Source: Mesorhizobium loti (GTDB lineage Bacteria > Pseudomonadota > Alphaproteobacteria > Rhizobiales > Rhizobiaceae). From it: a stretch of 64,000 nucleotides of DNA. Below are positions 1 to 64,000 of this stretch, piece by piece. Position 1 is the first letter of the stretch. Each line of letters opens with the position of its first letter. The stretch covers positions 439,001-503,000 of the forward strand of contig CP050293.1 in assembly GCA_014189435.1 (NCBI GenBank), written 5' to 3'. Made by a program: the position numbers and the translations under genes. Below the pieces are notes generated by a model. It was not told where the DNA came from and did not search any database. It saw nothing but the letters and a program-made list of their open reading frames with translations.

Positions 1-89
1 TGCTGCGATGGCTGATGATGCGCGAAAGCTGACTGGCTGCGACCGGCGGCCGCCAAATCCGCCGCATCGGGATTTTTTTATCGACGTCG

Positions 90-116
90 TGTCGGGATCG
101 GTCTTACTGTTTCGTC
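90..116 (+). promoter_or_regulatory. Candidate ECF sigma-factor promoter
   Basis: TGTCGG at 90-95 and CGTC at 113-116 are separated by 17 bases and lie about 25 bases before the ATG of the DGPF protein gene. As I recall, ECF42 sigma factors recognise a -35 close to TGTCGA and a -10 close to CGTC, so this fits autoregulation by the sigma factor encoded two genes on. Assigned by eye. Confidence 0.5.
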
Positions 117-141
117 CTTTGACAGAGAAAAAGGACCAGCC

Positions 142-516
142 ATGCTCTACGCAATCCTCTGCTATGCTTCCGAAGATGTCGTCTGCTCGTGGAGCAAGGC
201 ACAGGACGACGAAGTCATGGCCAATCTCCTCGACGTTCAGGACAAGTATGCCAAGGCCGGCCGGCTTGGCCCGGTGGCGCGGCTTTTGCCGACCACGGCG
301 GCGACGACCCTGAGGAAGGTCAAGGGCGAATCGGTCGTCATCGACGGTCCGTTTGCCGAGACCAAGGAACAGTTCCTCGGCTTCTACACGCTTGAATGCG
401 CCGATCTCGACGAGGCCGTCGAGTTCGCTCGCGAGCTTTCCGAAGTCAATCCGAGCGGCGGCTCCTATGAGATCCGGCCGGTCTCGATCTTCAATCCCGC
501 CAAGGTTTCCGCATGA
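142..516 (+). CDS. YCII-related DGPF-domain protein
   Basis: A 124-residue soluble protein of the YCII/DGPF family. It carries the family signature DGPFAETKEQ near residue 71, followed by the aromatic-rich GFYTLE strand. The biochemical role of this family is not settled; members are small ferredoxin-like alpha/beta barrels often encoded beside ECF42 sigma factors. The ATG follows AAAGGACC at a good ribosome-binding distance, and the stop overlaps the sigma factor start as ATGA, so the two are translationally coupled. The context suggests it is a partner or target of the sigma factor rather than a free-standing enzyme; that is inference from the conserved pairing. Confidence 0.9.
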   Translation: MLYAILCYASEDVVCSWSKAQDDEVMANLLDVQDKYAKAGRLGPVARLLPTTAATTLRKVKGESVVIDGPFAETKEQFLGFYTLECADLDEAVEFARELSEVNPSGGSYEIRPVSIFNPAKVSA

Positions 517-1787
517 CCGAACTCGCCTGGATCAGCTCCGCGATCAGCGTCGCCCGCCCGCAGGCGATGGGCGCGCTGCTGCGTTATTTCCGCGATCTCG
601 ATACGGCGGAGGAAGCTTTCCAGGACGCCTGCCTCAGGGCCATCAAGAACTGGCCGCAGAACGGCCCGCCTCGCGACCCGGCGGCCTGGCTGATCTTTGT
701 CGGCCGCAACAGCGGCATCGATGCGGTGCGCAAGCGCGCCAAGCAGGCGCCGATGCCGGAGGAAGACCAGATTTCCGACCTGGAAGACGCCGAGAGCGAT
801 ATCGCCGAGCGGCTGGACGGGGCGCACTACCGCGATGACATTCTGCGGCTGCTGTTCATCTGCTGCCATCCCGATCTGCCGGCAACGCAGCAGATCGCGG
901 TGGCGCTGCGCATCGTCTCGGGCCTCACCGTCAAGCAGATCGCGCGCGCCTTCCTGGTTGGCGAAAGCGCTATGGAGCAGCGCATCACCCGCGCCAAGGC
1001 GCGCATTGCGGATGCCGGCGTGCCGTTCGAGACGCCGGGCGCGGTCGAGCGGTCGGAACGGCTCGCCGCTGTCGCCGCCATGGTCTATCTGATCTTCAAT
1101 GAGGGCTATTCGACCAACAGCGGCGAGGCGCCGGCCCGCGCGCCGCTGTGCGAGGAGGCGATCCGGCTGGCACGGCTGTTGCTGCGGCTGTTCCAGACCG
1201 AGCCGGAGATCATGGGGCTGACGGCGCTGCTGCTTCTGCAGCATGCGCGCGCACCGGCCCGTTTCGACGAAGACGGCGAGATCGTGCTGCTCGAGGATCA
1301 GGATCGCAGCCTGTGGAGCCGCAAGATGATCGATGAGGGGCTGGCGCTGGTCGACAAGGCGCTGCGCCATCGCAAGCCCGGCCCCTATCAGGTGCAGGCG
1401 GCTATTGCCGCGCTGCATGCGCGGGCCGAAAAGGCCGAGGACACCGACTGGAACGAGATCGACCTGCTCTACCGCTTGCTCGAGCAGATGCAGCCGTCAC
1501 CGGTGGTCACGCTCAACCGGGCCGTTGCTGTCTCGAAGGTGCGTGGACCGGCAGAGGCGCTCGCCATGATCGAGCCGCTGGAAGACCGGCTTTCGGGCTA
1601 TTTCCACTTCTTCGGCCTCAAGGGTGGCCTTTTGATGCAGCTTGACCGGGGCGAGGAGGCGCGCGTCGCCTTCGACCGCGCCATCGCGCTTGCCAACACG
1701 GCGGCGGAAGCAGCCCATATCCGCATGCATATCGACCGGCTGATGAAGGACGGCGCCGTGCGCCCGCCGGCGAAAAAGGCAAACTGA
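513..1787 (+). CDS. ECF RNA polymerase sigma factor, ECF42 type with long C-terminal extension
   Basis: A 424-residue sigma-70 family protein. The N-terminal third holds region 2 (RYFRDLDTAEEAFQDACLRA) and region 4 (helix-turn-helix around GLTVKQIARAFLVGESAMEQR). The remaining 220 or so residues form an alpha-helical, TPR-like extension containing LNRAVAVSKVRGP, which is typical of the group with the DUF6596 extension. No anti-sigma gene is seen nearby. In ECF42 proteins the C-terminal extension is thought to replace the anti-sigma factor as the control element. It starts inside the stop codon of the DGPF gene. The inducing signal cannot be read from the sequence. Confidence 0.93.
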   Translation: MTELAWISSAISVARPQAMGALLRYFRDLDTAEEAFQDACLRAIKNWPQNGPPRDPAAWLIFVGRNSGIDAVRKRAKQAPMPEEDQISDLEDAESDIAERLDGAHYRDDILRLLFICCHPDLPATQQIAVALRIVSGLTVKQIARAFLVGESAMEQRITRAKARIADAGVPFETPGAVERSERLAAVAAMVYLIFNEGYSTNSGEAPARAPLCEEAIRLARLLLRLFQTEPEIMGLTALLLLQHARAPARFDEDGEIVLLEDQDRSLWSRKMIDEGLALVDKALRHRKPGPYQVQAAIAALHARAEKAEDTDWNEIDLLYRLLEQMQPSPVVTLNRAVAVSKVRGPAEALAMIEPLEDRLSGYFHFFGLKGGLLMQLDRGEEARVAFDRAIALANTAAEAAHIRMHIDRLMKDGAVRPPAKKAN

Positions 1788-1972
1788 GCGTCATCCGCCC
1801 ATCTGGCTCAATCGTGTCGCTCGGGCTTGGACCATGCCGGGGTGGCGATTTTCCCCTGAAACGAGTAATGCCACGCCATGACTGTGCCTGAAGTGCCTTT
1901 CGGTACGCGGGCGACACGGCAAAGGCTTAACCCGGCGCCATATGATGGCGACGGGATCTGAAAGGGACAAAA

Positions 1973-3487
1973 ATGACGATAGCCAAGGAAACGACCGAGC
2001 TTCTGGCGAAACTGGGTGTGGCCAAGGACGCGCTTGTCGGCGGCGACATGATCGTGAAGAGCCCGGTGACGGGCGAGCAGATCGCGGCGCTGAAGACGAT
2101 CTCGCCGGCTGACGCAGCCAAGGTGATCGATGCCGCGCACAAGGCCTTCCAGGCGTGGCGGATGGTACCGGGCCCGCGGCGTGGCGAACTGGTGCGGCTG
2201 CTCGGCGAGGAGCTGCGCGCGCACAAGGCCGAGCTTGGCCGGCTGGTCTCGATCGAGGTTGGCAAGATCCCGTCCGAGGGGCTCGGCGAAGTGCAGGAAA
2301 TGATCGACATCTGCGATTTCGCCGTTGGCCTCTCCCGGCAATTGTACGGTCTGACCATCGCCACTGAGCGCCCGGGCCATCGGATGATGGAAACCTGGCA
2401 TCCGCTCGGCGTCGTCGGCGTCATTTCCGCCTTCAATTTCCCGGTCGCGGTGTGGTCGTGGAACGCAGCGCTGGCGCTGGTCTGCGGCGACGCGGTGGTG
2501 TGGAAGCCGTCGGAAAAGACGCCGCTGACCGCACTTGCCTGCGAGGCCATCTTCAAGCGTGCGGTCAAGCGCTTCGGCGCGGACGCACCGCAGGGCCTGG
2601 CGCCGGTGCTGATCGGCGACCGGGCCGTCGGCGAGATCCTGGTCGATCACCCCAAGGTGCCGCTGGTTTCGGCCACCGGCTCGACCCGCATGGGCCGCGA
2701 CGTCGGCCCGCGCCTGGCCAAGCGCTTTGCGCGCGCGGTGCTGGAGCTTGGCGGCAACAATGCCGGCATCGTCTGCCCGACAGCCGATCTCGACATGGCG
2801 CTGCGCGCGATTGCCTTTGGAGCGATGGGCACGGCAGGCCAGCGCTGCACGACGCTGCGGCGCCTGTTCGTGCATGACAGCGTCTACGACGCGCTGGTTC
2901 CGCGTCTTAAGAAGGCCTACGAAAGCGTGTCGGTCGGCAATCCGCTGGAAACCTCCTCGCTGGTCGGGCCGCTGATCGACAAGGCGGCATTCGACGCCAT
3001 GCAGAAGGCGCTGAAGGAAGCCACCGCCCATGGCGGCAAGGTGACCGGCGGGGCGCGGGTCGAGAACGGCCATCCGGACGCCTACTACGTGCATCCGGCG
3101 CTGGTCGAAATGCAAAGCCAGGTTTCGCCGGTGACGGAAGAGACCTTCGCGCCGATCCTCTATGTGATGAAGTACTCGGATTTCGACGCCGTGCTCGACG
3201 AGCACAATGCGGTGGGGGCCGGCCTGTCGTCATCGATCTTCACCCGCGACCTGCAGGAATCCGAGCGCTTCCTCGGTGTCGACGGGTCGGATTGCGGCAT
3301 TGCCAATGTCAACATCGGCACCTCGGGCGCCGAGATCGGCGGTGCCTTCGGCGGCGAGAAGGAAACCGGCGGCGGCCGCGAGAGCGGCTCCGATGCGTGG
3401 AAGGCCTATATGCGGCGCGCCACCAACACGGTGAACTATTCCAAGGCGCTGCCGCTGGCCCAGGGCGTCTCCTTCGATATCGATTGA
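1973..3487 (+). CDS. amaB: Aldehyde dehydrogenase, ALDH7 type (piperideine-6-carboxylate / aminoadipate semialdehyde dehydrogenase)
   Basis: A 504-residue NAD(P)-dependent aldehyde dehydrogenase. The general base lies in LELGGNNAG (E258) and the nucleophile in GTAGQRCTTLRRL (C292). GGNNA and GQRCTTLRRL are hallmarks of the ALDH7/antiquitin branch, which oxidises alpha-aminoadipate semialdehyde, in equilibrium with piperideine-6-carboxylate, in lysine catabolism. The ATG follows AAAGGGA. It appears monocistronic and ends at a strong terminator about 65 bases downstream. Neighbouring genes do not add other lysine-catabolic steps, so the substrate rests on family resemblance alone. Confidence 0.92.
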   Translation: MTIAKETTELLAKLGVAKDALVGGDMIVKSPVTGEQIAALKTISPADAAKVIDAAHKAFQAWRMVPGPRRGELVRLLGEELRAHKAELGRLVSIEVGKIPSEGLGEVQEMIDICDFAVGLSRQLYGLTIATERPGHRMMETWHPLGVVGVISAFNFPVAVWSWNAALALVCGDAVVWKPSEKTPLTALACEAIFKRAVKRFGADAPQGLAPVLIGDRAVGEILVDHPKVPLVSATGSTRMGRDVGPRLAKRFARAVLELGGNNAGIVCPTADLDMALRAIAFGAMGTAGQRCTTLRRLFVHDSVYDALVPRLKKAYESVSVGNPLETSSLVGPLIDKAAFDAMQKALKEATAHGGKVTGGARVENGHPDAYYVHPALVEMQSQVSPVTEETFAPILYVMKYSDFDAVLDEHNAVGAGLSSSIFTRDLQESERFLGVDGSDCGIANVNIGTSGAEIGGAFGGEKETGGGRESGSDAWKAYMRRATNTVNYSKALPLAQGVSFDID

Positions 3488-3551
3488 GAACGCCGGAGGT
3501 CTGACCGCCCGGCGATCAGATCGCGCAGGTCGATGATGCGCAACTCGCCGT

Positions 3552-3607
3552 GACGCTGGACAGTCTTTCGCGCTTGTCCAGCGTCGGTTTTTCATAATTT
3601 TTTTCAT
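3552..3607 (+). terminator. Rho-independent terminator of the ALDH7 gene
   Basis: GACGCTGGACA at 3552-3562 pairs perfectly with TGTCCAGCGTC at 3575-3585 (11 bp stem, 12-base loop), followed by TTTTT and a run of seven or more T residues. Confidence 0.85.
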
Positions 3608-3725
3608 GCAGGGTTCCTCTCCGTGCAGGGTGCCGCGCAGGCAGCGGCAAACCTGTATGGAAACCCTATCACGTTTTCGCATCTCCCGCACGGGGATGCG
3701 ACCCGATCCGGCTCTAGACGAGATA

Positions 3726-3774
3726 GAGCATGATGTTGTCCGAAAACCGCTTCACACTTTTCGGCATCATGCTC
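3726..3774. repeat. Intergenic stem-loop repeat, copy 1
   Basis: Outer arms GAGCATGATG (3726-3735) and CATCATGCTC (3765-3774) enclose a 4-base bulge, inner arms CCGAAAA (3740-3746) and TTTTCGG (3758-3764), and an 11-base loop. The core from 3740 to 3761 is identical to 37373-37394. It lies just past the stop codon of the minus-strand gene at 3778 and may act in 3' processing. It resembles common rhizobial intergenic palindromes. Confidence 0.85.
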
Positions 3775-3777
3775 CAA

Positions 3778-4647
3778 TCAATCGCCAGCTTCGGCCGACG
3801 GAAGGCTCGCCTCGAAGGCGGCGTCGATGATGGCCAGCTTGACGGCCTGGGCGGCCATGTACTCCTGGTAGAATTCGCCCGACACCCACATCACCGAGTT
3901 ACCGCGCTGGCCGAGCCAGCCGATGCTGCCAAGGTCTTCGGCATCGCGCAGTTTGCGTGCCAGGTGGGTTCGCGACAGCTTGAGCCATTTGGCGAAGTCA
4001 CCGATCGAGACGATGCCGGTCGGGATTTGGGCGAGGCCGGCATGGTCGGGATCGACGCCCGATATCAGCCAGTCCATGACGACGCCGCCATTGTTGAGCC
4101 AGGTGAACAGCGAAAAGGTCTGCTTGGGCTCACGCACGGGACTGGAGGAGACCAGGCCGTCGGCCACCAGCGGTTGCACCCTGGCAAGCGCGTTGGGCCG
4201 CTCCAGGAACGTCGCCAGGCGGTTTGCGCCGTCGAGATTGTCCAGCGTGTGCAGGTGCGCCATCATCCAGCCGGCAACCGTCTCCAGCGTGTTCACCGTT
4301 GGCTGAATGGGGCGGATGCGGCCGTCCTGTGTTGCCGGCAGATGCTCGATGAAATTGTAATGCAGCATCTCCTTGAGGAAGGCGTCGGCGGTGTTGCGGC
4401 TGGCGACGGAATTCTCGCGGATAACGTCGATGAAACGCGCCGCCGTCAACTGCTTGCGGTAGTCGTCGGGCTCCCGCCTGAAATGCAGGGCAAGGCCGAT
4501 ATGCGCCATCAGCCAACGCTGCTGGGTGGCAAACACCGAGGCAAGCCTCGGGTTCATCTCGTAGGCCTGGATCAGCGCCTGCGCCTGGGCACGGACACAG
4601 CGATACAATGCCGGGTGACCGGCAATATGGTTCAAGGTCAGCGCCAT
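3778..4647 (-). CDS. Putative DNA-binding protein, tandem paralogue A
   Basis: About 289 residues from the ATG chosen here, the position at which the two paralogues align from their first residue; it follows a GGGGGGAG stretch. I do not recognise a named family. The C-terminal third contains SIGDFAKWLKLSRTHLARKL, which reads like a helix-turn-helix, then a wing-like segment GSIGWLGQRGNSVMWVS. The N-terminal part is helical and its conserved segments include ATQQRWL and VASRNTADAF. Transcription regulation is the best guess. The next gene upstream is a clear paralogue (roughly two thirds identical by eye), and the two share upstream sequence, so this is a recent tandem duplication including the promoter. 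Confidence 0.75.
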   Translation of the reverse strand: MALTLNHIAGHPALYRCVRAQAQALIQAYEMNPRLASVFATQQRWLMAHIGLALHFRREPDDYRKQLTAARFIDVIRENSVASRNTADAFLKEMLHYNFIEHLPATQDGRIRPIQPTVNTLETVAGWMMAHLHTLDNLDGANRLATFLERPNALARVQPLVADGLVSSSPVREPKQTFSLFTWLNNGGVVMDWLISGVDPDHAGLAQIPTGIVSIGDFAKWLKLSRTHLARKLRDAEDLGSIGWLGQRGNSVMWVSGEFYQEYMAAQAVKLAIIDAAFEASLPSAEAGD

Positions 4648-4799
4648 TCTCCCCCCGTGCGTCGAGCCCCCCAACGCGAAGACGCAGGTCACATTTTCAG
4701 CCTTCACGGCCCGTGTCCAGACGCGCCCGGTCTATAACAGGTTATGATCGCCAGGAGATAACGTTCACGGTCCGGGCAGATATCGATCCGCGCCGGTTC

Positions 4800-5663
4800 T
4801 CAGCGGTCTTCCGGGGTTGGAAAACAGGCGTCGAAGGCCGCATCGACAATAGCCAGCTTGGCGGCCTGGACGGTCATGTACTCCTGGTAGAAGGTTTTCG
4901 ACACCCACATCACCGAATGGCCGCGCTGGCCGAGCCAGCCGATGCTGCCGAGTTCCTCGGCGGCGCGCAGCTTGCGGGCAAGGTGGGTCCGCGACAGCTT
5001 GAGCCATTTGGCGAAATCTCCGATCGAAACCACACTGGTCGGAATCCGGTCCAGGCCGGCATGATCGGGGTCGATGCCCGACATCAGCCAGTCCATGACG
5101 ATGCCGCCATTGTTGAGCCAGATGAACAGGGAGAAGGTCTGGTTGGGCTCGCGCACCGGCTTGGAGGCAAGCAGGCCGTCCGCCACCAGAGGCTGCAGCC
5201 TGGCAACCATCTCGGGGTGTTCCAGGAACCTGGCCAAGCGGTCAGCACCGTCGAGGCGATCCAGCGTCCGCAAATGGGCAAGGACCCAGCCGGTAAACGT
5301 TTGGACGGTTGCCGCCGTCGGCTGCAAGGGGTGTGTGCGGCCGTCCCCGCCCGACACATACTCGGCAATGTGGTAGTGGAGCATCTCCTTGATGAAAGCG
5401 TCCGCCGTGTTGCGGCTGGCCACGGCATGCTGGTGCACGAACTCGATGAAACGGGATACCGTCAACTCCTTGCGGCGGTCGTGCGGGTCGCGCCTGAAAT
5501 GCATGGCAAGGCCGACATGGCCCAATAGCCAACGCTGCTGCGTCGCGAAAATCGAAGCCAGCCGCGGGCTCTCTTCATAGATCCGGATCAGCGCCAAAGA
5601 CTGTGCCTGAACATGGCGATGCAGGGCCGGATGGCCGGCAATGTCTTCCAGATTCAGCGTCAT
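4800..5663 (-). CDS. Putative DNA-binding protein, tandem paralogue B
   Basis: About 287 residues and colinear with paralogue A over its whole length, including the helix-turn-helix-like SIGDFAKWLKLSRTHLARKL, which is identical, and the GSIGWLGQRGHSVMWVS segment. The start at 5663 matches the start of paralogue A; an ATG three codons earlier (5672) is also possible and is followed by AGGAGG, so the exact start is uncertain. Divergence is concentrated in the N-terminal and middle regions, as expected if DNA contacts are conserved and the sensing part has changed. Function is unknown. Confidence 0.75.
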   Translation of the reverse strand: MTLNLEDIAGHPALHRHVQAQSLALIRIYEESPRLASIFATQQRWLLGHVGLAMHFRRDPHDRRKELTVSRFIEFVHQHAVASRNTADAFIKEMLHYHIAEYVSGGDGRTHPLQPTAATVQTFTGWVLAHLRTLDRLDGADRLARFLEHPEMVARLQPLVADGLLASKPVREPNQTFSLFIWLNNGGIVMDWLMSGIDPDHAGLDRIPTSVVSIGDFAKWLKLSRTHLARKLRAAEELGSIGWLGQRGHSVMWVSKTFYQEYMTVQAAKLAIVDAAFDACFPTPEDR

Positions 5664-5880
5664 CCTCCTCATGTTCCGATTCAACTCCAAACGCGGAGTT
5701 GCGTTCCACATTTTTCAGCCTTCGACAGCTGTGTCCAGAGGGTACCAAAGTTGGAGAAGAGGCGCTGTCCGATAGCGGCCAGCGGCGTGCTAACTGATTG
5801 CTGCGGCCAGAGCATAGGAGACGTCGCATCCGCTGTCGCGTCGGTCCAGTAGGCTTTTGCCTTCTTCTATCCGCTATCGG

Positions 5881-5910
5881 AAAAAAACCGGCGCCCCCGA
5901 AAGTCGCCGG
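5881..5910 (-). terminator. Rho-independent terminator downstream of the SDR gene
   Basis: Read on the minus strand, CCGGCG (5910-5905) and CGCCGG (5893-5888) form a 6-bp GC stem with an 11-base loop, followed directly by seven T residues (5887-5881). This ends the minus-strand transcript of the SDR gene and the short reading frame after it. Confidence 0.75.
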
Positions 5911-5939
5911 AGGCGCCACGCGATCATTGTCGGCCTGCG

Positions 5940-6056
5940 TCAGCCGTTTGGATCGTAGCCGCCATCGGCACCGTCGCCGATGTAGATGCCGCCGTATGTG
6001 CCGCCGTCCGTGGCCGAGCGATGGATGTCGAGATCGAGGGTCGCGGTCTGGACCAT
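5940..6056 (-). CDS. Possible 38-residue glycine-rich small protein
   Basis: A short reading frame encoding a product that begins MVQTATLDLDIHRSATDGG and ends in a Gly/Asp/Tyr-rich tail. It begins 24 bases after the SDR stop codon. GGAGG sits before the ATG but only two bases from it, which is tight. The frame ends about 30 bases before a convincing terminator, so it lies inside the SDR transcript. It has no recognisable domain. It could be a genuine small gene, a relic or chance. Confidence 0.35.
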   Translation of the reverse strand: MVQTATLDLDIHRSATDGGTYGGIYIGDGADGGYDPNG

Positions 6057-6080
6057 GGCCTCCGGCAGCGGGCGTGCTGG

Positions 6081-6839
6081 CTACATGCGCATCAGCAGGC
6101 CGCCGTCGACGGCAAGTTCGATGCCGGTGATGTAGCTCGCCGCGTCGGAGAGCAGGAACAGGGCCGCATTGGCCATGTCCTGCGGCGTGCCGATGCGGCC
6201 GAGCGGCGCGTAGCTCGCCACGGCCGAGCGCTTCTCCTCGGTGTCCCAGCGCGCCTGCAGCGGGGTCAGCGCCATGCCGGGGCAGATGGCGTTGGAGCGG
6301 ATGCGCTCGCCGGCCAGCTGCATGGCGAGCGATTTGGACAGCGCGCAGACCCCGGCCTTGGATGCCTGATAGGCGTCCTGCGGGTTGGCGTCGCCGCGAT
6401 ACCACTGGATGGTCGAGAAATGCACCATGGCGCCGCCTCGGCCGCCGGAGCGCATATGGGGTACTACCGACCGCGCGGTGTGCACGAAGGATTTCAGATT
6501 GATCCTGAACACCTCGTCCCAGACGTCGAGATCCATCTCGAGGGCCGACTTGTCGCGGCCGAACCACAGCACGCCGGCGACATTGGCGAGATAGTCGATG
6601 CCACCGCGCTCGCGGCCCGCCGTACCGATCGTCTGTTCGACAAAGGCGGCGTCGGTGAGGTCGCCCTGCGCGAAGGTGAGCCTGTCGTCGTAAGAGGCGA
6701 GGGAGGCCGGCCGGGCCTTCACGTCGATGGCGGTGACGGAGGCACCGGCATCGAGCAGCGCCAGCGTGATCGCCTCGCCCATGCCGCCGCCTGCGCCGGC
6801 GACGACCGCATGCCTGCCGGTGAAATCGTAAGCGATCAT
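6081..6839 (-). CDS. SDR family oxidoreductase
   Basis: A 252-residue classical short-chain dehydrogenase/reductase. It has the nucleotide-binding glycine motif near the N-terminus (VAGAGGGMGEAI), the NVAG motif of the central strand (LANVAGVLW), the catalytic YQASKAG, and the C-terminal SYITGIELAVDGG found in FabG-like SDRs. It probably oxidises or reduces an alcohol/ketone with NAD(P)H. It is transcribed divergently from the aldehyde dehydrogenase gene. The intergenic region holds a palindrome that recurs before the ABC importer, so it is probably part of the same catabolic regulon. Substrate unknown. Confidence 0.93.
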   Translation of the reverse strand: MIAYDFTGRHAVVAGAGGGMGEAITLALLDAGASVTAIDVKARPASLASYDDRLTFAQGDLTDAAFVEQTIGTAGRERGGIDYLANVAGVLWFGRDKSALEMDLDVWDEVFRINLKSFVHTARSVVPHMRSGGRGGAMVHFSTIQWYRGDANPQDAYQASKAGVCALSKSLAMQLAGERIRSNAICPGMALTPLQARWDTEEKRSAVASYAPLGRIGTPQDMANAALFLLSDAASYITGIELAVDGGLLMRM

Positions 6840-6927
6840 CTGAACCCCTCGTCTGCTTCTGCCGAAATGCCGATCGAGAGTGACAATAGGGGCGGACTAA
6901 AAATCCATCAAGCGGTATTAGAAAAAA

Positions 6928-6944
6928 TTTGCCAAAATGGAAAA
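6928..6944. promoter_or_regulatory. Candidate operator 1 of the XRE-cupin regulator
   Basis: TTTGCCAAAATGGAAAA is a dyad of TTTnCCA and TGGnAAA with a 3-base centre. It sits between the divergent SDR and aldehyde dehydrogenase genes. A near copy lies at 9931-9947 before the importer operon. Confidence 0.55.
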
Positions 6945-6980
6945 TCGCGATATCGTACCCAAAATGACCTCTCAGCTCGG

Positions 6981-8405
6981 ATGGATTTCAACAGCATGAA
7001 CCTGCATTCCGGCGCGCGGACCTTTTCCGTGACTTCTCCCGTCGACGGCTCGACCTATACGACGCGCTCCTATGCCGATGGTTCCACCATCGAGGCAGCG
7101 CTCACCCGGGCTCGTGCTGCGCTGCCTTCCTGGCGGCGGACGCCGCTGGCCGACAGGCTGGCAATCCTGCTGCGCTTCGGCGAGGAGATGAAGGCGCGGG
7201 CAACGCCGCTGGCCGAGATGGTGGCCTGGCAGATCGGCCGGCCGCTGTGGCAGGCCGACGAGACGCCGCGCCTGGCGCTGGTCGGACAGCTGCTTGCCGA
7301 CATCGCACCGGAAACGCTGGCCGATGTGCCGTATCCTTCGGACGAGACCATCCGCCGCTATGCCAAACCGGTGGCGGGTGGCCTGCATCTGTCGATCTGC
7401 GCGTGGAATTACCCGACCGCCATGCTTGGCTATCTCGTCACGTCGCCGCTTGCGGCCGGCAATGTCGTGATCTTCAAGCATTCGCCGCAGACGCCACTGA
7501 TTGCCGAACTGGCCGAGGACGCCTTCCGCGCCGCCGGCGGTCCCGAGGGCGTGTTCCAGAGCCTGCATCTCGATCATGCAGATGCCGAGCAATTGATCGC
7601 CTCGGGCGCCTTCAACGCGGTGAATTTCATCGGTTCGGTCAATGGCGGCCGGCGCGTCCATGCCGCCGCCGCGGGCACCTTCACACAGGTTCATCTCGAA
7701 CTCGGCGGCAAGGATCCGACCTATATCAGGGCCGATGCCGACCTTGAGGCAACGATCCCGCAGATCGCCGAGGGCACCTATTCCAACGCCGGCCAGTCCT
7801 GCTGCTCGGTCGAGCGCATCTATGTCGACCGGGCGATCCATGACCGCTTCATCGAAGCGCTGGTCGCCGAGACGGCGAAATGGACGATTGGGCATCCGAT
7901 CGGCGAGAAGCCGATGGTCGGCCCGGTGGTGCGGGCGAGTGCCGCCGACACGATCCGCGATCTCACCGAGCAGGCGGTGCGGGCAGGGGCCCGGCGGCTG
8001 ATGCCGCAGGATGGTGGGCTCAAGGCCTCAGGCCTCGGCGCCGCCTATGTCGCGCCGGAAGTGCTGGTCGGTGTCGACCACGACATGCGGATCATGCGCA
8101 ACGAACTGTTCGGGCCGGTGGCCTGCATCCAGTCGGTCGGCAGCGATGACGAGGCGATCCGTCTGATGAACGACAGCGATTTCGGCCTCAGCGCCTCGAT
8201 CTGGACCAGGGATATCGATCGCGGCGTGGCGCTGCTCGACGAGGTCGAGGCCGGCACCGTCTATCTCAACCGCTGCGACCACGCCGATCTGCATCTGCCC
8301 TGGGGCGGCATCAAGAATTCCGGTCTCGGCCGCACCAATGGCCGTGCCGGCCTGGCGGAGGCGACGGCGGCGAAGGCCTATCATGTCCGCTCCGTCATCG
8401 GCTGA
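6981..8405 (+). CDS. Aldehyde dehydrogenase family protein
   Basis: About 474 residues. Key residues are the general base in LELGGKDPTY (E240) and the nucleophile pair in NAGQSCCSVERI (C274/C275). The cofactor-binding region includes NVVIFKHSPQTPL. The frame is open far upstream, but homology begins near MDFNSMNLHSGARTF, so the ATG at 6981 (or 6996) is preferred. Its 3' end overlaps the N-formylglutamate amidohydrolase gene by about 23 bases, which indicates one operon. Together with the SDR it could take an alcohol to an acid by way of an aldehyde. The exact substrate is not evident. Confidence 0.9.
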   Translation: MDFNSMNLHSGARTFSVTSPVDGSTYTTRSYADGSTIEAALTRARAALPSWRRTPLADRLAILLRFGEEMKARATPLAEMVAWQIGRPLWQADETPRLALVGQLLADIAPETLADVPYPSDETIRRYAKPVAGGLHLSICAWNYPTAMLGYLVTSPLAAGNVVIFKHSPQTPLIAELAEDAFRAAGGPEGVFQSLHLDHADAEQLIASGAFNAVNFIGSVNGGRRVHAAAAGTFTQVHLELGGKDPTYIRADADLEATIPQIAEGTYSNAGQSCCSVERIYVDRAIHDRFIEALVAETAKWTIGHPIGEKPMVGPVVRASAADTIRDLTEQAVRAGARRLMPQDGGLKASGLGAAYVAPEVLVGVDHDMRIMRNELFGPVACIQSVGSDDEAIRLMNDSDFGLSASIWTRDIDRGVALLDEVEAGTVYLNRCDHADLHLPWGGIKNSGLGRTNGRAGLAEATAAKAYHVRSVIG

Positions 8406-9225
8406 TCCGGAGGTCGGCCCGGTGAGCGCCGCGAGCCTTGCAGGGCTTGACGATGGAGCAATCGCCGCGCTGGCCGCCGCCAGCGTCGAGCGGCTGCGCG
8501 TCGAGGCGGCAAGCCCCTATCTTCTGATCGCCGAACACGCCGGCAATCGCGTGCCCGCGCCGTGGTCCGATCTTGGCCTCGCAGCACCCTATCTTGGCAC
8601 GCATTTCGCTGTCGACATCGGCATCGATGCCCTGACGCGCCGGCTGTCGCGGGCATTGCGGGCGCCGGCCGTGGTCGCGCATTATTCGCGGCTGTTCCTC
8701 GACTACAACAGGCCGGCCGGTGAATGGGACTTCATGCGCCCGGATCTCGGCGGCATTCCGGTGCCCGGCAATCTGGCGCCCGATGCAGTCGATGTCAGGC
8801 TGCGCAAGAGGATCGCCTGGGCGCCGGTCGAACAGGCTGTTATCGAGGCCGCGGCGGGCCGGCAGGCGCTGATCTCGGTGCATTCCTTCACCCCGGTGAT
8901 GGGCGGTGTCAGGCGCAATGTCGACATCGGCGTGCTGTGGCGGGAGCCGTCCCCCTTCGTCACCTCGGTGCTGAAAACCCTTGGCGCGCGGGGCGCGGAG
9001 GCCGGGTTGAGGGTCGGCGACAACGAGCCTTATGACTGGCGCCAGGCGGTCGGCTACACGCTGAACCGGCACGGGCTGGAACAGGGAAGGCCCTGCCTCT
9101 ATCTCGAAGTCCGCAACGACCTGCTTTCCGATCCGGAAACATTCGAGCTCGTCAGCCGCACCCTGGAGGATGTCTTTGCCACCGTCGCGATGTCGCTATG
9201 GCCGAAACCAGCCGTAGCCGTCTAA
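8383..9225 (+). CDS. N-formylglutamate amidohydrolase family protein
   Basis: About 280 residues. The family signature begins with LLIAEHAGNRVPAPWSDLGL and continues with HFAVDIGIDALTRRLSRAL, YSRLFLDYNRP, ISVHSFTPVMGG and CLYLEVRNDLL. These carry the His/Glu/Asp residues that bind zinc in HutG-type deformylases. Such enzymes split N-formyl or N-acyl glutamate-type amides. No other histidine-degradation (hut) genes are here, so the partner ligase may be the glutamine-synthetase-like enzyme downstream, with this protein releasing a glutamyl or acyl amide. That link is inference. It overlaps the genes on both sides. Confidence 0.88.
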   Translation: MSAPSSADPEVGPVSAASLAGLDDGAIAALAAASVERLRVEAASPYLLIAEHAGNRVPAPWSDLGLAAPYLGTHFAVDIGIDALTRRLSRALRAPAVVAHYSRLFLDYNRPAGEWDFMRPDLGGIPVPGNLAPDAVDVRLRKRIAWAPVEQAVIEAAAGRQALISVHSFTPVMGGVRRNVDIGVLWREPSPFVTSVLKTLGARGAEAGLRVGDNEPYDWRQAVGYTLNRHGLEQGRPCLYLEVRNDLLSDPETFELVSRTLEDVFATVAMSLWPKPAVAV

Positions 9226-9881
9226 AGGCTGGACGCCCCCGAGGCGCGCCGCTAGAGCTTGTCGAATTGGAAACACGGCAGCCAAGGGCGTGGGCGATGC
9301 AGGGTAATGTCGGCAGCAAGATCCGCGATGCGCGCAAGGAGCAGAACATCACGCTGCGCGATCTCAGCGAACGCTCCGGCCTTTCGGTGTCGCAATTGTC
9401 GAAGCTCGAGAACGGCAAAGCCCGCCTGACGGTCGACGTCGCGCTGATGATCGCCGGCGTGCTGCATGTGCCGGTGGCCTCCTTCCTGTTCAGCCCGAAG
9501 CCGGGCATGCAGGCGCGCCGCTCGATCACGCGCGCCGGCAGCGGCATCCTGCACCAGGGCAATGCGATGGAATTCGAGGTCCTGTGCAGCGATTTTCGCG
9601 ACAAGACCAACATTTTCTGGCGTGTCACGCTGCGCGCGAGGAGCTTCGAGGAGAATGGCGGCTGGCGCAGCCATTCGGGCGAGGAGTTCATCCACGTGCT
9701 GAGCGGCAGCCTGGAACTGCACACCATCCACTATGATCCGACAGTGCTGCAGCCGGGCGACAGCATCCTGTTCGACGGTGAAATGCAGCATGCCTATATC
9801 GCGCTGGGCGACGAGCCGGTGATCATGCTGATGTCGAACACCGTGCCACGCGACGGGCTGCCGGCCGGCGCCGGCGTCTGA
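9198..9881 (+). CDS. XRE family regulator with C-terminal cupin domain
   Basis: A 227-residue regulator. The helix-turn-helix is KIRDARKEQNITLRDLSERS followed by GLSVSQLSKLENGKARLTV. A C-terminal cupin (GEEFIHVLSGSLELH ... LQPGDSILFDGEMQHAY) probably senses a small molecule. This architecture is that of PuuR-like regulators of amine and amino-acid catabolism. The ATG at 9198 overlaps the preceding gene by 28 bases; an internal ATG at 9297, just before the HTH, is an alternative start. It most likely controls this locus through the TTTnCCA/TGGnAAA palindromes at 6928 and 9931. Confidence 0.9.
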   Translation: MAETSRSRLKAGRPRGAPLELVELETRQPRAWAMQGNVGSKIRDARKEQNITLRDLSERSGLSVSQLSKLENGKARLTVDVALMIAGVLHVPVASFLFSPKPGMQARRSITRAGSGILHQGNAMEFEVLCSDFRDKTNIFWRVTLRARSFEENGGWRSHSGEEFIHVLSGSLELHTIHYDPTVLQPGDSILFDGEMQHAYIALGDEPVIMLMSNTVPRDGLPAGAGV

Positions 9882-9930
9882 TACCGGCCTAGCCGGATTC
9901 CCAGCCCGAAAGCTCAGCGCCTCAAGAATA

Positions 9931-9947
9931 TTTTCTAAAATGGAAAA
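9931..9947. promoter_or_regulatory. Candidate operator 2 of the XRE-cupin regulator
   Basis: TTTTCTAAAATGGAAAA matches the palindrome at 6928-6944 at 15 of 17 positions. It lies between the regulator gene and the importer operon. A further ATGGAAAA half-site lies just downstream, near 9959. Confidence 0.55.
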
Positions 9948-10037
9948 AAATACTTGTTATGGAAAAGTCCGGGGTCTAGCATCCTGTTGACCGGCCGACA
10001 GGAGAAATAGCCATCGGCCGGATGGGAGATGTGACCG

Positions 10038-10763
10038 ATGCTGTCGGTTGAGGCAGTCAGCAAGACCTTTGGCGGCGTGCAGGCGTTGCGCAGTGCCTCG
10101 CTGACCTGCGAGGCTGGCGAAATCCTCGGCCTGATCGGCCCCAATGGCGCCGGAAAATCGACCCTGGTCAATGCCATCTCCGGCGTGCTCAGGCCGGACA
10201 CTGGCAGTGTCAGGTTGGCGGGCAAGGAGATCACCGGCCAAGGCCCCGAGCACTGCGCCCGGGCGGGTGTCGCGCGTACCTTCCAGACCATCCGCCTGTT
10301 CAAGGATTTGACCGTTCGGCAGAATGTCGAAGTCGCTCATATCACCTGCCAGGCGGTTCGGCCGGAAGCCGCGGCACGCATCGGCGTCGATCAACTGCTT
10401 GCGCAATATCAGCTGGACGGCTTTGCCGACGTTCCGGCCGGCACGCTGTCCTATGGCAGCCAGCGGCGGCTCGAAATCGCCCGCGCGCTGGCGCTGGGTC
10501 CATCGCTGCTGCTGCTCGACGAGCCGGCGGCCGGCCTCAATGAAGGTGAGTCCGAAACGCTCGCGGTGGCGATCGAAGGCATTCGCCGGGATGTCGGCTG
10601 CGCGACCATCGTCATCGATCACGATTTGCGCTTCATCAACCGGCTTTGCGATCGGCTCTGCGTCATGGACCAGGGTCAGGTGATCGCCTCCGGGCAGACC
10701 GAAGCGGTGTGGCGCGATCCGCGCGTCATCGAGGTTTATGTCGGGCAGTCCGAGGCATCGTGA
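10038..10763 (+). CDS. Branched-chain-type ABC transporter ATP-binding protein (LivG type)
   Basis: A 241-residue ATPase. Walker A is [16 protein letters not shown], the signature is LSYGSQRRLEIARAL (LSYG instead of LSGG, a common LivG variant) and Walker B is LLLLDEPAAGLNEGES. The long loop after Walker A (ARTFQTIRLFKDLTV) is typical of the hydrophobic amino acid transport family. It is the first gene of a five-gene importer operon with a substrate-binding protein, a second ATPase and two permeases. Its promoter region carries the operator-like palindrome at 9931. Confidence 0.95.
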   Translation: MLSVEAVSKTFGGVQALRSASLTCEAGEILGLIGPNGAGKSTLVNAISGVLRPDTGSVRLAGKEITGQGPEHCARAGVARTFQTIRLFKDLTVRQNVEVAHITCQAVRPEAAARIGVDQLLAQYQLDGFADVPAGTLSYGSQRRLEIARALALGPSLLLLDEPAAGLNEGESETLAVAIEGIRRDVGCATIVIDHDLRFINRLCDRLCVMDQGQVIASGQTEAVWRDPRVIEVYVGQSEAS

Positions 10764-10800
10764 CGGCGCCTAGGGTCGGGAACAACAAGGGAGAGGGTCA

Positions 10801-11955
10801 ATGGACAGGAAGATTTTAGGGGCCGCGGTGGTCGCGGCAGGGTTTTTGCAAGTGACGCATGCGGGCGCCGCCGATCTGAAGATTGGTCTCGCCGTGGCGA
10901 TGACCGGCACTTACGCGCCTTACAGCGAGGCCGAAGGGGCGCGCTGCATGGCCGACAAATTGAACAAGGCCGCAGGCGCCGGCGATCCCAAGGTCGAGCT
11001 GATGATCGAGGACAACCGCTCCGATCCGCAGCTCTCGGTTTCGCTCGGCCAGAAGTTCCTCGATGCCGGTGCCCAGATCATCACCGGCGTGCCGTTCCCG
11101 GATGCGCTGATCCCGACCGCGCAGATCGCCGCGCCCTATGGCGCCACAGTGTTTTCAGCGCCGAACACCCAGCTTGAGATGCAGCAGGCCGGCCTCGATA
11201 ATTTCATCGCCGGCGCGGTGCCCGACCCGATCAATGCGGCTGCGACCGCGAATGCGCTCTACGCCAAGGGCGCGCGCACCGTGGCGTTGATGGTCTCGCC
11301 CGATGCCGGCTCTTATTCCGAAAAACTGCCGGAATGGTTTGGCGAGGTGTTCGAACATCTCGGCGGCAAGGTCGTCTCCAAACTCAACTATTCCTGGGGC
11401 ACATCAGACTGGTCGCCGCAGATCGCCAGCATCAAGGCGTTGCCGCAGAAGCCGGACGCCATCCACATCTGCGGCGTGCTGCCGGATGTCGGCATCTTCA
11501 TCCGCCAGCTGCGCGCCAATGGCTATGATGGCTGGGTCGCCGGCTGCGACGCCTTCGACGACAAGTCGCTGGAAGGCACCGTCGGTGATCCGGCCTCGCT
11601 TGAGAAGGTGATGTTCGCCACCCATGGCGCGACCGGCGTCGACAGCCCGATCGACAAGTTCCTGGCCCAGTGCAAGGCCGATGGCTACAAGATCAACGGC
11701 ATCTTCGATGCGCTCGGCGCCGACATGGTGCAGATCAGTTACGAGGCGGCGAAGAAATCCGGCACGGTCGAGCCCGCCGCCTTGCGCGAGGCGATCCGCG
11801 CGCCGGGCGGCTATCCCGGCACCACGGCGCCGATCATCTCCTTTGCCGAAAAGAAGGGTTATCCGGTCAAGGCGGTGCCGGTGATGGGGTTTGCGAACGG
11901 CAAGCGGGTGCTCATCACCGACACGCCACCGACCTTCGTTCCGGCGTTGAATTGA
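10801..11955 (+). CDS. Branched-chain-type ABC transporter substrate-binding protein
   Basis: A 384-residue periplasmic protein with an N-terminal signal peptide (MDRKILGAAVVAAGFLQVTH, cut near AGA-AD). It has the type I binding-protein fold of the LivK/Peripla_BP_6 family (LKIGLAVAMTGTYAPYSEAE ... VELMIEDNRSDPQLSVSLGQ). The ATG follows GGGAGAGG. The ligand is unknown; the enzymes around it suggest an amine, amide or amino acid derivative rather than leucine or valine. Confidence 0.94.
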   Translation: MDRKILGAAVVAAGFLQVTHAGAADLKIGLAVAMTGTYAPYSEAEGARCMADKLNKAAGAGDPKVELMIEDNRSDPQLSVSLGQKFLDAGAQIITGVPFPDALIPTAQIAAPYGATVFSAPNTQLEMQQAGLDNFIAGAVPDPINAAATANALYAKGARTVALMVSPDAGSYSEKLPEWFGEVFEHLGGKVVSKLNYSWGTSDWSPQIASIKALPQKPDAIHICGVLPDVGIFIRQLRANGYDGWVAGCDAFDDKSLEGTVGDPASLEKVMFATHGATGVDSPIDKFLAQCKADGYKINGIFDALGADMVQISYEAAKKSGTVEPAALREAIRAPGGYPGTTAPIISFAEKKGYPVKAVPVMGFANGKRVLITDTPPTFVPALN

Positions 11956-12003
11956 CGGGCAGCAAGTGATGAAGGATCGAGCCTTCGCAGTGCAGGCCTC
12001 GTC

Positions 12004-12708
<705 letters not shown>

Positions 12709-12716
12709 GCGGCGAC

Positions 12717-13616
12717 ATGGACTATGCCTTGCAGCAGCTTCTCAATGCGCTCGCCTTCGGTGCGGAATATTCGCTGGTGGCGCTCGGCCTGGCAGTGGTG
12801 TTCTCGATCATGGGCCTGGTCAATTTCGCGCATGGCGAGATCATCGGGGTGTCGGCCTACAGCGTGTTCCTGGCGGCGGCGCTTGGGCTGACCTCGCCAT
12901 TCGTCGCCGTGCTGCTTGCTGTTGCTGCCGCGGCACTTGCGGCAATCGCCTTCGAGCGGGTGGCGTTCCGGCCGGTGCGCTATGCACCTACGACGACAGG
13001 CTTGCTCACCGCCTTCGGCGTTTCGATCGTCGTGCAGAACCTGTTCATGCTGCTGATATCGCCGAAGCCGCAGTCAGTCTCGATCCTCAACGGGTTGAAC
13101 CAGATGTGGTTCTTCGGCGCCTTCGCGGTGTCGTCGCTGCAGGTGATGGAGCTCATCGTCTCCGGCCTGACAATCCTGGCCCTGGTGCTCTTCCTCAACC
13201 GTTCGACATTGGGGTTGGCTATCCGCGCGGCGTCGCGCGATTTCGCCACGGTGCGGCTGATGGGCATCAAGGCGAACCGGGTGATCGCCACGGCCTTCGC
13301 CATCTCCGGCGCGCTGGCCGGCATCGCCGCCGTGTTCATCATCGCGCGGCGCGGCAGCGTCTCGCCCGATCTCGGCTTCAGCCTGGTGCTGAAGGCGTTC
13401 GTCGCCTGCGTCATCGGCGGGTTCGGCTCGCTGGCGGGCGCTGCGGCCGGCGGCATGCTGCTCGGCTTCATCGAGGTCGGCCTGCTGGTTGCTTTGCCGC
13501 AGGAATATGGAGGCTTCAAGGATGCGCTCACCTACGTGATCATCGTCGCGCTGCTTGTCTACCGGCCGGAAGGCCTGCTCGGCCAGCGGGTCGAACTCGG
13601 CGACAAGGAGATTTGA
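12717..13616 (+). CDS. Branched-chain-type ABC transporter permease (LivH type)
   Basis: A 299-residue integral membrane protein with about eight hydrophobic segments. It carries the LivH-family opening SLVALGLAVVFSIMGLVNFA and the cytoplasmic coupling loop RAASRDFATVRLMGIKANRV. It forms the membrane channel of the importer together with the LivM-type permease that follows; only 1 base separates the stop of this gene from the GTG start of the next. Confidence 0.94.
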   Translation: MDYALQQLLNALAFGAEYSLVALGLAVVFSIMGLVNFAHGEIIGVSAYSVFLAAALGLTSPFVAVLLAVAAAALAAIAFERVAFRPVRYAPTTTGLLTAFGVSIVVQNLFMLLISPKPQSVSILNGLNQMWFFGAFAVSSLQVMELIVSGLTILALVLFLNRSTLGLAIRAASRDFATVRLMGIKANRVIATAFAISGALAGIAAVFIIARRGSVSPDLGFSLVLKAFVACVIGGFGSLAGAAAGGMLLGFIEVGLLVALPQEYGGFKDALTYVIIVALLVYRPEGLLGQRVELGDKEI

Positions 13617-13617
13617 A

Positions 13618-14703
13618 GTGTCGCAGACAATTGAAAACACCGCACCTACTGCTGTGGTTGTCGCGCGGCCCGGCAGCGCGCTGACGCGCTCGCTCATCGG
13701 TGGGCTGGTAACGTCGCTGCCTGTGCTGATGGTCGGGCTGCTGATCCTGAATTTCGCACCGACCTACTACACCTATCTGGCGCTCGGCGCCTTCGTGAAC
13801 CTGATCGTCGTCGTCGGCCTGCAAGTGTTCATGGGCAACAGCAACATCGCCAATCTCGGCCACAGCGCCTTTGTCGGTCTCGGCGCCTATGGTGTTGCCA
13901 TCCTGTCGACGCCGCTGGCAATGAAGAAGCTGTCGATCCCCAATGCGCCGTTCGGCTTCGCCACATTGCAGCTCGATCCGGTGTCGTCGGCGCTCATCGC
14001 GCTCATCATGGTCGGCATCGTCGCCGCCGTCAGCGGCAAGGTCATCAGCCGCCTGTCGGGCGTCGCCGCGACCATCGTCAGCCTCGCACTGCTGATCATT
14101 GTCCATTCGGTGTTCCTCAACTGGACGAACCTGTTCAAGGGCAACCAGGCTTTCTTCGGCATCCCGAAGGTGGTCGGCCTGCCCTGGATGATGGTGTTCT
14201 CGGTGGTGGTGATCGTGCTGGCGCGGCTGTTCAAGGACAGCCGCTGGGGCCTGCAACTCAGGGCAAGCGCCCAGAGCCCGCAAGCCGCCGCCGCGCTCGG
14301 CATCGACGCTAGGGGCCTGCGGCTGATGTCGTGGGTGCTGTCGGCGCTGATTTGCGGCCTGGCCGGCGTGCTCTACGCTTATTTCGCCGGCACGATCAGC
14401 CCAAAGCTGTTCTATTTCCAGATGATCTTCAACACGCTGGCGATGCTGATCCTGGGCGGCATGGCGACGGTGACAGGCGCGGTCACCGGCGTGATCGTGC
14501 TTTCGGTCGGGCTGGAATTCATCCGCAGCATCGAATCCGGGGTGACGATCGCCGGCATCCAGCTGCCGCAATTGCTCGGGCTGTCCGGTGTGGCGCTCGG
14601 AGTCGTCATCGTGCTTTGCATGGCTTTCCGGCCAAGCGGCATCAGCGGCCGCTACGAGATCGATGAACTGTTGTCGCGATTTTTCAGGCGCAACGCGAAA
14701 TAG
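13618..14703 (+). CDS. Branched-chain-type ABC transporter permease (LivM type)
   Basis: About 361 residues with multiple membrane spans and the LivM-type motif NSNIANLGHSAFVGLGAYGV, plus the coupling loop LRASAQSPQAAAALGIDARG. The frame is open upstream, but AGGAG at 13606-13610 places the start at GTG 13618, right after the stop of the preceding permease. It is the last transporter subunit, followed after 33 bases by the glutamine-synthetase-like gene, which probably belongs to the same transcript. Confidence 0.92.
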   Translation: MSQTIENTAPTAVVVARPGSALTRSLIGGLVTSLPVLMVGLLILNFAPTYYTYLALGAFVNLIVVVGLQVFMGNSNIANLGHSAFVGLGAYGVAILSTPLAMKKLSIPNAPFGFATLQLDPVSSALIALIMVGIVAAVSGKVISRLSGVAATIVSLALLIIVHSVFLNWTNLFKGNQAFFGIPKVVGLPWMMVFSVVVIVLARLFKDSRWGLQLRASAQSPQAAAALGIDARGLRLMSWVLSALICGLAGVLYAYFAGTISPKLFYFQMIFNTLAMLILGGMATVTGAVTGVIVLSVGLEFIRSIESGVTIAGIQLPQLLGLSGVALGVVIVLCMAFRPSGISGRYEIDELLSRFFRRNAK

Positions 14704-14736
14704 CGAAGCCTGGCATTCTCTTGTGGAGGTTTGAAA

Positions 14737-16131
14737 GTGGAATTTGAGGACAAGGCCGCGGCCTACAAGCCCAGGCTCGAGGCGTTGCAGAGCCAGCTGG
14801 CAGCTGCCGGCGTCGAATTCATCGAGATCCATACGGTCGACACATCAGGAGCGTTCCGCTCCAAGATCACGCCGCTGAAGCTTTCGACCTATGGCGAATC
14901 CATCAACGCCATCCTTTATTGCGTCACCCATGGCGACGGCCAGCCCATGGGCGATGTCGCCTTCGCCTCGCCGAGCGCCAATGAGGAGAATGGCTTCCCC
15001 AACATCAAGGGGATCATCGATCCGGCGACGGTGGTCCAGCACGGCTGGAAGCCGAAATTCGCCTCTGCCATCACGAGTTCCTACATGCTCGACGGCGCGG
15101 TCTGTCCGTTCGATCCGCGCGGCGTGCTGGCCCGCGTCGAGGAACGCGCCAGGGCGCTCGGCTACGAGCCGATGGTCGCGCTCGAATACGAGTTCGGCAT
15201 CTTCCATGCCGACCACGATCTGATGCGCGCCGGGCGCTACCGCGAGCTGAAGCCCTGGGGCCATTCGCTGATCAATTACGATCTGGTGCGCAGCGGCGAA
15301 TATCAGGATTTTGCCGCCGAGTTCATCACCCGCATGAAGAGCATCGGCATCGGGGTGGCCTCGCTGGTTACCGAATATGGCTACGGCATGTACGAATATG
15401 CGCTGACGCCGAAATCGGCGCTTCAGGCGGCTGATGACGCCATGCGCGCCAAGCTGCATTTGCGCGAACTCTGCGCCGAGCGTGGCCTGGTCGCCACCTT
15501 CATGACGCGCTTCCAGCCGCCAGGCAAGGAAAGCGCCTGCGGCGCGCATCACCATGTCAGCCTGTGGCGGGACGGCAAGCCGGCCTTCGCCGCCGGACCG
15601 AACCGGCTGACACCGGTCGCCGAAAAATTCCTTGCCGGCGTGCTCAAGCGGATGCAGGAAACGCATGTCTTGTTCCGGCCGACGGTTAACTCCTATCGCC
15701 GTTTCGATCGCGGCGCCTGGTCGCCGGAGGATGTCGCCTGGGGGTTCGAGAACCGCACCGCGCCGATCCGTGCCATCACCACGCCGAATGACGGCGCCTG
15801 CCGGCTGGAGCACCGCGCGCCGGGCGCCGACATCAATCCGTATCTGTCGATTGCCGCGATCCTAGCGGCGGGCTGCGAGGGCATCGAAAAGGACCTGCCG
15901 CTCGAGGCGCCGGTGACGTCGAACCTGGCCAATCTCGACAAGCCGAAACTGCCGCGCACGCTCAATGCTTCGATCGAGGCGTTCGCCGCATCGGATTTCT
16001 GCGCCGATGCCTTCGGCGAGGCCTTCCGCGACAATTATGCCGAGAGCCGGCGGGCGGAGCAGGCAGCATTCGACGCCTGGCAGGCGTCGCACATCACCGA
16101 CTTCGAGTGGCAGCGCTATTTCGTCAGCTGA
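14737..16131 (+). CDS. Glutamine synthetase family protein (putative gamma-glutamyl ligase)
   Basis: About 464 residues. Glutamine-synthetase catalytic-domain motifs are visible: EYEFGIF for the metal site, GKESACGAHHHVSLW for the ATP-binding signature, VNSYRRF, and NRTAPIRAITTPNDGACRLE with GADINPYLSIAA. It is probably one of the catabolic GS-like enzymes that ligate glutamate to an amine (PuuA or gamma-glutamylanilide-type) rather than assimilatory GlnA, because it sits after a dedicated importer, dehydrogenases and an amidohydrolase. GGAGG at 14725-14729 favours GTG 14737 over the nearer TTG 14731. Confidence 0.88.
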   Translation: MEFEDKAAAYKPRLEALQSQLAAAGVEFIEIHTVDTSGAFRSKITPLKLSTYGESINAILYCVTHGDGQPMGDVAFASPSANEENGFPNIKGIIDPATVVQHGWKPKFASAITSSYMLDGAVCPFDPRGVLARVEERARALGYEPMVALEYEFGIFHADHDLMRAGRYRELKPWGHSLINYDLVRSGEYQDFAAEFITRMKSIGIGVASLVTEYGYGMYEYALTPKSALQAADDAMRAKLHLRELCAERGLVATFMTRFQPPGKESACGAHHHVSLWRDGKPAFAAGPNRLTPVAEKFLAGVLKRMQETHVLFRPTVNSYRRFDRGAWSPEDVAWGFENRTAPIRAITTPNDGACRLEHRAPGADINPYLSIAAILAAGCEGIEKDLPLEAPVTSNLANLDKPKLPRTLNASIEAFAASDFCADAFGEAFRDNYAESRRAEQAAFDAWQASHITDFEWQRYFVS

Positions 16132-16145
16132 TCATGCCAGAACGA

Positions 16146-16171
16146 AACCAGCCGGCTTTCGCCGGCCGGTT
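16146..16171. terminator. Hairpin between convergent genes
   Basis: AACCAGCCGGC (16146-16156) pairs with GCCGGCCGGTT (16161-16171) with one mismatch across a TTTC loop. It lies 15 bases after the GS-like stop and before the stop of the convergent gene, so it could serve both strands. There is no long T tract. Confidence 0.6.
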
Positions 16172-16184
16172 GGTCTGACCAGAA

Positions 16185-16523
16185 TCAGCCGCAGACGCGG
16201 ACCTCTTCGATCACCCTGTGGTGGTGGCGCCAGTGCTTGACCAGTTCGATATGGCAGCGGTGATGCCGGTGGTGGCGGCGATATTGGCCACCCTGGTAAT
16301 CACCGAACTGCACGCTGCCGTTCTGATAGTCACCATACTGGTTGTCATTGTTGTACCGGTTATGATGGCGACGAACGACAATTTCGCCGTTGTCGGACTC
16401 ATCGTCCGGTGAATACCGGTTGCCGTCGTCGGACTGGATAATCACGCTTGCAGCTTGCGTGGGTGCAATGACTGCGGCTGTCGCCGCAAATGCCAACACG
16501 GAAGCTAAAATCAATTTCTTCAT
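16185..16523 (-). CDS. Small secreted His/Asn/Tyr-rich protein
   Basis: A 112-residue protein with a clear signal peptide (MKKLILASVLAFAATAAVIA, cut after TQA). The mature part is short and polar, with a DDE-rich stretch, an NRYNNDNQYGDYQNG-type low-complexity stretch and clusters of histidine (RRHHRHHRCH and WRHHHR). The ATG at 16523 is preceded by AGGAGG, so an upstream in-frame ATG is not needed. I do not recognise the family. The histidine clusters suggest possible metal binding in the periplasm, which is speculation. Confidence 0.75.
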   Translation of the reverse strand: MKKLILASVLAFAATAAVIAPTQAASVIIQSDDGNRYSPDDESDNGEIVVRRHHNRYNNDNQYGDYQNGSVQFGDYQGGQYRRHHRHHRCHIELVKHWRHHHRVIEEVRVCG

Positions 16524-16599
16524 TTCGTCCTCCTGCGAGTTCAAGACATATCAACTCGACATATCAACTCGCGGAAGACCTGGGCGTTCCACTTTAAAT

Positions 16600-17448
16600 C
16601 TACACGCTTTGCGACGCCGGAGATATCAAGGCGTTATCGGAGACACGCTCCAGGCGCACGAAGGCCGTCAGCGGCAGGTGGTCGGAGGCAACGCGCGAAA
16701 GCGGCGTGTCATGCGCGTCGACGGCGGCAATCATGCCATGCCTGTTGGCCATGATGCGGTCGAGTGCCAGCAGCGGCAGATTTGAGGGGAAGGTGGGGAC
16801 CGCCGGCGGCTGCGGGCCGAACGTCGCATGCAGCGTGTTGAGCGCGGAGCGGTTGCCGAGCCGCCATTCGTTGAGGTCGCCGAGCAGCAAGGTCGGCTTT
16901 TCGTCCGGGCTGTTCATCAGGTCGAGCACGACACGGGCCTGCTGGGAGCGCGAACGGCGCAGCAGGCCAAGATGGGCGGCGATGATGCGCAGCGTCTGAC
17001 TTCCATCGAGGTCGATCTCCGCCACCACCGCGCCGCGCGGCTCCAGACCCGGAAGCTTGATCTGATGCACGTCACGAACGACGCCCTTCTTGAACAGCAA
17101 GACATTGCCATGCCAGCCATGGCCCTTGCCAGTCGCGGAAATCGGCACCGGAACCAGGCCGGTTTCCCGCTCGAGCCGCGGCAGGTCGAGAAGCCCGTCG
17201 CGGTCGCCGAAGCGGTTGTCGGCTTCCTGCAACGCAATGACATCCGGATCGATCTCGCGGATGACGCGAATGGTCCGCTCCGGGTCGAACTTCCTGTCGA
17301 CGCCGATGCATTTGTGGACATTGTAGGAGGCAACCAGCGTGCCGGTGATGGCCGTCGTCTTGTGTGCAGCGGCGTTTGCCTTCTGCATCCGGCGGTCACG
17401 AATGGATAGAAGCATGCTTGCCGGGAGGCTGCGTCCGTTCATTCGCAT
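16600..17448 (-). CDS. Endonuclease/exonuclease/phosphatase family protein
   Basis: About 282 residues with the EEP (DNase I-like) fold. Visible metal and catalytic motifs are SYNVHKC (the Asn), VIALQEADNR (the Glu), LLLGDLNEW (Asp/Asn) and VASDHLPLTAF (Asp/His). The family covers nucleases, phosphodiesterases and phospholipid hydrolases. The next gene downstream in the direction of reading is unrelated, while the upstream neighbour on this strand is a cardiolipin-synthase-like protein; EEP and PLD genes are often paired. The start could be a few codons later, at MLLSIRDRR. Confidence 0.9.
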   Translation of the reverse strand: MRMNGRSLPASMLLSIRDRRMQKANAAAHKTTAITGTLVASYNVHKCIGVDRKFDPERTIRVIREIDPDVIALQEADNRFGDRDGLLDLPRLERETGLVPVPISATGKGHGWHGNVLLFKKGVVRDVHQIKLPGLEPRGAVVAEIDLDGSQTLRIIAAHLGLLRRSRSQQARVVLDLMNSPDEKPTLLLGDLNEWRLGNRSALNTLHATFGPQPPAVPTFPSNLPLLALDRIMANRHGMIAAVDAHDTPLSRVASDHLPLTAFVRLERVSDNALISPASQSV

Positions 17449-17589
17449 CGAGTGCCTGCCATTTCAGCTGCCTTCACCATGCACCTCAAATAGAGTCTTT
17501 GGGCTTATGTTCCATGATTGACACCAAACTATCCGGCAAACACGTCGTTTTGTTAAAGATTGGGTGAACCCATCTAGGGCCAAGCCTAT

Positions 17590-19053
17590 CTAGAGATAGG
17601 GTGAACCCAGCCAAAGCACCCGGTCGAACAGCCTGATAAGGAATGGCCGGGCCCGCAACGCGTCCAGCGTCACCGGCACGGCGGAGGCGATTGCCGATCC
17701 GATCCGCGCCTCGATCTCGCTGGCAAAGCCGGCGTCGAGCACCTCGAGGTCGATCTCGAAATTGAGCCGCAGCGAGCGGGCGTCAAGATTGGACGAGCCG
17801 ACATAGGCCCACACACCGTCGATCGAAAGCAGCTTCGAATGGTCGAAAGGCCCCTCGGTACGCCAGACGCGGCAATAGTTTTTCAGGACCTGATCGAACT
17901 GCGCCGTCATGGCGCGGTCGACAAGGAAGAGGTTGTTCACCGCCGGCACGACGATGTCGATCTCGACACCGCGCCGGCCCGCGGTGATCAATGCGCTGAT
18001 CAACTCCCGATCCGGCAGGAAATAGGGCGACATCAGGCGGATCGACTTGCGGGCGACGGAGAATGCACCGATCAGCAGCTTGTGGTTGGTCTCGTTGCTG
18101 GCGTCCGGGCCGGACGCGACCGCCCGCACCAGCATCGGTACGCCGGGCGACGGTGACAGCGGGGCGATTCGCCAGGCATCACCCTTCAGCGCCTCGTTGG
18201 TGGCGAAGCGCCAGTCCTCGGCGGCGACCGAAAAGAGGTCGGCGACGACTGGACCGTTCACCCGGAAATGTGTGTCCCTCGCGCTGTTGGAGCCGGCGAA
18301 TTCGGCCGAGAAGCCCTTGCGGATGTTCATGCCGCCGGTGAAGGCGATCATGCCGTCGACCACCAGGATCTTCCGGTGGGTCCTGAGATTGGCGTAGGGC
18401 AGGCGCAGGCCCATGACGATGTTGCCGTTGAAGACATCAGCGGGGATGTTGGCCTCGCGCAAATGTCCAAGGATGCTCGGCACGGAGTAGCGGGCGCCGA
18501 CGGCGTCGATCAGCACGCGGACGGTGACGCCGCGCCGGACAGCGCCGGCCAGCGCTTCGACGAAGAGCAGGCCGACGGCATCATTGTCGAAAATGTAGGT
18601 CTCGAGCAGGACACTGCGCTCGGCGCCATCGATCGCCGCGCACATGGCGGCATAAGCCTCGTCGCCGGTCTCCAGCACATCGATTGCATTTCCCGGGTTG
18701 AGCGCGCGCCGCGCCACCCTGTCGCCCAGTGTCCGCAAACCCGTGAATCGCTGCCCGTATCGCTCGACGATCAGGGCCTCTTCGACGGCGACGTCGCGCT
18801 CATGTTTGGCGGAGACCGCGCCGTCGGCAAGCGGGCGCTGGGCGGTGATCGTGGCACGGCGGATGCGGTTGATGCCGGCGACAGCATAGATCAGCACGCC
18901 GAGGATCGGCGACAGCACCATGACGCCGACCCAGCCGGTGGCGGCGCGGACATCCTCCTTGGTCATGACGGCATGGGCGATGCCAGCGGTCGCCATCACC
19001 ACCGAGATGATGGCGAGAATTTGGGGCCAGTGAGTCGCCAGGGTCTCCAACAT
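17590..19053 (-). CDS. Phospholipase D-like protein, probable cardiolipin synthase
   Basis: About 487 residues from the ATG chosen. Two N-terminal membrane segments (residues 8-25 and 34-55 approximately) are followed by two HKD-type catalytic motifs: HRKILVVDGMIAFTGGMNI and HSKLLSIDGVWAYVGSSNLD. This is the layout of bacterial cardiolipin synthases of the Cls type, which condense two phosphatidylglycerols at the inner membrane. A start 12 codons upstream is also open, but the membrane anchor begins at MLETLATHWPQ. The EEP-family gene lies about 140 bases downstream and may be cotranscribed. Confidence 0.9.
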   Translation of the reverse strand: MLETLATHWPQILAIISVVMATAGIAHAVMTKEDVRAATGWVGVMVLSPILGVLIYAVAGINRIRRATITAQRPLADGAVSAKHERDVAVEEALIVERYGQRFTGLRTLGDRVARRALNPGNAIDVLETGDEAYAAMCAAIDGAERSVLLETYIFDNDAVGLLFVEALAGAVRRGVTVRVLIDAVGARYSVPSILGHLREANIPADVFNGNIVMGLRLPYANLRTHRKILVVDGMIAFTGGMNIRKGFSAEFAGSNSARDTHFRVNGPVVADLFSVAAEDWRFATNEALKGDAWRIAPLSPSPGVPMLVRAVASGPDASNETNHKLLIGAFSVARKSIRLMSPYFLPDRELISALITAGRRGVEIDIVVPAVNNLFLVDRAMTAQFDQVLKNYCRVWRTEGPFDHSKLLSIDGVWAYVGSSNLDARSLRLNFEIDLEVLDAGFASEIEARIGSAIASAVPVTLDALRARPFLIRLFDRVLWLGSPYL

Positions 19054-19143
19054 GGCCGAGAGTATCCAGCGGGCGCTTGCAGAAGGCAATGCGGCCGATC
19101 ATGTCGCCGGATTGTGCGGGCCGCGTGTGCCCGGGCGACCTCG

Positions 19144-19917
19144 CTAGCTGAGACCCGCAGCTTGCGAGATGAGCTGGGTGATCTCGCGCGGGTGCGAGAT
19201 CAGCGACAAATGGCTTGCCTTCACCTCGATGGTCTTTGCGTTCATGCGCTTGGCCATGAAACGCTCGAGATCCGGGTTGATCGTGCGATCCTCGGTCGAG
19301 ACGGCATACCAGCTTGGCTTCGACCGCCAAGCTGCCTGCGTTGTCTTTCCTGTGAAAAGCCTGTCCGAGATCGGCCCCTGGACGGCATAGAGGATACGCG
19401 CCTTCTCGCGAGGGATACCGCCGGCGAAATCCCGCAGGAAAGCCCCCTCGCTGAGCTTGCCATAGCCTTCGGACCAGACAAGGCCGGCGGAGGCGGGCGG
19501 CGCGGCAAAAGTCTTGGCGAGTGCCGTGTAGTCTTCGCCTGCATCCGGGGCGCGCGCCGCGACATAGACGAGCGAGGAAACCTTTGGATCCATCCCTGCC
19601 TCGGTGACGATCATGCCGGCAAAGGAGTGGCCGACAAGTATCGTCGGTCCATCCTGGAGAGCGATCGCACGGCGCGTAGCGTCAACGCCCGCCTCCAGCG
19701 TGGTCAGCGGGTGCTGGACGACGGTGGCCTTGAGGCCGGCCTGCTGTAGCCGACCGACCACTTCCGACCAGCACGAGCCATCCGCATAGGCGCCATGGAC
19801 CAGGACGACATTGCGAATCTTGGGATCCGTCTGCGCCCTGGTCTTGTCGGAGCCGGCCAGTATGCTCGTCGCCACCCCAGCGACGAGCGCGGTGGAGAAA
19901 GTACGCCTATTGATCAT
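19144..19917 (-). CDS. Secreted alpha/beta hydrolase
   Basis: About 257 residues. The N-terminus MINRRTFSTALVAGVATSIL has twin arginines before a hydrophobic stretch, so Tat export is likely. The alpha/beta hydrolase core shows VVLVHGAYADGSCW for the oxyanion region, LVGHSFAGM for the nucleophilic serine, and a late histidine in KASHLSLISHP. It resembles esterase/hydrolase family proteins of about 230-260 residues with unknown substrates. AAGGA precedes the ATG at 19917; the frame is open further upstream but without coding signs. It has no obvious functional link to its neighbours. Confidence 0.88.
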   Translation of the reverse strand: MINRRTFSTALVAGVATSILAGSDKTRAQTDPKIRNVVLVHGAYADGSCWSEVVGRLQQAGLKATVVQHPLTTLEAGVDATRRAIALQDGPTILVGHSFAGMIVTEAGMDPKVSSLVYVAARAPDAGEDYTALAKTFAAPPASAGLVWSEGYGKLSEGAFLRDFAGGIPREKARILYAVQGPISDRLFTGKTTQAAWRSKPSWYAVSTEDRTINPDLERFMAKRMNAKTIEVKASHLSLISHPREITQLISQAAGLS

Positions 19918-20183
19918 GATCGCGAATTCCTTGAGAGGTTGGCACGAGGCGCCGCAACGCTTCGCGCGGCACTCACGTCCAATCTTCGCAGCCTCGCGAG
20001 CCTTCGTTACAGCCGTCACTGCTTCGTGATCACATGCCTCGGACTCTCGCCGGAGCAACATGATCGGGCAGGACCGATTGTGGGTATCGGCATTGGCGCC
20101 GAGTGCTCGCACATGATCACCGGGCAGAATTCCGCAGCTTGTCGGCGGCCGGCAATCGAGCCCGCACGCCAATGGACAGGCTG

Positions 20184-20996
20184 CTAGAGGCCCAGCGAGG
20201 CCTTGAAAGCGGAAAGCTCCTTGTCGGCGACCGCAACCACGTGCTGCGGCTCGGGATAGGCGCCGGTTTGCACGTCGGATATGAACTCGCGATAGGCGGC
20301 GATGCGCTCGCGCTGCAGCCGCTCATATTCGGCGGCGAAGTTGCGGTAGGTCTTGGCGTGGCGCGGCCTGTGGCCAGCGGTGTGGCCGAGCACATCCTCG
20401 CTGAACAAGTATTGCGCGTCTGCATGCGGCCCGGCGCCCATGCCGAGCATGATCATGGGCGTATTGCGGGTGATCAGTTCGGCCACCCGGTCGGGCACCA
20501 CCTCCAGCTCGGCGCCAAAGCAGCCGATGGCCTCCAGGCGTTTGACGTGATCCCATACCGCACGCGCACTCTCGGCCGTCCTGCCGACGGCCTTGAAGCC
20601 ACCGGTCCAGGTGCATTGCGAGGGGATCAGGCCGACATGGGCGACGACCGGCACCGCATTGTCGCAGAGCGCCTTCTGAATATCGAGCGAGGCGGCGCAG
20701 TAGAAGCAGTCGCCGCCGATGCGCATGAAGTGGTAGGCGGTTTTCAGATAATCCTCCGACGTGACCAGATTGCCGGCGGGGCCATAAGGGAGCCCGACCT
20801 GCACGAAGCAGCGGCCGGCCGCCTCGCGCATCTCGGGCGAGAAGAAGCGGCCCTCGATCGAAAGCATGTCGACGCCGGCCGCATCCGCTGCCGCCGCCTC
20901 TTCGACAGAGGTGACGTACAGCATGGAAATCTTTTGTCCGCGGCCCTTCATGGCGCGGATGTCGGCGACGGTGGGGCGGCTGCTCTTGGTGACCAT
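20184..20996 (-). CDS. PanB-like (ketopantoate hydroxymethyltransferase family) protein with altered active site
   Basis: A 270-residue TIM-barrel protein of the PEP-mutase/PanB superfamily. Family landmarks remain: KISMLYVTSVEEAAAADAAG at the start, PVVAHVGLIPSQ, GGFKAVGR, GAELEVVPDRVAELIT and MIMLGMGAGPHADAQYL. Aligned by eye with E. coli PanB, the metal and lysine positions differ: MLSIEG for MLVGDS, VQVGLPYG for LADLPF, and DCFYCAAS for VKIEGG. It is therefore probably not a pantothenate enzyme but a lyase/aldolase in the catabolic operon. It is the last gene, 8 bases after the TIM-barrel isomerase. Confidence 0.85.
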   Translation of the reverse strand: MVTKSSRPTVADIRAMKGRGQKISMLYVTSVEEAAAADAAGVDMLSIEGRFFSPEMREAAGRCFVQVGLPYGPAGNLVTSEDYLKTAYHFMRIGGDCFYCAASLDIQKALCDNAVPVVAHVGLIPSQCTWTGGFKAVGRTAESARAVWDHVKRLEAIGCFGAELEVVPDRVAELITRNTPMIMLGMGAGPHADAQYLFSEDVLGHTAGHRPRHAKTYRNFAAEYERLQRERIAAYREFISDVQTGAYPEPQHVVAVADKELSAFKASLGL

Positions 20997-21004
20997 TTCG
21001 TTCC

Positions 21005-21787
21005 TCAGACGGTGAAAGCTTCGCGGAAGGCCTGCAGGGCAATTTCGGGATCGCCGGAGGCAAACGCCTCCATGCCCACCGGCCCACGGTAGCCCATGTC
21101 CTTCAGGGCAAGGGCGATGCCGTTGTAGTTGATTTCGCCGGTGCCGGGCTCCATGCGTCCGGGCACGTCGGCCACCTGGACCTCGCCGATCCACGGCAGG
21201 CAGGCGCGGCACAGTTCGATCAGGTTCCCTTCGCCGATCTGCGCATGGTAGAGATCGAGATTGAGGCGCAGACTTGGACGGTTGACGCTCGACACCAGGG
21301 CAAGCGTATCCTCGGCGCGCCCAAACGGCACACCGGGATGGTCGACCGGCAGGTTCAAATTCTCCAGCGTGAATGTCACGCCCTCGGCTTCGGCGAGGTC
21401 GGCAATGCGGTTCAGCGTGTCGCGCGCCTTCAGCCACATCGCGCCGGTGACGGTCTCGCAAGGGGTGACCGGGAGGCCGCCATCGCCCAGTCCTGTGCCA
21501 TGCAGATTGAGCCGTGCGACGCCGAGCCGCTTGCCGACCGCCGCCGTCTCCTTCGCTGTCTTCAATAGTTCGGCGGCACCCTCGTCGTCGGCAAGCCTGC
21601 CGCGCAGATAGCCGTTCATGATCGAGAAGGTCGCGCCGGATTTCTCGAGCATTGCGAGATCGTGCTCGGGCCAGTTCCAGAGGCCAATCTGGAAGCCCAT
21701 TTCGGTGAGGCGCTTGACGCGCCATTCCATCGGCTTGTCGCGCCACAGCATTTCGACGCAAGCCGCAAGGGTGAAGGTATCGGACAT
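21005..21787 (-). CDS. Hydroxypyruvate isomerase-like TIM-barrel protein
   Basis: A 260-residue AP-endonuclease-2/xylose-isomerase-type barrel related to hydroxypyruvate isomerase (Hyi/OtnI). Metal-binding strands are recognisable in FTLENLNLPVDHPG (Glu), LRLNLDLYHAQI (Asp/His), GEVQVADVPGRMEPGTGEIN and the final Glu in that segment. It would isomerise a small hydroxy-keto acid or sugar derivative. There is only 1 base between it and the Rieske gene and 8 to the PanB-like gene, so the three are coexpressed. Confidence 0.9.
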   Translation of the reverse strand: MSDTFTLAACVEMLWRDKPMEWRVKRLTEMGFQIGLWNWPEHDLAMLEKSGATFSIMNGYLRGRLADDEGAAELLKTAKETAAVGKRLGVARLNLHGTGLGDGGLPVTPCETVTGAMWLKARDTLNRIADLAEAEGVTFTLENLNLPVDHPGVPFGRAEDTLALVSSVNRPSLRLNLDLYHAQIGEGNLIELCRACLPWIGEVQVADVPGRMEPGTGEINYNGIALALKDMGYRGPVGMEAFASGDPEIALQAFREAFTV

Positions 21788-21788
21788 G

Positions 21789-22100
21789 TCAGGCCTCGAT
21801 GTGCACGCGGCCGTCCTCGACCTTCGTGGTGTAGGTTTTAAGGTTCACGCAGACCGGTGCGCGCAGCGCTTCGCCGGTCCGGTAATCGAACACGCCGCTG
21901 TGCTTGGGGCATTCGACCCGGTATTCCATAACCAGCCCGTCACTCAGATGCACCTTTTCATGCGTGCACAGCCCGTCGGTGCAGAAGAATGTATCGTCTG
22001 GGCTTCGGTAGATGGCGAATGTCCGGCCCTCGTGATCGAAGCGGATGACGTCCTCTTCCTCAATGTCATCGGTCGCGCACGCATCAATCCACTTTGCCAT
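21789..22100 (-). CDS. Rieske [2Fe-2S] ferredoxin
   Basis: A 103-residue small Rieske protein. The cluster ligands are CTH (C45, H47) and CPKH (C64, H67), with the conserved spacing between them. It resembles MocE-like and bphA3-like ferredoxins that carry electrons to oxygenases. The start at 22100 gives MAKWIDACATDD and is preceded by AGGAA; an upstream extension is not coding-like. In this operon the only obvious acceptor is the membrane hydroxylase encoded at the 5' end. No ferredoxin reductase gene is present, so a reductase from elsewhere would be needed. Confidence 0.92.
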   Translation of the reverse strand: MAKWIDACATDDIEEEDVIRFDHEGRTFAIYRSPDDTFFCTDGLCTHEKVHLSDGLVMEYRVECPKHSGVFDYRTGEALRAPVCVNLKTYTTKVEDGRVHIEA

Positions 22101-22214
22101 TGCTGGTTCCTGCAAGCCTGTCTTTGGTTGGTTGAAAAAGGCGGCCGGCGGACCACGCATTCCGCCGGCCGTACAGGAAGATGCCCGGGAGGAGGAGATG
22201 GGCGTCTTCACTGG

Positions 22215-23039
22215 TCACGCATGGCTCGCGCCCTGCGGCGCATGCCCGTTGTCAGCCGCCGAGAAGCTCTCGATCTCGGCTTCAAGCTCGGCCATCTGCT
22301 CGCCGCCGGCCATCAGGTCGGTGATCGCCTCGCGGCTCTTCTCGCCCTTGCGGAAGTCGGCCGCCTTTGAGCCTCTGATGAGGACAGCGAAGTGGTCGCC
22401 GACAGTCAGTGCATGGACGACATTATGGGTGATGAAGATCACCGCGATGCCCTTGCGGCGCGCCTGCAGGACGATGCGCAGCACATGCGCCGCCTCCTTG
22501 ACGCCGAGGGCCGCGGTCGGCTCGTCGAGGATCAGCACGCTGGCGCCGAAATGCACGGCGCGCGCGATCGCCAGCGCCTGGCGCTCGCCTCCGGACAGCC
22601 CACCGACGAGGCGATCGCCGTCATCGATGCGGGTGATGCCGAGCTGGCGCATCTCGGTGACGGCGATCTCGTTGGCCCGTTTGCGGTCGTAGATGGTCAG
22701 CGGCCCCCAGCGTCGCGTCGGCTCGGCGCCGACGAAGAAGGAGCGGCCGATGCTCATCAGCGGGAATGTCCCGCCGAACTGGTGGACGGTGGCGATGCCA
22801 TGGTCGCTGGCGTCGCGCGGGCTGTCGAAGGCGACTGATTTGCCGTCCATATCCATCGTGCCCGATGTCGGCTTGTGGACACCGGAGAGAATCTTGATCA
22901 GCGTCGACTTGCCGGCGCCATTGTCGCCGAGCAGGCACAGCACCTCGCCTCTGTTGACCTCGAGCGAGATGTCGTGGAGCACATCGATCGGACCGAACGA
23001 CTTGTTGATTGCGGTCAGCCTGAGCAGGGGCGTTGTCAT
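22215..23039 (-). CDS. Ribose-type sugar ABC transporter ATP-binding protein
   Basis: A 274-residue single-domain ATPase of the carbohydrate uptake-2 (CUT2) group. Walker A is [17 protein letters not shown], the signature is [15 protein letters not shown], and Walker B is [16 protein letters not shown]. Most CUT2 ATPases are about 500 residues with two fused domains; this one has a single domain, like FrcA of rhizobia, and would homodimerise. The ATG overlaps the stop of the permease as TGATG. The long open frame upstream of 23039 is read from the permease DNA in another frame and is not part of the gene. Confidence 0.93.
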
Positions 23040-24097
23040 CAGCTTGCCCTCGATTTGGTGCGCGGCGCGTAGGTCAGCGCCATGGTGCGGAAGGTGTTGT
23101 TCATCAGCACGGCGGCGAGCAGCAGGACGCCGATGATCAGGCTCGCCCAGTTGGCGTCGAAGCCGGTGTAGAAGATGCCCTGGTTGACGATCGAGAACGT
23201 CAGCGTGCCGAGCACGATGCCGACGACCGAGCCGTAGCCGCCGGTGAGCAGCACACCGCCGATGACCACAGCGATAATCGAGTTGAAGATGAAGGATTGG
23301 CCGGCGGCCACCTGCGCGCTGTTGTAGAGGATCGCCTGCGACATGCCGACGAAGGAGGCGCACAGGCCGCTGCTCATGAACAGCGCGATGGTCACCCGGT
23401 CCGTCGGGATGCCGGCATTGCGAGCGCTGACCGCGTCGCCGCCCATGGCCAGGATCCAGTTGCCGAAGCGCGAGAAATTCAGGATGAAGCCGACGATCAG
23501 GACGACGGCGATCCACCAGAACAAAGTCACCTGGAACTTGCCGCCGAGATAGTCGCCGAACAGGAGCTTGGCGGTCGGTCCGCTCTTCAGCGCCACACTG
23601 GTGCTGCCGGACAGGATGACCGAGAGGCCGAGCGTCAGGCCGGCCAGCGCGAACAAAGTCGCCAGCGTGACGACGAAGGACGGCACTTTGGTGCGGATCA
23701 CCAGCACGCCGTTGATGAAGCCGACGGCGAGCCCAAGACCGAGCGCGGCGAGGATGCCGACGATGATCGGCAGGTCGTAGTGGCCCGAGAGGATGGCAAT
23801 GGTCATCGAGCTGGCCGGGATCATCGAGCCGACGGAGAGATCGAGATGTCCGGCGATCATCAACAACCCCACAGGAAGTGCGATGATGCCGAGTTCCGAG
23901 GCGACGTTGAGCCAGCTCGCAGCGCCCCCGGCCGACATGAAATTGGCGCCGCCGAAGATCGAGAAGAACACCAGCACGGCGATCATGCCGATCAGCGAGC
24001 CCACCTCCGGTCGGCGCACGAGGCTGCCGATCGAGGGCATCGAAGAGTGCGGCGCGGTCGCCGCCACGGCGGGTTGGTGATGGGCTTGGGATGTCAT
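23039..24097 (-). CDS. Ribose-type sugar ABC transporter permease
   Basis: About 352 residues with eight or more hydrophobic spans, of the RbsC/FrcC family ([20 protein letters not shown] is the diagnostic loop, followed by [20 protein letters not shown]). The start ATG at 24097 is followed by a hydrophilic lead [11 protein letters not shown] before the first span. It is translationally coupled to the ATPase. A 160-base repeat element separates it from the binding-protein gene upstream. Confidence 0.93.
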
Positions 24098-24127
24098 CGA
24101 AATGTCCCTGGCGTTGTGACTTGAAAA

Positions 24128-24280
24128 TATGGCTCCCCCTTGTCCCCTTGTGGGAGAAGGTGTCGCCGCAGGCGACGGATGAGGGGTGTTCCAGCTTGGC
24201 ACCGACGGCGCTCCGTCCAGCACCCCTCAACCGTCTCGGCGCTGCGCGCCGATCCACCTTCTCCAAAAAGGGGAGAAGGC
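24128..24280. repeat. Intergenic repeat element inside the ABC operon
   Basis: Imperfect inverted repeats occupy the gap between the binding-protein and permease genes: CCCCTTGTGGGAGAAGG at the left and CCTTCTCCAAAAAGGGG at the right, with TGAGGGGTG/CACCCCTCA nested inside. The style matches short intergenic elements that recur in rhizobial genomes. Only one copy is in this window. Confidence 0.6.
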
Positions 24281-24289
24281 AAGGCCGAG

Positions 24290-25276
24290 CTATCGGGCGC
24301 CGGCCGCCGCGCCAGCCAGCGTCGCGTCGACATTGGCGGCGTCGACGATCCCGGGTCCGGTCAGCACCGGTTTCGTCGGCAGGTCGAGCCCGTAGTTGAC
24401 GAAGCCGTTGAGCAGCGACACGGCAAGGAAGCCTTGCAGATAGGGCTGCTGGTCGATCGAGAACATCTGCGTGCCGTCCTTGATGCGTTGCAGGCCGGTT
24501 TCGTCCATATCGAACGACGCGAGCTTGACCTTGTCGCCGACACTGGCCTGGCTGATGGCATTGGCGGCGCTGTTGGCGTCGCCGGCGCTGATGGTGATGA
24601 CACCGTCGAGCGTGTTGTCCTTCAGCACGGCGGCCTTGATCGCCTCGGCGACCGCGGTCGGGTTGCCGAAGCTGGAAGAAGGCAGCGGCAGCTGGCTCGA
24701 TTTGCCGCCGCTCTTGGCGATGGCGTCGGCAATGCCCTTGCAGCGGTCTTCGGTGTTGGTGGAGCCCGGCAAGGTGTTGACGCACAGCACGTTCTTGGCG
24801 CCATGGCCGCCAAAATAGGCGCCACCGCCAAGACCGGCCGCGTATTCCTCGTTGCCGACATAGTTCATGGCGCCGAGCCGCTTGGCCGCATCCATGCCGC
24901 CGGAATTGTAGATGATGAGCGGCACGCCTGCCGCGACGACTTCCTTGAAGGCGTCATCCATGGCCTCGGGCACCCAGTCCGGCCCGACAATGGCGCTGGG
25001 ATTCTGGCTGAGCGCGGTGCGGATCAGCTTGGCCGCGTCCGGGCCCAGATTGTCGTAGTTCTGCGGACCGAGCCAGGTGACCGAGCCGCCCGTCAGTTCG
25101 GCGACCTTGCCGGCATCGTCGGCGCCCTTCTTGACCTTCGACCAGAACGGGTCGTCGGCCTTGCCGCCGATGACGAAGATCTTTGCCCCTTTGGACTGCG
25201 CCATTGCCGATGTGGCCGATGTCGCCGCCACGCCGGCAAGCATGATCGCCGCCAAGAGTCTTGTGATACGCTTCAT
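24290..25276 (-). CDS. Ribose-type ABC transporter substrate-binding protein
   Basis: About 328 residues. A signal peptide ([20 protein letters not shown], cut after AMA) precedes a Peripla_BP_4 fold ([20 protein letters not shown] at the N-terminal strand and [19 protein letters not shown] later). It probably binds a sugar, cyclitol or similar polyol. GGAGGAG sits at a good distance before the ATG at 25276. In operon with the permease and ATPase downstream and the membrane hydroxylase upstream. Confidence 0.93.
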
Positions 25277-25371
25277 GTCGTCTCCTCCCATTTGCCGTCT
25301 TCAGACGGGTTTTTGAAAAACTGTGACCTCTGCTGCGCGCCTCTCTCCCGGCTGCGCGCCGCGTGACGTGA

Positions 25372-26391
25372 TCAAGGGTTCGCCGCGGCCTTGGCGTTCA
25401 TGCGTTCTTTCTTTTTCTGGAAGCGGGCGTCCATCATGGCTTCGCCCTCTCTGGTGCCGTCGTGCCAGGTGCCGAACCACCGATCGAGCGGGATCAGCCC
25501 GTCGCCGCCATAGTTCACCTCGAAATATTTGTGGTGCAGGTAGTGCGTGTAGGCGTGGCTATCGACAGCGGTATCCTCGGTCACCTCGAGCTTATCGAAC
25601 CCGAGATGGCCATTGACGGCGCCGAAGCCGGCGACGTGCAGCTGGAACAGCGCGACGATCGGATTGGATGGGATGACCAGATGCCAGAAGGCGACCGCGT
25701 GGTAGAGGAAGCCTTCCACCGGATGCATCGATAGCGACGACCAGGGCGACGGGTTGATCGAATTGTGGTGGACCGAATGGATCCAGCGGTAGAGCGGTCC
25801 CCAGTGGATCAGGCGGTGGATGAAGAAGAAGTGCACCTCGTGAATGGCAGGCGCGATCAGCACCAGCACGGCGAGGTAGACCGGGTGATCCTGCCAGCCA
25901 ACCCACGGCACGTAGCCATTGGCAAAGCACCAGAGGAAAATGACTTCGACCAGCGTCCACAGCGGGATGGTGATGAAGAACGAGCGCAGGAAATTGTCGA
26001 GGTTCTGGCTCTGGAACCAGAACACGTCGGACGGCGCATCGCCGGGGAATTTGTGGTTGTATTTGAACCGCGTCGCCTGGGCGCGCTTGATGTAATAGCG
26101 CAGCTCGAAGATGCCGTAGAAGACGAGGATCGCCGCCGCGTTGACGGCGTAGAGCCATAGCGCCCAGCCCCAGCCTATGGTCTTCATCGTCTCGACGCTC
26201 GGCACGACATAGAACCAGTAGAGCAGGGCAGTGGCCATGTGGAAGGCATTCCACGGCCAGATATAGCCGGGCAGCCACGCCAGGATTTTCGGCAGCCTGG
26301 GCGGCCAGTTCAGCAACGGCGCCCCCTCGATGCGTCCGTTCGGCTTCCAGTCGCCGCGCTTGTCGCGCACGCCGTATTTGAGATCGTCCAT
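25372..26391 (-). CDS. Membrane fatty-acid-hydroxylase/sterol-desaturase family protein
   Basis: A 339-residue integral membrane di-iron oxygenase. Histidine clusters that bind the two irons are present: HEVHFFFIHRLIHW, HSVHHNS, MHPVEGFLYH and HYLHHKYFEVNYG. Several hydrophobic spans lie before and between them. GGAGG precedes the ATG at 26391. It is the first gene of the operon that includes the Rieske ferredoxin and the sugar-type importer, and it reads divergently from the LacI regulator. Hydroxylation or oxidative demethylation of the imported compound is a plausible role (inference); the gene pairing recalls rhizopine mocDE. Confidence 0.9.
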   Translation of the reverse strand: MDDLKYGVRDKRGDWKPNGRIEGAPLLNWPPRLPKILAWLPGYIWPWNAFHMATALLYWFYVVPSVETMKTIGWGWALWLYAVNAAAILVFYGIFELRYYIKRAQATRFKYNHKFPGDAPSDVFWFQSQNLDNFLRSFFITIPLWTLVEVIFLWCFANGYVPWVGWQDHPVYLAVLVLIAPAIHEVHFFFIHRLIHWGPLYRWIHSVHHNSINPSPWSSLSMHPVEGFLYHAVAFWHLVIPSNPIVALFQLHVAGFGAVNGHLGFDKLEVTEDTAVDSHAYTHYLHHKYFEVNYGGDGLIPLDRWFGTWHDGTREGEAMMDARFQKKKERMNAKAAANP

Positions 26392-26562
26392 GCAGATCCT
26401 CCACCCGCAACGCCACACCCGCAACGCCTTGGGACGGGCCGCACGCGCGCACGCTGCCTCACACCGCCTGAGGGCGGTGGGCGAGAACCTGCCTGCGCTG
26501 TGCTGCTGCTATCCCTGGGCTGGCGGTGCGTCCGCCTTGCTTGCTTTTCCGGAGATAAACAT

Positions 26563-26655
26563 CTTGATCCAAAATGAATCAAGAATAGAATGTTTGTTCC
26601 AAATGGATTGTGTCATTCATATCAATCAGGCACGGGAAATGATATTTTCGTATCA
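26563..26655. promoter_or_regulatory. Candidate LacI-type operators in the divergent promoter region
   Basis: Two dyads: CTTGAT/ATCAAG arms at 26563-26568 and 26578-26583 (10-base spacer), and TGATAttttcgTATCA at 26640-26655. They lie between the hydroxylase operon and the LacI-family gene. Which of them is bound cannot be decided from sequence. Confidence 0.4.
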
Positions 26656-26679
26656 ATTGCTACAGGCGGATGAGACGGA

Positions 26680-27717
26680 ATGGATCAGAACAAGCGGCCG
26701 ACGATCAGGGATGTAGCCGCCGAGGCCAATGTTTCGGTGGCCACCGTCAACCGGGTGCTGAGCGGCGCTGGTGCCGTGCGCCAGGGCACGCGCGAGCGCG
26801 TCAGGCTGGCGGCGGAGCAGATCGGCTTTTATGGCATGGGCGCGCTGCGCAGCCGCGTGGCGGCCGCCCGGCCGCGCTACCGGCTCGGTTTCCTGCTGCA
26901 CCAGCCCGGCCGTGCCTTCTACCGAAACATGGCCGAGGCGCTGCGCCTTGCAGCCGAAACGATGTCCGACTGCGAGATAGAGCTGCGCACGGAGTTTCTG
27001 GACGATCTGTCGCCACAAAACGTTGCTTCGCGGATGTTGGCCTTGGGCGCCGAATGCGATGCCGTCGGCGTCGTCGCCGCGGTCCATCCCCTCGTCACCC
27101 AGGCTGTGGATACGCTCAAGGCCCGCAACGTGCCGGTGTTTGCGCTGATCTCGCAGATCTCGGCGACGGGCCATGTGCGCTATATCGGGCTGGACAACTG
27201 GAAGGTTGGGCGCACCGCGGCCTGGGTGTTCGAGCATGTCTGCCGGGCGCCCGGCAAGCTCGGCATCCTCGTCGGCAATCACCGCTACCGCTGCCAGGAA
27301 ATGAACGAGAGCGGCTTTCGCTCCTATTTCCGCGAGCACGCCCCTGGCTTCACCCTGCTGGAACCGCTGCTGACCTTCGAATCGAGCGCCATCGCGCAGG
27401 AAATGACCGAAAAGCTGCTGAACGAAAATCCCGATCTGTCGGGCCTTTATGTCGCCGGCGGCGGCATCACCGGCGCCATCGCGGCGTTGCGTTCCACCGG
27501 GCGGGCCGGCAGCCTCGTCGTCGTCGGCTATGAGCTGATGGACTCGACGCGCCCGGCACTGCTCGACGGCACGCTGACCTTTGTCATTTCGCACCCGCTC
27601 GCCCGCATCGCGCAGGAAGCGCTGGCCGGCATGGTCCGCGCCGTCTCCGCCCCGAACGACGGCGGCAACTTCACGACGATCCTGCCCTTCGAGATCTACA
27701 CCCGCGAGAACATCTAG
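26680..27717 (+). CDS. LacI family transcriptional regulator
   Basis: A 345-residue regulator. The helix-turn-helix is TIRDVAAEANVSVATVNRVL with the hinge-type GAVRQGTRERVRLAAEQIGF, followed by a periplasmic-binding-protein-like effector domain (YRLGFLLHQPGRAFYRNMAE ... VGYELMDSTRPALLDGTLTF). It reads divergently from the hydroxylase/importer operon with a 288-base gap holding candidate operators. It most likely represses that operon until the imported substrate or a product binds it. Confidence 0.95.
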   Translation: MDQNKRPTIRDVAAEANVSVATVNRVLSGAGAVRQGTRERVRLAAEQIGFYGMGALRSRVAAARPRYRLGFLLHQPGRAFYRNMAEALRLAAETMSDCEIELRTEFLDDLSPQNVASRMLALGAECDAVGVVAAVHPLVTQAVDTLKARNVPVFALISQISATGHVRYIGLDNWKVGRTAAWVFEHVCRAPGKLGILVGNHRYRCQEMNESGFRSYFREHAPGFTLLEPLLTFESSAIAQEMTEKLLNENPDLSGLYVAGGGITGAIAALRSTGRAGSLVVVGYELMDSTRPALLDGTLTFVISHPLARIAQEALAGMVRAVSAPNDGGNFTTILPFEIYTRENI

Positions 27718-27885
27718 CTCATAACGCTAACGCAACGGCATGCATGAGCGGGTGCTTCGGCGCGTTGTCGTTCGCCGCCGTTGGTCCTTCGAGGCTTCCT
27801 ATGCTTTGGTCCTGGATGTAATGTATATCAGCACGAATAAAATTAACGATGTAGCATTTTGATTGATGGCGAGGGGGGGCGCCGA

Positions 27886-28089
27886 ATGGTGAAGTTCAAC
27901 TTCGATGGGCCTCCTGTGGACGACGAGACTGTCGACACATCGGCCGAATGTCAGCGCCAATTGCTGCCTCTCATCCGTGAGATCGTTCAGGCGGCGGTCG
28001 CTGCCGGGTGGAACCAGGACGATGTTCTTTTGGCCTTTGTGGAACTTGCATGGGGTTTGTACGAGAATCGTCGCGATGATCTGCAATGA
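27886..28089 (+). CDS. Small hypothetical protein
   Basis: A 67-residue acidic protein (MVKFNFDGPPVDDETVDTSA ...) with a helical middle (LLPLIREIVQAAVAAGWNQD) and no signal peptide. It follows a GAGGGGGGG stretch that could serve as a ribosome-binding site. Base composition and codon use look coding and better than the antisense alternative. I do not recognise a function. It lies alone between the LacI gene and the AraC genes. Confidence 0.55.
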   Translation: MVKFNFDGPPVDDETVDTSAECQRQLLPLIREIVQAAVAAGWNQDDVLLAFVELAWGLYENRRDDLQ

Positions 28090-28375
28090 CGGCAGCGAAC
28101 CCGGTAGCTCGCGTCGGCTTGTTGCATGGCCAGCCGAAGTGGCCGAATTATCCCCAAGCCCAATGGGTGCGCTGCGTTGATGAAGGGGCTCTCCATCGAG
28201 TAGGAAAAAATGTTCTAGAACTTCCTTTGTCGGCCATATTTTTTCTTCTTATCCCGAACAAAATTTTTTCTTTGCGCACGGGCGTTATTCACTATCCGCG
28301 GCATGTGCGTTACGCTGGGTCCGGGTCGGGCTAAGGGGGATTTCAGGCAGCAGGCAAAGCGGCTGAGGCCAGGCG
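28090..28375. other. Intergenic region before the AraC genes
   Basis: About 285 bases with no convincing gene. It has AT-rich stretches (TTTTTTCTTCTT near 28240) and the 10-base palindrome GTTCTAGAAC at 28212-28221. It presumably holds the promoter of the AraC-family gene at 28376. Confidence 0.5.
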
Positions 28376-29299
28376 ATGAAACATGCGGACGAGGCTAGGG
28401 AAAGCGGCGATTCCCGAGGCGTCGATCAGGATCGGACAGCTCGGTATGTCCTGGATATAATTCCCGAAAGTGCCGGGCCCAGAAGAGCCACCGCGCGGGG
28501 CAGTGTAATACATTCCGTCCGTGGTCCCGGATCGCAGACATTCCTGGCCAAGGAGCATTCCACGGGAATTGTGCTGAGGCCCATCCGCAAGTTGAGAGCC
28601 TCGCTCGGCAGCGACAGGATCATCGAATACGATGCGCCTGTCGGATGCCTCGTGATCAATCCCGCGGGTGTGGACAGCAGCCTCGCCTGGTCGGCGACCA
28701 GGGAAAATGCCGTCGTTTCCATAGCCCCCGAAGCGCTGATGGAGTTGGCGGCTCACGAATTCGATGTCGGCGATGTCGAACTCGAGCCGCCCGCGTTCGG
28801 CACGGTCGACCTGCGGGCTCTCAACATAGCCCAGATGATCACTGCCGAACTGACCGGGCAGATGCCTCCGAACGAACTTTATCTGGACTCGCTGCTCACG
28901 GTGTTCGGGGTGCATTTGCTGCGCACCTACACGAGCCGCAGCAGGCAGGCCGTGTCGCCCAAAGGCGGGCTCTCAGCCGTTGGCGCTCGACGCGTGCGCG
29001 AATATCTCGACGAGAATTTCGTGCGAAAAGTAATGGTCGCCGAACTGGCTTCCGTTGCGGGGGTTTCCCCCAACCATTTCATCGCAAGGTTCGCCAGGAC
29101 GTTCGGCATGCCGCCGCATCGCTATCTGATCAATCTGCGCCTGGACCTGGCTGAGAAATTGCTCGTCGGTGGCGAGTTCGCGATCGCGGAAGTCGCCTAC
29201 CTCACCGGGTTCTCGGACCAGAGCCATCTGGCCGCTACCATGAAGAAGTACAGGGGGAGAACGCCGACCAGGACCGGACAGGCTTCGGTCAAAAATTGA
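28376..29299 (+). CDS. AraC family transcriptional regulator
   Basis: A 307-residue regulator. The C-terminal double helix-turn-helix begins near RRVREYLDENFVRKVMVAEL and includes ASVAGVSPNHFIARFARTFG, then the second HTH IAEVAYLTGFSDQSHLAATM with the family signature KKYRGRTP. The N-terminal 190 residues would be the sensing domain but show no family I can name. The same DNA-binding sequence type recurs in the following shorter gene, and both lie directly upstream of the trimeric autotransporter, so control of adhesion is possible. Confidence 0.9.
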   Translation: MKHADEARESGDSRGVDQDRTARYVLDIIPESAGPRRATARGSVIHSVRGPGSQTFLAKEHSTGIVLRPIRKLRASLGSDRIIEYDAPVGCLVINPAGVDSSLAWSATRENAVVSIAPEALMELAAHEFDVGDVELEPPAFGTVDLRALNIAQMITAELTGQMPPNELYLDSLLTVFGVHLLRTYTSRSRQAVSPKGGLSAVGARRVREYLDENFVRKVMVAELASVAGVSPNHFIARFARTFGMPPHRYLINLRLDLAEKLLVGGEFAIAEVAYLTGFSDQSHLAATMKKYRGRTPTRTGQASVKN

Positions 29300-29593
29300 A
29301 AGTTCAAGCTATGGCAAGGGACTGTGCCTGCTGATGCATGATCAAAGATCGGAATTTCCTACAAAGCTTCCGGAATTTTCCAAAATACATCCACCACAAA
29401 CATGCCCAAGCCTGCGTGGGAGCCATTCGGAATACGATGCAGCCTCGACATTATCCGCCACGTGGCCGAATCGATGAAATGAACTGGACTGGCGACGCGG
29501 ATGCGGTTCGATCAATCACGAATTGTTTTGCAGGGGAACGGGGAGGGAGGCCTCGGGTTGGACCTCATCTGGGACGTATCAGGAGGCCGAAAA

Positions 29594-30013
29594 ATGCCGG
29601 GCGATGATGGTTTCCCCGGATCGGTTTTCGGTAACAATTCGGGGCAGCCGACGTTCAACGCGAAAGGCGGGCTTTCCGTGCGCAGCACACGCCGTGTGCA
29701 GGAATTCCTGGACAAGAACTTTACGCGCAAGCTGGCGCTTGCCGAGATGGCCGCGATTTGCGGTCTTTCACCCTATCACTTCATGCGGGCTTTCTCGAGG
29801 ACGTTCGGGATGCCGCCGCACCAGTACGTCCTCAAGCTGCGGCTGGATTTCGCTGAAAGACTGCTTGCCGACAGCCGCATGACGATCGCCGACATCGCTC
29901 ATCTGAGCGGTTTTTCAAGCCAGAGCCACTTTACCACCGTGATGAAGAAATATCGGGGTGTAACGCCATTGCAGGCGCGGCTGAGCAAGGTTAATTCAAA
30001 GGTTAAGCGATAA
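29594..30013 (+). CDS. Short AraC-type regulator consisting mainly of the DNA-binding domain
   Basis: About 139 residues from the ATG at 29594, which follows AGGAGG at 29581-29586 with 7 bases between. Nearly all of it is the AraC double helix-turn-helix (RRVQEFLDKNFTRKLALAEM ... ADIAHLSGFSSQSHFTTVM, MKKYRGVTP). It is close to the C-terminus of the preceding regulator, by eye well over half identical. It lacks a sensing domain. It could be a stand-alone regulator or what remains of a tandem duplicate. It ends about 190 bases before the autotransporter start. Confidence 0.75.
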   Translation: MPGDDGFPGSVFGNNSGQPTFNAKGGLSVRSTRRVQEFLDKNFTRKLALAEMAAICGLSPYHFMRAFSRTFGMPPHQYVLKLRLDFAERLLADSRMTIADIAHLSGFSSQSHFTTVMKKYRGVTPLQARLSKVNSKVKR

Positions 30014-30205
30014 ATCGCCTGTGATATTGATCAAATACCGCTTATCAAAGCGCGGTCTAAAGTAACTATCCGTTAACTCCTGCTGGGTTGCTCCAGTCTT
30101 TTCTCACGAGGCAGCAATTTCCTGAAATACGGCAAACCGGAATCATGTCTTCTTGGCGTGAGTTCGAATTGTCAGACATTTCATGCCGGCCAGCGGAGAG
30201 GGACC

Positions 30206-33200
30206 ATGACCGACAATCGCATTTCGAGTGGCTCGTTTGTGCAGCGTCAGGCAGTGCATTTCGCCGGGCACTGGATTGCGGGCGCCGATTTCGGCTCTCG
30301 CTCGCTTCGCCGCCGCCTGATGGCGGTATTGCGCATGGCGCACCGCGTACTCGGCATGCGCCGCAAGGGACATGGGCTCGGCATGCTCGGCAACGGCAGG
30401 GTTCTGGCAGCGGCGCTGGGTGCGATCGCATTGGGCGGCATCGCCACGCCGGCATTGGCACAGGTTTTCGGCGGCGGCGGCACGGCAAACGGAGTACGCG
30501 GTATCGCGTTTGGATCCGGAGCCGTGCAGAACGGAGCCGATTCAATAGCCGAGGGCACCAACGCCAATGCGGGCAGCCAGAATGCCGTCGCAATCGGCTT
30601 CCAGTCGCTCGCGACCCAGATAAACTCCATCTATCTTGGCTCGCGCACCGTCGCGGGAACGGGCGCTACCGCGCCGGGCGCGATCGGCATCGGAACGGAT
30701 GTCACGGCGTCTCTGAACGACGCCGTAGCGATAGGCCGCCAGTCCGTTGCGTCAGCGCAATATTCGGTGGCTCTCGGTCTGTTTGCAAGTGCCACAGGCG
30801 CGGGTGGTGCGATGGCACTGGGCCAAGGCACGATCTCAAGCGGTGTCAATTCGGTAGCGCTCGGCGTTCAGGCCCAAGCCCTCGGGGCTGGCGCCAACGC
30901 CCTGGGCACCTTTTCCACCGCTTCGGGAGGGAATTCCACCGCCCTCGGTACCAGCTCCACGGCCAGCAACAACTATGCGACAGCCGCAGGCTGGGGATCC
31001 GTCGCCAGCGGCGCCGATTCCGCTGCCGTAGGACGTGAGGCCGTCGCGTCGGCGCTTGACTCAACGGCGATGGGATACATAGCCAAGGCCTCGGGCCAAT
31101 ACAGCACCGCCGTCGGCGCCAACGCCAATGCCTCAGCGACGTCCAGCACCTCGATCGGCCAGAACACGGCTGCGTCGGGCGTTCAAGCGACCGCTCTCGG
31201 CTTCAACGCCAATGCCAGCTTCCTGAATTCGACCGCCCTGGGCGCGAACTCCACCGCCAGCGCCGCGCAGGCGACCGCGCTGGGGCTGGGCGCCACCGCG
31301 AGCGGTGTAGACAGCACGGCGGTCGGCATGCAAGCCAATGCGAGCGCGCAAGACGCCATCGCCATGGGCACTACGTCAATTGCGAGTGGTGCCGCCAGCA
31401 CAGCGGTTGGCAATACGGCCGTTGCCAGCGGCGCAAACGCCTCCTCGTTCGGGTCCGGAGCGAACGCGATAGGAGACAATTCTCTCGCCGCCGGCGTCAG
31501 TGCCAGCTCGGCCGGCGCGCAGTCGGTGGCTCTCGGCATCGGCACCGTAGCCAGCGCCGACAATTCCACTGCCGTCGGACGTGAATCCCGCGCCACCGGA
31601 CTCAACAGCACCGCGCTCGGCCGCGGCGCCCAAAGCAGCGCCGTGAACTCCATCTCTCTCGGCGCCGGGACGAGGGCGTCCGGGATAGGTTCCGTCTATG
31701 TCGGCTCGAGCACTTTTGCAACGAGCGCCAGTGGAGACAACGCCATCGGCATCGGCACGGACGTGACGGCATCCGAGGACGACGCCATTGCGATGGGACG
31801 CGACAGCCAGGCGACGGCAACCAACGCCGTCGCGGTCGGTCTACAGTCCGCCGCGCTCTCCGCCGACTCCGTCGCCATCGGCACGGGCGCGACTGCCGAT
31901 GGCGGCAAGGCCGTGGCCATCGGCGCCGGCAACGCAGCGTATGGTGACGGCGCGGTCGCCATCGGCGATCCGAGCTATGCCAGCGGCACCGGCGCCTTCA
32001 CCGGCGGCGCCAACAACATCGCCAACAGCGACGGCACGGCGAGCGCCACCGCGGCCAATATGGCCAACGGCGCGGTCGCCATCGGCAACAGCAACAAGGC
32101 GATCGGGCAAGGCTCCGTGGCGCTGGGCAACGGCTCGACAGCGGGCGCCGCCGGCCTCGCCGGCAATGTCGCGCTGGGCGATGGCGCCACCGCGGCGGCA
32201 AGCTCCGGCGACGTGGCGCTGGGCTCGGGCTCGGTGACCGCCACGGCCGTCGGCACGGCCAGTGGGGTGGTCAACGGCACGACCTATGCCTTCCAGGGCA
32301 CCAACCCGACCTCGACGGTCAGCATCGGCGCGCCCGGTGCGGAACGCACCATCACCAATCTGGCTGCGGGGCGGGTCAGCGCGCTCTCGACTGACGCGAT
32401 CAACGGTTCGCAGCTCTTCGCCACCAACCAGGCGGTCGACGCCATCGGCACGACGCTCAACAGCATCAATGTCGGCGGCGGCATCAAGTATTTCCATGCC
32501 AATTCGACCTTGCCGGATTCCCAGGCCCTTGGAACGGATTCCGTCGCGGTCGGGCCGAATGCCGTGGCCAACAATGCCGGCGATGTGGCGATCGGCCTGA
32601 ATTCCACATCAGGCACCACCACGGCGGTTGGCGGCGCGACGATCGGCGGCGTGAACTATACCTTCGCTGGCACTACGCCGGCCGGCGCTTTCTCGGTCGG
32701 CTCGGCTGGAGCCGAACGCCAGATCCAGAATGTCGCGGCCGGACAGTTGAACGGCGGCTCGACCGACGCGGTCAACGGCTCGCAGCTCTTCGCCACCAAC
32801 CAGCAGGTCACGCAGAACACGACCGACATCGCCGCCATCGGCGGCAATGTGACCGGTCTCGGCGACACGATCAACAACATCGCCGGCGACACCTCGACCG
32901 CCTATACTGACGCCAATGGCGTTGGCATTCGCTATGCCCGCACCAACGAGGCCGGGCTGGCGCAAACCGATTCCTTCGCACAAGGGGTCGGCTCCACCGC
33001 CGTCGGCTACCAGGCGACCGCGACCGGCGTCAGCGCACTGGCGCTCGGCCGCGACAGCAACGCCAGCATCGACGGCAGCGTAGCGCTCGGCTCGGGTTCG
33101 GTCTCCGATCGCGCGATCGCTCCCGCTACCGGGCAACTGCCCGCCGGCCCATCCAACTTCATCCAGTACAACACGACCGACAAGACGCTACTCGGCGCCG

Positions 33201-34912
33201 TTTCGGTCGGCGACGCCACCTCCTACCGGCAGATCACCAATGTGGCCGACGGCACGCAGGATCAGGATGCGGTGACGGTGCGCCAACTCGCCGGCGCCAT
33301 CGCTGCCGTATCGGTCACCTCGACCAAGTATTTCCATACCAATTCGGCGGCGGTCGACTCGCTCGCGGTCGGCGCCGAGTCGGTCGCCGTCGGTCCGACG
33401 ACGGTCGTCAACGGCGACAACGGCATCGGCATCGGCAACGGCGCCATCGTCGACCAGACCGCGCCCGGCGGCACGGCCATCGGCCAGAACGCTCATGTGA
33501 TGCTGGCCGACGGTCTCGCGCTCGGCACCAATTCGCTGGCGTCCGGCATCCAATCGGTGGCGCTCGGCGCCGGCGCCCAAAGCACCTTCATCAACAGCGT
33601 CGCGCTGGGCGCGCAGTCCATCACCACGGTCGGCGCTCAGACCGGCTACACGGGCTTTGCGCTGACCGCCCCGCAGACCTCGGTCGGCGAGGTGTCGATC
33701 GGCGGCGCGGGAGCCGAACGCAAGCTCACCAATGTCGCGGCGGGTTCGGCCGAGACTGACGCCGTCAACGTCTCGCAGCTGCGCGGCGTGACGCAAAATA
33801 TCAGCAACCTGTTCGGCGGCGGCACCACGGTCAATCCCGACGGCTCGATCACCGGACCGACCTACACCGTCCAGGGCAACACCTACACAACCGTCTATGA
33901 CGGGCTCACGGCGGTCGACAACGCGCTGACCAACATCACCAATGGCGGCGGCATCAAGTATTTCCACGCCAACTCGACGCTGGCCGACTCCACCGCCAGC
34001 GGCACCGACAGCGTCGCGATCGGACCGGCCAGCGTGGCGAGCGGCACCAACAGCCTCGCCGCCGGCAATGGTTCGACCGCCACGGGTCAAGGCGCGGTGG
34101 CGCTCGGCCAGGGCGCCAAGGCTAACAATGCCAACGATGTGGCGCTCGGTTCCGGTTCGGTGACGCAGACCGCCGTCGGCACCTCCAGCACCGTCATCAA
34201 CGGCAAGACCTACGCCTTTGCCGGGACGACCCCGACCGGAACCGTCAGTGTCGGCGATGCCGGGGCCGAGAGGACGATCACCAATGTCGCGGCCGGACGG
34301 GTCAACGCCGGCAGCACCGATGCGATAAACGGCTCGCAGCTCTACGCCACCAACACGGCGGTCGAGGATTTGAAATCGGGCCTTGGATCGCTCACCCAGA
34401 ATGCGGTGACGTATGACACCAATCCGGACGGCAGCAAGAAGAACAGCATCACGCTGCAGGGCGGCGACGTCAACGCGCCGGTCGTCATCTCCAATGTCGG
34501 TCCCGGCGTTGCCGGCACCGATGCGGTCAACGTCAACCAGCTGAACCAGGGGCTGGCCACGAGCATCAACACGTCCAATACCTATACCGACAAGGTGGCG
34601 GCCACGACCTTGCAACAGGCCAACAACTACACCGACCAGAAGCTCAGCCAGCTCAATACGGACATCGGCGGCATACGCGACGAGGCGCGGCAGGCGGCCG
34701 CGATAGGCCTTGCCGCAGCCTCGCTGCGCTACGACGACCGGCCCGGCAAGTTGAGCGTCGCGGCGGGCGGCGGCTTCTGGCGGGACGCCGGCGCCTTCGC
34801 CTTTGGCGCGGGCTACACCAGCGAGGACGGCCGCATCCGCGGCAATGTGTCGGGCACGGCGGCGGGCGGAAATGTCGGCGTCGGCGCCGGCATCAGCTTC
34901 ACGCTGAACTGA
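30206..34912 (+). CDS. YadA-like trimeric autotransporter adhesin
   Basis: About 1568 residues. A long signal peptide (cleavage near ALA-QV, residue 85) carries an extended basic N-region. The head is hundreds of residues of YadA-type repeats such as SVALG, STALG and NAVAIG. At least six neck motifs follow, for example GAERTITNLAAGRVSALSTD and TDAVNVSQLRG, and three KYFH(A/T)NS motifs. The last 80 or so residues (IGGIRDEARQAAAIGLAAAS onward) form the YadA anchor that makes the trimeric outer-membrane pore. GGAGAGGGA before the ATG at 30206 favours this start over 30158. Surface attachment to host or matrix is the expected role. Confidence 0.93.
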   Translation: MTDNRISSGSFVQRQAVHFAGHWIAGADFGSRSLRRRLMAVLRMAHRVLGMRRKGHGLGMLGNGRVLAAALGAIALGGIATPALAQVFGGGGTANGVRGIAFGSGAVQNGADSIAEGTNANAGSQNAVAIGFQSLATQINSIYLGSRTVAGTGATAPGAIGIGTDVTASLNDAVAIGRQSVASAQYSVALGLFASATGAGGAMALGQGTISSGVNSVALGVQAQALGAGANALGTFSTASGGNSTALGTSSTASNNYATAAGWGSVASGADSAAVGREAVASALDSTAMGYIAKASGQYSTAVGANANASATSSTSIGQNTAASGVQATALGFNANASFLNSTALGANSTASAAQATALGLGATASGVDSTAVGMQANASAQDAIAMGTTSIASGAASTAVGNTAVASGANASSFGSGANAIGDNSLAAGVSASSAGAQSVALGIGTVASADNSTAVGRESRATGLNSTALGRGAQSSAVNSISLGAGTRASGIGSVYVGSSTFATSASGDNAIGIGTDVTASEDDAIAMGRDSQATATNAVAVGLQSAALSADSVAIGTGATADGGKAVAIGAGNAAYGDGAVAIGDPSYASGTGAFTGGANNIANSDGTASATAANMANGAVAIGNSNKAIGQGSVALGNGSTAGAAGLAGNVALGDGATAAASSGDVALGSGSVTATAVGTASGVVNGTTYAFQGTNPTSTVSIGAPGAERTITNLAAGRVSALSTDAINGSQLFATNQAVDAIGTTLNSINVGGGIKYFHANSTLPDSQALGTDSVAVGPNAVANNAGDVAIGLNSTSGTTTAVGGATIGGVNYTFAGTTPAGAFSVGSAGAERQIQNVAAGQLNGGSTDAVNGSQLFATNQQVTQNTTDIAAIGGNVTGLGDTINNIAGDTSTAYTDANGVGIRYARTNEAGLAQTDSFAQGVGSTAVGYQATATGVSALALGRDSNASIDGSVALGSGSVSDRAIAPATGQLPAGPSNFIQYNTTDKTLLGAVSVGDATSYRQITNVADGTQDQDAVTVRQLAGAIAAVSVTSTKYFHTNSAAVDSLAVGAESVAVGPTTVVNGDNGIGIGNGAIVDQTAPGGTAIGQNAHVMLADGLALGTNSLASGIQSVALGAGAQSTFINSVALGAQSITTVGAQTGYTGFALTAPQTSVGEVSIGGAGAERKLTNVAAGSAETDAVNVSQLRGVTQNISNLFGGGTTVNPDGSITGPTYTVQGNTYTTVYDGLTAVDNALTNITNGGGIKYFHANSTLADSTASGTDSVAIGPASVASGTNSLAAGNGSTATGQGAVALGQGAKANNANDVALGSGSVTQTAVGTSSTVINGKTYAFAGTTPTGTVSVGDAGAERTITNVAAGRVNAGSTDAINGSQLYATNTAVEDLKSGLGSLTQNAVTYDTNPDGSKKNSITLQGGDVNAPVVISNVGPGVAGTDAVNVNQLNQGLATSINTSNTYTDKVAATTLQQANNYTDQKLSQLNTDIGGIRDEARQAAAIGLAAASLRYDDRPGKLSVAAGGGFWRDAGAFAFGAGYTSEDGRIRGNVSGTAAGGNVGVGAGISFTLN

Positions 34913-34919
34913 GGCAGGA

Positions 34920-35477
34920 ATGAAAGGACTTGTTGCCCTGACCTGCCTGGCGCTCTGCGGCGGCCTCGTGCCGGCTGCCGGGCAGGTCGCGTCGCCCTAC
35001 AGGATCAAGCCTTCGGATGTGGTGCTGCCGCCCGACGTGAAATTGGGGACCTATCAGCGCACCATCCGTCCCTTCGAAAACTGGACGCTGATCTGCGACG
35101 AGAACCTCAAGGCCCGCAAGAAGGTCTGCAATGTCTCGCAAATCATCGAGGACGCGTCCGGCAAGATGGCCTTCAGCTGGTCGCTTGCCGCCACGCAGGA
35201 TGGCAAGCCTTACATGATCCTGCGCACCGCTCCGAACGCCAGGAGCGATGGCCTGGTGTCGCTGAAGTTCGAGGGACAGGCGCAGCCGATCGATGTGCAC
35301 CTGAACGGCTGCAACGAAATGGTCTGTGTCGGCATGTTGCCGGTCGGACCTGTGATGCGCCGACAGATAGCGCAAAATGCGACGCCGGCGATCTCTTACC
35401 CGACCGTCGATGGCGGGAAGATCACCGTGGCCGCGACGCTCAAGGGGCTGTCAGAGGCCCTTTCACCACTCAAATAA
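34920..35477 (+). CDS. IalB-family (invasion associated locus B) protein
   Basis: A 185-residue secreted protein with signal peptide (MKGLVALTCLALCGGLVPAA). The mature part has the IalB pattern: an aromatic/Trp-Cys segment (FENWTLICDE), later CNVSQIIED, the KFEG strand and the paired cysteines in LNGCNEMVCVGML. The family is linked to periplasm or surface and host-cell interaction in Bartonella and Brucella relatives, with the molecular role open. It begins 7 bases after the adhesin stop, so the two are probably cotranscribed. A second family member lies at 36652. Confidence 0.88.
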   Translation: MKGLVALTCLALCGGLVPAAGQVASPYRIKPSDVVLPPDVKLGTYQRTIRPFENWTLICDENLKARKKVCNVSQIIEDASGKMAFSWSLAATQDGKPYMILRTAPNARSDGLVSLKFEGQAQPIDVHLNGCNEMVCVGMLPVGPVMRRQIAQNATPAISYPTVDGGKITVAATLKGLSEALSPLK

Positions 35478-35490
35478 CCGGGGCACCACC

Positions 35491-36156
35491 ATGAGCCAGC
35501 AGGACCAGTTCACGTCCACAAAACGCCCCCCGACCGTCGAGGCGGATCGGCAGAGGCGGGTCGAGCCTCCACGGCGGCGCTGGCCACGCGTCGCCGGATA
35601 TTCACTGCTGGGGCTGGTCGTTGCGGGCCTCGGCTTCGCCGCTGGCAACTATGCCGCGATCGCCAATCTGGTCGGCAGCGCGACGGCCGCACAGCCTGAG
35701 ACAGCCAACCCGGCGCTTCCGGACACGCCTTTCCTCCAGCATGTCAAGCAAGCCGGGGTGCAGGCCTGTTCGACCATCTATCCGGTGCTCGGACAGATTT
35801 TGACGACCGGCACGAAATACAGCGTCAAATCACTGTGGAATGACCAGGCCGCCGACAAGCATGCTGTCCAGGCCTTTGTCGGCATGGATTATGCGTCGGA
35901 ACGCTATAGCGGGCCGGCCGCCGGCATCGTCTTCGCATCGCCCACCGCCTCGGGTTGCGAGGGGGCGATGGTGCGCGTGGCGCCATTCGCCAGCCCCTGC
36001 GCCGACATCCCGTCCATTCTGCCGCAGGGCAGCAAGATTACCGACCATCTCGGGCAGGTCGAAGTTTACGAGCTCGGCGGCAATGCCGGTGAAGCGCTTC
36101 TCCTGCCGACGGGCAAAAGCTGTGTGGTGATCTCCGTCGCTTCGGCGGCGAAGTGA
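35491..36156 (+). CDS. Hypothetical membrane-anchored protein
   Basis: A 221-residue protein from the ATG at 35491. A basic cytoplasmic N-terminus (QRRVEPPRRRWPRVAG) is followed by one membrane span (about residues 33-55) and a periplasmic domain of about 160 residues with four cysteines, which could form disulphides. I do not recognise a family. It lies between an IalB-family gene and a DUF4189 gene in the adhesin operon, so an envelope accessory role is plausible but unproven. Confidence 0.7.
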   Translation: MSQQDQFTSTKRPPTVEADRQRRVEPPRRRWPRVAGYSLLGLVVAGLGFAAGNYAAIANLVGSATAAQPETANPALPDTPFLQHVKQAGVQACSTIYPVLGQILTTGTKYSVKSLWNDQAADKHAVQAFVGMDYASERYSGPAAGIVFASPTASGCEGAMVRVAPFASPCADIPSILPQGSKITDHLGQVEVYELGGNAGEALLLPTGKSCVVISVASAAK

Positions 36157-36193
36157 GGCGAAGCGACCGGCGTTAAGGAAAGGGGTACCGACC

Positions 36194-36655
36194 ATGAGAT
36201 TGCGGGCTTTGGCAGTTTTTGGCTTGACCTTGTTGTGGAGCGGACACGTCGTCTCGGCCGACCTGGTGGCGCCGCCGGAGCCGCAGCAGGAGGAAAAAGG
36301 CATCTGGGCGGCGATCGCCTATTCGCAGACCGATAGCAAGTACGGCTTCTTCTGGGGCGCCGACAAGCGGCAGGAGGCGAAGGACATCGCGCAGAAATAT
36401 TGCGAGAACGCGGGCGGAAAGGCCTGCAACGTCGTCACGGTCTTCCGCAACCATCGCCATTGGAACGATGACGACGAGACCGGCTTTCCCTACAAGCACT
36501 GCGGTGCTCTTGCCGTGGCAGACAAAGTGGAGAACCGTTTCACGCCCTGGGGCGTGAACTCGGCCGAGACCCGCCGGGACGCGGAGGATCTGGCGTTGCA
36601 GGCCTGCGAAGCGACGGGAGAAAAATGCAAGATCCGCGAGTGGGTCTGCACATGA
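36194..36655 (+). CDS. DUF4189 domain-containing secreted protein
   Basis: A 153-residue protein with a signal peptide (MRLRALAVFGLTLLWSGHVV, cut after SA). The mature part has the DUF4189 pattern of repeated aromatic and cysteine positions: GIWAAIAYSQTDSKYGFFWG, AKDIAQKYCENAGGKACNVV, CGALAVAD, and a second A/C-rich repeat DAEDLALQACEATGEKCKIR. The domain has no settled activity. It overlaps the next IalB-family gene as ATGA. Confidence 0.85.
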   Translation: MRLRALAVFGLTLLWSGHVVSADLVAPPEPQQEEKGIWAAIAYSQTDSKYGFFWGADKRQEAKDIAQKYCENAGGKACNVVTVFRNHRHWNDDDETGFPYKHCGALAVADKVENRFTPWGVNSAETRRDAEDLALQACEATGEKCKIREWVCT

Positions 36656-37188
36656 AGCCTGGCCCCAAGGCCATCTCCGCATGTGGGGCAATCCTATTTT
36701 CGTTGATGTCGCCGGTGTTTGCTCAGCAACAGGTGGCGGCTGTCCCGGATGGACCGTCATCTCTGCGTGAAGTCTATCAGGACTGGAGTGTGACCTGTTC
36801 CGTTCGCGAGAAGGCGAGGGTGTGCTCGCTTGCGCAGGACCAGGTCCAGCAAAATGGCCAGAGGCTTCTTGCGGTGGAGATCGCGGGACGCGCGGACGGT
36901 TCGACGACGGCTACCCTGCTTCTGCCGTTCGGCATCCTGCTCGATCAGGGCGTGACGCTGCAGATCGACGATCAGCCGCCATTGTCCCCGCAGCGTTTCA
37001 GGACCTGCCTGCCAACCGGTTGCATCGCGGTCTTCGTCGTCGATCGACCGACGCTTGGAAAGATGAGGGGAGGCACGGTGCTGAAGCTCAATGTCACGAC
37101 GGACGCCGAGACCCCGCTGACCTTCCCGGTGTCGCTTCGCGGCCTGACCGCGGCGCTCGACCGCATGGTGGCGTTGAGCGCGCGTTGA
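36652..37188 (+). CDS. IalB-family protein, second copy
   Basis: About 178 residues. A signal peptide is present (MKPGPKAISACGAILFSLMS, cut after VFA). The pattern is IalB-like: VYQDWSVTCSVREKARVCSL (Trp-Cys and a second Cys), LLPFGILLDQGVTLQIDDQP and TCLPTGCIAVFVV. The preferred start is ATG 36652, overlapping the stop of the DUF4189 gene. It and the copy at 34920 are only distantly alike. It is the last gene of the adhesin-linked group, followed by a 550-base gap. Confidence 0.85.
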   Translation: MKPGPKAISACGAILFSLMSPVFAQQQVAAVPDGPSSLREVYQDWSVTCSVREKARVCSLAQDQVQQNGQRLLAVEIAGRADGSTTATLLLPFGILLDQGVTLQIDDQPPLSPQRFRTCLPTGCIAVFVVDRPTLGKMRGGTVLKLNVTTDAETPLTFPVSLRGLTAALDRMVALSAR

Positions 37189-37361
37189 GGGGAAACGGGT
37201 CAGCCCGCGATCTGATGGGTTTTCCGATCAGTTCCGCCGGCTGCCAAGCCTATGCAGCCATGACACGCGGCGGCCGGCCGCCATCAAGATCATCCCCGTC
37301 CGGAGTAAATGACGATCCTTGATGGCGCTTTTCTGATCTTGAGCCTCTAAATCAAAGATAT

Positions 37362-37411
37362 AGAGCATTATGCCGAAAACCGCTTCACACTTTTTTCTGA
37401 CATAATGCTCT
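37362..37411. repeat. Intergenic stem-loop repeat, copy 2
   Basis: Arms AGAGCATTATG (37362-37372) and CATAATGCTCT (37401-37411) enclose the 22-base core CCGAAAACCGCTTCACACTTTT-type sequence identical to 3740-3761. The bulge is on the other side compared with copy 1. Confidence 0.8.
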
Positions 37412-37611
37412 GTGTGGCGTTACCCGAGCGGTCCAACTCCCGGTTCAATCGTCAATAGCGGCTTTCCGCACCCATGATTCTGGCCGTACCGGTCGATAGT
37501 CTTCTGTTTTCTGCGCATTCTCCACACTTGGCAGCGCACGGGCGCAACCGCAGCGGGTCGATGTTATGTGCTATTTTTGCTACATCTCGCAGCCTTGTTG
37601 CCTGAAACAGC

Positions 37612-37631
37612 GATTTAGCGACCGCTAAATC
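37612..37631. promoter_or_regulatory. Perfect inverted repeat upstream of the secretion operon
   Basis: GATTTAGCG-AC-CGCTAAATC, 9-bp arms with a 2-base centre, about 110 bases upstream of the start. A protein-binding site is more likely than a terminator because the loop is too short and no T tract follows. Confidence 0.45.
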
Positions 37632-37741
37632 AATAATTGCTCACACATTTCGTGAATTTGTGGATAATTCGTAGACGGGCAGGCCTTGGCTTGGCTGTAG
37701 TGCTCTGAAAAAGGCGCTGGGGAAACGTTAGGGTGGGTTGA

Positions 37742-39190
37742 ATGAATACGACAAGCATGTCGACCATAGGCAAGCGCCTTGGCCTTTTGATGGCGGCCAC
37801 CATGCTGACCTGCGCGAGCGCTCATGCGCTCACGCTCAAGGAGGCAATGGCTGTTGCGGTGGAATCCAATCCTGAGATTGGACAGGCAATCGAAAACCGC
37901 GAAGCAATAGAATTCGAGTTGCGGCAGGCCAAAGGCCTTTATCTTCCCAGTGTCGATGTCGAGGCATCGGCCGGCGTTCGTCGGCTCGACAATCCATCCC
38001 GGCGCTCGCTTTCCATCCAAGACGATGCGCTCTATCCGGCTGAAACGGATCTTACCGTTTCGCAGACGCTTTATGACAGCGGCGCAAGGCGCGCCGAATT
38101 GAACCGTCAGGCATCGCGCGTCGATGGCGCTTCATTCCGTGTGCTGGAACGGTCCGAATTCATCGGGCTGTCCGTTGTCCAGGACTATTTGGAGTACATG
38201 CTGCAGGCTTCGATCGTTGCCGAAGCGAAGAAAAATCTCGGCTTCCACCAGGCAATTCTCGGCGACATCCGGCAAGGCATCTCGGGCGGCGCGCTGAATG
38301 AGGCCGACCGGCAACAGGCCGAGGAACGGCTGTTCGCCGCCAAGGCGCGCATGCAGGAGGCGACCGAGGAGCTGGAAGCGGCCAAGATCCGCTTCTTCAA
38401 GACCGTCGGAAAGCCACTGACCAACCCTTCGAGGCCAGGCGATGTCTCGGCCGCACTCCCGCGCTCGCTCGACGACGCAATAGGGTTGGCGCGGGAAAGC
38501 AATCCGCGCGTGCACATGGCCAACAGCGACATCAGCGCGGCGGCCTCCCTCGTGGACGCTGCGCGGGCAAAATTTGGCCCCTCCATCATCGCCGAGGGTG
38601 TCGCCCGGGCGGGAACCGACATTGACGGCGACGATGGCGACACCAGCGACCTGCAGGCGCGCGTGGTCCTGCGCTGGAACCTCTACCGCGGTGGCATCGA
38701 CAAGGCCAATGAGCAAGAGCAGATCCGCCGCACCAGTGAACAGCGTCTCGCGCTGCATCAGGTTCAGCGCGAAATCGAGGAAGCTGTTCGCACGTCATGG
38801 GATCGCCGTTTCCGGCAAGCCGATCTGGCAAAGACCCTGAGGCAACAAGCCGCCGCCAATGAGAAGCTGGTTGCTTCCTATCGCGAGCAGTTCAAAGTCG
38901 GACAGCGCTCGCTGCTCGACGTGCTTGATGCGCAGAATACGCGGTTCAACACAGCAACGCTGGCGGATACCGCGTCCTATGCATCGCTGTTTGCCCAGTA
39001 CCGGCTTCTGGCCGCGACCGGACAGTTGCTGAAAACGATGAACCTTCAGCCGGCAAAGCAGGCTACGGCCTATGCGCGAGCCGAGTTTGCGACACCGGAA
39101 ACCGCAGACACTGAAACCTATGCGCGGACGCCATCGGAGCAGAAGAACGACCTGCCTTTCGATATCCTGGCCCCGGTGAGGAAGAAATAA
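37742..39190 (+). CDS. TolC-family outer membrane protein of a type I secretion system
   Basis: A 482-residue protein with a signal peptide (cut after SAHA). It shows the TolC/OEP layout: two similar alpha-helical/beta halves, with LTVSQTLYDSGARRAELNRQ in the first and RVVLRWNLYRGGIDKANEQE in the second. The C-terminal tail beyond residue 430 or so is polar and probably disordered in the periplasm. It forms the outer-membrane duct for the giant adhesin. The ABC and HlyD genes follow in the same direction after gaps of about 40 bases. Confidence 0.92.
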   Translation: MNTTSMSTIGKRLGLLMAATMLTCASAHALTLKEAMAVAVESNPEIGQAIENREAIEFELRQAKGLYLPSVDVEASAGVRRLDNPSRRSLSIQDDALYPAETDLTVSQTLYDSGARRAELNRQASRVDGASFRVLERSEFIGLSVVQDYLEYMLQASIVAEAKKNLGFHQAILGDIRQGISGGALNEADRQQAEERLFAAKARMQEATEELEAAKIRFFKTVGKPLTNPSRPGDVSAALPRSLDDAIGLARESNPRVHMANSDISAAASLVDAARAKFGPSIIAEGVARAGTDIDGDDGDTSDLQARVVLRWNLYRGGIDKANEQEQIRRTSEQRLALHQVQREIEEAVRTSWDRRFRQADLAKTLRQQAAANEKLVASYREQFKVGQRSLLDVLDAQNTRFNTATLADTASYASLFAQYRLLAATGQLLKTMNLQPAKQATAYARAEFATPETADTETYARTPSEQKNDLPFDILAPVRKK

Positions 39191-39229
39191 GACGGCACAA
39201 GGTCCAGCGAGAGTCCTGACGGGCAGATC

Positions 39230-41362
39230 GTGAACCAGCAACCCAACATCCTCTCCCCCAAGGAGGCGTTCAAAGCCTGCTTCTCAGCTGTTGCCGGATA
39301 TCTCGGCAGGCCGAGTGCGGAGACCGTGCTGTTTGCCGGCGTGCCGCTCTCGGACACGCGAATTGCGGTCGACGACATCAGGCACCTTGCCGAGCGCATC
39401 GGCCTGGAAGTCACCGAGTTCAGCCACCGCGACTTTCTCAGGGGGCGTATCGACCTACCCGCGATCGTCTTTCGCGTCAGCCAATTGCCCCTCGCCCTGC
39501 TCGCCCAAACTGAGGACGATGGATATATCACCGCGCCCCAGGAAGACGGCCGCACCACGATTGGCCGATCGGAACTGGCCGCCAGCTACATCAGCGGCGG
39601 CGCTTCCTTCTCGATAACCTATGCCAATGCCGCCGAGGAGATGAAGGTCGGCTCGGCGCAAAAGATCGAAAGACGCCATTGGCTTACGGGGACGATGGGC
39701 GCTTTCTGGCGCACCTATTCGAAGGTCGTTCTGGCGGCGGTGTTCATCAATGTGTTGGCCATAGCCTCGCCCATCTTCACCATGAACGTCTACGACAGGA
39801 TCCTGCCGAACAAGGCGATATCGACACTGTGGGTCCTGGCTCTCGGCATTGGCGCCGTCATCCTGTTCGACCTGCTTTTGAAGACGGCCAGGGCTTCTCT
39901 CATCGACTATGCCGGGCGCAAAGCCGATCTTCGGATATCCTATCTTCTGTTCGAGAAAGTGCTGAATTCGTCACTGTCGGCGCGTCCCGGCTCGACCGGC
40001 GAATACGCAAACAGGGTCACGCAATACGAGTTCGTCAGAGAGTTCTTCACTTCGAACACCATCAGCGTGTTCATCGACACGGCATTCGTCTTCGTCTTTC
40101 TTCTTGTCATCTATGCGATAGGCGGCTGGCTGGTGATCATACCGGCGCTGGCCTTCGTGATGTCCGTCATTGTCGGCTTGATCACCCAGCGCCGCATCGG
40201 CAAGCGTGTCGCCGCCTCGATGAACGAAGCCTCGCAGCGCCAGGCCCTGCTGGTTGAATCCATCTCCACGCTGGAGACCATCAAGTCGCTGCGCGCCGAG
40301 GCGTATCTGCTGCGAAAGTGGGGGGAGCACTCCAAGAACGCCGCCAACACGTCCGAGAAGATCAAGCAGCTTTCTGCGGCCGCGGGCAACATAACACAGT
40401 CAATACAACAGCTGGTGACCGTCGCTCTGGTCGTGGCCGGCGCTTATGCCTTCTCGGAAGGGCATGTTTCGACGGGAGCAATCATAGGAACGGTGATGCT
40501 AGCGAGCAGGGCCGTGGCGCCGCTCGGCCAGATCGCCATCACGCTGTCCCGGTTTCGCCAGGCCATGCTCTCGTTGAGAATGGTGAACTCGATCATGGCT
40601 CAACCGGAAGACCGACCGGACACGGTGGGTTTCGTCAACCGCCCCATTCGCAAGGGGGCGATGGTGTTCAGGAATGTCGGGTTTGTCTATCCCGGCTCGG
40701 AAAACGAGGTTTTGACCGGCCTGAATTTCTCGGTGAAGCCGGGTGAGCGGATAGGCATCATCGGCCGCATAGGATCGGGAAAGACGACGATGGGCCGGCT
40801 GATCGGCAGGCTTTTCCTGCCGACCTCCGGTGAGTTGCTGCTGGATGGGATCGATATTCGCCAGTATCACCCGTCCGAGGTTCGCGCCGCGGTCGGCATC
40901 GTTGCGCAGGCTGGCGATCTGTTCTCGGGCACCATCAAGGAGAACCTCCTGATGGCATGTCCGGAGGCTACCGATGAGCAGATCATCGAAGCGGCAAAGG
41001 CGGCTGGCGTCGACGATTTCGTCTCACGACACCCGCGCGGCTACGACATGAATGTCGGCGAGCGCGGCACCAATCTTTCAGGCGGCCAGAGGCAGACGGT
41101 GGCGATCGCACGCTTGCTGCTGACCAAACCGAAAATCGTCTTTCTGGATGAGCCGTCGGGCTCGATGGACCTCGCATCGGAACGCCAGTTGATCAAGCAG
41201 CTCAAAGTCGCCTTTGACCGCGACACAACGCTGATCGTCTCTACACATCGGTTCAGCATGCTTGAATTGGCCGACCGCCTGATCGTTATCGAACAGGGCA
41301 AGATCGTAGCTGACGGACCGAAGGACCAAGTCATACAGGCGTTGCAGAAAACAAGCGCCTGA
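39230..41362 (+). CDS. Type I secretion permease/ATPase (LapB/HlyB-like)
   Basis: A 710-residue ABC exporter starting at GTG. The first 130 residues are a C39-like domain without a recognisable catalytic Cys, i.e. a chaperone-type substrate-docking domain. The membrane domain has several spans between about residues 160 and 430. The ATPase has Walker A GRIGSGKTTMGRLIG near residue 515, signature LSGGQRQTVAIARLL and Walker B KIVFLDEPSGSMD. The absence of a protease fits RTX/LapA-type cargo without a leader peptide. Between TolC- and HlyD-type genes. Confidence 0.94.
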   Translation: MNQQPNILSPKEAFKACFSAVAGYLGRPSAETVLFAGVPLSDTRIAVDDIRHLAERIGLEVTEFSHRDFLRGRIDLPAIVFRVSQLPLALLAQTEDDGYITAPQEDGRTTIGRSELAASYISGGASFSITYANAAEEMKVGSAQKIERRHWLTGTMGAFWRTYSKVVLAAVFINVLAIASPIFTMNVYDRILPNKAISTLWVLALGIGAVILFDLLLKTARASLIDYAGRKADLRISYLLFEKVLNSSLSARPGSTGEYANRVTQYEFVREFFTSNTISVFIDTAFVFVFLLVIYAIGGWLVIIPALAFVMSVIVGLITQRRIGKRVAASMNEASQRQALLVESISTLETIKSLRAEAYLLRKWGEHSKNAANTSEKIKQLSAAAGNITQSIQQLVTVALVVAGAYAFSEGHVSTGAIIGTVMLASRAVAPLGQIAITLSRFRQAMLSLRMVNSIMAQPEDRPDTVGFVNRPIRKGAMVFRNVGFVYPGSENEVLTGLNFSVKPGERIGIIGRIGSGKTTMGRLIGRLFLPTSGELLLDGIDIRQYHPSEVRAAVGIVAQAGDLFSGTIKENLLMACPEATDEQIIEAAKAAGVDDFVSRHPRGYDMNVGERGTNLSGGQRQTVAIARLLLTKPKIVFLDEPSGSMDLASERQLIKQLKVAFDRDTTLIVSTHRFSMLELADRLIVIEQGKIVADGPKDQVIQALQKTSA

Positions 41363-41404
41363 CAAAACAAATATTGCTGCATCCAATGCGTTGGGGCGTG
41401 GGAA

Positions 41405-42694
41405 ATGCTTGCCAGAGAAGATCGACCGCCGCTGTTTGCGTCGGCGTCCATATTCATCATCGGAGCGCTCTTCGTCGTTTTTGTCGCCTGGGCGTCCTTT
41501 GCCGAGGTCGATGAGATCGCACGCGGCGATGGCAAGGTCATACCCGCTTCCAAGACCCAGATCATTCAGGCGAGCGAGGCCGGCGTCGTTCAGGAAATCG
41601 CAGTCACGATTGGCCAGATCGTCAAGAAGAACGATCTCATCATCCGCCTGGACAACACGCTCAACACGTCCAGCCTTGGCGAGCAGCAGGCCAAGGCGCG
41701 CGCGCTGGAAGTGCGCATAGCAAGGCTGAAATACGAACAGGCCGGCAATCTCTCAGGCCCGTTTCCGTGCCCGCCGGACATTCAGTCGGTCGCTCCGCAA
41801 ATTTGCGACAATGAACAGAAGCTGCTCATCGCCCGACGCGAGAACTTCGACAACAAGCTGTCCGTGCTCAAGTCACGCCTTGATCAGCGCGAGAGGGAAC
41901 TGGCCGAGGCCGTGGCCAATTCCGACCGTCTGACCAAGAACCTGGTCGTCAGCGACCAGGAGGCAAAGCTGGTCGACGCGATGGTCAAGAAAGGCCTGAT
42001 GGCAAGGACCGAGCAACTCCGGGTGGAGCGCGAACAGACCGAGCTCAACGGCCAGCTGAACCTGGCCGGTGAGACCATCAAGAAAGCCAAGGCAGCGATC
42101 ACGGAAGCCCAGCTTCAGGTCGAAGAGCTCGGCCTGCAACTGCAGCAGGAGGCATTGGACGACCTTACCCAGGCGCTGGCGGACCTTTCGGTGGTGGACG
42201 AAACCATAAGGGGAGCGACCGACAAGGTCGCGCGCACCGATATCCGGTCTCCCGTGGACGGCATCGTCAACACGCTGGAGCTGAACACGGTCGGCGCCTT
42301 CGTCCAGCCTGGCGCGGTCGTGGCCGGCATCGTGCCAACCTCCGAGACTTTGCTGGTGGAGGCACGGGTCTCGCCACGGGATGTGGCGTTCATCCGTCCC
42401 GACCAGGAAGCGCTCATCAAGGTCACCGCCTACGATTTCTCCATCTTCGGCGGCATCGAGGGCAAGGTCTCGAACATCACAGCCGACAGCCTGGTCGATC
42501 AGAAGACAGGGGAACCCTATTATCAGGTGCGCGTGTCGACGGACAAATCGACACTTGAGAGAGACGGCAAGGCTTACTCGATCATCCCCGGAATGATCTG
42601 TTCAGTCGACATCAAGACCGGGCGCAAGACGATCCTGCACTACCTCTTGAAGCCGATCAACAAGGCTCGCGAGGAGGCGATGAGTGAGCGGTAG
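41405..42694 (+). CDS. HlyD-family type I secretion periplasmic adaptor
   Basis: A 429-residue membrane-fusion protein. One N-terminal membrane span (IFIIGALFVVFVAWASF) is followed by a lipoyl-like part (VIPASKTQIIQASEAGVVQE), a long coiled coil (residues about 95-270, heptad-rich) and a beta-barrel domain (TDIRSPVDGIVNTLELNTVG). It bridges the inner-membrane ABC protein to the TolC protein. Its 3' end overlaps the next gene by 11 bases. Confidence 0.94.
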   Translation: MLAREDRPPLFASASIFIIGALFVVFVAWASFAEVDEIARGDGKVIPASKTQIIQASEAGVVQEIAVTIGQIVKKNDLIIRLDNTLNTSSLGEQQAKARALEVRIARLKYEQAGNLSGPFPCPPDIQSVAPQICDNEQKLLIARRENFDNKLSVLKSRLDQRERELAEAVANSDRLTKNLVVSDQEAKLVDAMVKKGLMARTEQLRVEREQTELNGQLNLAGETIKKAKAAITEAQLQVEELGLQLQQEALDDLTQALADLSVVDETIRGATDKVARTDIRSPVDGIVNTLELNTVGAFVQPGAVVAGIVPTSETLLVEARVSPRDVAFIRPDQEALIKVTAYDFSIFGGIEGKVSNITADSLVDQKTGEPYYQVRVSTDKSTLERDGKAYSIIPGMICSVDIKTGRKTILHYLLKPINKAREEAMSER

Positions 42695-43325
42695 CGCGAG
42701 CTTTCATCATCCCGAGGGCGAGCGGCTGCTTCCCGCGGTCACGGCCCAGGATTTTGGGCTGGAATTTCGGGTTGTGGCACGCGGCGGCATACGACGCGGC
42801 ATCCGTTTGGAGCGGGCATTCTGGATGTCGCTGAAACAGATGGCTGAAAGCAGGAAGTGCACGATCGGCATGCTCATCGACGAGATCGCCGAAAGCCAGG
42901 CGCAGACAGGTAACCTGACATCCGCGATCAGGGTGGCTTGCATGCGTGGGTTGGGAAACGAAAACCTGACTTTGCGAAGGCTTGCGTCGATCAATACCAT
43001 CAACGCCATACTGGTCGCTTGCCCGTCACCAGCCTTTGCCCTGGCTTCGTCGAAGAAGATCCTGTCGTTCAACGCGCCGTTCCAGCAGCTGGTCAAGCGT
43101 CAATTGCCGATAGCTCCAAGCGATGATGCACGGCACGATCTCAAGCTGGCGCTGGACCTCAATGTGGCCGACATATTCGCGCGGCTCGATGCCAACGGCG
43201 AAGCGCCGGTGGCTACCGGTTTTGTCATCGGCGCCGGTGACCGTCGATACCGAGGTCAGTTGAATGCGGTGCGAGCCCCAGTGCTTGAGCCGGAGTTGCT
43301 GATGGCGTTCGTCTTCGGCGGCTGA
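42684..43325 (+). CDS. Ribbon-helix-helix protein with a C-terminal PAS-like region
   Basis: About 213 residues starting at GTG 42684, with GAGGAGG seven bases upstream. The N-terminal half contains a ribbon-helix-helix type DNA-binding domain (RRGIRLERAFWMSLKQMAES, then RKCTIGMLIDEIAES, and IRVACMRGL). The second half (FALASSKKILSFNAPFQQLV ... VIGAGDRRYRGQLNAV) looks like a PAS-type sensor by eye. It overlaps the HlyD gene, so it is in the secretion operon and is likely a regulator of adhesin export or expression. I have not identified a characterised homologue. Confidence 0.75.
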   Translation: MSGSASFHHPEGERLLPAVTAQDFGLEFRVVARGGIRRGIRLERAFWMSLKQMAESRKCTIGMLIDEIAESQAQTGNLTSAIRVACMRGLGNENLTLRRLASINTINAILVACPSPAFALASSKKILSFNAPFQQLVKRQLPIAPSDDARHDLKLALDLNVADIFARLDANGEAPVATGFVIGAGDRRYRGQLNAVRAPVLEPELLMAFVFGG

Positions 43326-43350
43326 ATGCACCGCCAATCCTAACGAGAAC

Positions 43351-44295
43351 TTACGGCTGAAAACCTTCGCCGGGTGCGACGGTTGCGAAACCGCCTTTGA
43401 TGTCGGCCATCTGGGCGCCGCCCGGTCTTGAGCCGTGGATCCAGGCCCGGTCCGTGCTGAACGAATAGAGCGGAACGTAACTAGGGAGATCGCTATCGCG
43501 CACGACGGTGTTGCTGAGGCTGTCGAGAATGAAGGTGCCGCTGCCTGTGCTCACCGACAGCACAGCGTGAAAGAAGCCTCGCTTGCGGTCCTGGAGGACA
43601 ACCAGCGCCATGCTTTGCGTTGGAATGCCGGCCCTCAGCAGAGCCGTCATCTTGAGGATGGCAAAATCCTCGCAGTCGCCGGCTCGCCGCTCGAGAATCT
43701 CCGAAGGCTTCGCCCAATAGTCGAGCTTGCCGTAGACGACGCTGTCTTTCCTGTAGGCGATCAGCCGATTTACGCTGCTGTTGACGAAAGATAGTTTTTC
43801 GCTGAAGCCCTTGCCCTGAGCGGCGGAGATCATGGCGGCAAAAGCCGCGCTCTTGCGCTCGCAGGGGCTGTCCGCCGAGCAGGCGGTGATGGCCCGGTAG
43901 ACGGGTGCCCAGCGCGCCGCGACGGGAAAATTGCGCATCGACAAGGCAACCGATCCGAACACGCCCGGAATGATCGACGCCGTCTGCACCGGATCTATAC
44001 CGGCCTCGCCTTGTGCCATTGACGAGCCGTCGCCGCGGTCGGCAACCGCCGCGCCGTAGCTGCCGGTCACCATGCCGATCCGGTAAGCGACCGCAGGCAG
44101 CCAGGGCTGGGATCTCACCAGCGAAACACCACCGAGGAAGGGCGGCGTCTGGACCTTTTCCAAAGGCGCGCCGATAGCGGCGACATCGCTCGAAACTGCG
44201 TTCGCGAATGACGGCCCGGTCAGGCCGAAAAGCCCGATTGCCAGCAAGAGCACTTGGAACCCGGTTTTTCCCGGGGCCGATTTTTGTTTTTTCAT
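43351..44295 (-). CDS. LapG-like transglutaminase-type periplasmic cysteine protease
   Basis: About 314 residues. Its signal peptide is long (KTGFQVLLLAIGLFGLTGPS). The catalytic triad of bacterial transglutaminase-like cysteine proteinases is visible: Cys in ERRAGDCEDFAILKM, His in GFFHAVLSV, Asp in FILDSLSNTVV. In LapG systems the protease cuts the N-terminus of the LapA adhesin when c-di-GMP is low. It lies divergent from the giant adhesin and convergent with the RHH gene. The start at 44295 follows AAGGTGGG; a GTG three codons upstream is also possible. Confidence 0.9.
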   Translation of the reverse strand: MKKQKSAPGKTGFQVLLLAIGLFGLTGPSFANAVSSDVAAIGAPLEKVQTPPFLGGVSLVRSQPWLPAVAYRIGMVTGSYGAAVADRGDGSSMAQGEAGIDPVQTASIIPGVFGSVALSMRNFPVAARWAPVYRAITACSADSPCERKSAAFAAMISAAQGKGFSEKLSFVNSSVNRLIAYRKDSVVYGKLDYWAKPSEILERRAGDCEDFAILKMTALLRAGIPTQSMALVVLQDRKRGFFHAVLSVSTGSGTFILDSLSNTVVRDSDLPSYVPLYSFSTDRAWIHGSRPGGAQMADIKGGFATVAPGEGFQP

Positions 44296-44619
44296 AACGC
44301 CCACCTTTGACTGTGGACGCTACCAATCTTGTCTCAAATTATTGGAAAGGAAGGTGGATAACTTTCTCGCAAATCACTACGTCTATTTTCTTTAAAACTT
44401 TATTCGATTTTATACTTTCATTTACCAGAAATCTCCGACCTGCAGCCGGTCAAACAAGCGACATGGAAGCCAACATATATCAGGTTATATATTTGAGGTT
44501 TACCACGTGTAAAAAATGCCGAACGATGCATATCAGAATATATGAAATAGATTTCGGGACTGTTGCAAAGTAGAAGTGGCCGCTGTCTCTTTCCGGGAAA
44601 TATCGGAGGGGTTTCAGCC
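44296..44619. promoter_or_regulatory. AT-rich divergent regulatory region between protease and giant adhesin
   Basis: 324 bases, clearly more AT-rich than the surrounding genes. It includes a long T/A-rich tract (near 44380-44425), ATATATCAGGTTATATAT (near 44475-44492) and the dyad TTTACCACGTGTAAA (44499-44513). Such AT-rich divergent regions are typical of regulated surface genes. No small gene is convincing. Confidence 0.55.
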
Positions 44620-47600
44620 ATGACGACCAATATCGAGTTGGACAGCTTTTCGGGTTCCTTGAACGAGCATTCCGCGCCCAATGAACACGGCGATCAGACA
44701 TCGCCGGCGGAGATCCGGATCGCACAAGCAAATTCGACGCAGCAGCCTGCACCGGCAGCGTCCGAACCAGTGCCGGTCGATGTCGGCGGCGGAGCGCCTG
44801 TCAAACCGGAAGCCCCCGCGGAAGCAAAGGCACCGCCGGCAGCTGCGCCGCACGAATATGTGGCTGACGCCAGCCACGTGGTAAGGCTCCCCGCCAACGC
44901 CTCGATCGACAACATCAAGGTCGACGGCCAAAACCTTGTGCTTGAACAGGCTGACGGCTCGGTGATCGTGATCAAGGATGGCGCCTTGAACGTGCCGACC
45001 TTCATCATTGGCGACGTCGAGGTGCCGCGCGTCGCGTTGCTGGCAGCGCTGGAAGCCAGCCATGTCGATGTCGCCTTCGGCGCCGACGGTTCGATCTCGG
45101 CCGGCCCTGGCGGTTCGAACTCGAGTGCAGGCGGAGACTTCTCGGTTCCCCCCGGCGGCATCGGCGACGGGTTCGACCTGTCGGCACTGCTGCCGCCGAC
45201 CGCCTTGCAGTTTGGCCTTCTGGATCGCCGCGAACTCTTCCCGTCCATCGTCGACAGGGAGGTTACTGTAACGGCCACGTCCTTGCTTGCTCCGAGCGAA
45301 GCGGCCAGCGAAACCGGTCTTGACGGCGGCCCGACACAATCGCCGGGCAGCGACGCGCCGAGCCATTCGGAAACGTCCGGCACTGGAACAATCAGCATCG
45401 AGGCGCCGGATGGAATCGGGTCGATCGTCATCAACGGCGTCACCGTCACCGCCGTCGGCGACAAAATCCCTGGGGAGTTCGGCTACATCACGATCGTCTC
45501 CTTCAATCCGACCACGGGCGCTATCGAATACAATTACACGGTGACCGAATCGGTCACTCATTCCAATCAGACGAACGGATTCGACCCAACCGACACGGTT
45601 CCGGACAATTTCAGCATCACGGTCACGGACGTCGACGGCGATTCGGCCAGCACGAGCTTTGCCGTAGCCATCGTCGACGACGTGCCGACGGCGGTTGCCG
45701 ACAGCGGCACGCAGGCGACCGAGAACGCGCCCGTGACGGTGAACGTGTTTGCCAACGACGTGCCTGGCGCGGACGGGGTGAACATCACCGATCCGGCCAA
45801 GGTGAGCTATGTGGCGAACTCGCTGAGCGGCGGCGCCGGCACGGTTACCTACCACAATGACGGCACCTTCACCTACGCGCCGGTTGCCGGCGAAGAAGGG
45901 ACGGTGACGTTCCAGTACCAGATCATCGACGGTGATGGCGACTCGTCGATAGCGACGGTGACGATCAACCTGTTGAAGGACTCGACGCCGACGATCGGTG
46001 TGGCGCCCGAGGCTCCCGATGCGTCGGGGCACAGCGCGGTGAACGAAGCGGGCCTTGCGGTGCGCGGTATCGAGCCGGCGGGTTCCGGCGAGATCGCCGA
46101 CAACAACGGCACCAACAACAGCGATCCGAGCGAGACGGCGACGGGTTCGCTGAACATCACCACGGGCGGCGACACGATCGGCCACCTCTATGTGACCGAC
46201 AAGGACAACACCCAGATCGAGGTGACCAACGCGGCCGGCGGCATCCTGGTGCACGGCCAGTATGGCGACTTGACCATCACCGGCACGCCGGGGACCGGCT
46301 ACACCTATTCCTACACGCTGCTGGACAACACCTCGGGCAACACCACCCATGACGACTTCGCCGTCCAGGTGGTTGATACCGACGGCGACCCGGCCTCGAC
46401 GACGCTCACCATCAACATTGTCGACGACGTGCCGACAGCGCATGATGACAGTGCCACGCAGGCGACCGAGAACGCCGCTGTGACGGTGAATGTGTTCGCC
46501 AACGACGTGCCCGGAGCGGATGGAGTGGCCATCGCCGATCCGGCCAAGGTGAGCTATGTGGCGAACTCGCTGAGCGGCGGCGCCGGCACGGTTACCTACC
46601 ACAATGACGGCACCTTCACCTACGCGCCGGTTGCCGGCGAAGAAGGGACGGTGACGTTCCAGTACCAGATCATCGACGGTGATGGCGATTCGTCGGTGGC
46701 GACGGTCACGATCAACCTGCTGAAGGATTCGACGCCGACGATCGATGTGACGCCGGAAGGCGGAACGCCGTCGGTCAACGCGACCGCGGTTGTCGACGAG
46801 AAGGGCCTGCCGGCTGGGACCGGCGAGCTTGCCGACCCGGCCTTGAACTCGGATCACTCGGAAACCACGGTAGGCACGTTCAACATTACGACGGGCGGCG
46901 ACACGCTGCAGAAGCTTGAGGTGATGGACAAGGACAGCAACCTGGTGGATGTCACTTCTGGCGGCACGGTCCAGGGCGTCAACGGCGTGCTGACGGTGAG
47001 CCTGAGCGCTGGCGTCTACAGCTACAGCTACACGCTCTCAAACAACGTGGCGAACGCCAATCCCAACCAGACCGGAGCCGCCGACCAGGCGACCGGGGAA
47101 AATTTCGCGGTAAAGGTCACCGACAGCGACAACGACACGGCCAATGCCTCGCTGACCGTCAAGGTCAACGACGATGGGCCGGTTGCTGTGAATGACGGTC
47201 AGGCGGCGACGGAAGGCGGCGCGGCGATCGTGGCGACTGCAGCCACTGGTGTTCTGGCCAACGACCATGTCGGCGCGGATCAGCCCGGCACGGTGACGGC
47301 GGTGACGGGCGGCACGATCGGCAATCCGATCGTGACGACCTATGGCACGCTGACGCTGAACGGCGACGGCTCCTACATCTATACCCCGAAGGCGTCGGTG
47401 CCGGCTGGGACGGTGGACAGCTTCACCTACACGATGAAGGACGCTGACGGGGACACCTCGCAGGCGGTTCTGTCGTTCACCTTCTCGGGCGACAACAACC
47501 ATGCGACGGCGGGTGTGTCGGCAACGCTGGTCGACGAGGACAACCTTGCGACGGGCAACAACGACAACGCCCTGGGTGACGATGCGCCGAGCGCGCAGCC

Positions 47601-50600
47601 CGGAACGCTGACGCACAACTATGGTGTGGACGGCGCGGGCCATATCGCGCTGGTGTCGGGCTCGGAGACGGTGAACGGCACCACCTACACCTACACGGCG
47701 AACGGAGCGGGCACGCAGATCATCGCGTCGGCCGGCGGCGTCAATGTGTTCCAGGTCGACCTGACCAATGCGGTCACCGGCACCTATACGGTGACGCTGC
47801 TGTCGCCGATCCAGCATCCGACAGCGGGAACCGAGGACAATCTCGGCTTCAACCTGAGCTACAAGGTCTACGACGCCGACGACACGGCGGCCACGGCCGC
47901 GACCGGCACGCTGACCGTGACCGTCGACGACGACATCCCGGTTGCTGTGAATGACGGTCAGGCGGCGACGGAAGGCGGCGCGGCGATCGTGGCGACTGCA
48001 GCCACTGGTGTTCTGGCCAACGACCATGTCGGCGCGGATCAGCCCGGCACGGTGACGGCGGTGACGGGCGGCACGATCGGCAATCCGATCGTGACGACCT
48101 ATGGCACGCTGACGCTGAACGGCGACGGCTCCTACATCTATACCCCGAAGGCGTCGGTGCCGGCTGGGACGGTGGACAGCTTCACCTACACGATGAAGGA
48201 CGCTGACGGGGACACCTCGCAGGCGGTTCTGTCGTTCACCTTCTCGGGCGACAACAACCATGCGACGGCGGGTGTGTCGGCAACGCTGGTCGACGAGGAC
48301 AACCTTGCGACGGGCAACAACGACAACGCCCTGGGTGACGATGCGCCGAGCGCGCAGCCCGGAACGCTGACGCACAACTATGGTGCGGACGGCGCGGGCC
48401 ATATCGCGCTGGTGTCGGGCTCGGAGACGGTGAACGGCACCACCTACACCTACACGGCGAACGGAGCGGGCACGCAGATCATCGCGTCGGCCGGCGGCGT
48501 CAATGTGTTCCAGGTCGACCTGACCAATGCGGTCACCGGCACCTATACGGTGACGCTGCTGTCGCCGATCCAGCATCCGACAGCGGGAACCGAGGACAAT
48601 CTCGGCTTCAACCTGAGCTACAAGGTCTACGACGCCGACGACACGGCGGCCACGGCCGCGACCGGCACGCTGACCGTGACCGTCGACGACGACATCCCGG
48701 TTGCTGTGAATGACGGTCAGGCGGCGACGGAGGGCGGCGCGGCGATCGTGGCGACTGCAGCCACTGGTGTTCTGGCCAACGACCATGTCGGCGCGGATCA
48801 GCCCGGCACGGTGACGGCGGTGACGGGCGGCACGATCGGCAATCCGATCGTGACGACCTATGGCACGCTGACGCTGAACGGCGACGGCTCCTACATCTAT
48901 ACCCCGAAGGCGTCGGTGCCGGCTGGGACGGTGGACAGCTTCACCTACACGATGAAGGACGCTGACGGGGACACCTCGCAGGCGGTTCTGTCGTTCACCT
49001 TCTCGGGCGACAACAGCCATGCGACGGCGGGTGTGTCGGCAACGCTGGTCGACGAGGACAACCTTGCGACGGGCAACAACGACAACGCCCTGGGTGACGA
49101 TGCGCCGAGCGCGCAGCCCGGAACGCTGACGCACAACTATGGTGTGGACGGCGCGGGCCATATCGCGCTGGTGTCGGGCTCGGAGACGGTGAACGGCACC
49201 ACCTACACCTACACGGCGAACGGAGCGGGCACGCAGATCATCGCGTCGGCCGGCGGCGTCAATGTGTTCCAGGTCGACCTGACCAATGCGGTCACCGGCA
49301 CCTATACGGTGACGCTGCTGTCGCCGATCCAGCATCCGACAGCGGGAACCGAGGACAATCTCGGCTTCAACCTGAGCTACAAGGTCTACGACGCCGACGA
49401 CACGGCGGCCACGGCCGCGACCGGCACGCTGACCGTGACCGTCGACGACGACATCCCGGTTGCTGTGAATGACGGTCAGGCGGCGACGGAAGGCGGCGCG
49501 GCGATCGTGGCGACTGCAGCCACTGGTGTTCTGGCCAACGACCATGTCGGCGCGGATCAGCCCGGCACGGTGACGGCGGTGACGGGCGGCACGATCGGCA
49601 ATCCGATCGTGACGACCTATGGCACGCTGACGCTGAACGGCGACGGCTCCTACATCTATACCCCGAAGGCGTCGGTGCCGGCTGGGACGGTGGACAGCTT
49701 CACCTACACGATGAAGGACGCTGACGGGGACACCTCGCAGGCGGTTCTGTCGTTCACCTTCTCGGGCGACAACAACCATGCGACGGCGGGTGTGTCGGCA
49801 ACGCTGGTCGACGAGGACAACCTTGCGACGGGCAACAACGACAACGCCCTGGGTGACGATGCGCAGAGCGCGCAGCCCGGAACGCTGACGCACAACTATG
49901 GTGTGGACGGCGCGGGCCATATCGCGCTGGTGTCGGGCTCGGAGACGGTGAACGGCACCACCTACACCTACACGGCGAACGGAGCGGGCACGCAGATCAT
50001 CGCGTCGGCCGGCGGCGTCAATGTGTTCCAGGTCGACCTGACCAATGCGGTCACCGGCACCTATACGGTGACACTGCTGTCGCCGATCCAGCATCCGACA
50101 GCGGGAACCGAGGACAATCTCGGCTTCAACCTGAGCTACAAGGTCTACGACGCCGACGACACGGCGGCCACGGCCGCGACCGGCACGCTGACCGTGACCG
50201 TCGACGACGACATCCCGGTTGCTGTGAATGACGGTCAGGCCGCGACGGAAGGCGGCGCGGCGATCGTGGCGACTGCAGCCACTGGTGTTCTGGCCAACGA
50301 CCATGTCGGTGCGGATCAGCCCGGCACGGTGACGGCGGTGACGGGCGGCACGATCGGCAATCCGATCGTGACGGCCTATGGCACGCTGACGCTGAACGGC
50401 GACGGTTCCTACATCTATACCCCGAAGGCATCGGTGCCGGCTGGGACGGTGGACAGCTTCACCTACACGATGAAGGACGCTGACGGGGACACCTCGCAGG
50501 CGGTTCTGTCGTTCACCTTCTCGGGCGACAACAACCATGCGACGGCGGGTGTGTCGGCAACGCTGGTCGACGAGGACAACCTTGCGACGGGCAACAACGA

Positions 50601-53600
50601 CAACGCCCTGGGTGACGATGCGCAGAGCGCGCAGCCCGGAACGCTGACGCACAACTATGGTGCGGACGGCGCGGGCCATATCGCGCTGGTGTCGGGCTCG
50701 GAGACGGTGAACGGCACCACCTACACCTACACGGCGAACGGAGCGGGCACGCAGATCATCGCGTCGGCCGGCGGCGTCAATGTGTTCCAGGTCGACCTGA
50801 CCAATGCGGTCACCGGCACCTATACGGTGACGCTGCTGTCGCCGATCCAGCATCCGACAGCGGGAACCGAGGACAATCTCGGCTTCAACCTGAGCTACAA
50901 GGTCTACGACGCCGACGACACGGCGGCCACGGCCGCGACCGGCACGCTGACCGTGACCGTCGACGACGACATCCCGGTTGCTGTGAATGACGGTCAGGCC
51001 GCGACGGAAGGCGGCGCGGCGATCGTGGCGACTGCGGCCACTGGTGTTCTGGCCAACGACCATGTCGGTGCGGATCAGCCCGGCACGGTGACGGCGGTGA
51101 CGGGCGGCACGATCGGCAATCCGATCGTGACGGCCTATGGCACGCTGACGCTGAACGGCGACGGTTCCTACATCTATACCCCGAAGGCATCGGTGCCGGC
51201 TGGGACGGTGGACAGCTTCACCTACACGATGAAGGACGCTGACGGGGACACCTCGCAGGCGGTTCTGTCGTTCACCTTCTCGGGCGACAACAACCATGCG
51301 ACGGCGGGTGTGTCGGCAACGCTGGTCGACGAGGACAACCTTGCGACGGGCAACAACGACAACGCCCTGGGTGACGATGCGCCGAGCGCGCAGCCCGGAA
51401 CGCTGACGCACAACTATGGTGCGGACGGCGCGGGCCATATCGCGCTGGTGTCGGGCTCGGAGACGGTGAACGGCACCACCTACACCTACACGGCGAACGG
51501 AGCGGGCACGCAGATCATCGCGTCGGCCGGCGGCGTCAATGTGTTCCAGGTCGACCTGACCAATGCGGTCACCGGCACCTATACGGTGACACTGCTGTCG
51601 CCGATCCAGCATCCGACAGCGGGAACCGAGGACAATCTCGGCTTCAACCTGAGCTACAAGGTCTACGACGCCGACGACACGGCGGCCACGGCCGCGACCG
51701 GCACGCTGACCGTGACCGTCGACGACGACATCCCGGTTGCTGTGAATGACGGTCAGGCCGCGACGGAAGGCGGCGCGGCGATCGTGGCGACTGCGGCCAC
51801 TGGTGTTCTGGCCAACGACCATGTCGGTGCGGATCAGCCCGGCACGGTGACGGCGGTGACGGGCGGCACGATCGGCAATCCGATCGTGACGGCCTATGGC
51901 ACGCTGACGCTGAACGGCGACGGTTCCTACATCTATACCCCGAAGGCATCGGTGCCGGCTGGGACGGTGGACAGCTTCACCTACACGATGAAGGACGCTG
52001 ACGGGGACACCTCGCAGGCGGTTCTGTCGTTCACCTTCTCGGGCGACAACAACCATGCGACGGCGGGTGTGTCGGCAACGCTGGTCGACGAGGACAACCT
52101 TGCGACGGGCAACAACGACAACGCCCTGGGTGACGATGCGCCGAGCGCGCAGCCCGGAACGCTGACGCACAACTATGGTGTGGACGGCGCGGGCCATATC
52201 GCGCTGGTGTCGGGCTCGGAGACGGTGAACGGCACCACCTACACCTACACGGCGAACGGAGCGGGCACGCAGATCATCGCGTCGGCCGGCGGCGTCAATG
52301 TGTTCCAGGTCGACCTGACCAATGCGGTCACCGGCACCTATACGGTGACACTGCTGTCGCCGATCCAGCATCCGACAGCGGGAACCGAGGACAATCTCGG
52401 CTTCAACCTGAGCTACAAGGTCTACGACGCCGACGACACGGCGGCCACGGCCGCGACCGGCACGCTGACCGTGACCGTCGACGACGACATCCCGGTTGCG
52501 AAAGTCGTGGCGGCAACACCCGTACTGGACGACGATGCGCAGGCGCTGTTTACTGGCAATCCGGGCGGGACGGGCGATGTCGCCGACGCGAAAGTCTTGT
52601 CGGGCAGCGCGGGGTCGCTGTTTACGGCTGGTGCGGACGGGCTGAAAGCGCTCAGCTTTGCCGGTCCAAGCGTAATGGCGATCTACAAGACTCCAAACGG
52701 GCTCGCTGCACAGGAAGGCGTGCAATACGCAACGACGACGAATGCTGGGCACACGATCCTCACCGCGACTGGTGTGATCTCGGGCAGCATAGTGTTCGTG
52801 CTCGACGTTGCGCCGGACGGCTCCTACGCCTTCACCCTGTCGGAACCGCTGGTGCACCCCACCGTCGGCACGACGGAAGAGACCATGAATGTGACGATCG
52901 GCTTCACGGTCACGGACGGTGACTCCGATACGGCAAATGGCTCGCTAACGGTGCAGGTGAACGACGACACGCCAACCTTCACTCATATCACGAATGGTAT
53001 CGTCGCTAATCAAGACAACAATGTTGTGGTTGGCACGCACGACCTTGCCTTCGGCGCCGATGGCGAGCAGTCGATCGAGATCACGCCGCTGACCAATATC
53101 AGCGGGCTGACATATCTGCCTGTCGTCCACAATGCCGATGGCTCGTCGGATCTCATTGCGCAGGCAGGTGGATCGAATTTCTTCGATCTGAAGGTCAGTG
53201 CGGACGGAACCTATACATTTACTTTGATCGAATCTCGCCCCGTTGCCAATCAGACATTCGATTTCAGCGGCGTGTCTGGTGGTGCGAGCACCATACAGTT
53301 CACCTTGGGAGATGCTACCTTCAAGGCGGTCGATACGAACGGCAATGGAAGCATCGGCAACGCCGAAGAGCTGAAGCCGACGAGCAATGGCTTTGGCGTC
53401 CAAAATGGAAATCTGGATGTTGGAGAGCAGTTCCAGATCAACTTCGCAACAGCAATCGACAAGCTGAACTTCTTCGTCGAGCACGAGGCTGCCGGTGCTT
53501 TCACCATGACCTACACGACCAATACCGGTCTGACGGGCACCGCTACGACCGCCGTGGACGGCTTGCTTACCATCGATCCGACAGGTGACTTCACCTCCAT

Positions 53601-54258
53601 CACGTTCACCGTCACGGAAGGCAAAGCCAAGTTCGACAATTTCGGCTATTCGAAGCTTATCTTGCCGTCGGACCAGACGTTCAATTTCTCTGTGTCAGGT
53701 GTGGACGGGGATGGCGATCATTCGGCTAATCAAACCCTGTCGATCACGACGTTGGGCGAACACCCCGCGGGTACCCCGATCTCTGGGACGGCGGGCGACG
53801 AGGCAATGGCGGGGACGTCCGGTAACGACATCATCAACGGACTCGCGGGCAATGACACGCTTTTCGGCGGCTCGGGAGCCGATCAATTGAATGGCGGTGC
53901 CAACGACGACCTGCTGATCGGAGGCTTCGGCCAGGACACGCTTACCGGCGGCACCGGCGCCGACACGTTCAAGCTCGATCATCTCGAACTGAATATCAAG
54001 GATCTCATCATCGACTACAATAAAGGAGAAGGAGATCAGATCGACCTGACTGCGTTGTTCGACAAGGGTGCGGGGACCATCGCCGACTACGTGCACTACG
54101 ACACCAGCACCAAGACGCTGAGCGTCGACACCGATGGTTCGGGCAATGCGGCCAGTTTCGTTGACGTGGCCACGCTGCAGAACGGACCGGCCACGTCCGG
54201 CACCATCAACATACTCTACGACGATACGGCACACACACAGCACACGGCAACGATCTAA
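44620..54258 (+). CDS. Giant LapA/BapA-like RTX adhesin with tandem repeats
   Basis: About 3212 residues from ATG 44620, which follows GGAGGG. Residues 1-80 are Ala/Pro-rich, 84-180 a retention-type module (HVVRLPANASIDNIKVDGQN ... PPGGIGDGFDLSALLPP). Then come VCBS/cadherin-like domains, including a near-identical 249-residue pair, and seven 253-residue repeats (residues 855-2625) with VAVNDGQAATEGGAAIVATA openings. The tail has RTX nonapeptides (GTSGNDIINGLAGNDTLFGG, TLTGGTGADTF; about residues 3055-3120) and a type I secretion end. It is secreted by the operon at 37742. It is not cleaved as a typical toxin; matrix or surface adhesion is expected. Confidence 0.93.
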   Translation: MTTNIELDSFSGSLNEHSAPNEHGDQTSPAEIRIAQANSTQQPAPAASEPVPVDVGGGAPVKPEAPAEAKAPPAAAPHEYVADASHVVRLPANASIDNIKVDGQNLVLEQADGSVIVIKDGALNVPTFIIGDVEVPRVALLAALEASHVDVAFGADGSISAGPGGSNSSAGGDFSVPPGGIGDGFDLSALLPPTALQFGLLDRRELFPSIVDREVTVTATSLLAPSEAASETGLDGGPTQSPGSDAPSHSETSGTGTISIEAPDGIGSIVINGVTVTAVGDKIPGEFGYITIVSFNPTTGAIEYNYTVTESVTHSNQTNGFDPTDTVPDNFSITVTDVDGDSASTSFAVAIVDDVPTAVADSGTQATENAPVTVNVFANDVPGADGVNITDPAKVSYVANSLSGGAGTVTYHNDGTFTYAPVAGEEGTVTFQYQIIDGDGDSSIATVTINLLKDSTPTIGVAPEAPDASGHSAVNEAGLAVRGIEPAGSGEIADNNGTNNSDPSETATGSLNITTGGDTIGHLYVTDKDNTQIEVTNAAGGILVHGQYGDLTITGTPGTGYTYSYTLLDNTSGNTTHDDFAVQVVDTDGDPASTTLTINIVDDVPTAHDDSATQATENAAVTVNVFANDVPGADGVAIADPAKVSYVANSLSGGAGTVTYHNDGTFTYAPVAGEEGTVTFQYQIIDGDGDSSVATVTINLLKDSTPTIDVTPEGGTPSVNATAVVDEKGLPAGTGELADPALNSDHSETTVGTFNITTGGDTLQKLEVMDKDSNLVDVTSGGTVQGVNGVLTVSLSAGVYSYSYTLSNNVANANPNQTGAADQATGENFAVKVTDSDNDTANASLTVKVNDDGPVAVNDGQAATEGGAAIVATAATGVLANDHVGADQPGTVTAVTGGTIGNPIVTTYGTLTLNGDGSYIYTPKASVPAGTVDSFTYTMKDADGDTSQAVLSFTFSGDNNHATAGVSATLVDEDNLATGNNDNALGDDAPSAQPGTLTHNYGVDGAGHIALVSGSETVNGTTYTYTANGAGTQIIASAGGVNVFQVDLTNAVTGTYTVTLLSPIQHPTAGTEDNLGFNLSYKVYDADDTAATAATGTLTVTVDDDIPVAVNDGQAATEGGAAIVATAATGVLANDHVGADQPGTVTAVTGGTIGNPIVTTYGTLTLNGDGSYIYTPKASVPAGTVDSFTYTMKDADGDTSQAVLSFTFSGDNNHATAGVSATLVDEDNLATGNNDNALGDDAPSAQPGTLTHNYGADGAGHIALVSGSETVNGTTYTYTANGAGTQIIASAGGVNVFQVDLTNAVTGTYTVTLLSPIQHPTAGTEDNLGFNLSYKVYDADDTAATAATGTLTVTVDDDIPVAVNDGQAATEGGAAIVATAATGVLANDHVGADQPGTVTAVTGGTIGNPIVTTYGTLTLNGDGSYIYTPKASVPAGTVDSFTYTMKDADGDTSQAVLSFTFSGDNSHATAGVSATLVDEDNLATGNNDNALGDDAPSAQPGTLTHNYGVDGAGHIALVSGSETVNGTTYTYTANGAGTQIIASAGGVNVFQVDLTNAVTGTYTVTLLSPIQHPTAGTEDNLGFNLSYKVYDADDTAATAATGTLTVTVDDDIPVAVNDGQAATEGGAAIVATAATGVLANDHVGADQPGTVTAVTGGTIGNPIVTTYGTLTLNGDGSYIYTPKASVPAGTVDSFTYTMKDADGDTSQAVLSFTFSGDNNHATAGVSATLVDEDNLATGNNDNALGDDAQSAQPGTLTHNYGVDGAGHIALVSGSETVNGTTYTYTANGAGTQIIASAGGVNVFQVDLTNAVTGTYTVTLLSPIQHPTAGTEDNLGFNLSYKVYDADDTAATAATGTLTVTVDDDIPVAVNDGQAATEGGAAIVATAATGVLANDHVGADQPGTVTAVTGGTIGNPIVTAYGTLTLNGDGSYIYTPKASVPAGTVDSFTYTMKDADGDTSQAVLSFTFSGDNNHATAGVSATLVDEDNLATGNNDNALGDDAQSAQPGTLTHNYGADGAGHIALVSGSETVNGTTYTYTANGAGTQIIASAGGVNVFQVDLTNAVTGTYTVTLLSPIQHPTAGTEDNLGFNLSYKVYDADDTAATAATGTLTVTVDDDIPVAVNDGQAATEGGAAIVATAATGVLANDHVGADQPGTVTAVTGGTIGNPIVTAYGTLTLNGDGSYIYTPKASVPAGTVDSFTYTMKDADGDTSQAVLSFTFSGDNNHATAGVSATLVDEDNLATGNNDNALGDDAPSAQPGTLTHNYGADGAGHIALVSGSETVNGTTYTYTANGAGTQIIASAGGVNVFQVDLTNAVTGTYTVTLLSPIQHPTAGTEDNLGFNLSYKVYDADDTAATAATGTLTVTVDDDIPVAVNDGQAATEGGAAIVATAATGVLANDHVGADQPGTVTAVTGGTIGNPIVTAYGTLTLNGDGSYIYTPKASVPAGTVDSFTYTMKDADGDTSQAVLSFTFSGDNNHATAGVSATLVDEDNLATGNNDNALGDDAPSAQPGTLTHNYGVDGAGHIALVSGSETVNGTTYTYTANGAGTQIIASAGGVNVFQVDLTNAVTGTYTVTLLSPIQHPTAGTEDNLGFNLSYKVYDADDTAATAATGTLTVTVDDDIPVAKVVAATPVLDDDAQALFTGNPGGTGDVADAKVLSGSAGSLFTAGADGLKALSFAGPSVMAIYKTPNGLAAQEGVQYATTTNAGHTILTATGVISGSIVFVLDVAPDGSYAFTLSEPLVHPTVGTTEETMNVTIGFTVTDGDSDTANGSLTVQVNDDTPTFTHITNGIVANQDNNVVVGTHDLAFGADGEQSIEITPLTNISGLTYLPVVHNADGSSDLIAQAGGSNFFDLKVSADGTYTFTLIESRPVANQTFDFSGVSGGASTIQFTLGDATFKAVDTNGNGSIGNAEELKPTSNGFGVQNGNLDVGEQFQINFATAIDKLNFFVEHEAAGAFTMTYTTNTGLTGTATTAVDGLLTIDPTGDFTSITFTVTEGKAKFDNFGYSKLILPSDQTFNFSVSGVDGDGDHSANQTLSITTLGEHPAGTPISGTAGDEAMAGTSGNDIINGLAGNDTLFGGSGADQLNGGANDDLLIGGFGQDTLTGGTGADTFKLDHLELNIKDLIIDYNKGEGDQIDLTALFDKGAGTIADYVHYDTSTKTLSVDTDGSGNAASFVDVATLQNGPATSGTINILYDDTAHTQHTATI
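45679..47170 (+). repeat. Two-copy 747-bp repeat in the adhesin
   Basis: The domain starting VPTAVADSGTQATENAPVTV (45679) recurs as VPTAHDDSATQATENAAVTV (46426), exactly 747 bases later. The first 300 or so bases of each are nearly identical; the rest diverges. It precedes the main array. Confidence 0.7.
47182..52494 (+). repeat. Seven tandem 759-bp repeats in the adhesin gene
   Basis: GTTGCTGTGAATGACGGTCA recurs at 47182, 47941, 48700, 49459, 50218, 50977 and 51736, exactly every 759 bases, and the array ends at 52494. The copies differ by only a few bases each. Each encodes one 253-residue VCBS-type unit. Confidence 0.98.
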
Positions 54259-54266
54259 CGCCATAG

Positions 54267-54280
54267 CGCGTGGCCACGCG
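54267..54280. other. Perfect 14-base palindrome after the giant adhesin
   Basis: CGCGTGGCCACGCG lies 8 bases after the adhesin stop, followed by ATTATGTTAT. It has no loop and a weak T tract, so a terminator function is doubtful; a protein site is also possible. Confidence 0.3.
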
Positions 54281-54318
54281 ATTATGTTATACGTCGCTAA
54301 TATCTAGGGGAGCTCAAC

Positions 54319-54690
54319 ATGAAACGTTCTGCAAGACTGCTTGTTTCCGCTGCGACGCTGTTGCTGGCAGTCGGGTCGACGGGGTATGCCGCCGACATCA
54401 TCGAAGGTCCGACGGGCGACTATTGCCGTGTCGTCGGCACGTCCAACCTGGTGCTGAACGACAACATCGTCGACCTCAAGGAGCAGGTGGTGAAGCTGAT
54501 GGACGAGTCGGTCGCCGCCGCCAACAGCTCGGAGTGGATCAACTCGTCCCGGCCCGTCTTCGTCTGGGCATCGGAAGCCAAGGTCGCCTGCGGCATGGCT
54601 TACGGCTACCTGAAGACGAACTACAAGGACGAAGACACCCTCAACAAATGCGAGTGTTTTCACGATCGCATGGTCGAGTACATGCACTGA
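54319..54690 (+). CDS. Small secreted protein
   Basis: A 123-residue protein with a clear signal peptide (MKRSARLLVSAATLLLAVGS, cut near YAA-DI). The mature part has four cysteines (YCRVV, ACGMAY, and KCECF) and a helical central segment (LKEQVVKLMDESVAAANSSE). It begins 60 bases after the giant adhesin stop. I do not recognise the family; the cysteines suggest a disulphide-bonded periplasmic protein. Confidence 0.7.
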   Translation: MKRSARLLVSAATLLLAVGSTGYAADIIEGPTGDYCRVVGTSNLVLNDNIVDLKEQVVKLMDESVAAANSSEWINSSRPVFVWASEAKVACGMAYGYLKTNYKDEDTLNKCECFHDRMVEYMH

Positions 54691-54722
54691 CCGGATAGGC
54701 GAACCCACGCCTGTTGGCCATC

Positions 54723-55481
54723 ATGACAGCCGACGGATCATTCTCGAAGGCGATCGCAGCCGCGATCGCGTTCGTCGGCTTTGGCCTCACTGTCACGCTG
54801 GCCCACGCCAACTGGCTGGAACGGCCTTTTGCGGAACAACGGCAGCCGTCCAGCCTGCCGCGGCCGGCACACTGTGACGCAGCCACGGAGTGGACCCGGC
54901 AGACATTCAAGGCGTTTGCGAGCTGCCAGGCATCGATCTATGGGCTGGAGCCGATGCTGGCGCATGCTGTGATGGAGATCGAAAGCGGGTTCGATCCCGG
55001 CGTGCAGGGCGCCGATGGCGAAGTCGGCCTGATGCAGGTTATGCCGGCCACGGCCAGGATGCTCGGCTTTCGAGGCTCCCTTGACGATCTGAGCGCGCCA
55101 GCGACCAACATCGCGCTGGGGGTCAAATACCTTGCACAGGCCAACAGGCTCGCCGCGGGCGATCTGTGCACCACCGTCATGAAGTATCGCGCCGGGCACA
55201 ATGAAAGCCGGTTCTCGGCCCTTTCGGTCCGCTACTGCCAGCGTGCGCGGGCAATCCTGGCAAGGGAGGGGATTGAAGTGACCGGGCCGTTGCCGGTGGC
55301 GACATTCGGCTTTTCCGCATTCTCGCCAGGAGGAGAGGGTGGAGCCCCTGCCCATGGAAAAGGTGTGTGCGTGCGCCGCGTGTTCGTGCCTGGGCCGCGA
55401 TACATGAAATGCGCCGACTATCGAAGTGCTGGGCAAGCAAGGCAGATCAAGGCGCTCAGAGCCAGGCTTTTCGGAAGCTAA
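54723..55481 (+). CDS. Lytic transglycosylase-like protein
   Basis: About 252 residues. An N-terminal hydrophobic stretch (signal or anchor) is followed by an SLT domain with catalytic Glu in AHAVMEIESGF, then GEVGLMQVMPATARMLGF and NIALGVKYLAQ, and the GH23-type sequence CTTVMKYRAGHNESRFSAL. The C-terminal part beyond residue 190 is unlike SLT and has no recognised domain. Lytic transglycosylases cut peptidoglycan and are often needed to build trans-envelope systems. TTG 54714 is an alternative start. Confidence 0.88.
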   Translation: MTADGSFSKAIAAAIAFVGFGLTVTLAHANWLERPFAEQRQPSSLPRPAHCDAATEWTRQTFKAFASCQASIYGLEPMLAHAVMEIESGFDPGVQGADGEVGLMQVMPATARMLGFRGSLDDLSAPATNIALGVKYLAQANRLAAGDLCTTVMKYRAGHNESRFSALSVRYCQRARAILAREGIEVTGPLPVATFGFSAFSPGGEGGAPAHGKGVCVRRVFVPGPRYMKCADYRSAGQARQIKALRARLFGS

Positions 55482-55573
55482 AAGAACTGCAGACGGAACA
55501 GCAAGTCCGCCGTAACATGACTTGAAGATCAGACCGGAAAGAAATACCCGGCGACGTAGAGGGTGGAGCAATC

Positions 55574-56773
55574 ATGGAAGCTGGCCGACAGGTCCACTGT
55601 CCACGGACATGGGCAATCGCCTTGGCGCTCGCCGTGATCGTGTCGGGCTGCCAGTCGAAAGGCGGCGTTTCCGAAGTGCTCGATCCGGCGGCGGTTACCG
55701 TGCCTGCCGGGCAGAATGGCGCCGCTGCTGCCGGTCCCGTCCAGGCGACCCAGTCGCTGGGCACCGGTTCGACAAAAATCACGATGTTGCTGCCATTGTC
55801 CGCCGCCGGAACGGCGGGGGAAAACGGCAGGAAGATGCTGGATGCCGCCAAGCTGGCGATGACGGATATCGGCAATGGATTGCTGACGCTGACGGTAGAA
55901 GACACCAAGGGCGACAGCACACTGGCCAGCAAACTGGCGATAACGGCCATAACGACGGGGTCGAAGGTCGTGATCGGCCCGACCGAACTGCCGGCAGCCC
56001 AGCACATCGCCACGCTGTCTGGATCGAAGCGGCCACCGGTCCTGGCGCTTGCCGATAATTTCGCCGGCGGCGCCGGGGTTTATGCCGTGCTCCTTGGCGA
56101 AGCGGACAGCGCCGCCGCGGGCGCCGCGGGGCTGGCGGCGAAAGGCAGCAAGAAGTTCGTGTTGTTTGTCGCGGAAGGCCCAAACGCCGGCGCCATGGAG
56201 AAGCGGGTCGCCAACAGCCTCAGCATCTATGGCGCGACGCTCGCGGTCACTCTCCCGTATTCGGCCGGTGACGGTGGCGCGAAGGCGGTCGACGAAATGG
56301 GTTCACTCGTGGACAATCCCGACGCCGTCATCGTTGCCAGCGGCGATGGCAGCCCGTCGTCTATCCTCGCCGCCCTCAAAGCAAAAGGCATTCCTGGGAA
56401 GACAATCTCCGTGGTCGGAACGAACCGTTGGCTGGAACACCCCATGGATCCGCTGTTTGGGGGGGCATATATCGCCACCCTCGATCCCAGTGAAACCGGG
56501 CCGATCGCCGACCGCTTCAGGACGGCATACAACTATCCGGCCGACGTCAATGTGGCCTACGCCTATGATATGGTTGCGCTGACTGCAGGGATTGCCAGCG
56601 CGGTCGGGCCTGATGGCTTCAGCAAAAAGGTTCTCGAAAATCCAAACGGGTTTCGTGGGTCGACAGGTCTGTTCCGGTTTCGGGCTGACGGGTCCAGCGA
56701 ACGATCGATGCCGTTCTATCGGATTGAAAAAGGTGCGCTCAAGCTGGTTGCCAAATCGACGTCGGGTTTCTGA
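55574..56773 (+). CDS. Periplasmic-binding-protein-like lipoprotein
   Basis: A 399-residue protein with a lipobox IVSGC (Cys26), so a lipoprotein. The rest has a type I binding-protein fold (KITMLLPLSAAGTAGENGRK ... VVIGPTELPAAQHIATL ... ALADNFAGGAGVYAVLLGE), of the LivK/LpoA superfamily. No transporter genes accompany it. LpoA-like activator of peptidoglycan synthesis is one possibility, fitting the lytic transglycosylase nearby; a solute sensor is another. Confidence 0.82.
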   Translation: MEAGRQVHCPRTWAIALALAVIVSGCQSKGGVSEVLDPAAVTVPAGQNGAAAAGPVQATQSLGTGSTKITMLLPLSAAGTAGENGRKMLDAAKLAMTDIGNGLLTLTVEDTKGDSTLASKLAITAITTGSKVVIGPTELPAAQHIATLSGSKRPPVLALADNFAGGAGVYAVLLGEADSAAAGAAGLAAKGSKKFVLFVAEGPNAGAMEKRVANSLSIYGATLAVTLPYSAGDGGAKAVDEMGSLVDNPDAVIVASGDGSPSSILAALKAKGIPGKTISVVGTNRWLEHPMDPLFGGAYIATLDPSETGPIADRFRTAYNYPADVNVAYAYDMVALTAGIASAVGPDGFSKKVLENPNGFRGSTGLFRFRADGSSERSMPFYRIEKGALKLVAKSTSGF

Positions 56774-56806
56774 CCGGCGAGTAGCCTTGAGAAGCTGTTC
56801 GAGCTG

Positions 56807-57502
56807 ATGGGCAGGCCGGGCCGCAACCGCTTGGCGACCGGGCTCGGAAGCCTCCTGCTTCTGGCCGGGGTCCTGCTGATCGTTCAGGCAGGGGCTTTGC
56901 TTTCGGTCGATCGGCCTGTCCTTACCCCTTCGCCGGCTGTTGACGATACGAAGCCAATCCGGCCGGTTGCGAGCGCACAGCGCCTGGAACCGGCGCGCAA
57001 GGTTGCTCAAGACCTGATCGCTCCACCACGGCTTGATCCCGCGGAGATCGAACGGGCCGAGCCCCGTCCGCCACTCAGCGAGCTCGGTCTCGCCGTGCCC
57101 CCGAAAACGCCGATGCCCGGAGATTGGCGGGAGGTCTTGCTCTACCGCCCGATTGCCACATCGTCGGCGATGTTCGAATCCATGGGCCGGAAGGTGGTCA
57201 TCAGCGGGGTGCAAGGCATCGACCTCGACCGATCCTGCTCGTTTCACGATGTCACCTGGCCCTGCGGCCAGCGTGCACGCGCCGCTTTCAATTCGTGGTT
57301 AAGGGGACGTGCGCTGAAATGTTTCGTGCCGCCGGACGCCGAGCGTTTTGCGATCGCCGCGCCGTGCAGCCTGGGCAAGCAGGATGTCGGCGCCTGGCTT
57401 GCCTCCAACGGCTGGGCCATGGCGCTGCCGAGCGGCATCTACGGCAAGGCGGAGGCGACAGCCAGAAACGCGCAGATGGGCATATTCGGCCCCGCACAAT
57501 AG
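56807..57502 (+). CDS. Membrane-anchored protein with a nuclease-like (SNase) domain
   Basis: A 231-residue protein. One membrane span near the N-terminus (residues 11-30) is followed by a Pro-rich linker. The C-terminal 110 residues resemble a thermonuclease/SNase-like beta-barrel: VVISGVQGIDLDRSCSFHDV, WPCGQRARAAFNSWLRGRAL, DVGAWLASNGWAMAL and a final ARNAQMGIFG. The key arginine/acidic residues of active staphylococcal-type nuclease are not clearly all present, so catalysis is uncertain. It follows the lipoprotein gene by about 30 bases. Confidence 0.7.
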   Translation: MGRPGRNRLATGLGSLLLLAGVLLIVQAGALLSVDRPVLTPSPAVDDTKPIRPVASAQRLEPARKVAQDLIAPPRLDPAEIERAEPRPPLSELGLAVPPKTPMPGDWREVLLYRPIATSSAMFESMGRKVVISGVQGIDLDRSCSFHDVTWPCGQRARAAFNSWLRGRALKCFVPPDAERFAIAAPCSLGKQDVGAWLASNGWAMALPSGIYGKAEATARNAQMGIFGPAQ

Positions 57503-57621
57503 CCGGTCATTCAGCCCCTGATATTTTGTTTGTTAACCGTCAAGGGCGAAGCTTTCCCCAAAGCGCGCCGCTTGAATCCATTCAGCGGATTCAGGCGACG
57601 CGCTTTAGATCTTTGTTTTTT

Positions 57622-57670
57622 ATGCATGTCGTTTTCCCAAAACCGAGGGTCACTTTTGGGCGACATGCAT
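57622..57670. repeat. Intergenic stem-loop repeat, copy 3 (diverged)
   Basis: Outer arms ATGCATGTCG (57622-57631) and CGACATGCAT (57661-57670), 4-base bulge, inner arms CCCAAAA (57636-57642) and TTTTGGG (57654-57660), 11-base loop. The geometry equals that of copy 1 although the stem sequence differs. Confidence 0.7.
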
Positions 57671-57799
57671 TGGGAACAAGCCAGTTTCGTCCGCAGCCTT
57701 TCATGGGGTCATCGCGCAATCGATTAAATTGCGAGGTTCCTTGAAACTGAAATTGCAACACACCGGCCTTATACCAACCCGTCCACAGGAGATCGGCCA

Positions 57800-58552
57800 G
57801 TGACAAAGACTATGGCGACCACCACCGCCCAGGCATGGAGAGGCGTCGCTTGGCTGACCTTTCTGGGGACCATGGGAATCCTGGCCCTTTCCGTCGGCCT
57901 CAACTATCTGCTCCTGTTCTCCGAGGCGCTGACGCCATTTGGGCGCAGCATGGTCACGGCAATCCTGTTGCCTGTTGTCCTTGGTGTTCCGCTTTTTCTG
58001 TTCATTGGATTGAAGCAGATCGAGCTTCGTCGCTATCGCCGGGAACTCGACAAGTCGGCAACCTTCGACACTATGACCGGCTGCCTGAACGGAGCGGTCT
58101 TCACGTCGATGGTCGAAAAAAGAACGGCAAGGCCGTCGGCGCCGGGGCCGGGATCGGGCGCCTTCCTGGTCATCCATTCGGAACATCTGCGGTCCATCAA
58201 TTTGCGCTTTGGCCTTGAATGGGGCGACGAGGCCTTGCGGCTCGTAGCCTCAACCATAAAATCATCGGTGCGCGCGGAGGATCTGGTTGGACGCATCGGG
58301 ACTTCGATGTTCGGGGTTTTCCTCTCAGGGGCCACCGAAGCGGAAGCCAGGGAAATCGGCGAGCGTATCCGGGCGCGCATCGCGCAGGTCTATTTCGCTC
58401 CAAAAGGAACCGAAGATGCCCTGACCGTCAAGGTCGGCGGCGTAATGTTCGAAAACGAGGTGGAGTTCGCGGACATGTTCCGGTCAGCCGAGCAGCGCAT
58501 GGCCGGCATCCAGGACGGAGCCGCGTTTGAATTGACGCATCTCCACAGCTGA
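57800..58552 (+). CDS. Membrane protein with degenerate GGDEF domain
   Basis: A 250-residue protein starting at GTG 57800, with AGGAG 8 bases upstream. Two membrane spans (about residues 17-38 and 52-72) are followed by a GGDEF-type fold: DTMTGCLNGAVF, then HSEHLRSINLRFGLEWGDEA, and GRIGTSMFGVFLSG. At the signature position the canonical GGDEF is replaced by GTSMF (residues 167-171), so it is almost certainly not an active diguanylate cyclase. It may bind a ligand or a partner. It is convergent with the GMC gene, separated by a GC palindrome at 58562-58573. Confidence 0.85.
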   Translation: MTKTMATTTAQAWRGVAWLTFLGTMGILALSVGLNYLLLFSEALTPFGRSMVTAILLPVVLGVPLFLFIGLKQIELRRYRRELDKSATFDTMTGCLNGAVFTSMVEKRTARPSAPGPGSGAFLVIHSEHLRSINLRFGLEWGDEALRLVASTIKSSVRAEDLVGRIGTSMFGVFLSGATEAEAREIGERIRARIAQVYFAPKGTEDALTVKVGGVMFENEVEFADMFRSAEQRMAGIQDGAAFELTHLHS

Positions 58553-58575
58553 CAAGGGCCGGGCGCCGGCGCCGT

Positions 58576-60153
58576 TCAAACACCAGGGGAATTGTCAGAC
58601 GCAGCGGCCACTGTCGACGCGGCAACGCCGCAAGACGCTGCCCAGGTTTCCGCGATGGCGACGATTGCGGCGTTGATCGGTCCGCTCGGGATCGCCGGCA
58701 TCACCGAGGCGTCGACGACAAAGATGTTGTCAAAACCGTTCAGCCGCAGGTCAGGGTCGACGACGGCGTCGGCGTCACGACCCATCCGGCATGTGCCGGC
58801 CGGATGATGATGGGTGGAAGCCGCCCTGGCGATGAAGGCATCGAGTTCGTCGTCGGACTGAACCGCTGCACCCGGCAGGATCTCCGCATCGCGCCATTCG
58901 TCCAGAGCAGTATGATGGCCGACCATGCGCGCCCGCTTCAAGGCCATCCTGAAGACCGTGCGGTCGTGTTCGGTTTCGAGATAATGCGGATCGATGACCG
59001 GCGCATCGTTGCGGCCCGGCCCGCTTGGGGCGATGCGCCCGCGGCTTGTCGGATGGGTGACGCCGCACAGGATCGTGAAGGCGGAGCCATAGGGCGGGGC
59101 CTTCAGGCCCTCGGCCGCTGAGGGAGCGACGACGCAGGCGAGCACAATGTCGGGGCTTCCCGTGCAACGGGCAGGGTCGTCACCATGCAGGTACATCAGC
59201 GATTCGGAGTGCTGCAAGCGAGACGGTGGCACCGGCTTTTTCGTGCTGTAGACATTCCCAAGCGCCAGCAGATGGTCCTGCAGGTTGCGGCCGACGTCGC
59301 GTCGATCGGCAAGGCAGCGTATATCAGCCTGCTTCAGGGTATCCGGACAGCCAATGCCCGACCGCATGAGGATGAGCGGCGAGGACACGGCGCCGGCGCA
59401 AAGAACGATCCTGTCGGCGGAGAGCGTTCTGGTCTCACCCTCGCAGACCACGCTCACGCCCGTGACCTTGTGTCCGTCCAGCATGAGATGCTCGACCTCG
59501 TGGCCGGCGAGCAAGGTCAGGTTCGGCCGCGCCATAACCTGCGGCGGCAGATAGGCGTCGGCGACGCTCAGGCGCCTGCCGTCGCGTATGTTGAGCGAAT
59601 TGGGGCTGGTGCCGACCAGTTCGCCGCTGTTGTGGTCGCTCAGGGCGGGAGCCCCCATGGCCCGCCCGGCGGCGATATAAGCACGCACGACCGGACTGAC
59701 CTCGGCGTCCGGCAGATAGACATCCAGCGGGCCGCTCCTGCCGCGTGTCGGCCCATCGAAGGCGGTGAAGGCTTCGCTGCGGATGAAGCCTGGCAACAAT
59801 CCCCGATAGGACCAGCGCTCGCCGCCGGCTTGCGCCCAAGGTTCGAAATCATCGGGATGGCCGCGCACATAGGCCATTGCATGCAGGCAGCTCGAGCCGC
59901 CGACGATCTTGCCGCGTGGCCATTCATGGACGCGGTTGGCGGTGAAAGGCTGGGGCACCGTGCGGTAGCTCCAGTCGTAGGCGCGGCCCTGGAGCATCGT
60001 CCATTTCAGCGGGTCGGCAATATCGGGATCGGCCGGCATCGCCCCGGCCTCGATGAGGCCGACCTGGCATGACCGGTCTTCACTGAGCCGGCTGGCAACA
60101 ACCGAACCGGCGGATCCCGCGCCAATCACCAGCACGTCGAAATGACGTTTCAA
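58576..60153 (-). CDS. GMC family oxidoreductase, choline dehydrogenase-like
   Basis: About 525 residues. FAD-binding motif FDVLVIGAGSAGSVVASRLS at the N-terminus, GMC signature 1 in the region PRGKIVGGSSCLHAMAYVRG, and the C-terminal active-site histidine region [12 protein letters not shown] and [18 protein letters not shown]. It oxidises an alcohol with FAD. A TTG at 60153 with GGGGA upstream is the best start; 60177 is also open. It lies downstream of the GntR regulator in the same direction, and a second GMC protein is divergent at 61077. Confidence 0.9.
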   Translation of the reverse strand: MKRHFDVLVIGAGSAGSVVASRLSEDRSCQVGLIEAGAMPADPDIADPLKWTMLQGRAYDWSYRTVPQPFTANRVHEWPRGKIVGGSSCLHAMAYVRGHPDDFEPWAQAGGERWSYRGLLPGFIRSEAFTAFDGPTRGRSGPLDVYLPDAEVSPVVRAYIAAGRAMGAPALSDHNSGELVGTSPNSLNIRDGRRLSVADAYLPPQVMARPNLTLLAGHEVEHLMLDGHKVTGVSVVCEGETRTLSADRIVLCAGAVSSPLILMRSGIGCPDTLKQADIRCLADRRDVGRNLQDHLLALGNVYSTKKPVPPSRLQHSESLMYLHGDDPARCTGSPDIVLACVVAPSAAEGLKAPPYGSAFTILCGVTHPTSRGRIAPSGPGRNDAPVIDPHYLETEHDRTVFRMALKRARMVGHHTALDEWRDAEILPGAAVQSDDELDAFIARAASTHHHPAGTCRMGRDADAVVDPDLRLNGFDNIFVVDASVMPAIPSGPINAAIVAIAETWAASCGVAASTVAAASDNSPGV

Positions 60154-60195
60154 TTTGAAATTCCCCGCACAGCTCAATGTCAGAAGGTGATGCGA

Positions 60196-60912
60196 TCACG
60201 CGGCAAAGGCGCCGGCATTCGATCGTTCCATGATCTGTCTCTGCACGGACAAAAGATGCGCGCGCATTGCGGCCTCTGCCGCTTCGGGATCGCGCTGCGA
60301 GATCGCTTCGGCGATCAGCCGATGCTCACCGTCGCGCTGGGCGATCCGCTTGGGACAGGTGGGGGCCGCGGTGCGCGCTACCTTCACCCGCGCATCGACC
60401 CCGACCTGACGCAGCATCTTGTAGAATTCCGCGGCGAGATGGTTGCGGGCGGCGGCAACGATCGCGAGATGGAAGGCGAAGTCGACCTCACCCGACGGGG
60501 CATTGTCCGGCGTGGTTGCCGCGTCGAGGATCCGCGCCGTCTCGAAGGAGGAGGCGCGCAGCGACGCCAGCCGGGCAAGGCCCGGCTCCATGATCAGGCG
60601 CAACTCCAGAACCTCGATCGGATTGGTTACCCTGACCAGTTCCTCGCCATATCTTGGAAGGGCGGTCGGCGCCCGCCTAGCGCGCGCCGGTTTGAGGTCG
60701 CCTGAATGGCGCAGCGCTTCGAGCGCCTTGCGAAGCTGATGGCGCTTTACGCTCAGATGTTCAGCAAGATCGCGCTCGGACGGAAGCTTGCCGCCGCCCT
60801 GCTGCAATTGGCGGACCGCGGCAATGATGTCGTCGAGATCCGATGGTCCGACCTGCGGCTCGAATGCGCTCAAAACCAAATCTCCTGTCCGATCGGCAGA
60901 CCGCCGACTCAT
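60196..60912 (-). CDS. GntR family regulator, FCD type
   Basis: About 238 residues from ATG 60912 (a GTG at 60936 is the alternative). The winged helix-turn-helix is LPSERDLAEHLSVKRHQLRK with ALEALRHSGDLKP. The C-terminal all-helical FCD domain includes VTNPIEVLELRLIMEPGLAR, FHLAIVAAARNHLAAEFYKM and EAAMRAHLLSVQRQI with its metal-binding Asp/His pattern. It lies divergent from the second GMC gene; the shared promoter region carries several TCAACCA/TGGTTGA boxes. It probably controls both GMC genes and the dioxygenase gene. Confidence 0.88.
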   Translation of the reverse strand: MSRRSADRTGDLVLSAFEPQVGPSDLDDIIAAVRQLQQGGGKLPSERDLAEHLSVKRHQLRKALEALRHSGDLKPARARRAPTALPRYGEELVRVTNPIEVLELRLIMEPGLARLASLRASSFETARILDAATTPDNAPSGEVDFAFHLAIVAAARNHLAAEFYKMLRQVGVDARVKVARTAAPTCPKRIAQRDGEHRLIAEAISQRDPEAAEAAMRAHLLSVQRQIMERSNAGAFAA

Positions 60913-60955
60913 CGTCCTGACATCATATTCTGACACGAAACCTGATGGACGGCAC

Positions 60956-61021
60956 TCAACCAATTCAACCAATCTACAACTGTACGCAATGGTTGACAAC
61001 ACCAGTTGCGCGATGGTTGAC
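60956..61021. promoter_or_regulatory. Cluster of TCAACCA/TGGTTGA boxes
   Basis: A tandem pair TCAACCAAT-TCAACCAAT at 60956-60973 and two copies of ATGGTTGAC at 60989-60997 and 61013-61021, in inverted orientation to the first. They lie in the divergent region between the GntR and GMC genes. Confidence 0.6.
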
Positions 61022-61076
61022 TGCCTTCGTCGACGGTTGCCATCGCGGCGGGCCGTCTTTCTCCCGAGGATCACGC

Positions 61077-62705
61077 ATGCCGGCTGGCGAAACCTTTGAC
61101 TACGTCATTGTCGGTGCGGGATCGGCCGGCTGCGTACTGGCGAACCGGCTGAGCGAAGACCCCGCGGTGTCGGTGCTTCTGCTGGAGGCGGGGGATTGGG
61201 ACCGCGATCCGATGATCCACATCCCGCTTGGCTGGGGCAAGATACTGACCGAGCGCCGCCACGACTGGATGTATTTCTGCGAGCCCGAGGCCAATGTCGG
61301 CGGGCGCAAGGTCGAATGCGCGCGCGGCAAGGTCATCGGCGGCTCTTCCTCCACCAACGCAATGGCCTATGTGCGCGGCAATCGCGGCGATTACGATCGC
61401 TGGGCGGCAAGCGGCCTGACGGACTGGTCGTTCGACAAGGTGCTGCCCTACTTCAAGAAGCAGGAGCGCTGGGAGGCGGGCGAAAGCCGGTATCGTGGCG
61501 GCAGTGGGCCGCTGAACACCCAGTTCTGCCGCTACAAGGACGAACTGATCGATGCCTTCGCCACGGCCAGCCGCGATGCCGGATACCCGCAGACCGACGA
61601 TTACAACGGCGCCATCCAGGAAGGCTTCGGCCGCCTGCAGATGACAATTGCCAACGGCCGGCGCTGCTCGACCGCGACCGCCTATCTGCGGCCCGCCATG
61701 CGCCGCGGCAACGTCAAGGTGCTGACCGGCGCGATGGCGACGAAGATCCTGCTGAAGGATGGGCGTGCAACGGGCATTGCCTATACCAGAGGCGGGGCGA
61801 GCCACGAAGTTCTGGCGCGGCGCGAAGTTCTGCTTGCCGGCGGCGTCATCAACACGCCGCAGCTGATGATGCTGTCGGGTATCGGCGATAGCGGCGAATT
61901 GGCGGCGCATGGCATCGAGACGAAGGTCGACCGTGCGCAGGTCGGCAAGAATTTGCAGGACCATGTTTCGGTCATCGTAATGTATCGACGCAAACAGCCG
62001 GGACCGTTTCTCAAGATGATGCGGGCCGATCGTATCGGGCTGGATTTCGTCAAGACCTATCTCACCGGAAAGGGCTTTTCGGGAGATGTGCCTGGCGGCG
62101 TCGTGGCATTCCTGAAAAGCGACGCAAGCCGGCCGTTGCCGGACGTGCAGCTGCTTTTCACCGCCGCACCGCTTGGGGCATGGCCTTACATGTCGCCGTT
62201 CAAGGCGCCGTTCGCCGACGGCTTTGCGACCCGTATCGTTGCCGTGCAGCCGGAGAGCCGTGGCAGCGTCAAGCTGGCGTCGAGCGATCCGGTCGCCGCT
62301 CCGTTGATCCATCAGAACTTCCTGTCCTCGCAGCGCGACTGGCAGTCGCTTCGCGCCGGCTTTCGTGTTGCGCGCACCCTTGCCAGCCAGCCTTCCATGG
62401 CCCCGTTCGTTGGCGCGGAATTCTTCCCCGGCCCGAAATGCGAGAGCGACGAAGAGATCGACGAGCATATCCGCAAGACGTCGATCACCGTGCATCATCC
62501 GGCCGGCACGTGCCGTATGGGTGTCGATGCGGAGTCGGTGGTCGATCCGGAATTGCGGGTGCGCGGCGTTGCCGGACTTCGTGTCGTGGACGCCTCCGTG
62601 ATGCCGGATCTTGTCTGCGGCAACATCAATGCGGCGGTCATCATGATCGCCGAAAAGGCCGCGGATCTGATCCGCAGCCGCGCTCAACAGAGCGTGGCGG
62701 CCTGA
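61077..62705 (+). CDS. GMC family oxidoreductase, choline dehydrogenase-like
   Basis: About 542 residues. FAD motif [23 protein letters not shown] signature [20 protein letters not shown], and C-terminal [20 protein letters not shown] and [19 protein letters not shown] with the catalytic His/Asn. GAGGA precedes the ATG at 61077; earlier in-frame codons are not coding-like and overlap the box cluster. It resembles BetA but has no betaine genes around it, so the substrate is another alcohol. It precedes a gentisate dioxygenase-like gene in the same direction. Confidence 0.93.
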
Positions 62706-62994
62706 TAGCGACCGCCGGAGTGCAACCAAAATCTTTTGGTTGAGATAAGAATCTGTGTTGGTTGGATTGCCGTGTGAGCCTGCGCGGCCGTGACGGATGG
62801 ACTTCATTGCGCTTTCATGAGTGTATTTGGCACCAATTTTGGCCATTTCTGCCTATTTTCAGGCATTTACCTGCCGAAAACGCATCTCAACCAAAAACTT
62901 ATAAATTTCGCAATTTGGGGATTGTCGAGCAAAACCAATGCGAATACGGTTGAGTTGGTTAGAAGCATTTTCTTCGTGACGAGAGGTGTCCGAT
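62706..62994 (+). promoter_or_regulatory. Promoter region of the dioxygenase gene with TTGGTTGA-type boxes
   Basis: Contains the perfect inverted repeat CAACCAAAA-TC-TTTTGGTTG (62723-62742), TTGGTTGGA (62758-62766), TCAACCA (62887-62893), GGTTGA (62948-62953) and TTGGTTA (62955-62961). The same element occurs in the GntR/GMC divergent region. The rest of the 289 bases is AT-rich without a gene. Confidence 0.55.
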
Positions 62995-64000
62995 ATGTCC
63001 CTGGCGCAACCAGCTAACGATGTGCTCACCAACAAGAAGGCAGCACTCAAGGGCCTCTATGACGCCCTCTACGCGAAAAACATGTTTCCGTTCTGGGCGA
63101 CGTCGGAAGGCGTCGACCATGACGAGATCAAGCAGCTGATGGCGACGTCGAAGGCCGTTCCCTTCGTGTGGTCCTATTCGGACATCGAGCCGCTGCTGCA
63201 GCGCGCCGCCGAACTGGTGACCATGGACGACAGCGAGCGTCGTTCGCTGATTCTGGTCAATCCTGGCCTTGCGCCCAAGCGTGCATCGGTCAGCACCATG
63301 TACACCGCCTACCGCCTGAATGATCCCGACGAGATCATGCCGCCGCACAAGCATTCGCCGAGCGCCATCCGCTTCGGCCTGACCGGCAAGGGCAACTTCA
63401 CCGGCGTCGAGGGCGAAGACGTGGTCTTCGGCCCGGGCGACATGGTGCTGACGCCCAACGACGCCTGGCACAATCATGGCACCGTCGGCGGCGAGCAGGC
63501 GGTCAACCTGTCGGTGCTCGACCTGCCGCTGGTCGAAACGCTGCATGCCGTCCATTTCGACCACAAATACACCGAGATGGTCGACGGCAAGGAAGTCGAG
63601 AAGAAGGTGCAGACCGCCCGCTATCCCAGCGACTACTCACAGCGCATCTACGGCGAGGGTGGCCTGATGCCGCGTTTCGTCGACCACAAGCGCGGCGGCG
63701 GCCTGTCGTCGCCGATGTATGTCTATCGCTGGGAGAAGATGGAAGCGGTCCTCGATGCCCACAAGGATTGGGATGGCGACCCTCATGAAGGCATCGTCAT
63801 CGACTATGTCGATCCGACCACCGGCGGCCCCGTCTTCCACACCATCAATTTCTACGTGCAGATGCTGCGCCCCGGTGAGAAGACCTTGCCGCAGCGCGAG
63901 ACCGCCAGCCTGCTTCTGGCGCCGTTCCGCGGCAACGGCCATTCGATCATCGACGGCAAACGCTATGACTGGAACCAGTTCGACACCATCGCCATACCCG
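62995..64000 (+). CDS. Gentisate 1,2-dioxygenase-like protein (3' end outside window)
   Basis: 335 complete codons before the window edge, with no stop, so partial. Starts ATG 62995 (MSLAQPANDVLTNKKAALKG). It has two cupin domains; the first carries the iron ligands in MPPHKHSPSAIRF and AWHNHGTVGG. Sequence throughout resembles gentisate 1,2-dioxygenase and its relatives (1-hydroxy-2-naphthoate and salicylate dioxygenases), which cleave aromatic rings. No maleylpyruvate isomerase or hydrolase gene is visible inside the window, so the exact aromatic is open. Confidence 0.88.
   Translation, partial: MSLAQPANDVLTNKKAALKGLYDALYAKNMFPFWATSEGVDHDEIKQLMATSKAVPFVWSYSDIEPLLQRAAELVTMDDSERRSLILVNPGLAPKRASVSTMYTAYRLNDPDEIMPPHKHSPSAIRFGLTGKGNFTGVEGEDVVFGPGDMVLTPNDAWHNHGTVGGEQAVNLSVLDLPLVETLHAVHFDHKYTEMVDGKEVEKKVQTARYPSDYSQRIYGEGGLMPRFVDHKRGGGLSSPMYVYRWEKMEAVLDAHKDWDGDPHEGIVIDYVDPTTGGPVFHTINFYVQMLRPGEKTLPQRETASLLLAPFRGNGHSIIDGKRYDWNQFDTIAIP

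Follow-up and report, generated by a model that had tools for sequence, protein, structure and literature searches.

What compound does Mesorhizobium loti, a bacterium of soil and nodules, handle with an operon in which the genes of an ABC importer lie together with those of a membrane di-iron oxygenase, a Rieske ferredoxin, and two barrel proteins, one of them resembling the pantothenate enzyme PanB? We addressed this question computationally in a 64,000-nucleotide stretch of contig CP050293.1 (positions 439,001 to 503,000; here, the window), in other clusters of the same genome, and in related loci.

Layout of the operon and its regulator

An open reading frame and profile check confirmed seven minus-strand genes and a divergent lacI gene in the window (Table 1). 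The minus-strand order is oxygenase, binding protein (SBP), permease, ATPase, Rieske ferredoxin, TIM barrel, and PanB-like barrel. The coordinates given by a first-pass annotation proved exact: the oxygenase gene starts with ATG at 26391, and the stop codon of the PanB-like gene ends at 20184. Based on likely starts assigned by reading, the gaps measure 80 bp (oxygenase-SBP), about 190 bp with inverted repeats inside (SBP-permease), 114 bp (ATPase-Rieske), 1 bp (Rieske-TIM barrel), and about 11 bp (TIM barrel-PanB-like), and the permease and ATPase genes overlap by 1 base. Because a terminator-like hairpin (22171-22142; 11 pairs, tail CCTTTTTCAA) sits in the ATPase-Rieske gap, in a region with 9 terminator-like sites against 4.2 expected, the last three genes may differ in expression level. 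The earlier description of one polarized unit calls for caution at this hairpin. Rfam models at gathering thresholds gave no match anywhere in the window.

Table 1. Features of the operon and its upstream region, in window coordinates
Feature	Position	Strand	Basis
Membrane di-iron oxygenase, PF04116 (fatty acid hydroxylase family), 339 aa, proposed O-demethylase	25372..26391	-	PF04116, 66.3 bits vs 31
Periplasmic binding protein (SBP), nearest curated family rhizopine SBP	24290..25291	-	PF13407
CUT2-type ABC permease	23039..24097	-	PF02653, 143.6 bits; likely start, by reading
Single-domain ABC ATPase	22215..23039	-	PF00005, 108.9 bits; likely start, by reading
MocE-family Rieske [2Fe-2S] ferredoxin	21789..22100	-	TIGR02377, 182 bits vs cut-off 136.15
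Xylose-isomerase-like TIM barrel, proposed keto-inositol isomerase	21005..21787	-	PF01261, 103.3 bits
PanB-like barrel, proposed formaldehyde-to-tetrahydrofolate step	20184..20993	-	PF02548, 136.6 bits; PanB fold
Divergent LacI-family regulator, FixV group	26680..27717	+	PF00356 and PF13407
Candidate operator (tentative), LacI-oxygenase intergenic region, TATCATT...ATGAATGACA type	26612..26645 (approximate)	.	Half-site pair

The LacI protein was placed in the FixV group by similarity and by its position beside a moc-type oxygenase. It shares 44.0% identity with the FixV-group protein of cluster L135 in the same genome and 41.5% with that of L137, whose gene adjoins NifA (707.7 versus 528.85) and an Msi119-like gene. 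Since these values fall under the approximately 60% given for FixV homologues (PMC3538637), the window protein is a more distant member. The operator half-site pair, allowing up to 3 mismatches a side, occurred in 50 of 77 intergenic regions compared to 73 of 1540 shuffles, with the half-site chosen from the same data in which it was counted. FixV activates nifA2 in M. loti, and its suspected inducer is an inositol derivative (PMC3538637). Given the relationship of the two regulators, the substrate of the operon could help to find the FixV signal.

Conservation in relatives

Relatives were taken as the 80 best oxygenase loci of 110; the 66 of these with at least 6.3 kb downstream form the denominator and are related loci, not independent samples. 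In tblastn layouts of these 66, we found the divergent LacI gene in 63, the SBP in 63, the permease in 61, the ATPase in 62, the Rieske gene in 62, the PanB-like gene in 56 (by script), and the TIM barrel in 53. Mesorhizobium, Rhizobium, Shinella, and Rhodobacteraceae share the gene order. This arrangement is not a product of chance. The PanB-like gene is missing in 9 of the 66 loci (the script gave 10, one of which, L086, is a distance-limit artifact); in L076 and L080, which lack it, the sequence ends close by. Locus L070 also has no PanB-like gene and carries downstream a glutathione-dependent formaldehyde dehydrogenase (626.7 versus a cut-off of 543.95).

Many of the relatives' operons run on into an IolG-type inositol dehydrogenase (a gene of this family lies near 48 of the 66 from the best 80 of 110), and fewer into a ferredoxin reductase (near 15), PurU (near 13, scoring above its cut-off), or FolD (near 6). 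The window's own operon contains none of the four, and most relatives lack PurU and FolD. At locus L175, the module is paired with a betaine/choline-type binding protein, indicating that the substrate cannot be read from the module by itself.

Oxygenase, ferredoxin, and importer compared to the moc system

The PF04116 assignment of the oxygenase rests on its profile score (Table 1) and on histidine clusters (H191/H195, H204/H207/H208, H222, H261, and H285/H286) that are invariant in 81 aligned sequences. A PDB sequence search with the oxygenase matched no chain at E values up to 1. In rhizopine catabolism, mocDEF encodes an oxygenase complex (Bahar et al. 1998, via PMC10107442, PMC3538637, and PMC5132102), and the first-pass annotation had seen similar logic here. 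The Rieske protein upholds that view, scoring well above the cut-off of the MocE family. Other moc components were replaced or absent: the oxygenase is of PF04116 instead of the PF00487 MocD type, the regulator is of the LacI family instead of MocR, and no MocF reductase lies in the unit. The oxygenase had no significant BLAST similarity (best E, 0.47) to the PF00487 protein of its own genome, a comparison partner that stands in for the characterized MocD and is called MocD because it neighbors a FixV-like gene, the arrangement given in PMC3538637. The noted lack of a reductase is true of the window; a reductase does lie near 15 of the 66 relatives (from the best 80 of 110), and a MocF-like one is encoded elsewhere in the same genome, in L135, which also has IolG.

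The nearest curated model of the SBP is the rhizopine SBP, yet its score is far below the MocB-type cut-off (173.5 versus 420), and as fold matches many sugar-binding proteins come close to the myo-inositol protein 4irx. The earlier suggestion of a cyclitol-type importer is supported. The nearness of the SBP to the rhizopine model, together with the MocE-family ferredoxin, might point to another, divergent rhizopine system whose substrate is O-methyl-scyllo-inosamine or a closely related compound. However, neither the window operon nor the recurrent neighbors include MocR or an amine-handling gene, the cluster is common in Rhodobacteraceae, where rhizopine would not be expected, and a MocR-like regulator, an IolE scoring above its cut-off, and an SBP of the rhizopine type (433.9 versus 420) are encoded in another cluster of the genome, L138. 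A second rhizopine system therefore seems very improbable.

The PanB-like gene is a recurrent partner of di-iron oxygenases

The PanB-like protein has the PanB fold (AlphaFold model pLDDT of 84.5, with six PanB entries ranking on top), but it scores below both curated PanB cut-offs (TIGR00222, 90.9 versus 207.55; NF001452, 121.2 versus 272). At the Asp84 position of PanB, 73 of 74 oxygenase-linked proteins have Gly and 1 has Cys; at the Lys112 position, all 74 have Tyr. Asp at position 45 or 84, which we take to be the Mg ligands of PanB, occurs in 0 of the 74, in contrast to 10 of 10 true PanB proteins (10 of 12 loci recovered by script). Compared to PanB, the protein has lost the Asp45, Asp84, Lys112, and Glu114 positions; the stretch after strand 2 is deleted, and the genomic company differs. 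All 74 proteins retain the His136 and Glu181 positions, and new polar residues are invariant.

The PanB-like gene occurs with three groups of membrane di-iron oxygenases: the PF04116 group described here, a sister group, and PF00487 MocD-type desaturases. It accompanied such an oxygenase in 15 of 20 regions and in all 8 annotated plasmid regions, which were hand-chosen, whereas no oxygenase or Rieske homologue was found beside true panB at 12 loci (about 1.5 kb covered on each side). On a tree of 65 of 88 rows (23 near-duplicate loci dropped), we counted four changes of oxygenase type, which could be three, since L049 and L057 were labeled OXB yet hold both OX and OXB. On score, site residues, and gene context, a pantothenate enzyme was rejected. 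A role on the skeleton of this one substrate is disfavored by recurrence with oxygenases of different families, and the enzyme is not peculiar to this substrate; given its three groups of oxygenase partners, its role probably lies in demethylation and is not tied to a single carbon skeleton. PurU/FolD genes lie directly downstream of it in L171, L216, and L140.

Tentatively, and with somewhat less than even confidence, we propose that the protein, as a dedicated partner of membrane di-iron demethylases, catalyzes the condensation of tetrahydrofolate with formaldehyde or with the hydroxymethyl hemiacetal. It would then correspond to Fae in function, but with a PanB fold and folate as cofactor, and its gene, found across rhizobia and Rhodobacterales, would carry a pantothenate annotation in error. 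The condensation is described as spontaneous in a 2022 review (PMC8879981), and by a 2020 calculation cells relying on the spontaneous rate could double only once in 24 days (PMC7073904). Counting against the proposal, deletion of canonical panB in the same work left formaldehyde-dependent growth of Escherichia coli unaltered. Alternatively, the protein could be a structural or regulatory partner of the oxygenase rather than a C1 enzyme, consistent with the loss of the PanB catalytic and metal positions, the strict neighborhood with oxygenases, and the few operons that lack the gene. We judge this unlikely, since the conserved His136 and Glu181 and the invariant new polar residues suggest an active site, and PurU/FolD follow immediately downstream in three loci.

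Inositol as the likely carbon product

The TIM barrel is nearest to hydroxypyruvate isomerase (Hyi), yet far below its cut-off (TIGR03234, 106.5 versus 353.45), and is closer to Hyi than to inositol enzymes; as IolE it was rejected (20 bits versus 290). The IolG neighbor passed TIGR04380 in both operons scored (424.8 and 428.1 versus 355), and a Gemmobacter neighbor is annotated iolG by PGAP. Clear iolE, iolD, or iolR homologues lie near 6 of the best 80 of 110 loci (L054, L067, L069, L074, L081, and L086), with one reference set taken from L054 itself and the weak homologues of L027 and L065 (25 to 27% identity, about 60 bits) left out. These neighbors point to an inositol, rather than a branched sugar, as the carbon product. 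Of the initial guess at a methylated or branched sugar-like compound, the methylated part is likely and the branched part is not.

Alpha-keto acids are the substrates in PanB chemistry. In another reading, the operon degrades a branched or acidic sugar that the oxygenase attacks at a skeleton C-H, the Hyi-like enzyme isomerizes as a 2-keto acid, and the PanB-like enzyme relieves of its hydroxymethyl branch by retro-aldol transfer onto tetrahydrofolate. The closest relatives of the TIM barrel, hydroxypyruvate and 2-oxo-tetronate isomerases, fit such a route, and PurU and FolD in relatives are compatible with C1 release either way. Nevertheless, the PanB-like gene occurs beside other oxygenases and importers where the Hyi-like gene is lacking, and the residues with which PanB binds keto acid and metal are lost, making this route quite improbable. 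The same demethylation logic might instead act on an O-methyl hexose or another methylated sugar, for instance algal or cyanobacterial. Many bearers of the cluster are Rhodobacteraceae, some from water or ponds, and a P450 that demethylates 6-O-methyl-galactose provides an established parallel (PMC10033563). A hexose is clearly unlikely, however, given IolG above cut-off in relatives' operons, the iol homologues near 6 of the best 80 of 110 loci, and an SBP closest to the rhizopine/inositol type.

Proposed pathway and significance

Taken together, the evidence leans slightly toward an operon that takes up an O-methylated cyclitol, probably made by plants, and demethylates it oxidatively, with D-pinitol or ononitol as the most likely kind. 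Speaking for this are the conserved cluster, the IolG, reductase, PurU, and FolD genes near relatives' loci, the iol homologues, the recurrent company of the PanB-like gene, and the formaldehyde dehydrogenase of L070; speaking against it are the low SBP score, the nearness of the TIM barrel to Hyi, the absence of IolG, reductase, PurU, and FolD from the operon of the window, the 9 of 66 related loci with no PanB-like gene, and the pairing at L175. The SBP and importer would bring the cyclitol inside, and the oxygenase would hydroxylate its O-methyl group, drawing electrons from the MocE-type ferredoxin and from a reductase, supplied by the operon in relatives and from elsewhere in this genome. 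The hemiacetal would collapse, releasing an inositol and toxic formaldehyde. Conversion of the inositol to the keto-inositol of the iol pathway would fall to IolG and the TIM-barrel protein, and pinitol as substrate would explain an isomerase in the operon. The PanB-like protein, without PanB's keto-acid and metal site, would help move formaldehyde onto tetrahydrofolate; FolD and PurU would oxidize and release the C1 unit. LacI would act as a substrate-responsive regulator.

Legume nodules, including those of Lotus, reportedly accumulate pinitol and ononitol (PMC8730688), and pinitol is reported as the most concentrated compound in Mimosa root exudate (PMC5789663). The open-licence literature, in the parts searched, yielded no bacterial demethylation route for either, and a literature search found no paper on a sterol desaturase-type oxygenase with MocE/Rieske or with Hyi, PanB-like, and ABC genes. 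The operon offers a testable route of this kind, and the PanB-like protein is a concrete candidate for an enzyme joining formaldehyde to tetrahydrofolate. These results also suggest that a number of rhizobial genes annotated as pantothenate synthesis are misnamed.

Comparison with known systems

The operon shares with mocDEF a membrane oxygenase and a MocE-family ferredoxin (plus a reductase in relatives), as well as O-methyl cyclitol logic and a LacI regulator of the FixV group. It differs in its PF04116 oxygenase in place of a PF00487 desaturase type, in lacking a reductase in the window, and in its added PanB-like and Hyi-like genes. The P450 system for 6-O-methyl-galactose in marine Flavobacteriia is likewise described as an oxidative O-demethylation with a ferredoxin, a reductase, and formaldehyde as product, but it uses a P450 and an alcohol dehydrogenase, whereas the operon has a membrane di-iron enzyme and a PanB-like neighbor (PMC10033563). 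Like Fae, the PanB-like protein would speed the joining of formaldehyde to a pterin cofactor; unlike Fae, which uses tetrahydromethanopterin (PMC7073904 and PMC8879981), it would do so with a PanB fold and tetrahydrofolate.

The operon and its conservation

In the 8.33-Mb host genome, the first-pass annotation had placed an operon at 26391 to 20184 of the window, and these coordinates proved exact when the gene content was re-read in the sequence and in profile matches. IolG and a ferredoxin reductase are absent from the window's own operon.

Operon genes and intergenic features in the window
Feature	Position	Strand
PF04116 membrane oxygenase, first gene of the operon	starts 26391; operon ends 20184	minus
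CUT2-type binding protein, permease, single-domain ATPase	after the oxygenase, within 26391-20184	minus
MocE-family Rieske ferredoxin, then Hyi-like TIM barrel, then PanB-like barrel	last three genes; operon ends 20184	minus
LacI gene	divergent from the operon	
Long imperfect inverted repeats, perhaps a dispersed repeat element	24133-24289, between binding-protein and permease genes	
Terminator-like hairpin	22142-22171, ATPase-Rieske gap	

The window oxygenase is 88 to 98% identical to those of 16 named Mesorhizobium loci (L007 to L022). We kept the best 80 of 110 oxygenase relatives, 66 of which have at least 6.3 kb of downstream sequence. These 66 loci come from related genomes and do not represent independent events; 63 carry the divergent LacI gene and 62 the ferredoxin, and the PanB-like and TIM-barrel genes occur in 56 and 53, respectively. 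Our script found no PanB-like gene in 10 of the 66; in one of these (L086) it is present slightly beyond the distance limit, and in two others (L076 and L080) the sequence stops nearby.

Inositol and C1 genes beside the operon in relatives

Many relatives carry a Gfo/Idh/MocA dehydrogenase downstream of the PanB-like gene. Two of these scored 424.8 and 428.1 bits against the 355 cut-off of a curated inositol 2-dehydrogenase model, and the Gemmobacter copy is annotated iolG by PGAP. An IolG-family gene lies within ∼10 kb in 48/66 loci, a count that takes in a second IolG-like group whose sole scored member fell below its cut-off (264.9 versus 540). Ferredoxin reductase (15/66), PurU (13/66), and FolD (6/66) occur within the same distance; clear iolE, iolD, or iolR homologues are close to 6 of the 80 loci. 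One locus lacking the PanB-like gene (L070) has a glutathione-dependent formaldehyde dehydrogenase (626.7 versus 543.95) ∼1.3 kb past the ATPase gene, a single case. Oxidative O-demethylation of a methyl-inositol, the activity we propose from gene content, would need such a set: a cyclitol-type importer, an oxygenase with its ferredoxin, an inositol dehydrogenase, and genes of folate C1 metabolism.

The PanB-like gene and its oxygenase partners

The PanB-like gene is the most informative part of the cluster. At an E-value limit of 1e-25, a search across 398 genomes of the phylum located 29 matches, spread over 20 genomes; 20 of the 29 matches were examined with flanks of up to ∼8 kb. A membrane di-iron oxygenase lies within 15 of these 20 stretches, accompanied by a Rieske gene in 13; twelve are of the PF00487 MocD type, two fall in OXB, the PF04116 sister group, and one is of the window type. 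No oxygenase was found within the stretches of four distant homologues (L172, L178, L179, and L180) or within that of L188, where ferredoxin, TIM barrel, and IolG were found. In eight annotated plasmid regions, hand-picked from 40 listed among 271 records (S. meliloti pSymB, R. phaseoli, Marivivens, Bradyrhizobium, Phaeobacter, Rhizobium sp. K102, R. rosettiformans, and M. huakuii pMHb), a fatty acid or sterol desaturase is annotated near the PanB-like gene in all eight and a Rieske gene in seven. The pMHb region also has purU and folD, and the Marivivens and R. rosettiformans regions iolG. On a Phaeobacter inhibens plasmid (L213, 6295-8777), members of the inositol oxygenase and sterol desaturase families and a distant PanB-like gene (31%) are consecutive.

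On a tree (65 sequences; quick method, several long branches), the oxygenase type switches four times, possibly three. A window-type oxygenase operon adjoins a MocD-MocE-PanB-like unit in Tabrizicola (L045), and L140 reads consecutively LacI, PanB-like, OXB, Rieske, reductase, PurU, FolD. The relatives' true panB loci (12, read ∼1.5 kb either side) yielded no oxygenase or Rieske homologue. Sister clusters on Sinorhizobium and Rhizobium plasmids (L087, L088, and L139) combine LacI, OXB, a MocE-type Rieske protein, and a binding protein, with a reductase and TIM barrel as well in L088 and L139; many S. meliloti strains carry relatives of their oxygenase on plasmids. Neither a PanB-like gene nor PurU was found in these three clusters, which counts against a perfect link, nor in L135 of the M. 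loti genome itself.

The module may also serve N-demethylation: at L175 (5580-10340), a MocD-type oxygenase, Rieske protein, reductase, and PanB-like gene adjoin a binding protein of the glycine-betaine/choline type (57.2 and 54.9 bits, under the cut-offs). Such a role would be consistent with a C1 function of the PanB-like gene; it also makes the module, taken by itself, a weaker guide to the substrate.

Related clusters and the LacI regulator

Elsewhere in the M. loti genome, L135 encodes an IolG above cut-off (427.2), a MocF-like reductase, and a MocE-family ferredoxin 72% identical to that of the window over the aligned part. L171 (C1:1506500-1523500, 6379-9711) holds a MocD-type desaturase, MocE-type ferredoxin, PanB-like gene, and PurU, preceded by a ribose-type importer. 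The best canonical panB match (C1:2961563-2962334) is broken across two adjoining reading frames, by a frameshift or an assembly error, and no match in this genome reached the panB cut-off. At L138 (C1:4674000-4690000, 3485-10077), a MocR-like regulator, a Gfo/Idh/MocA gene, ABC genes, and an IolE and rhizopine-type binding protein, both above cut-off, mark what is, by its predicted products, a separate rhizopine- or inositol-type cluster. L136 (C3:100000-118000, 7476-9650) has, next to a further FixV-group LacI gene, what looks like a decayed module: short MocD-type remnants and a PanB-like frame of 131 residues.

The window LacI is 44.0% identical to the L135 regulator and 41.5% identical to a protein encoded on contig C3, adjoining an Msi119-like gene and NifA (707.7 versus 528.85). 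A candidate operator in the window is tentative, since its half-site was picked from the same data used for counting. In R. phaseoli, a LacI gene is flanked by a TIM-barrel gene and by genes for a desaturase, MocE, an FAD-dependent oxidoreductase, and a PanB-like protein, suggesting that the fourth gene of units like this one has been passed over. PMC3538637 shows that FixV activates nifA2 and notes that FixV homologues adjoin mocDEF; the inducer suggested there is an inositol derivative. The arrangement described there for M. ciceri WSM1271 is the same as that at L137 (C3:46000-64000, 2795-9682), where a NifA gene above cut-off is grouped with a LacI gene of the FixV group and an Msi119-like TIM-barrel gene.
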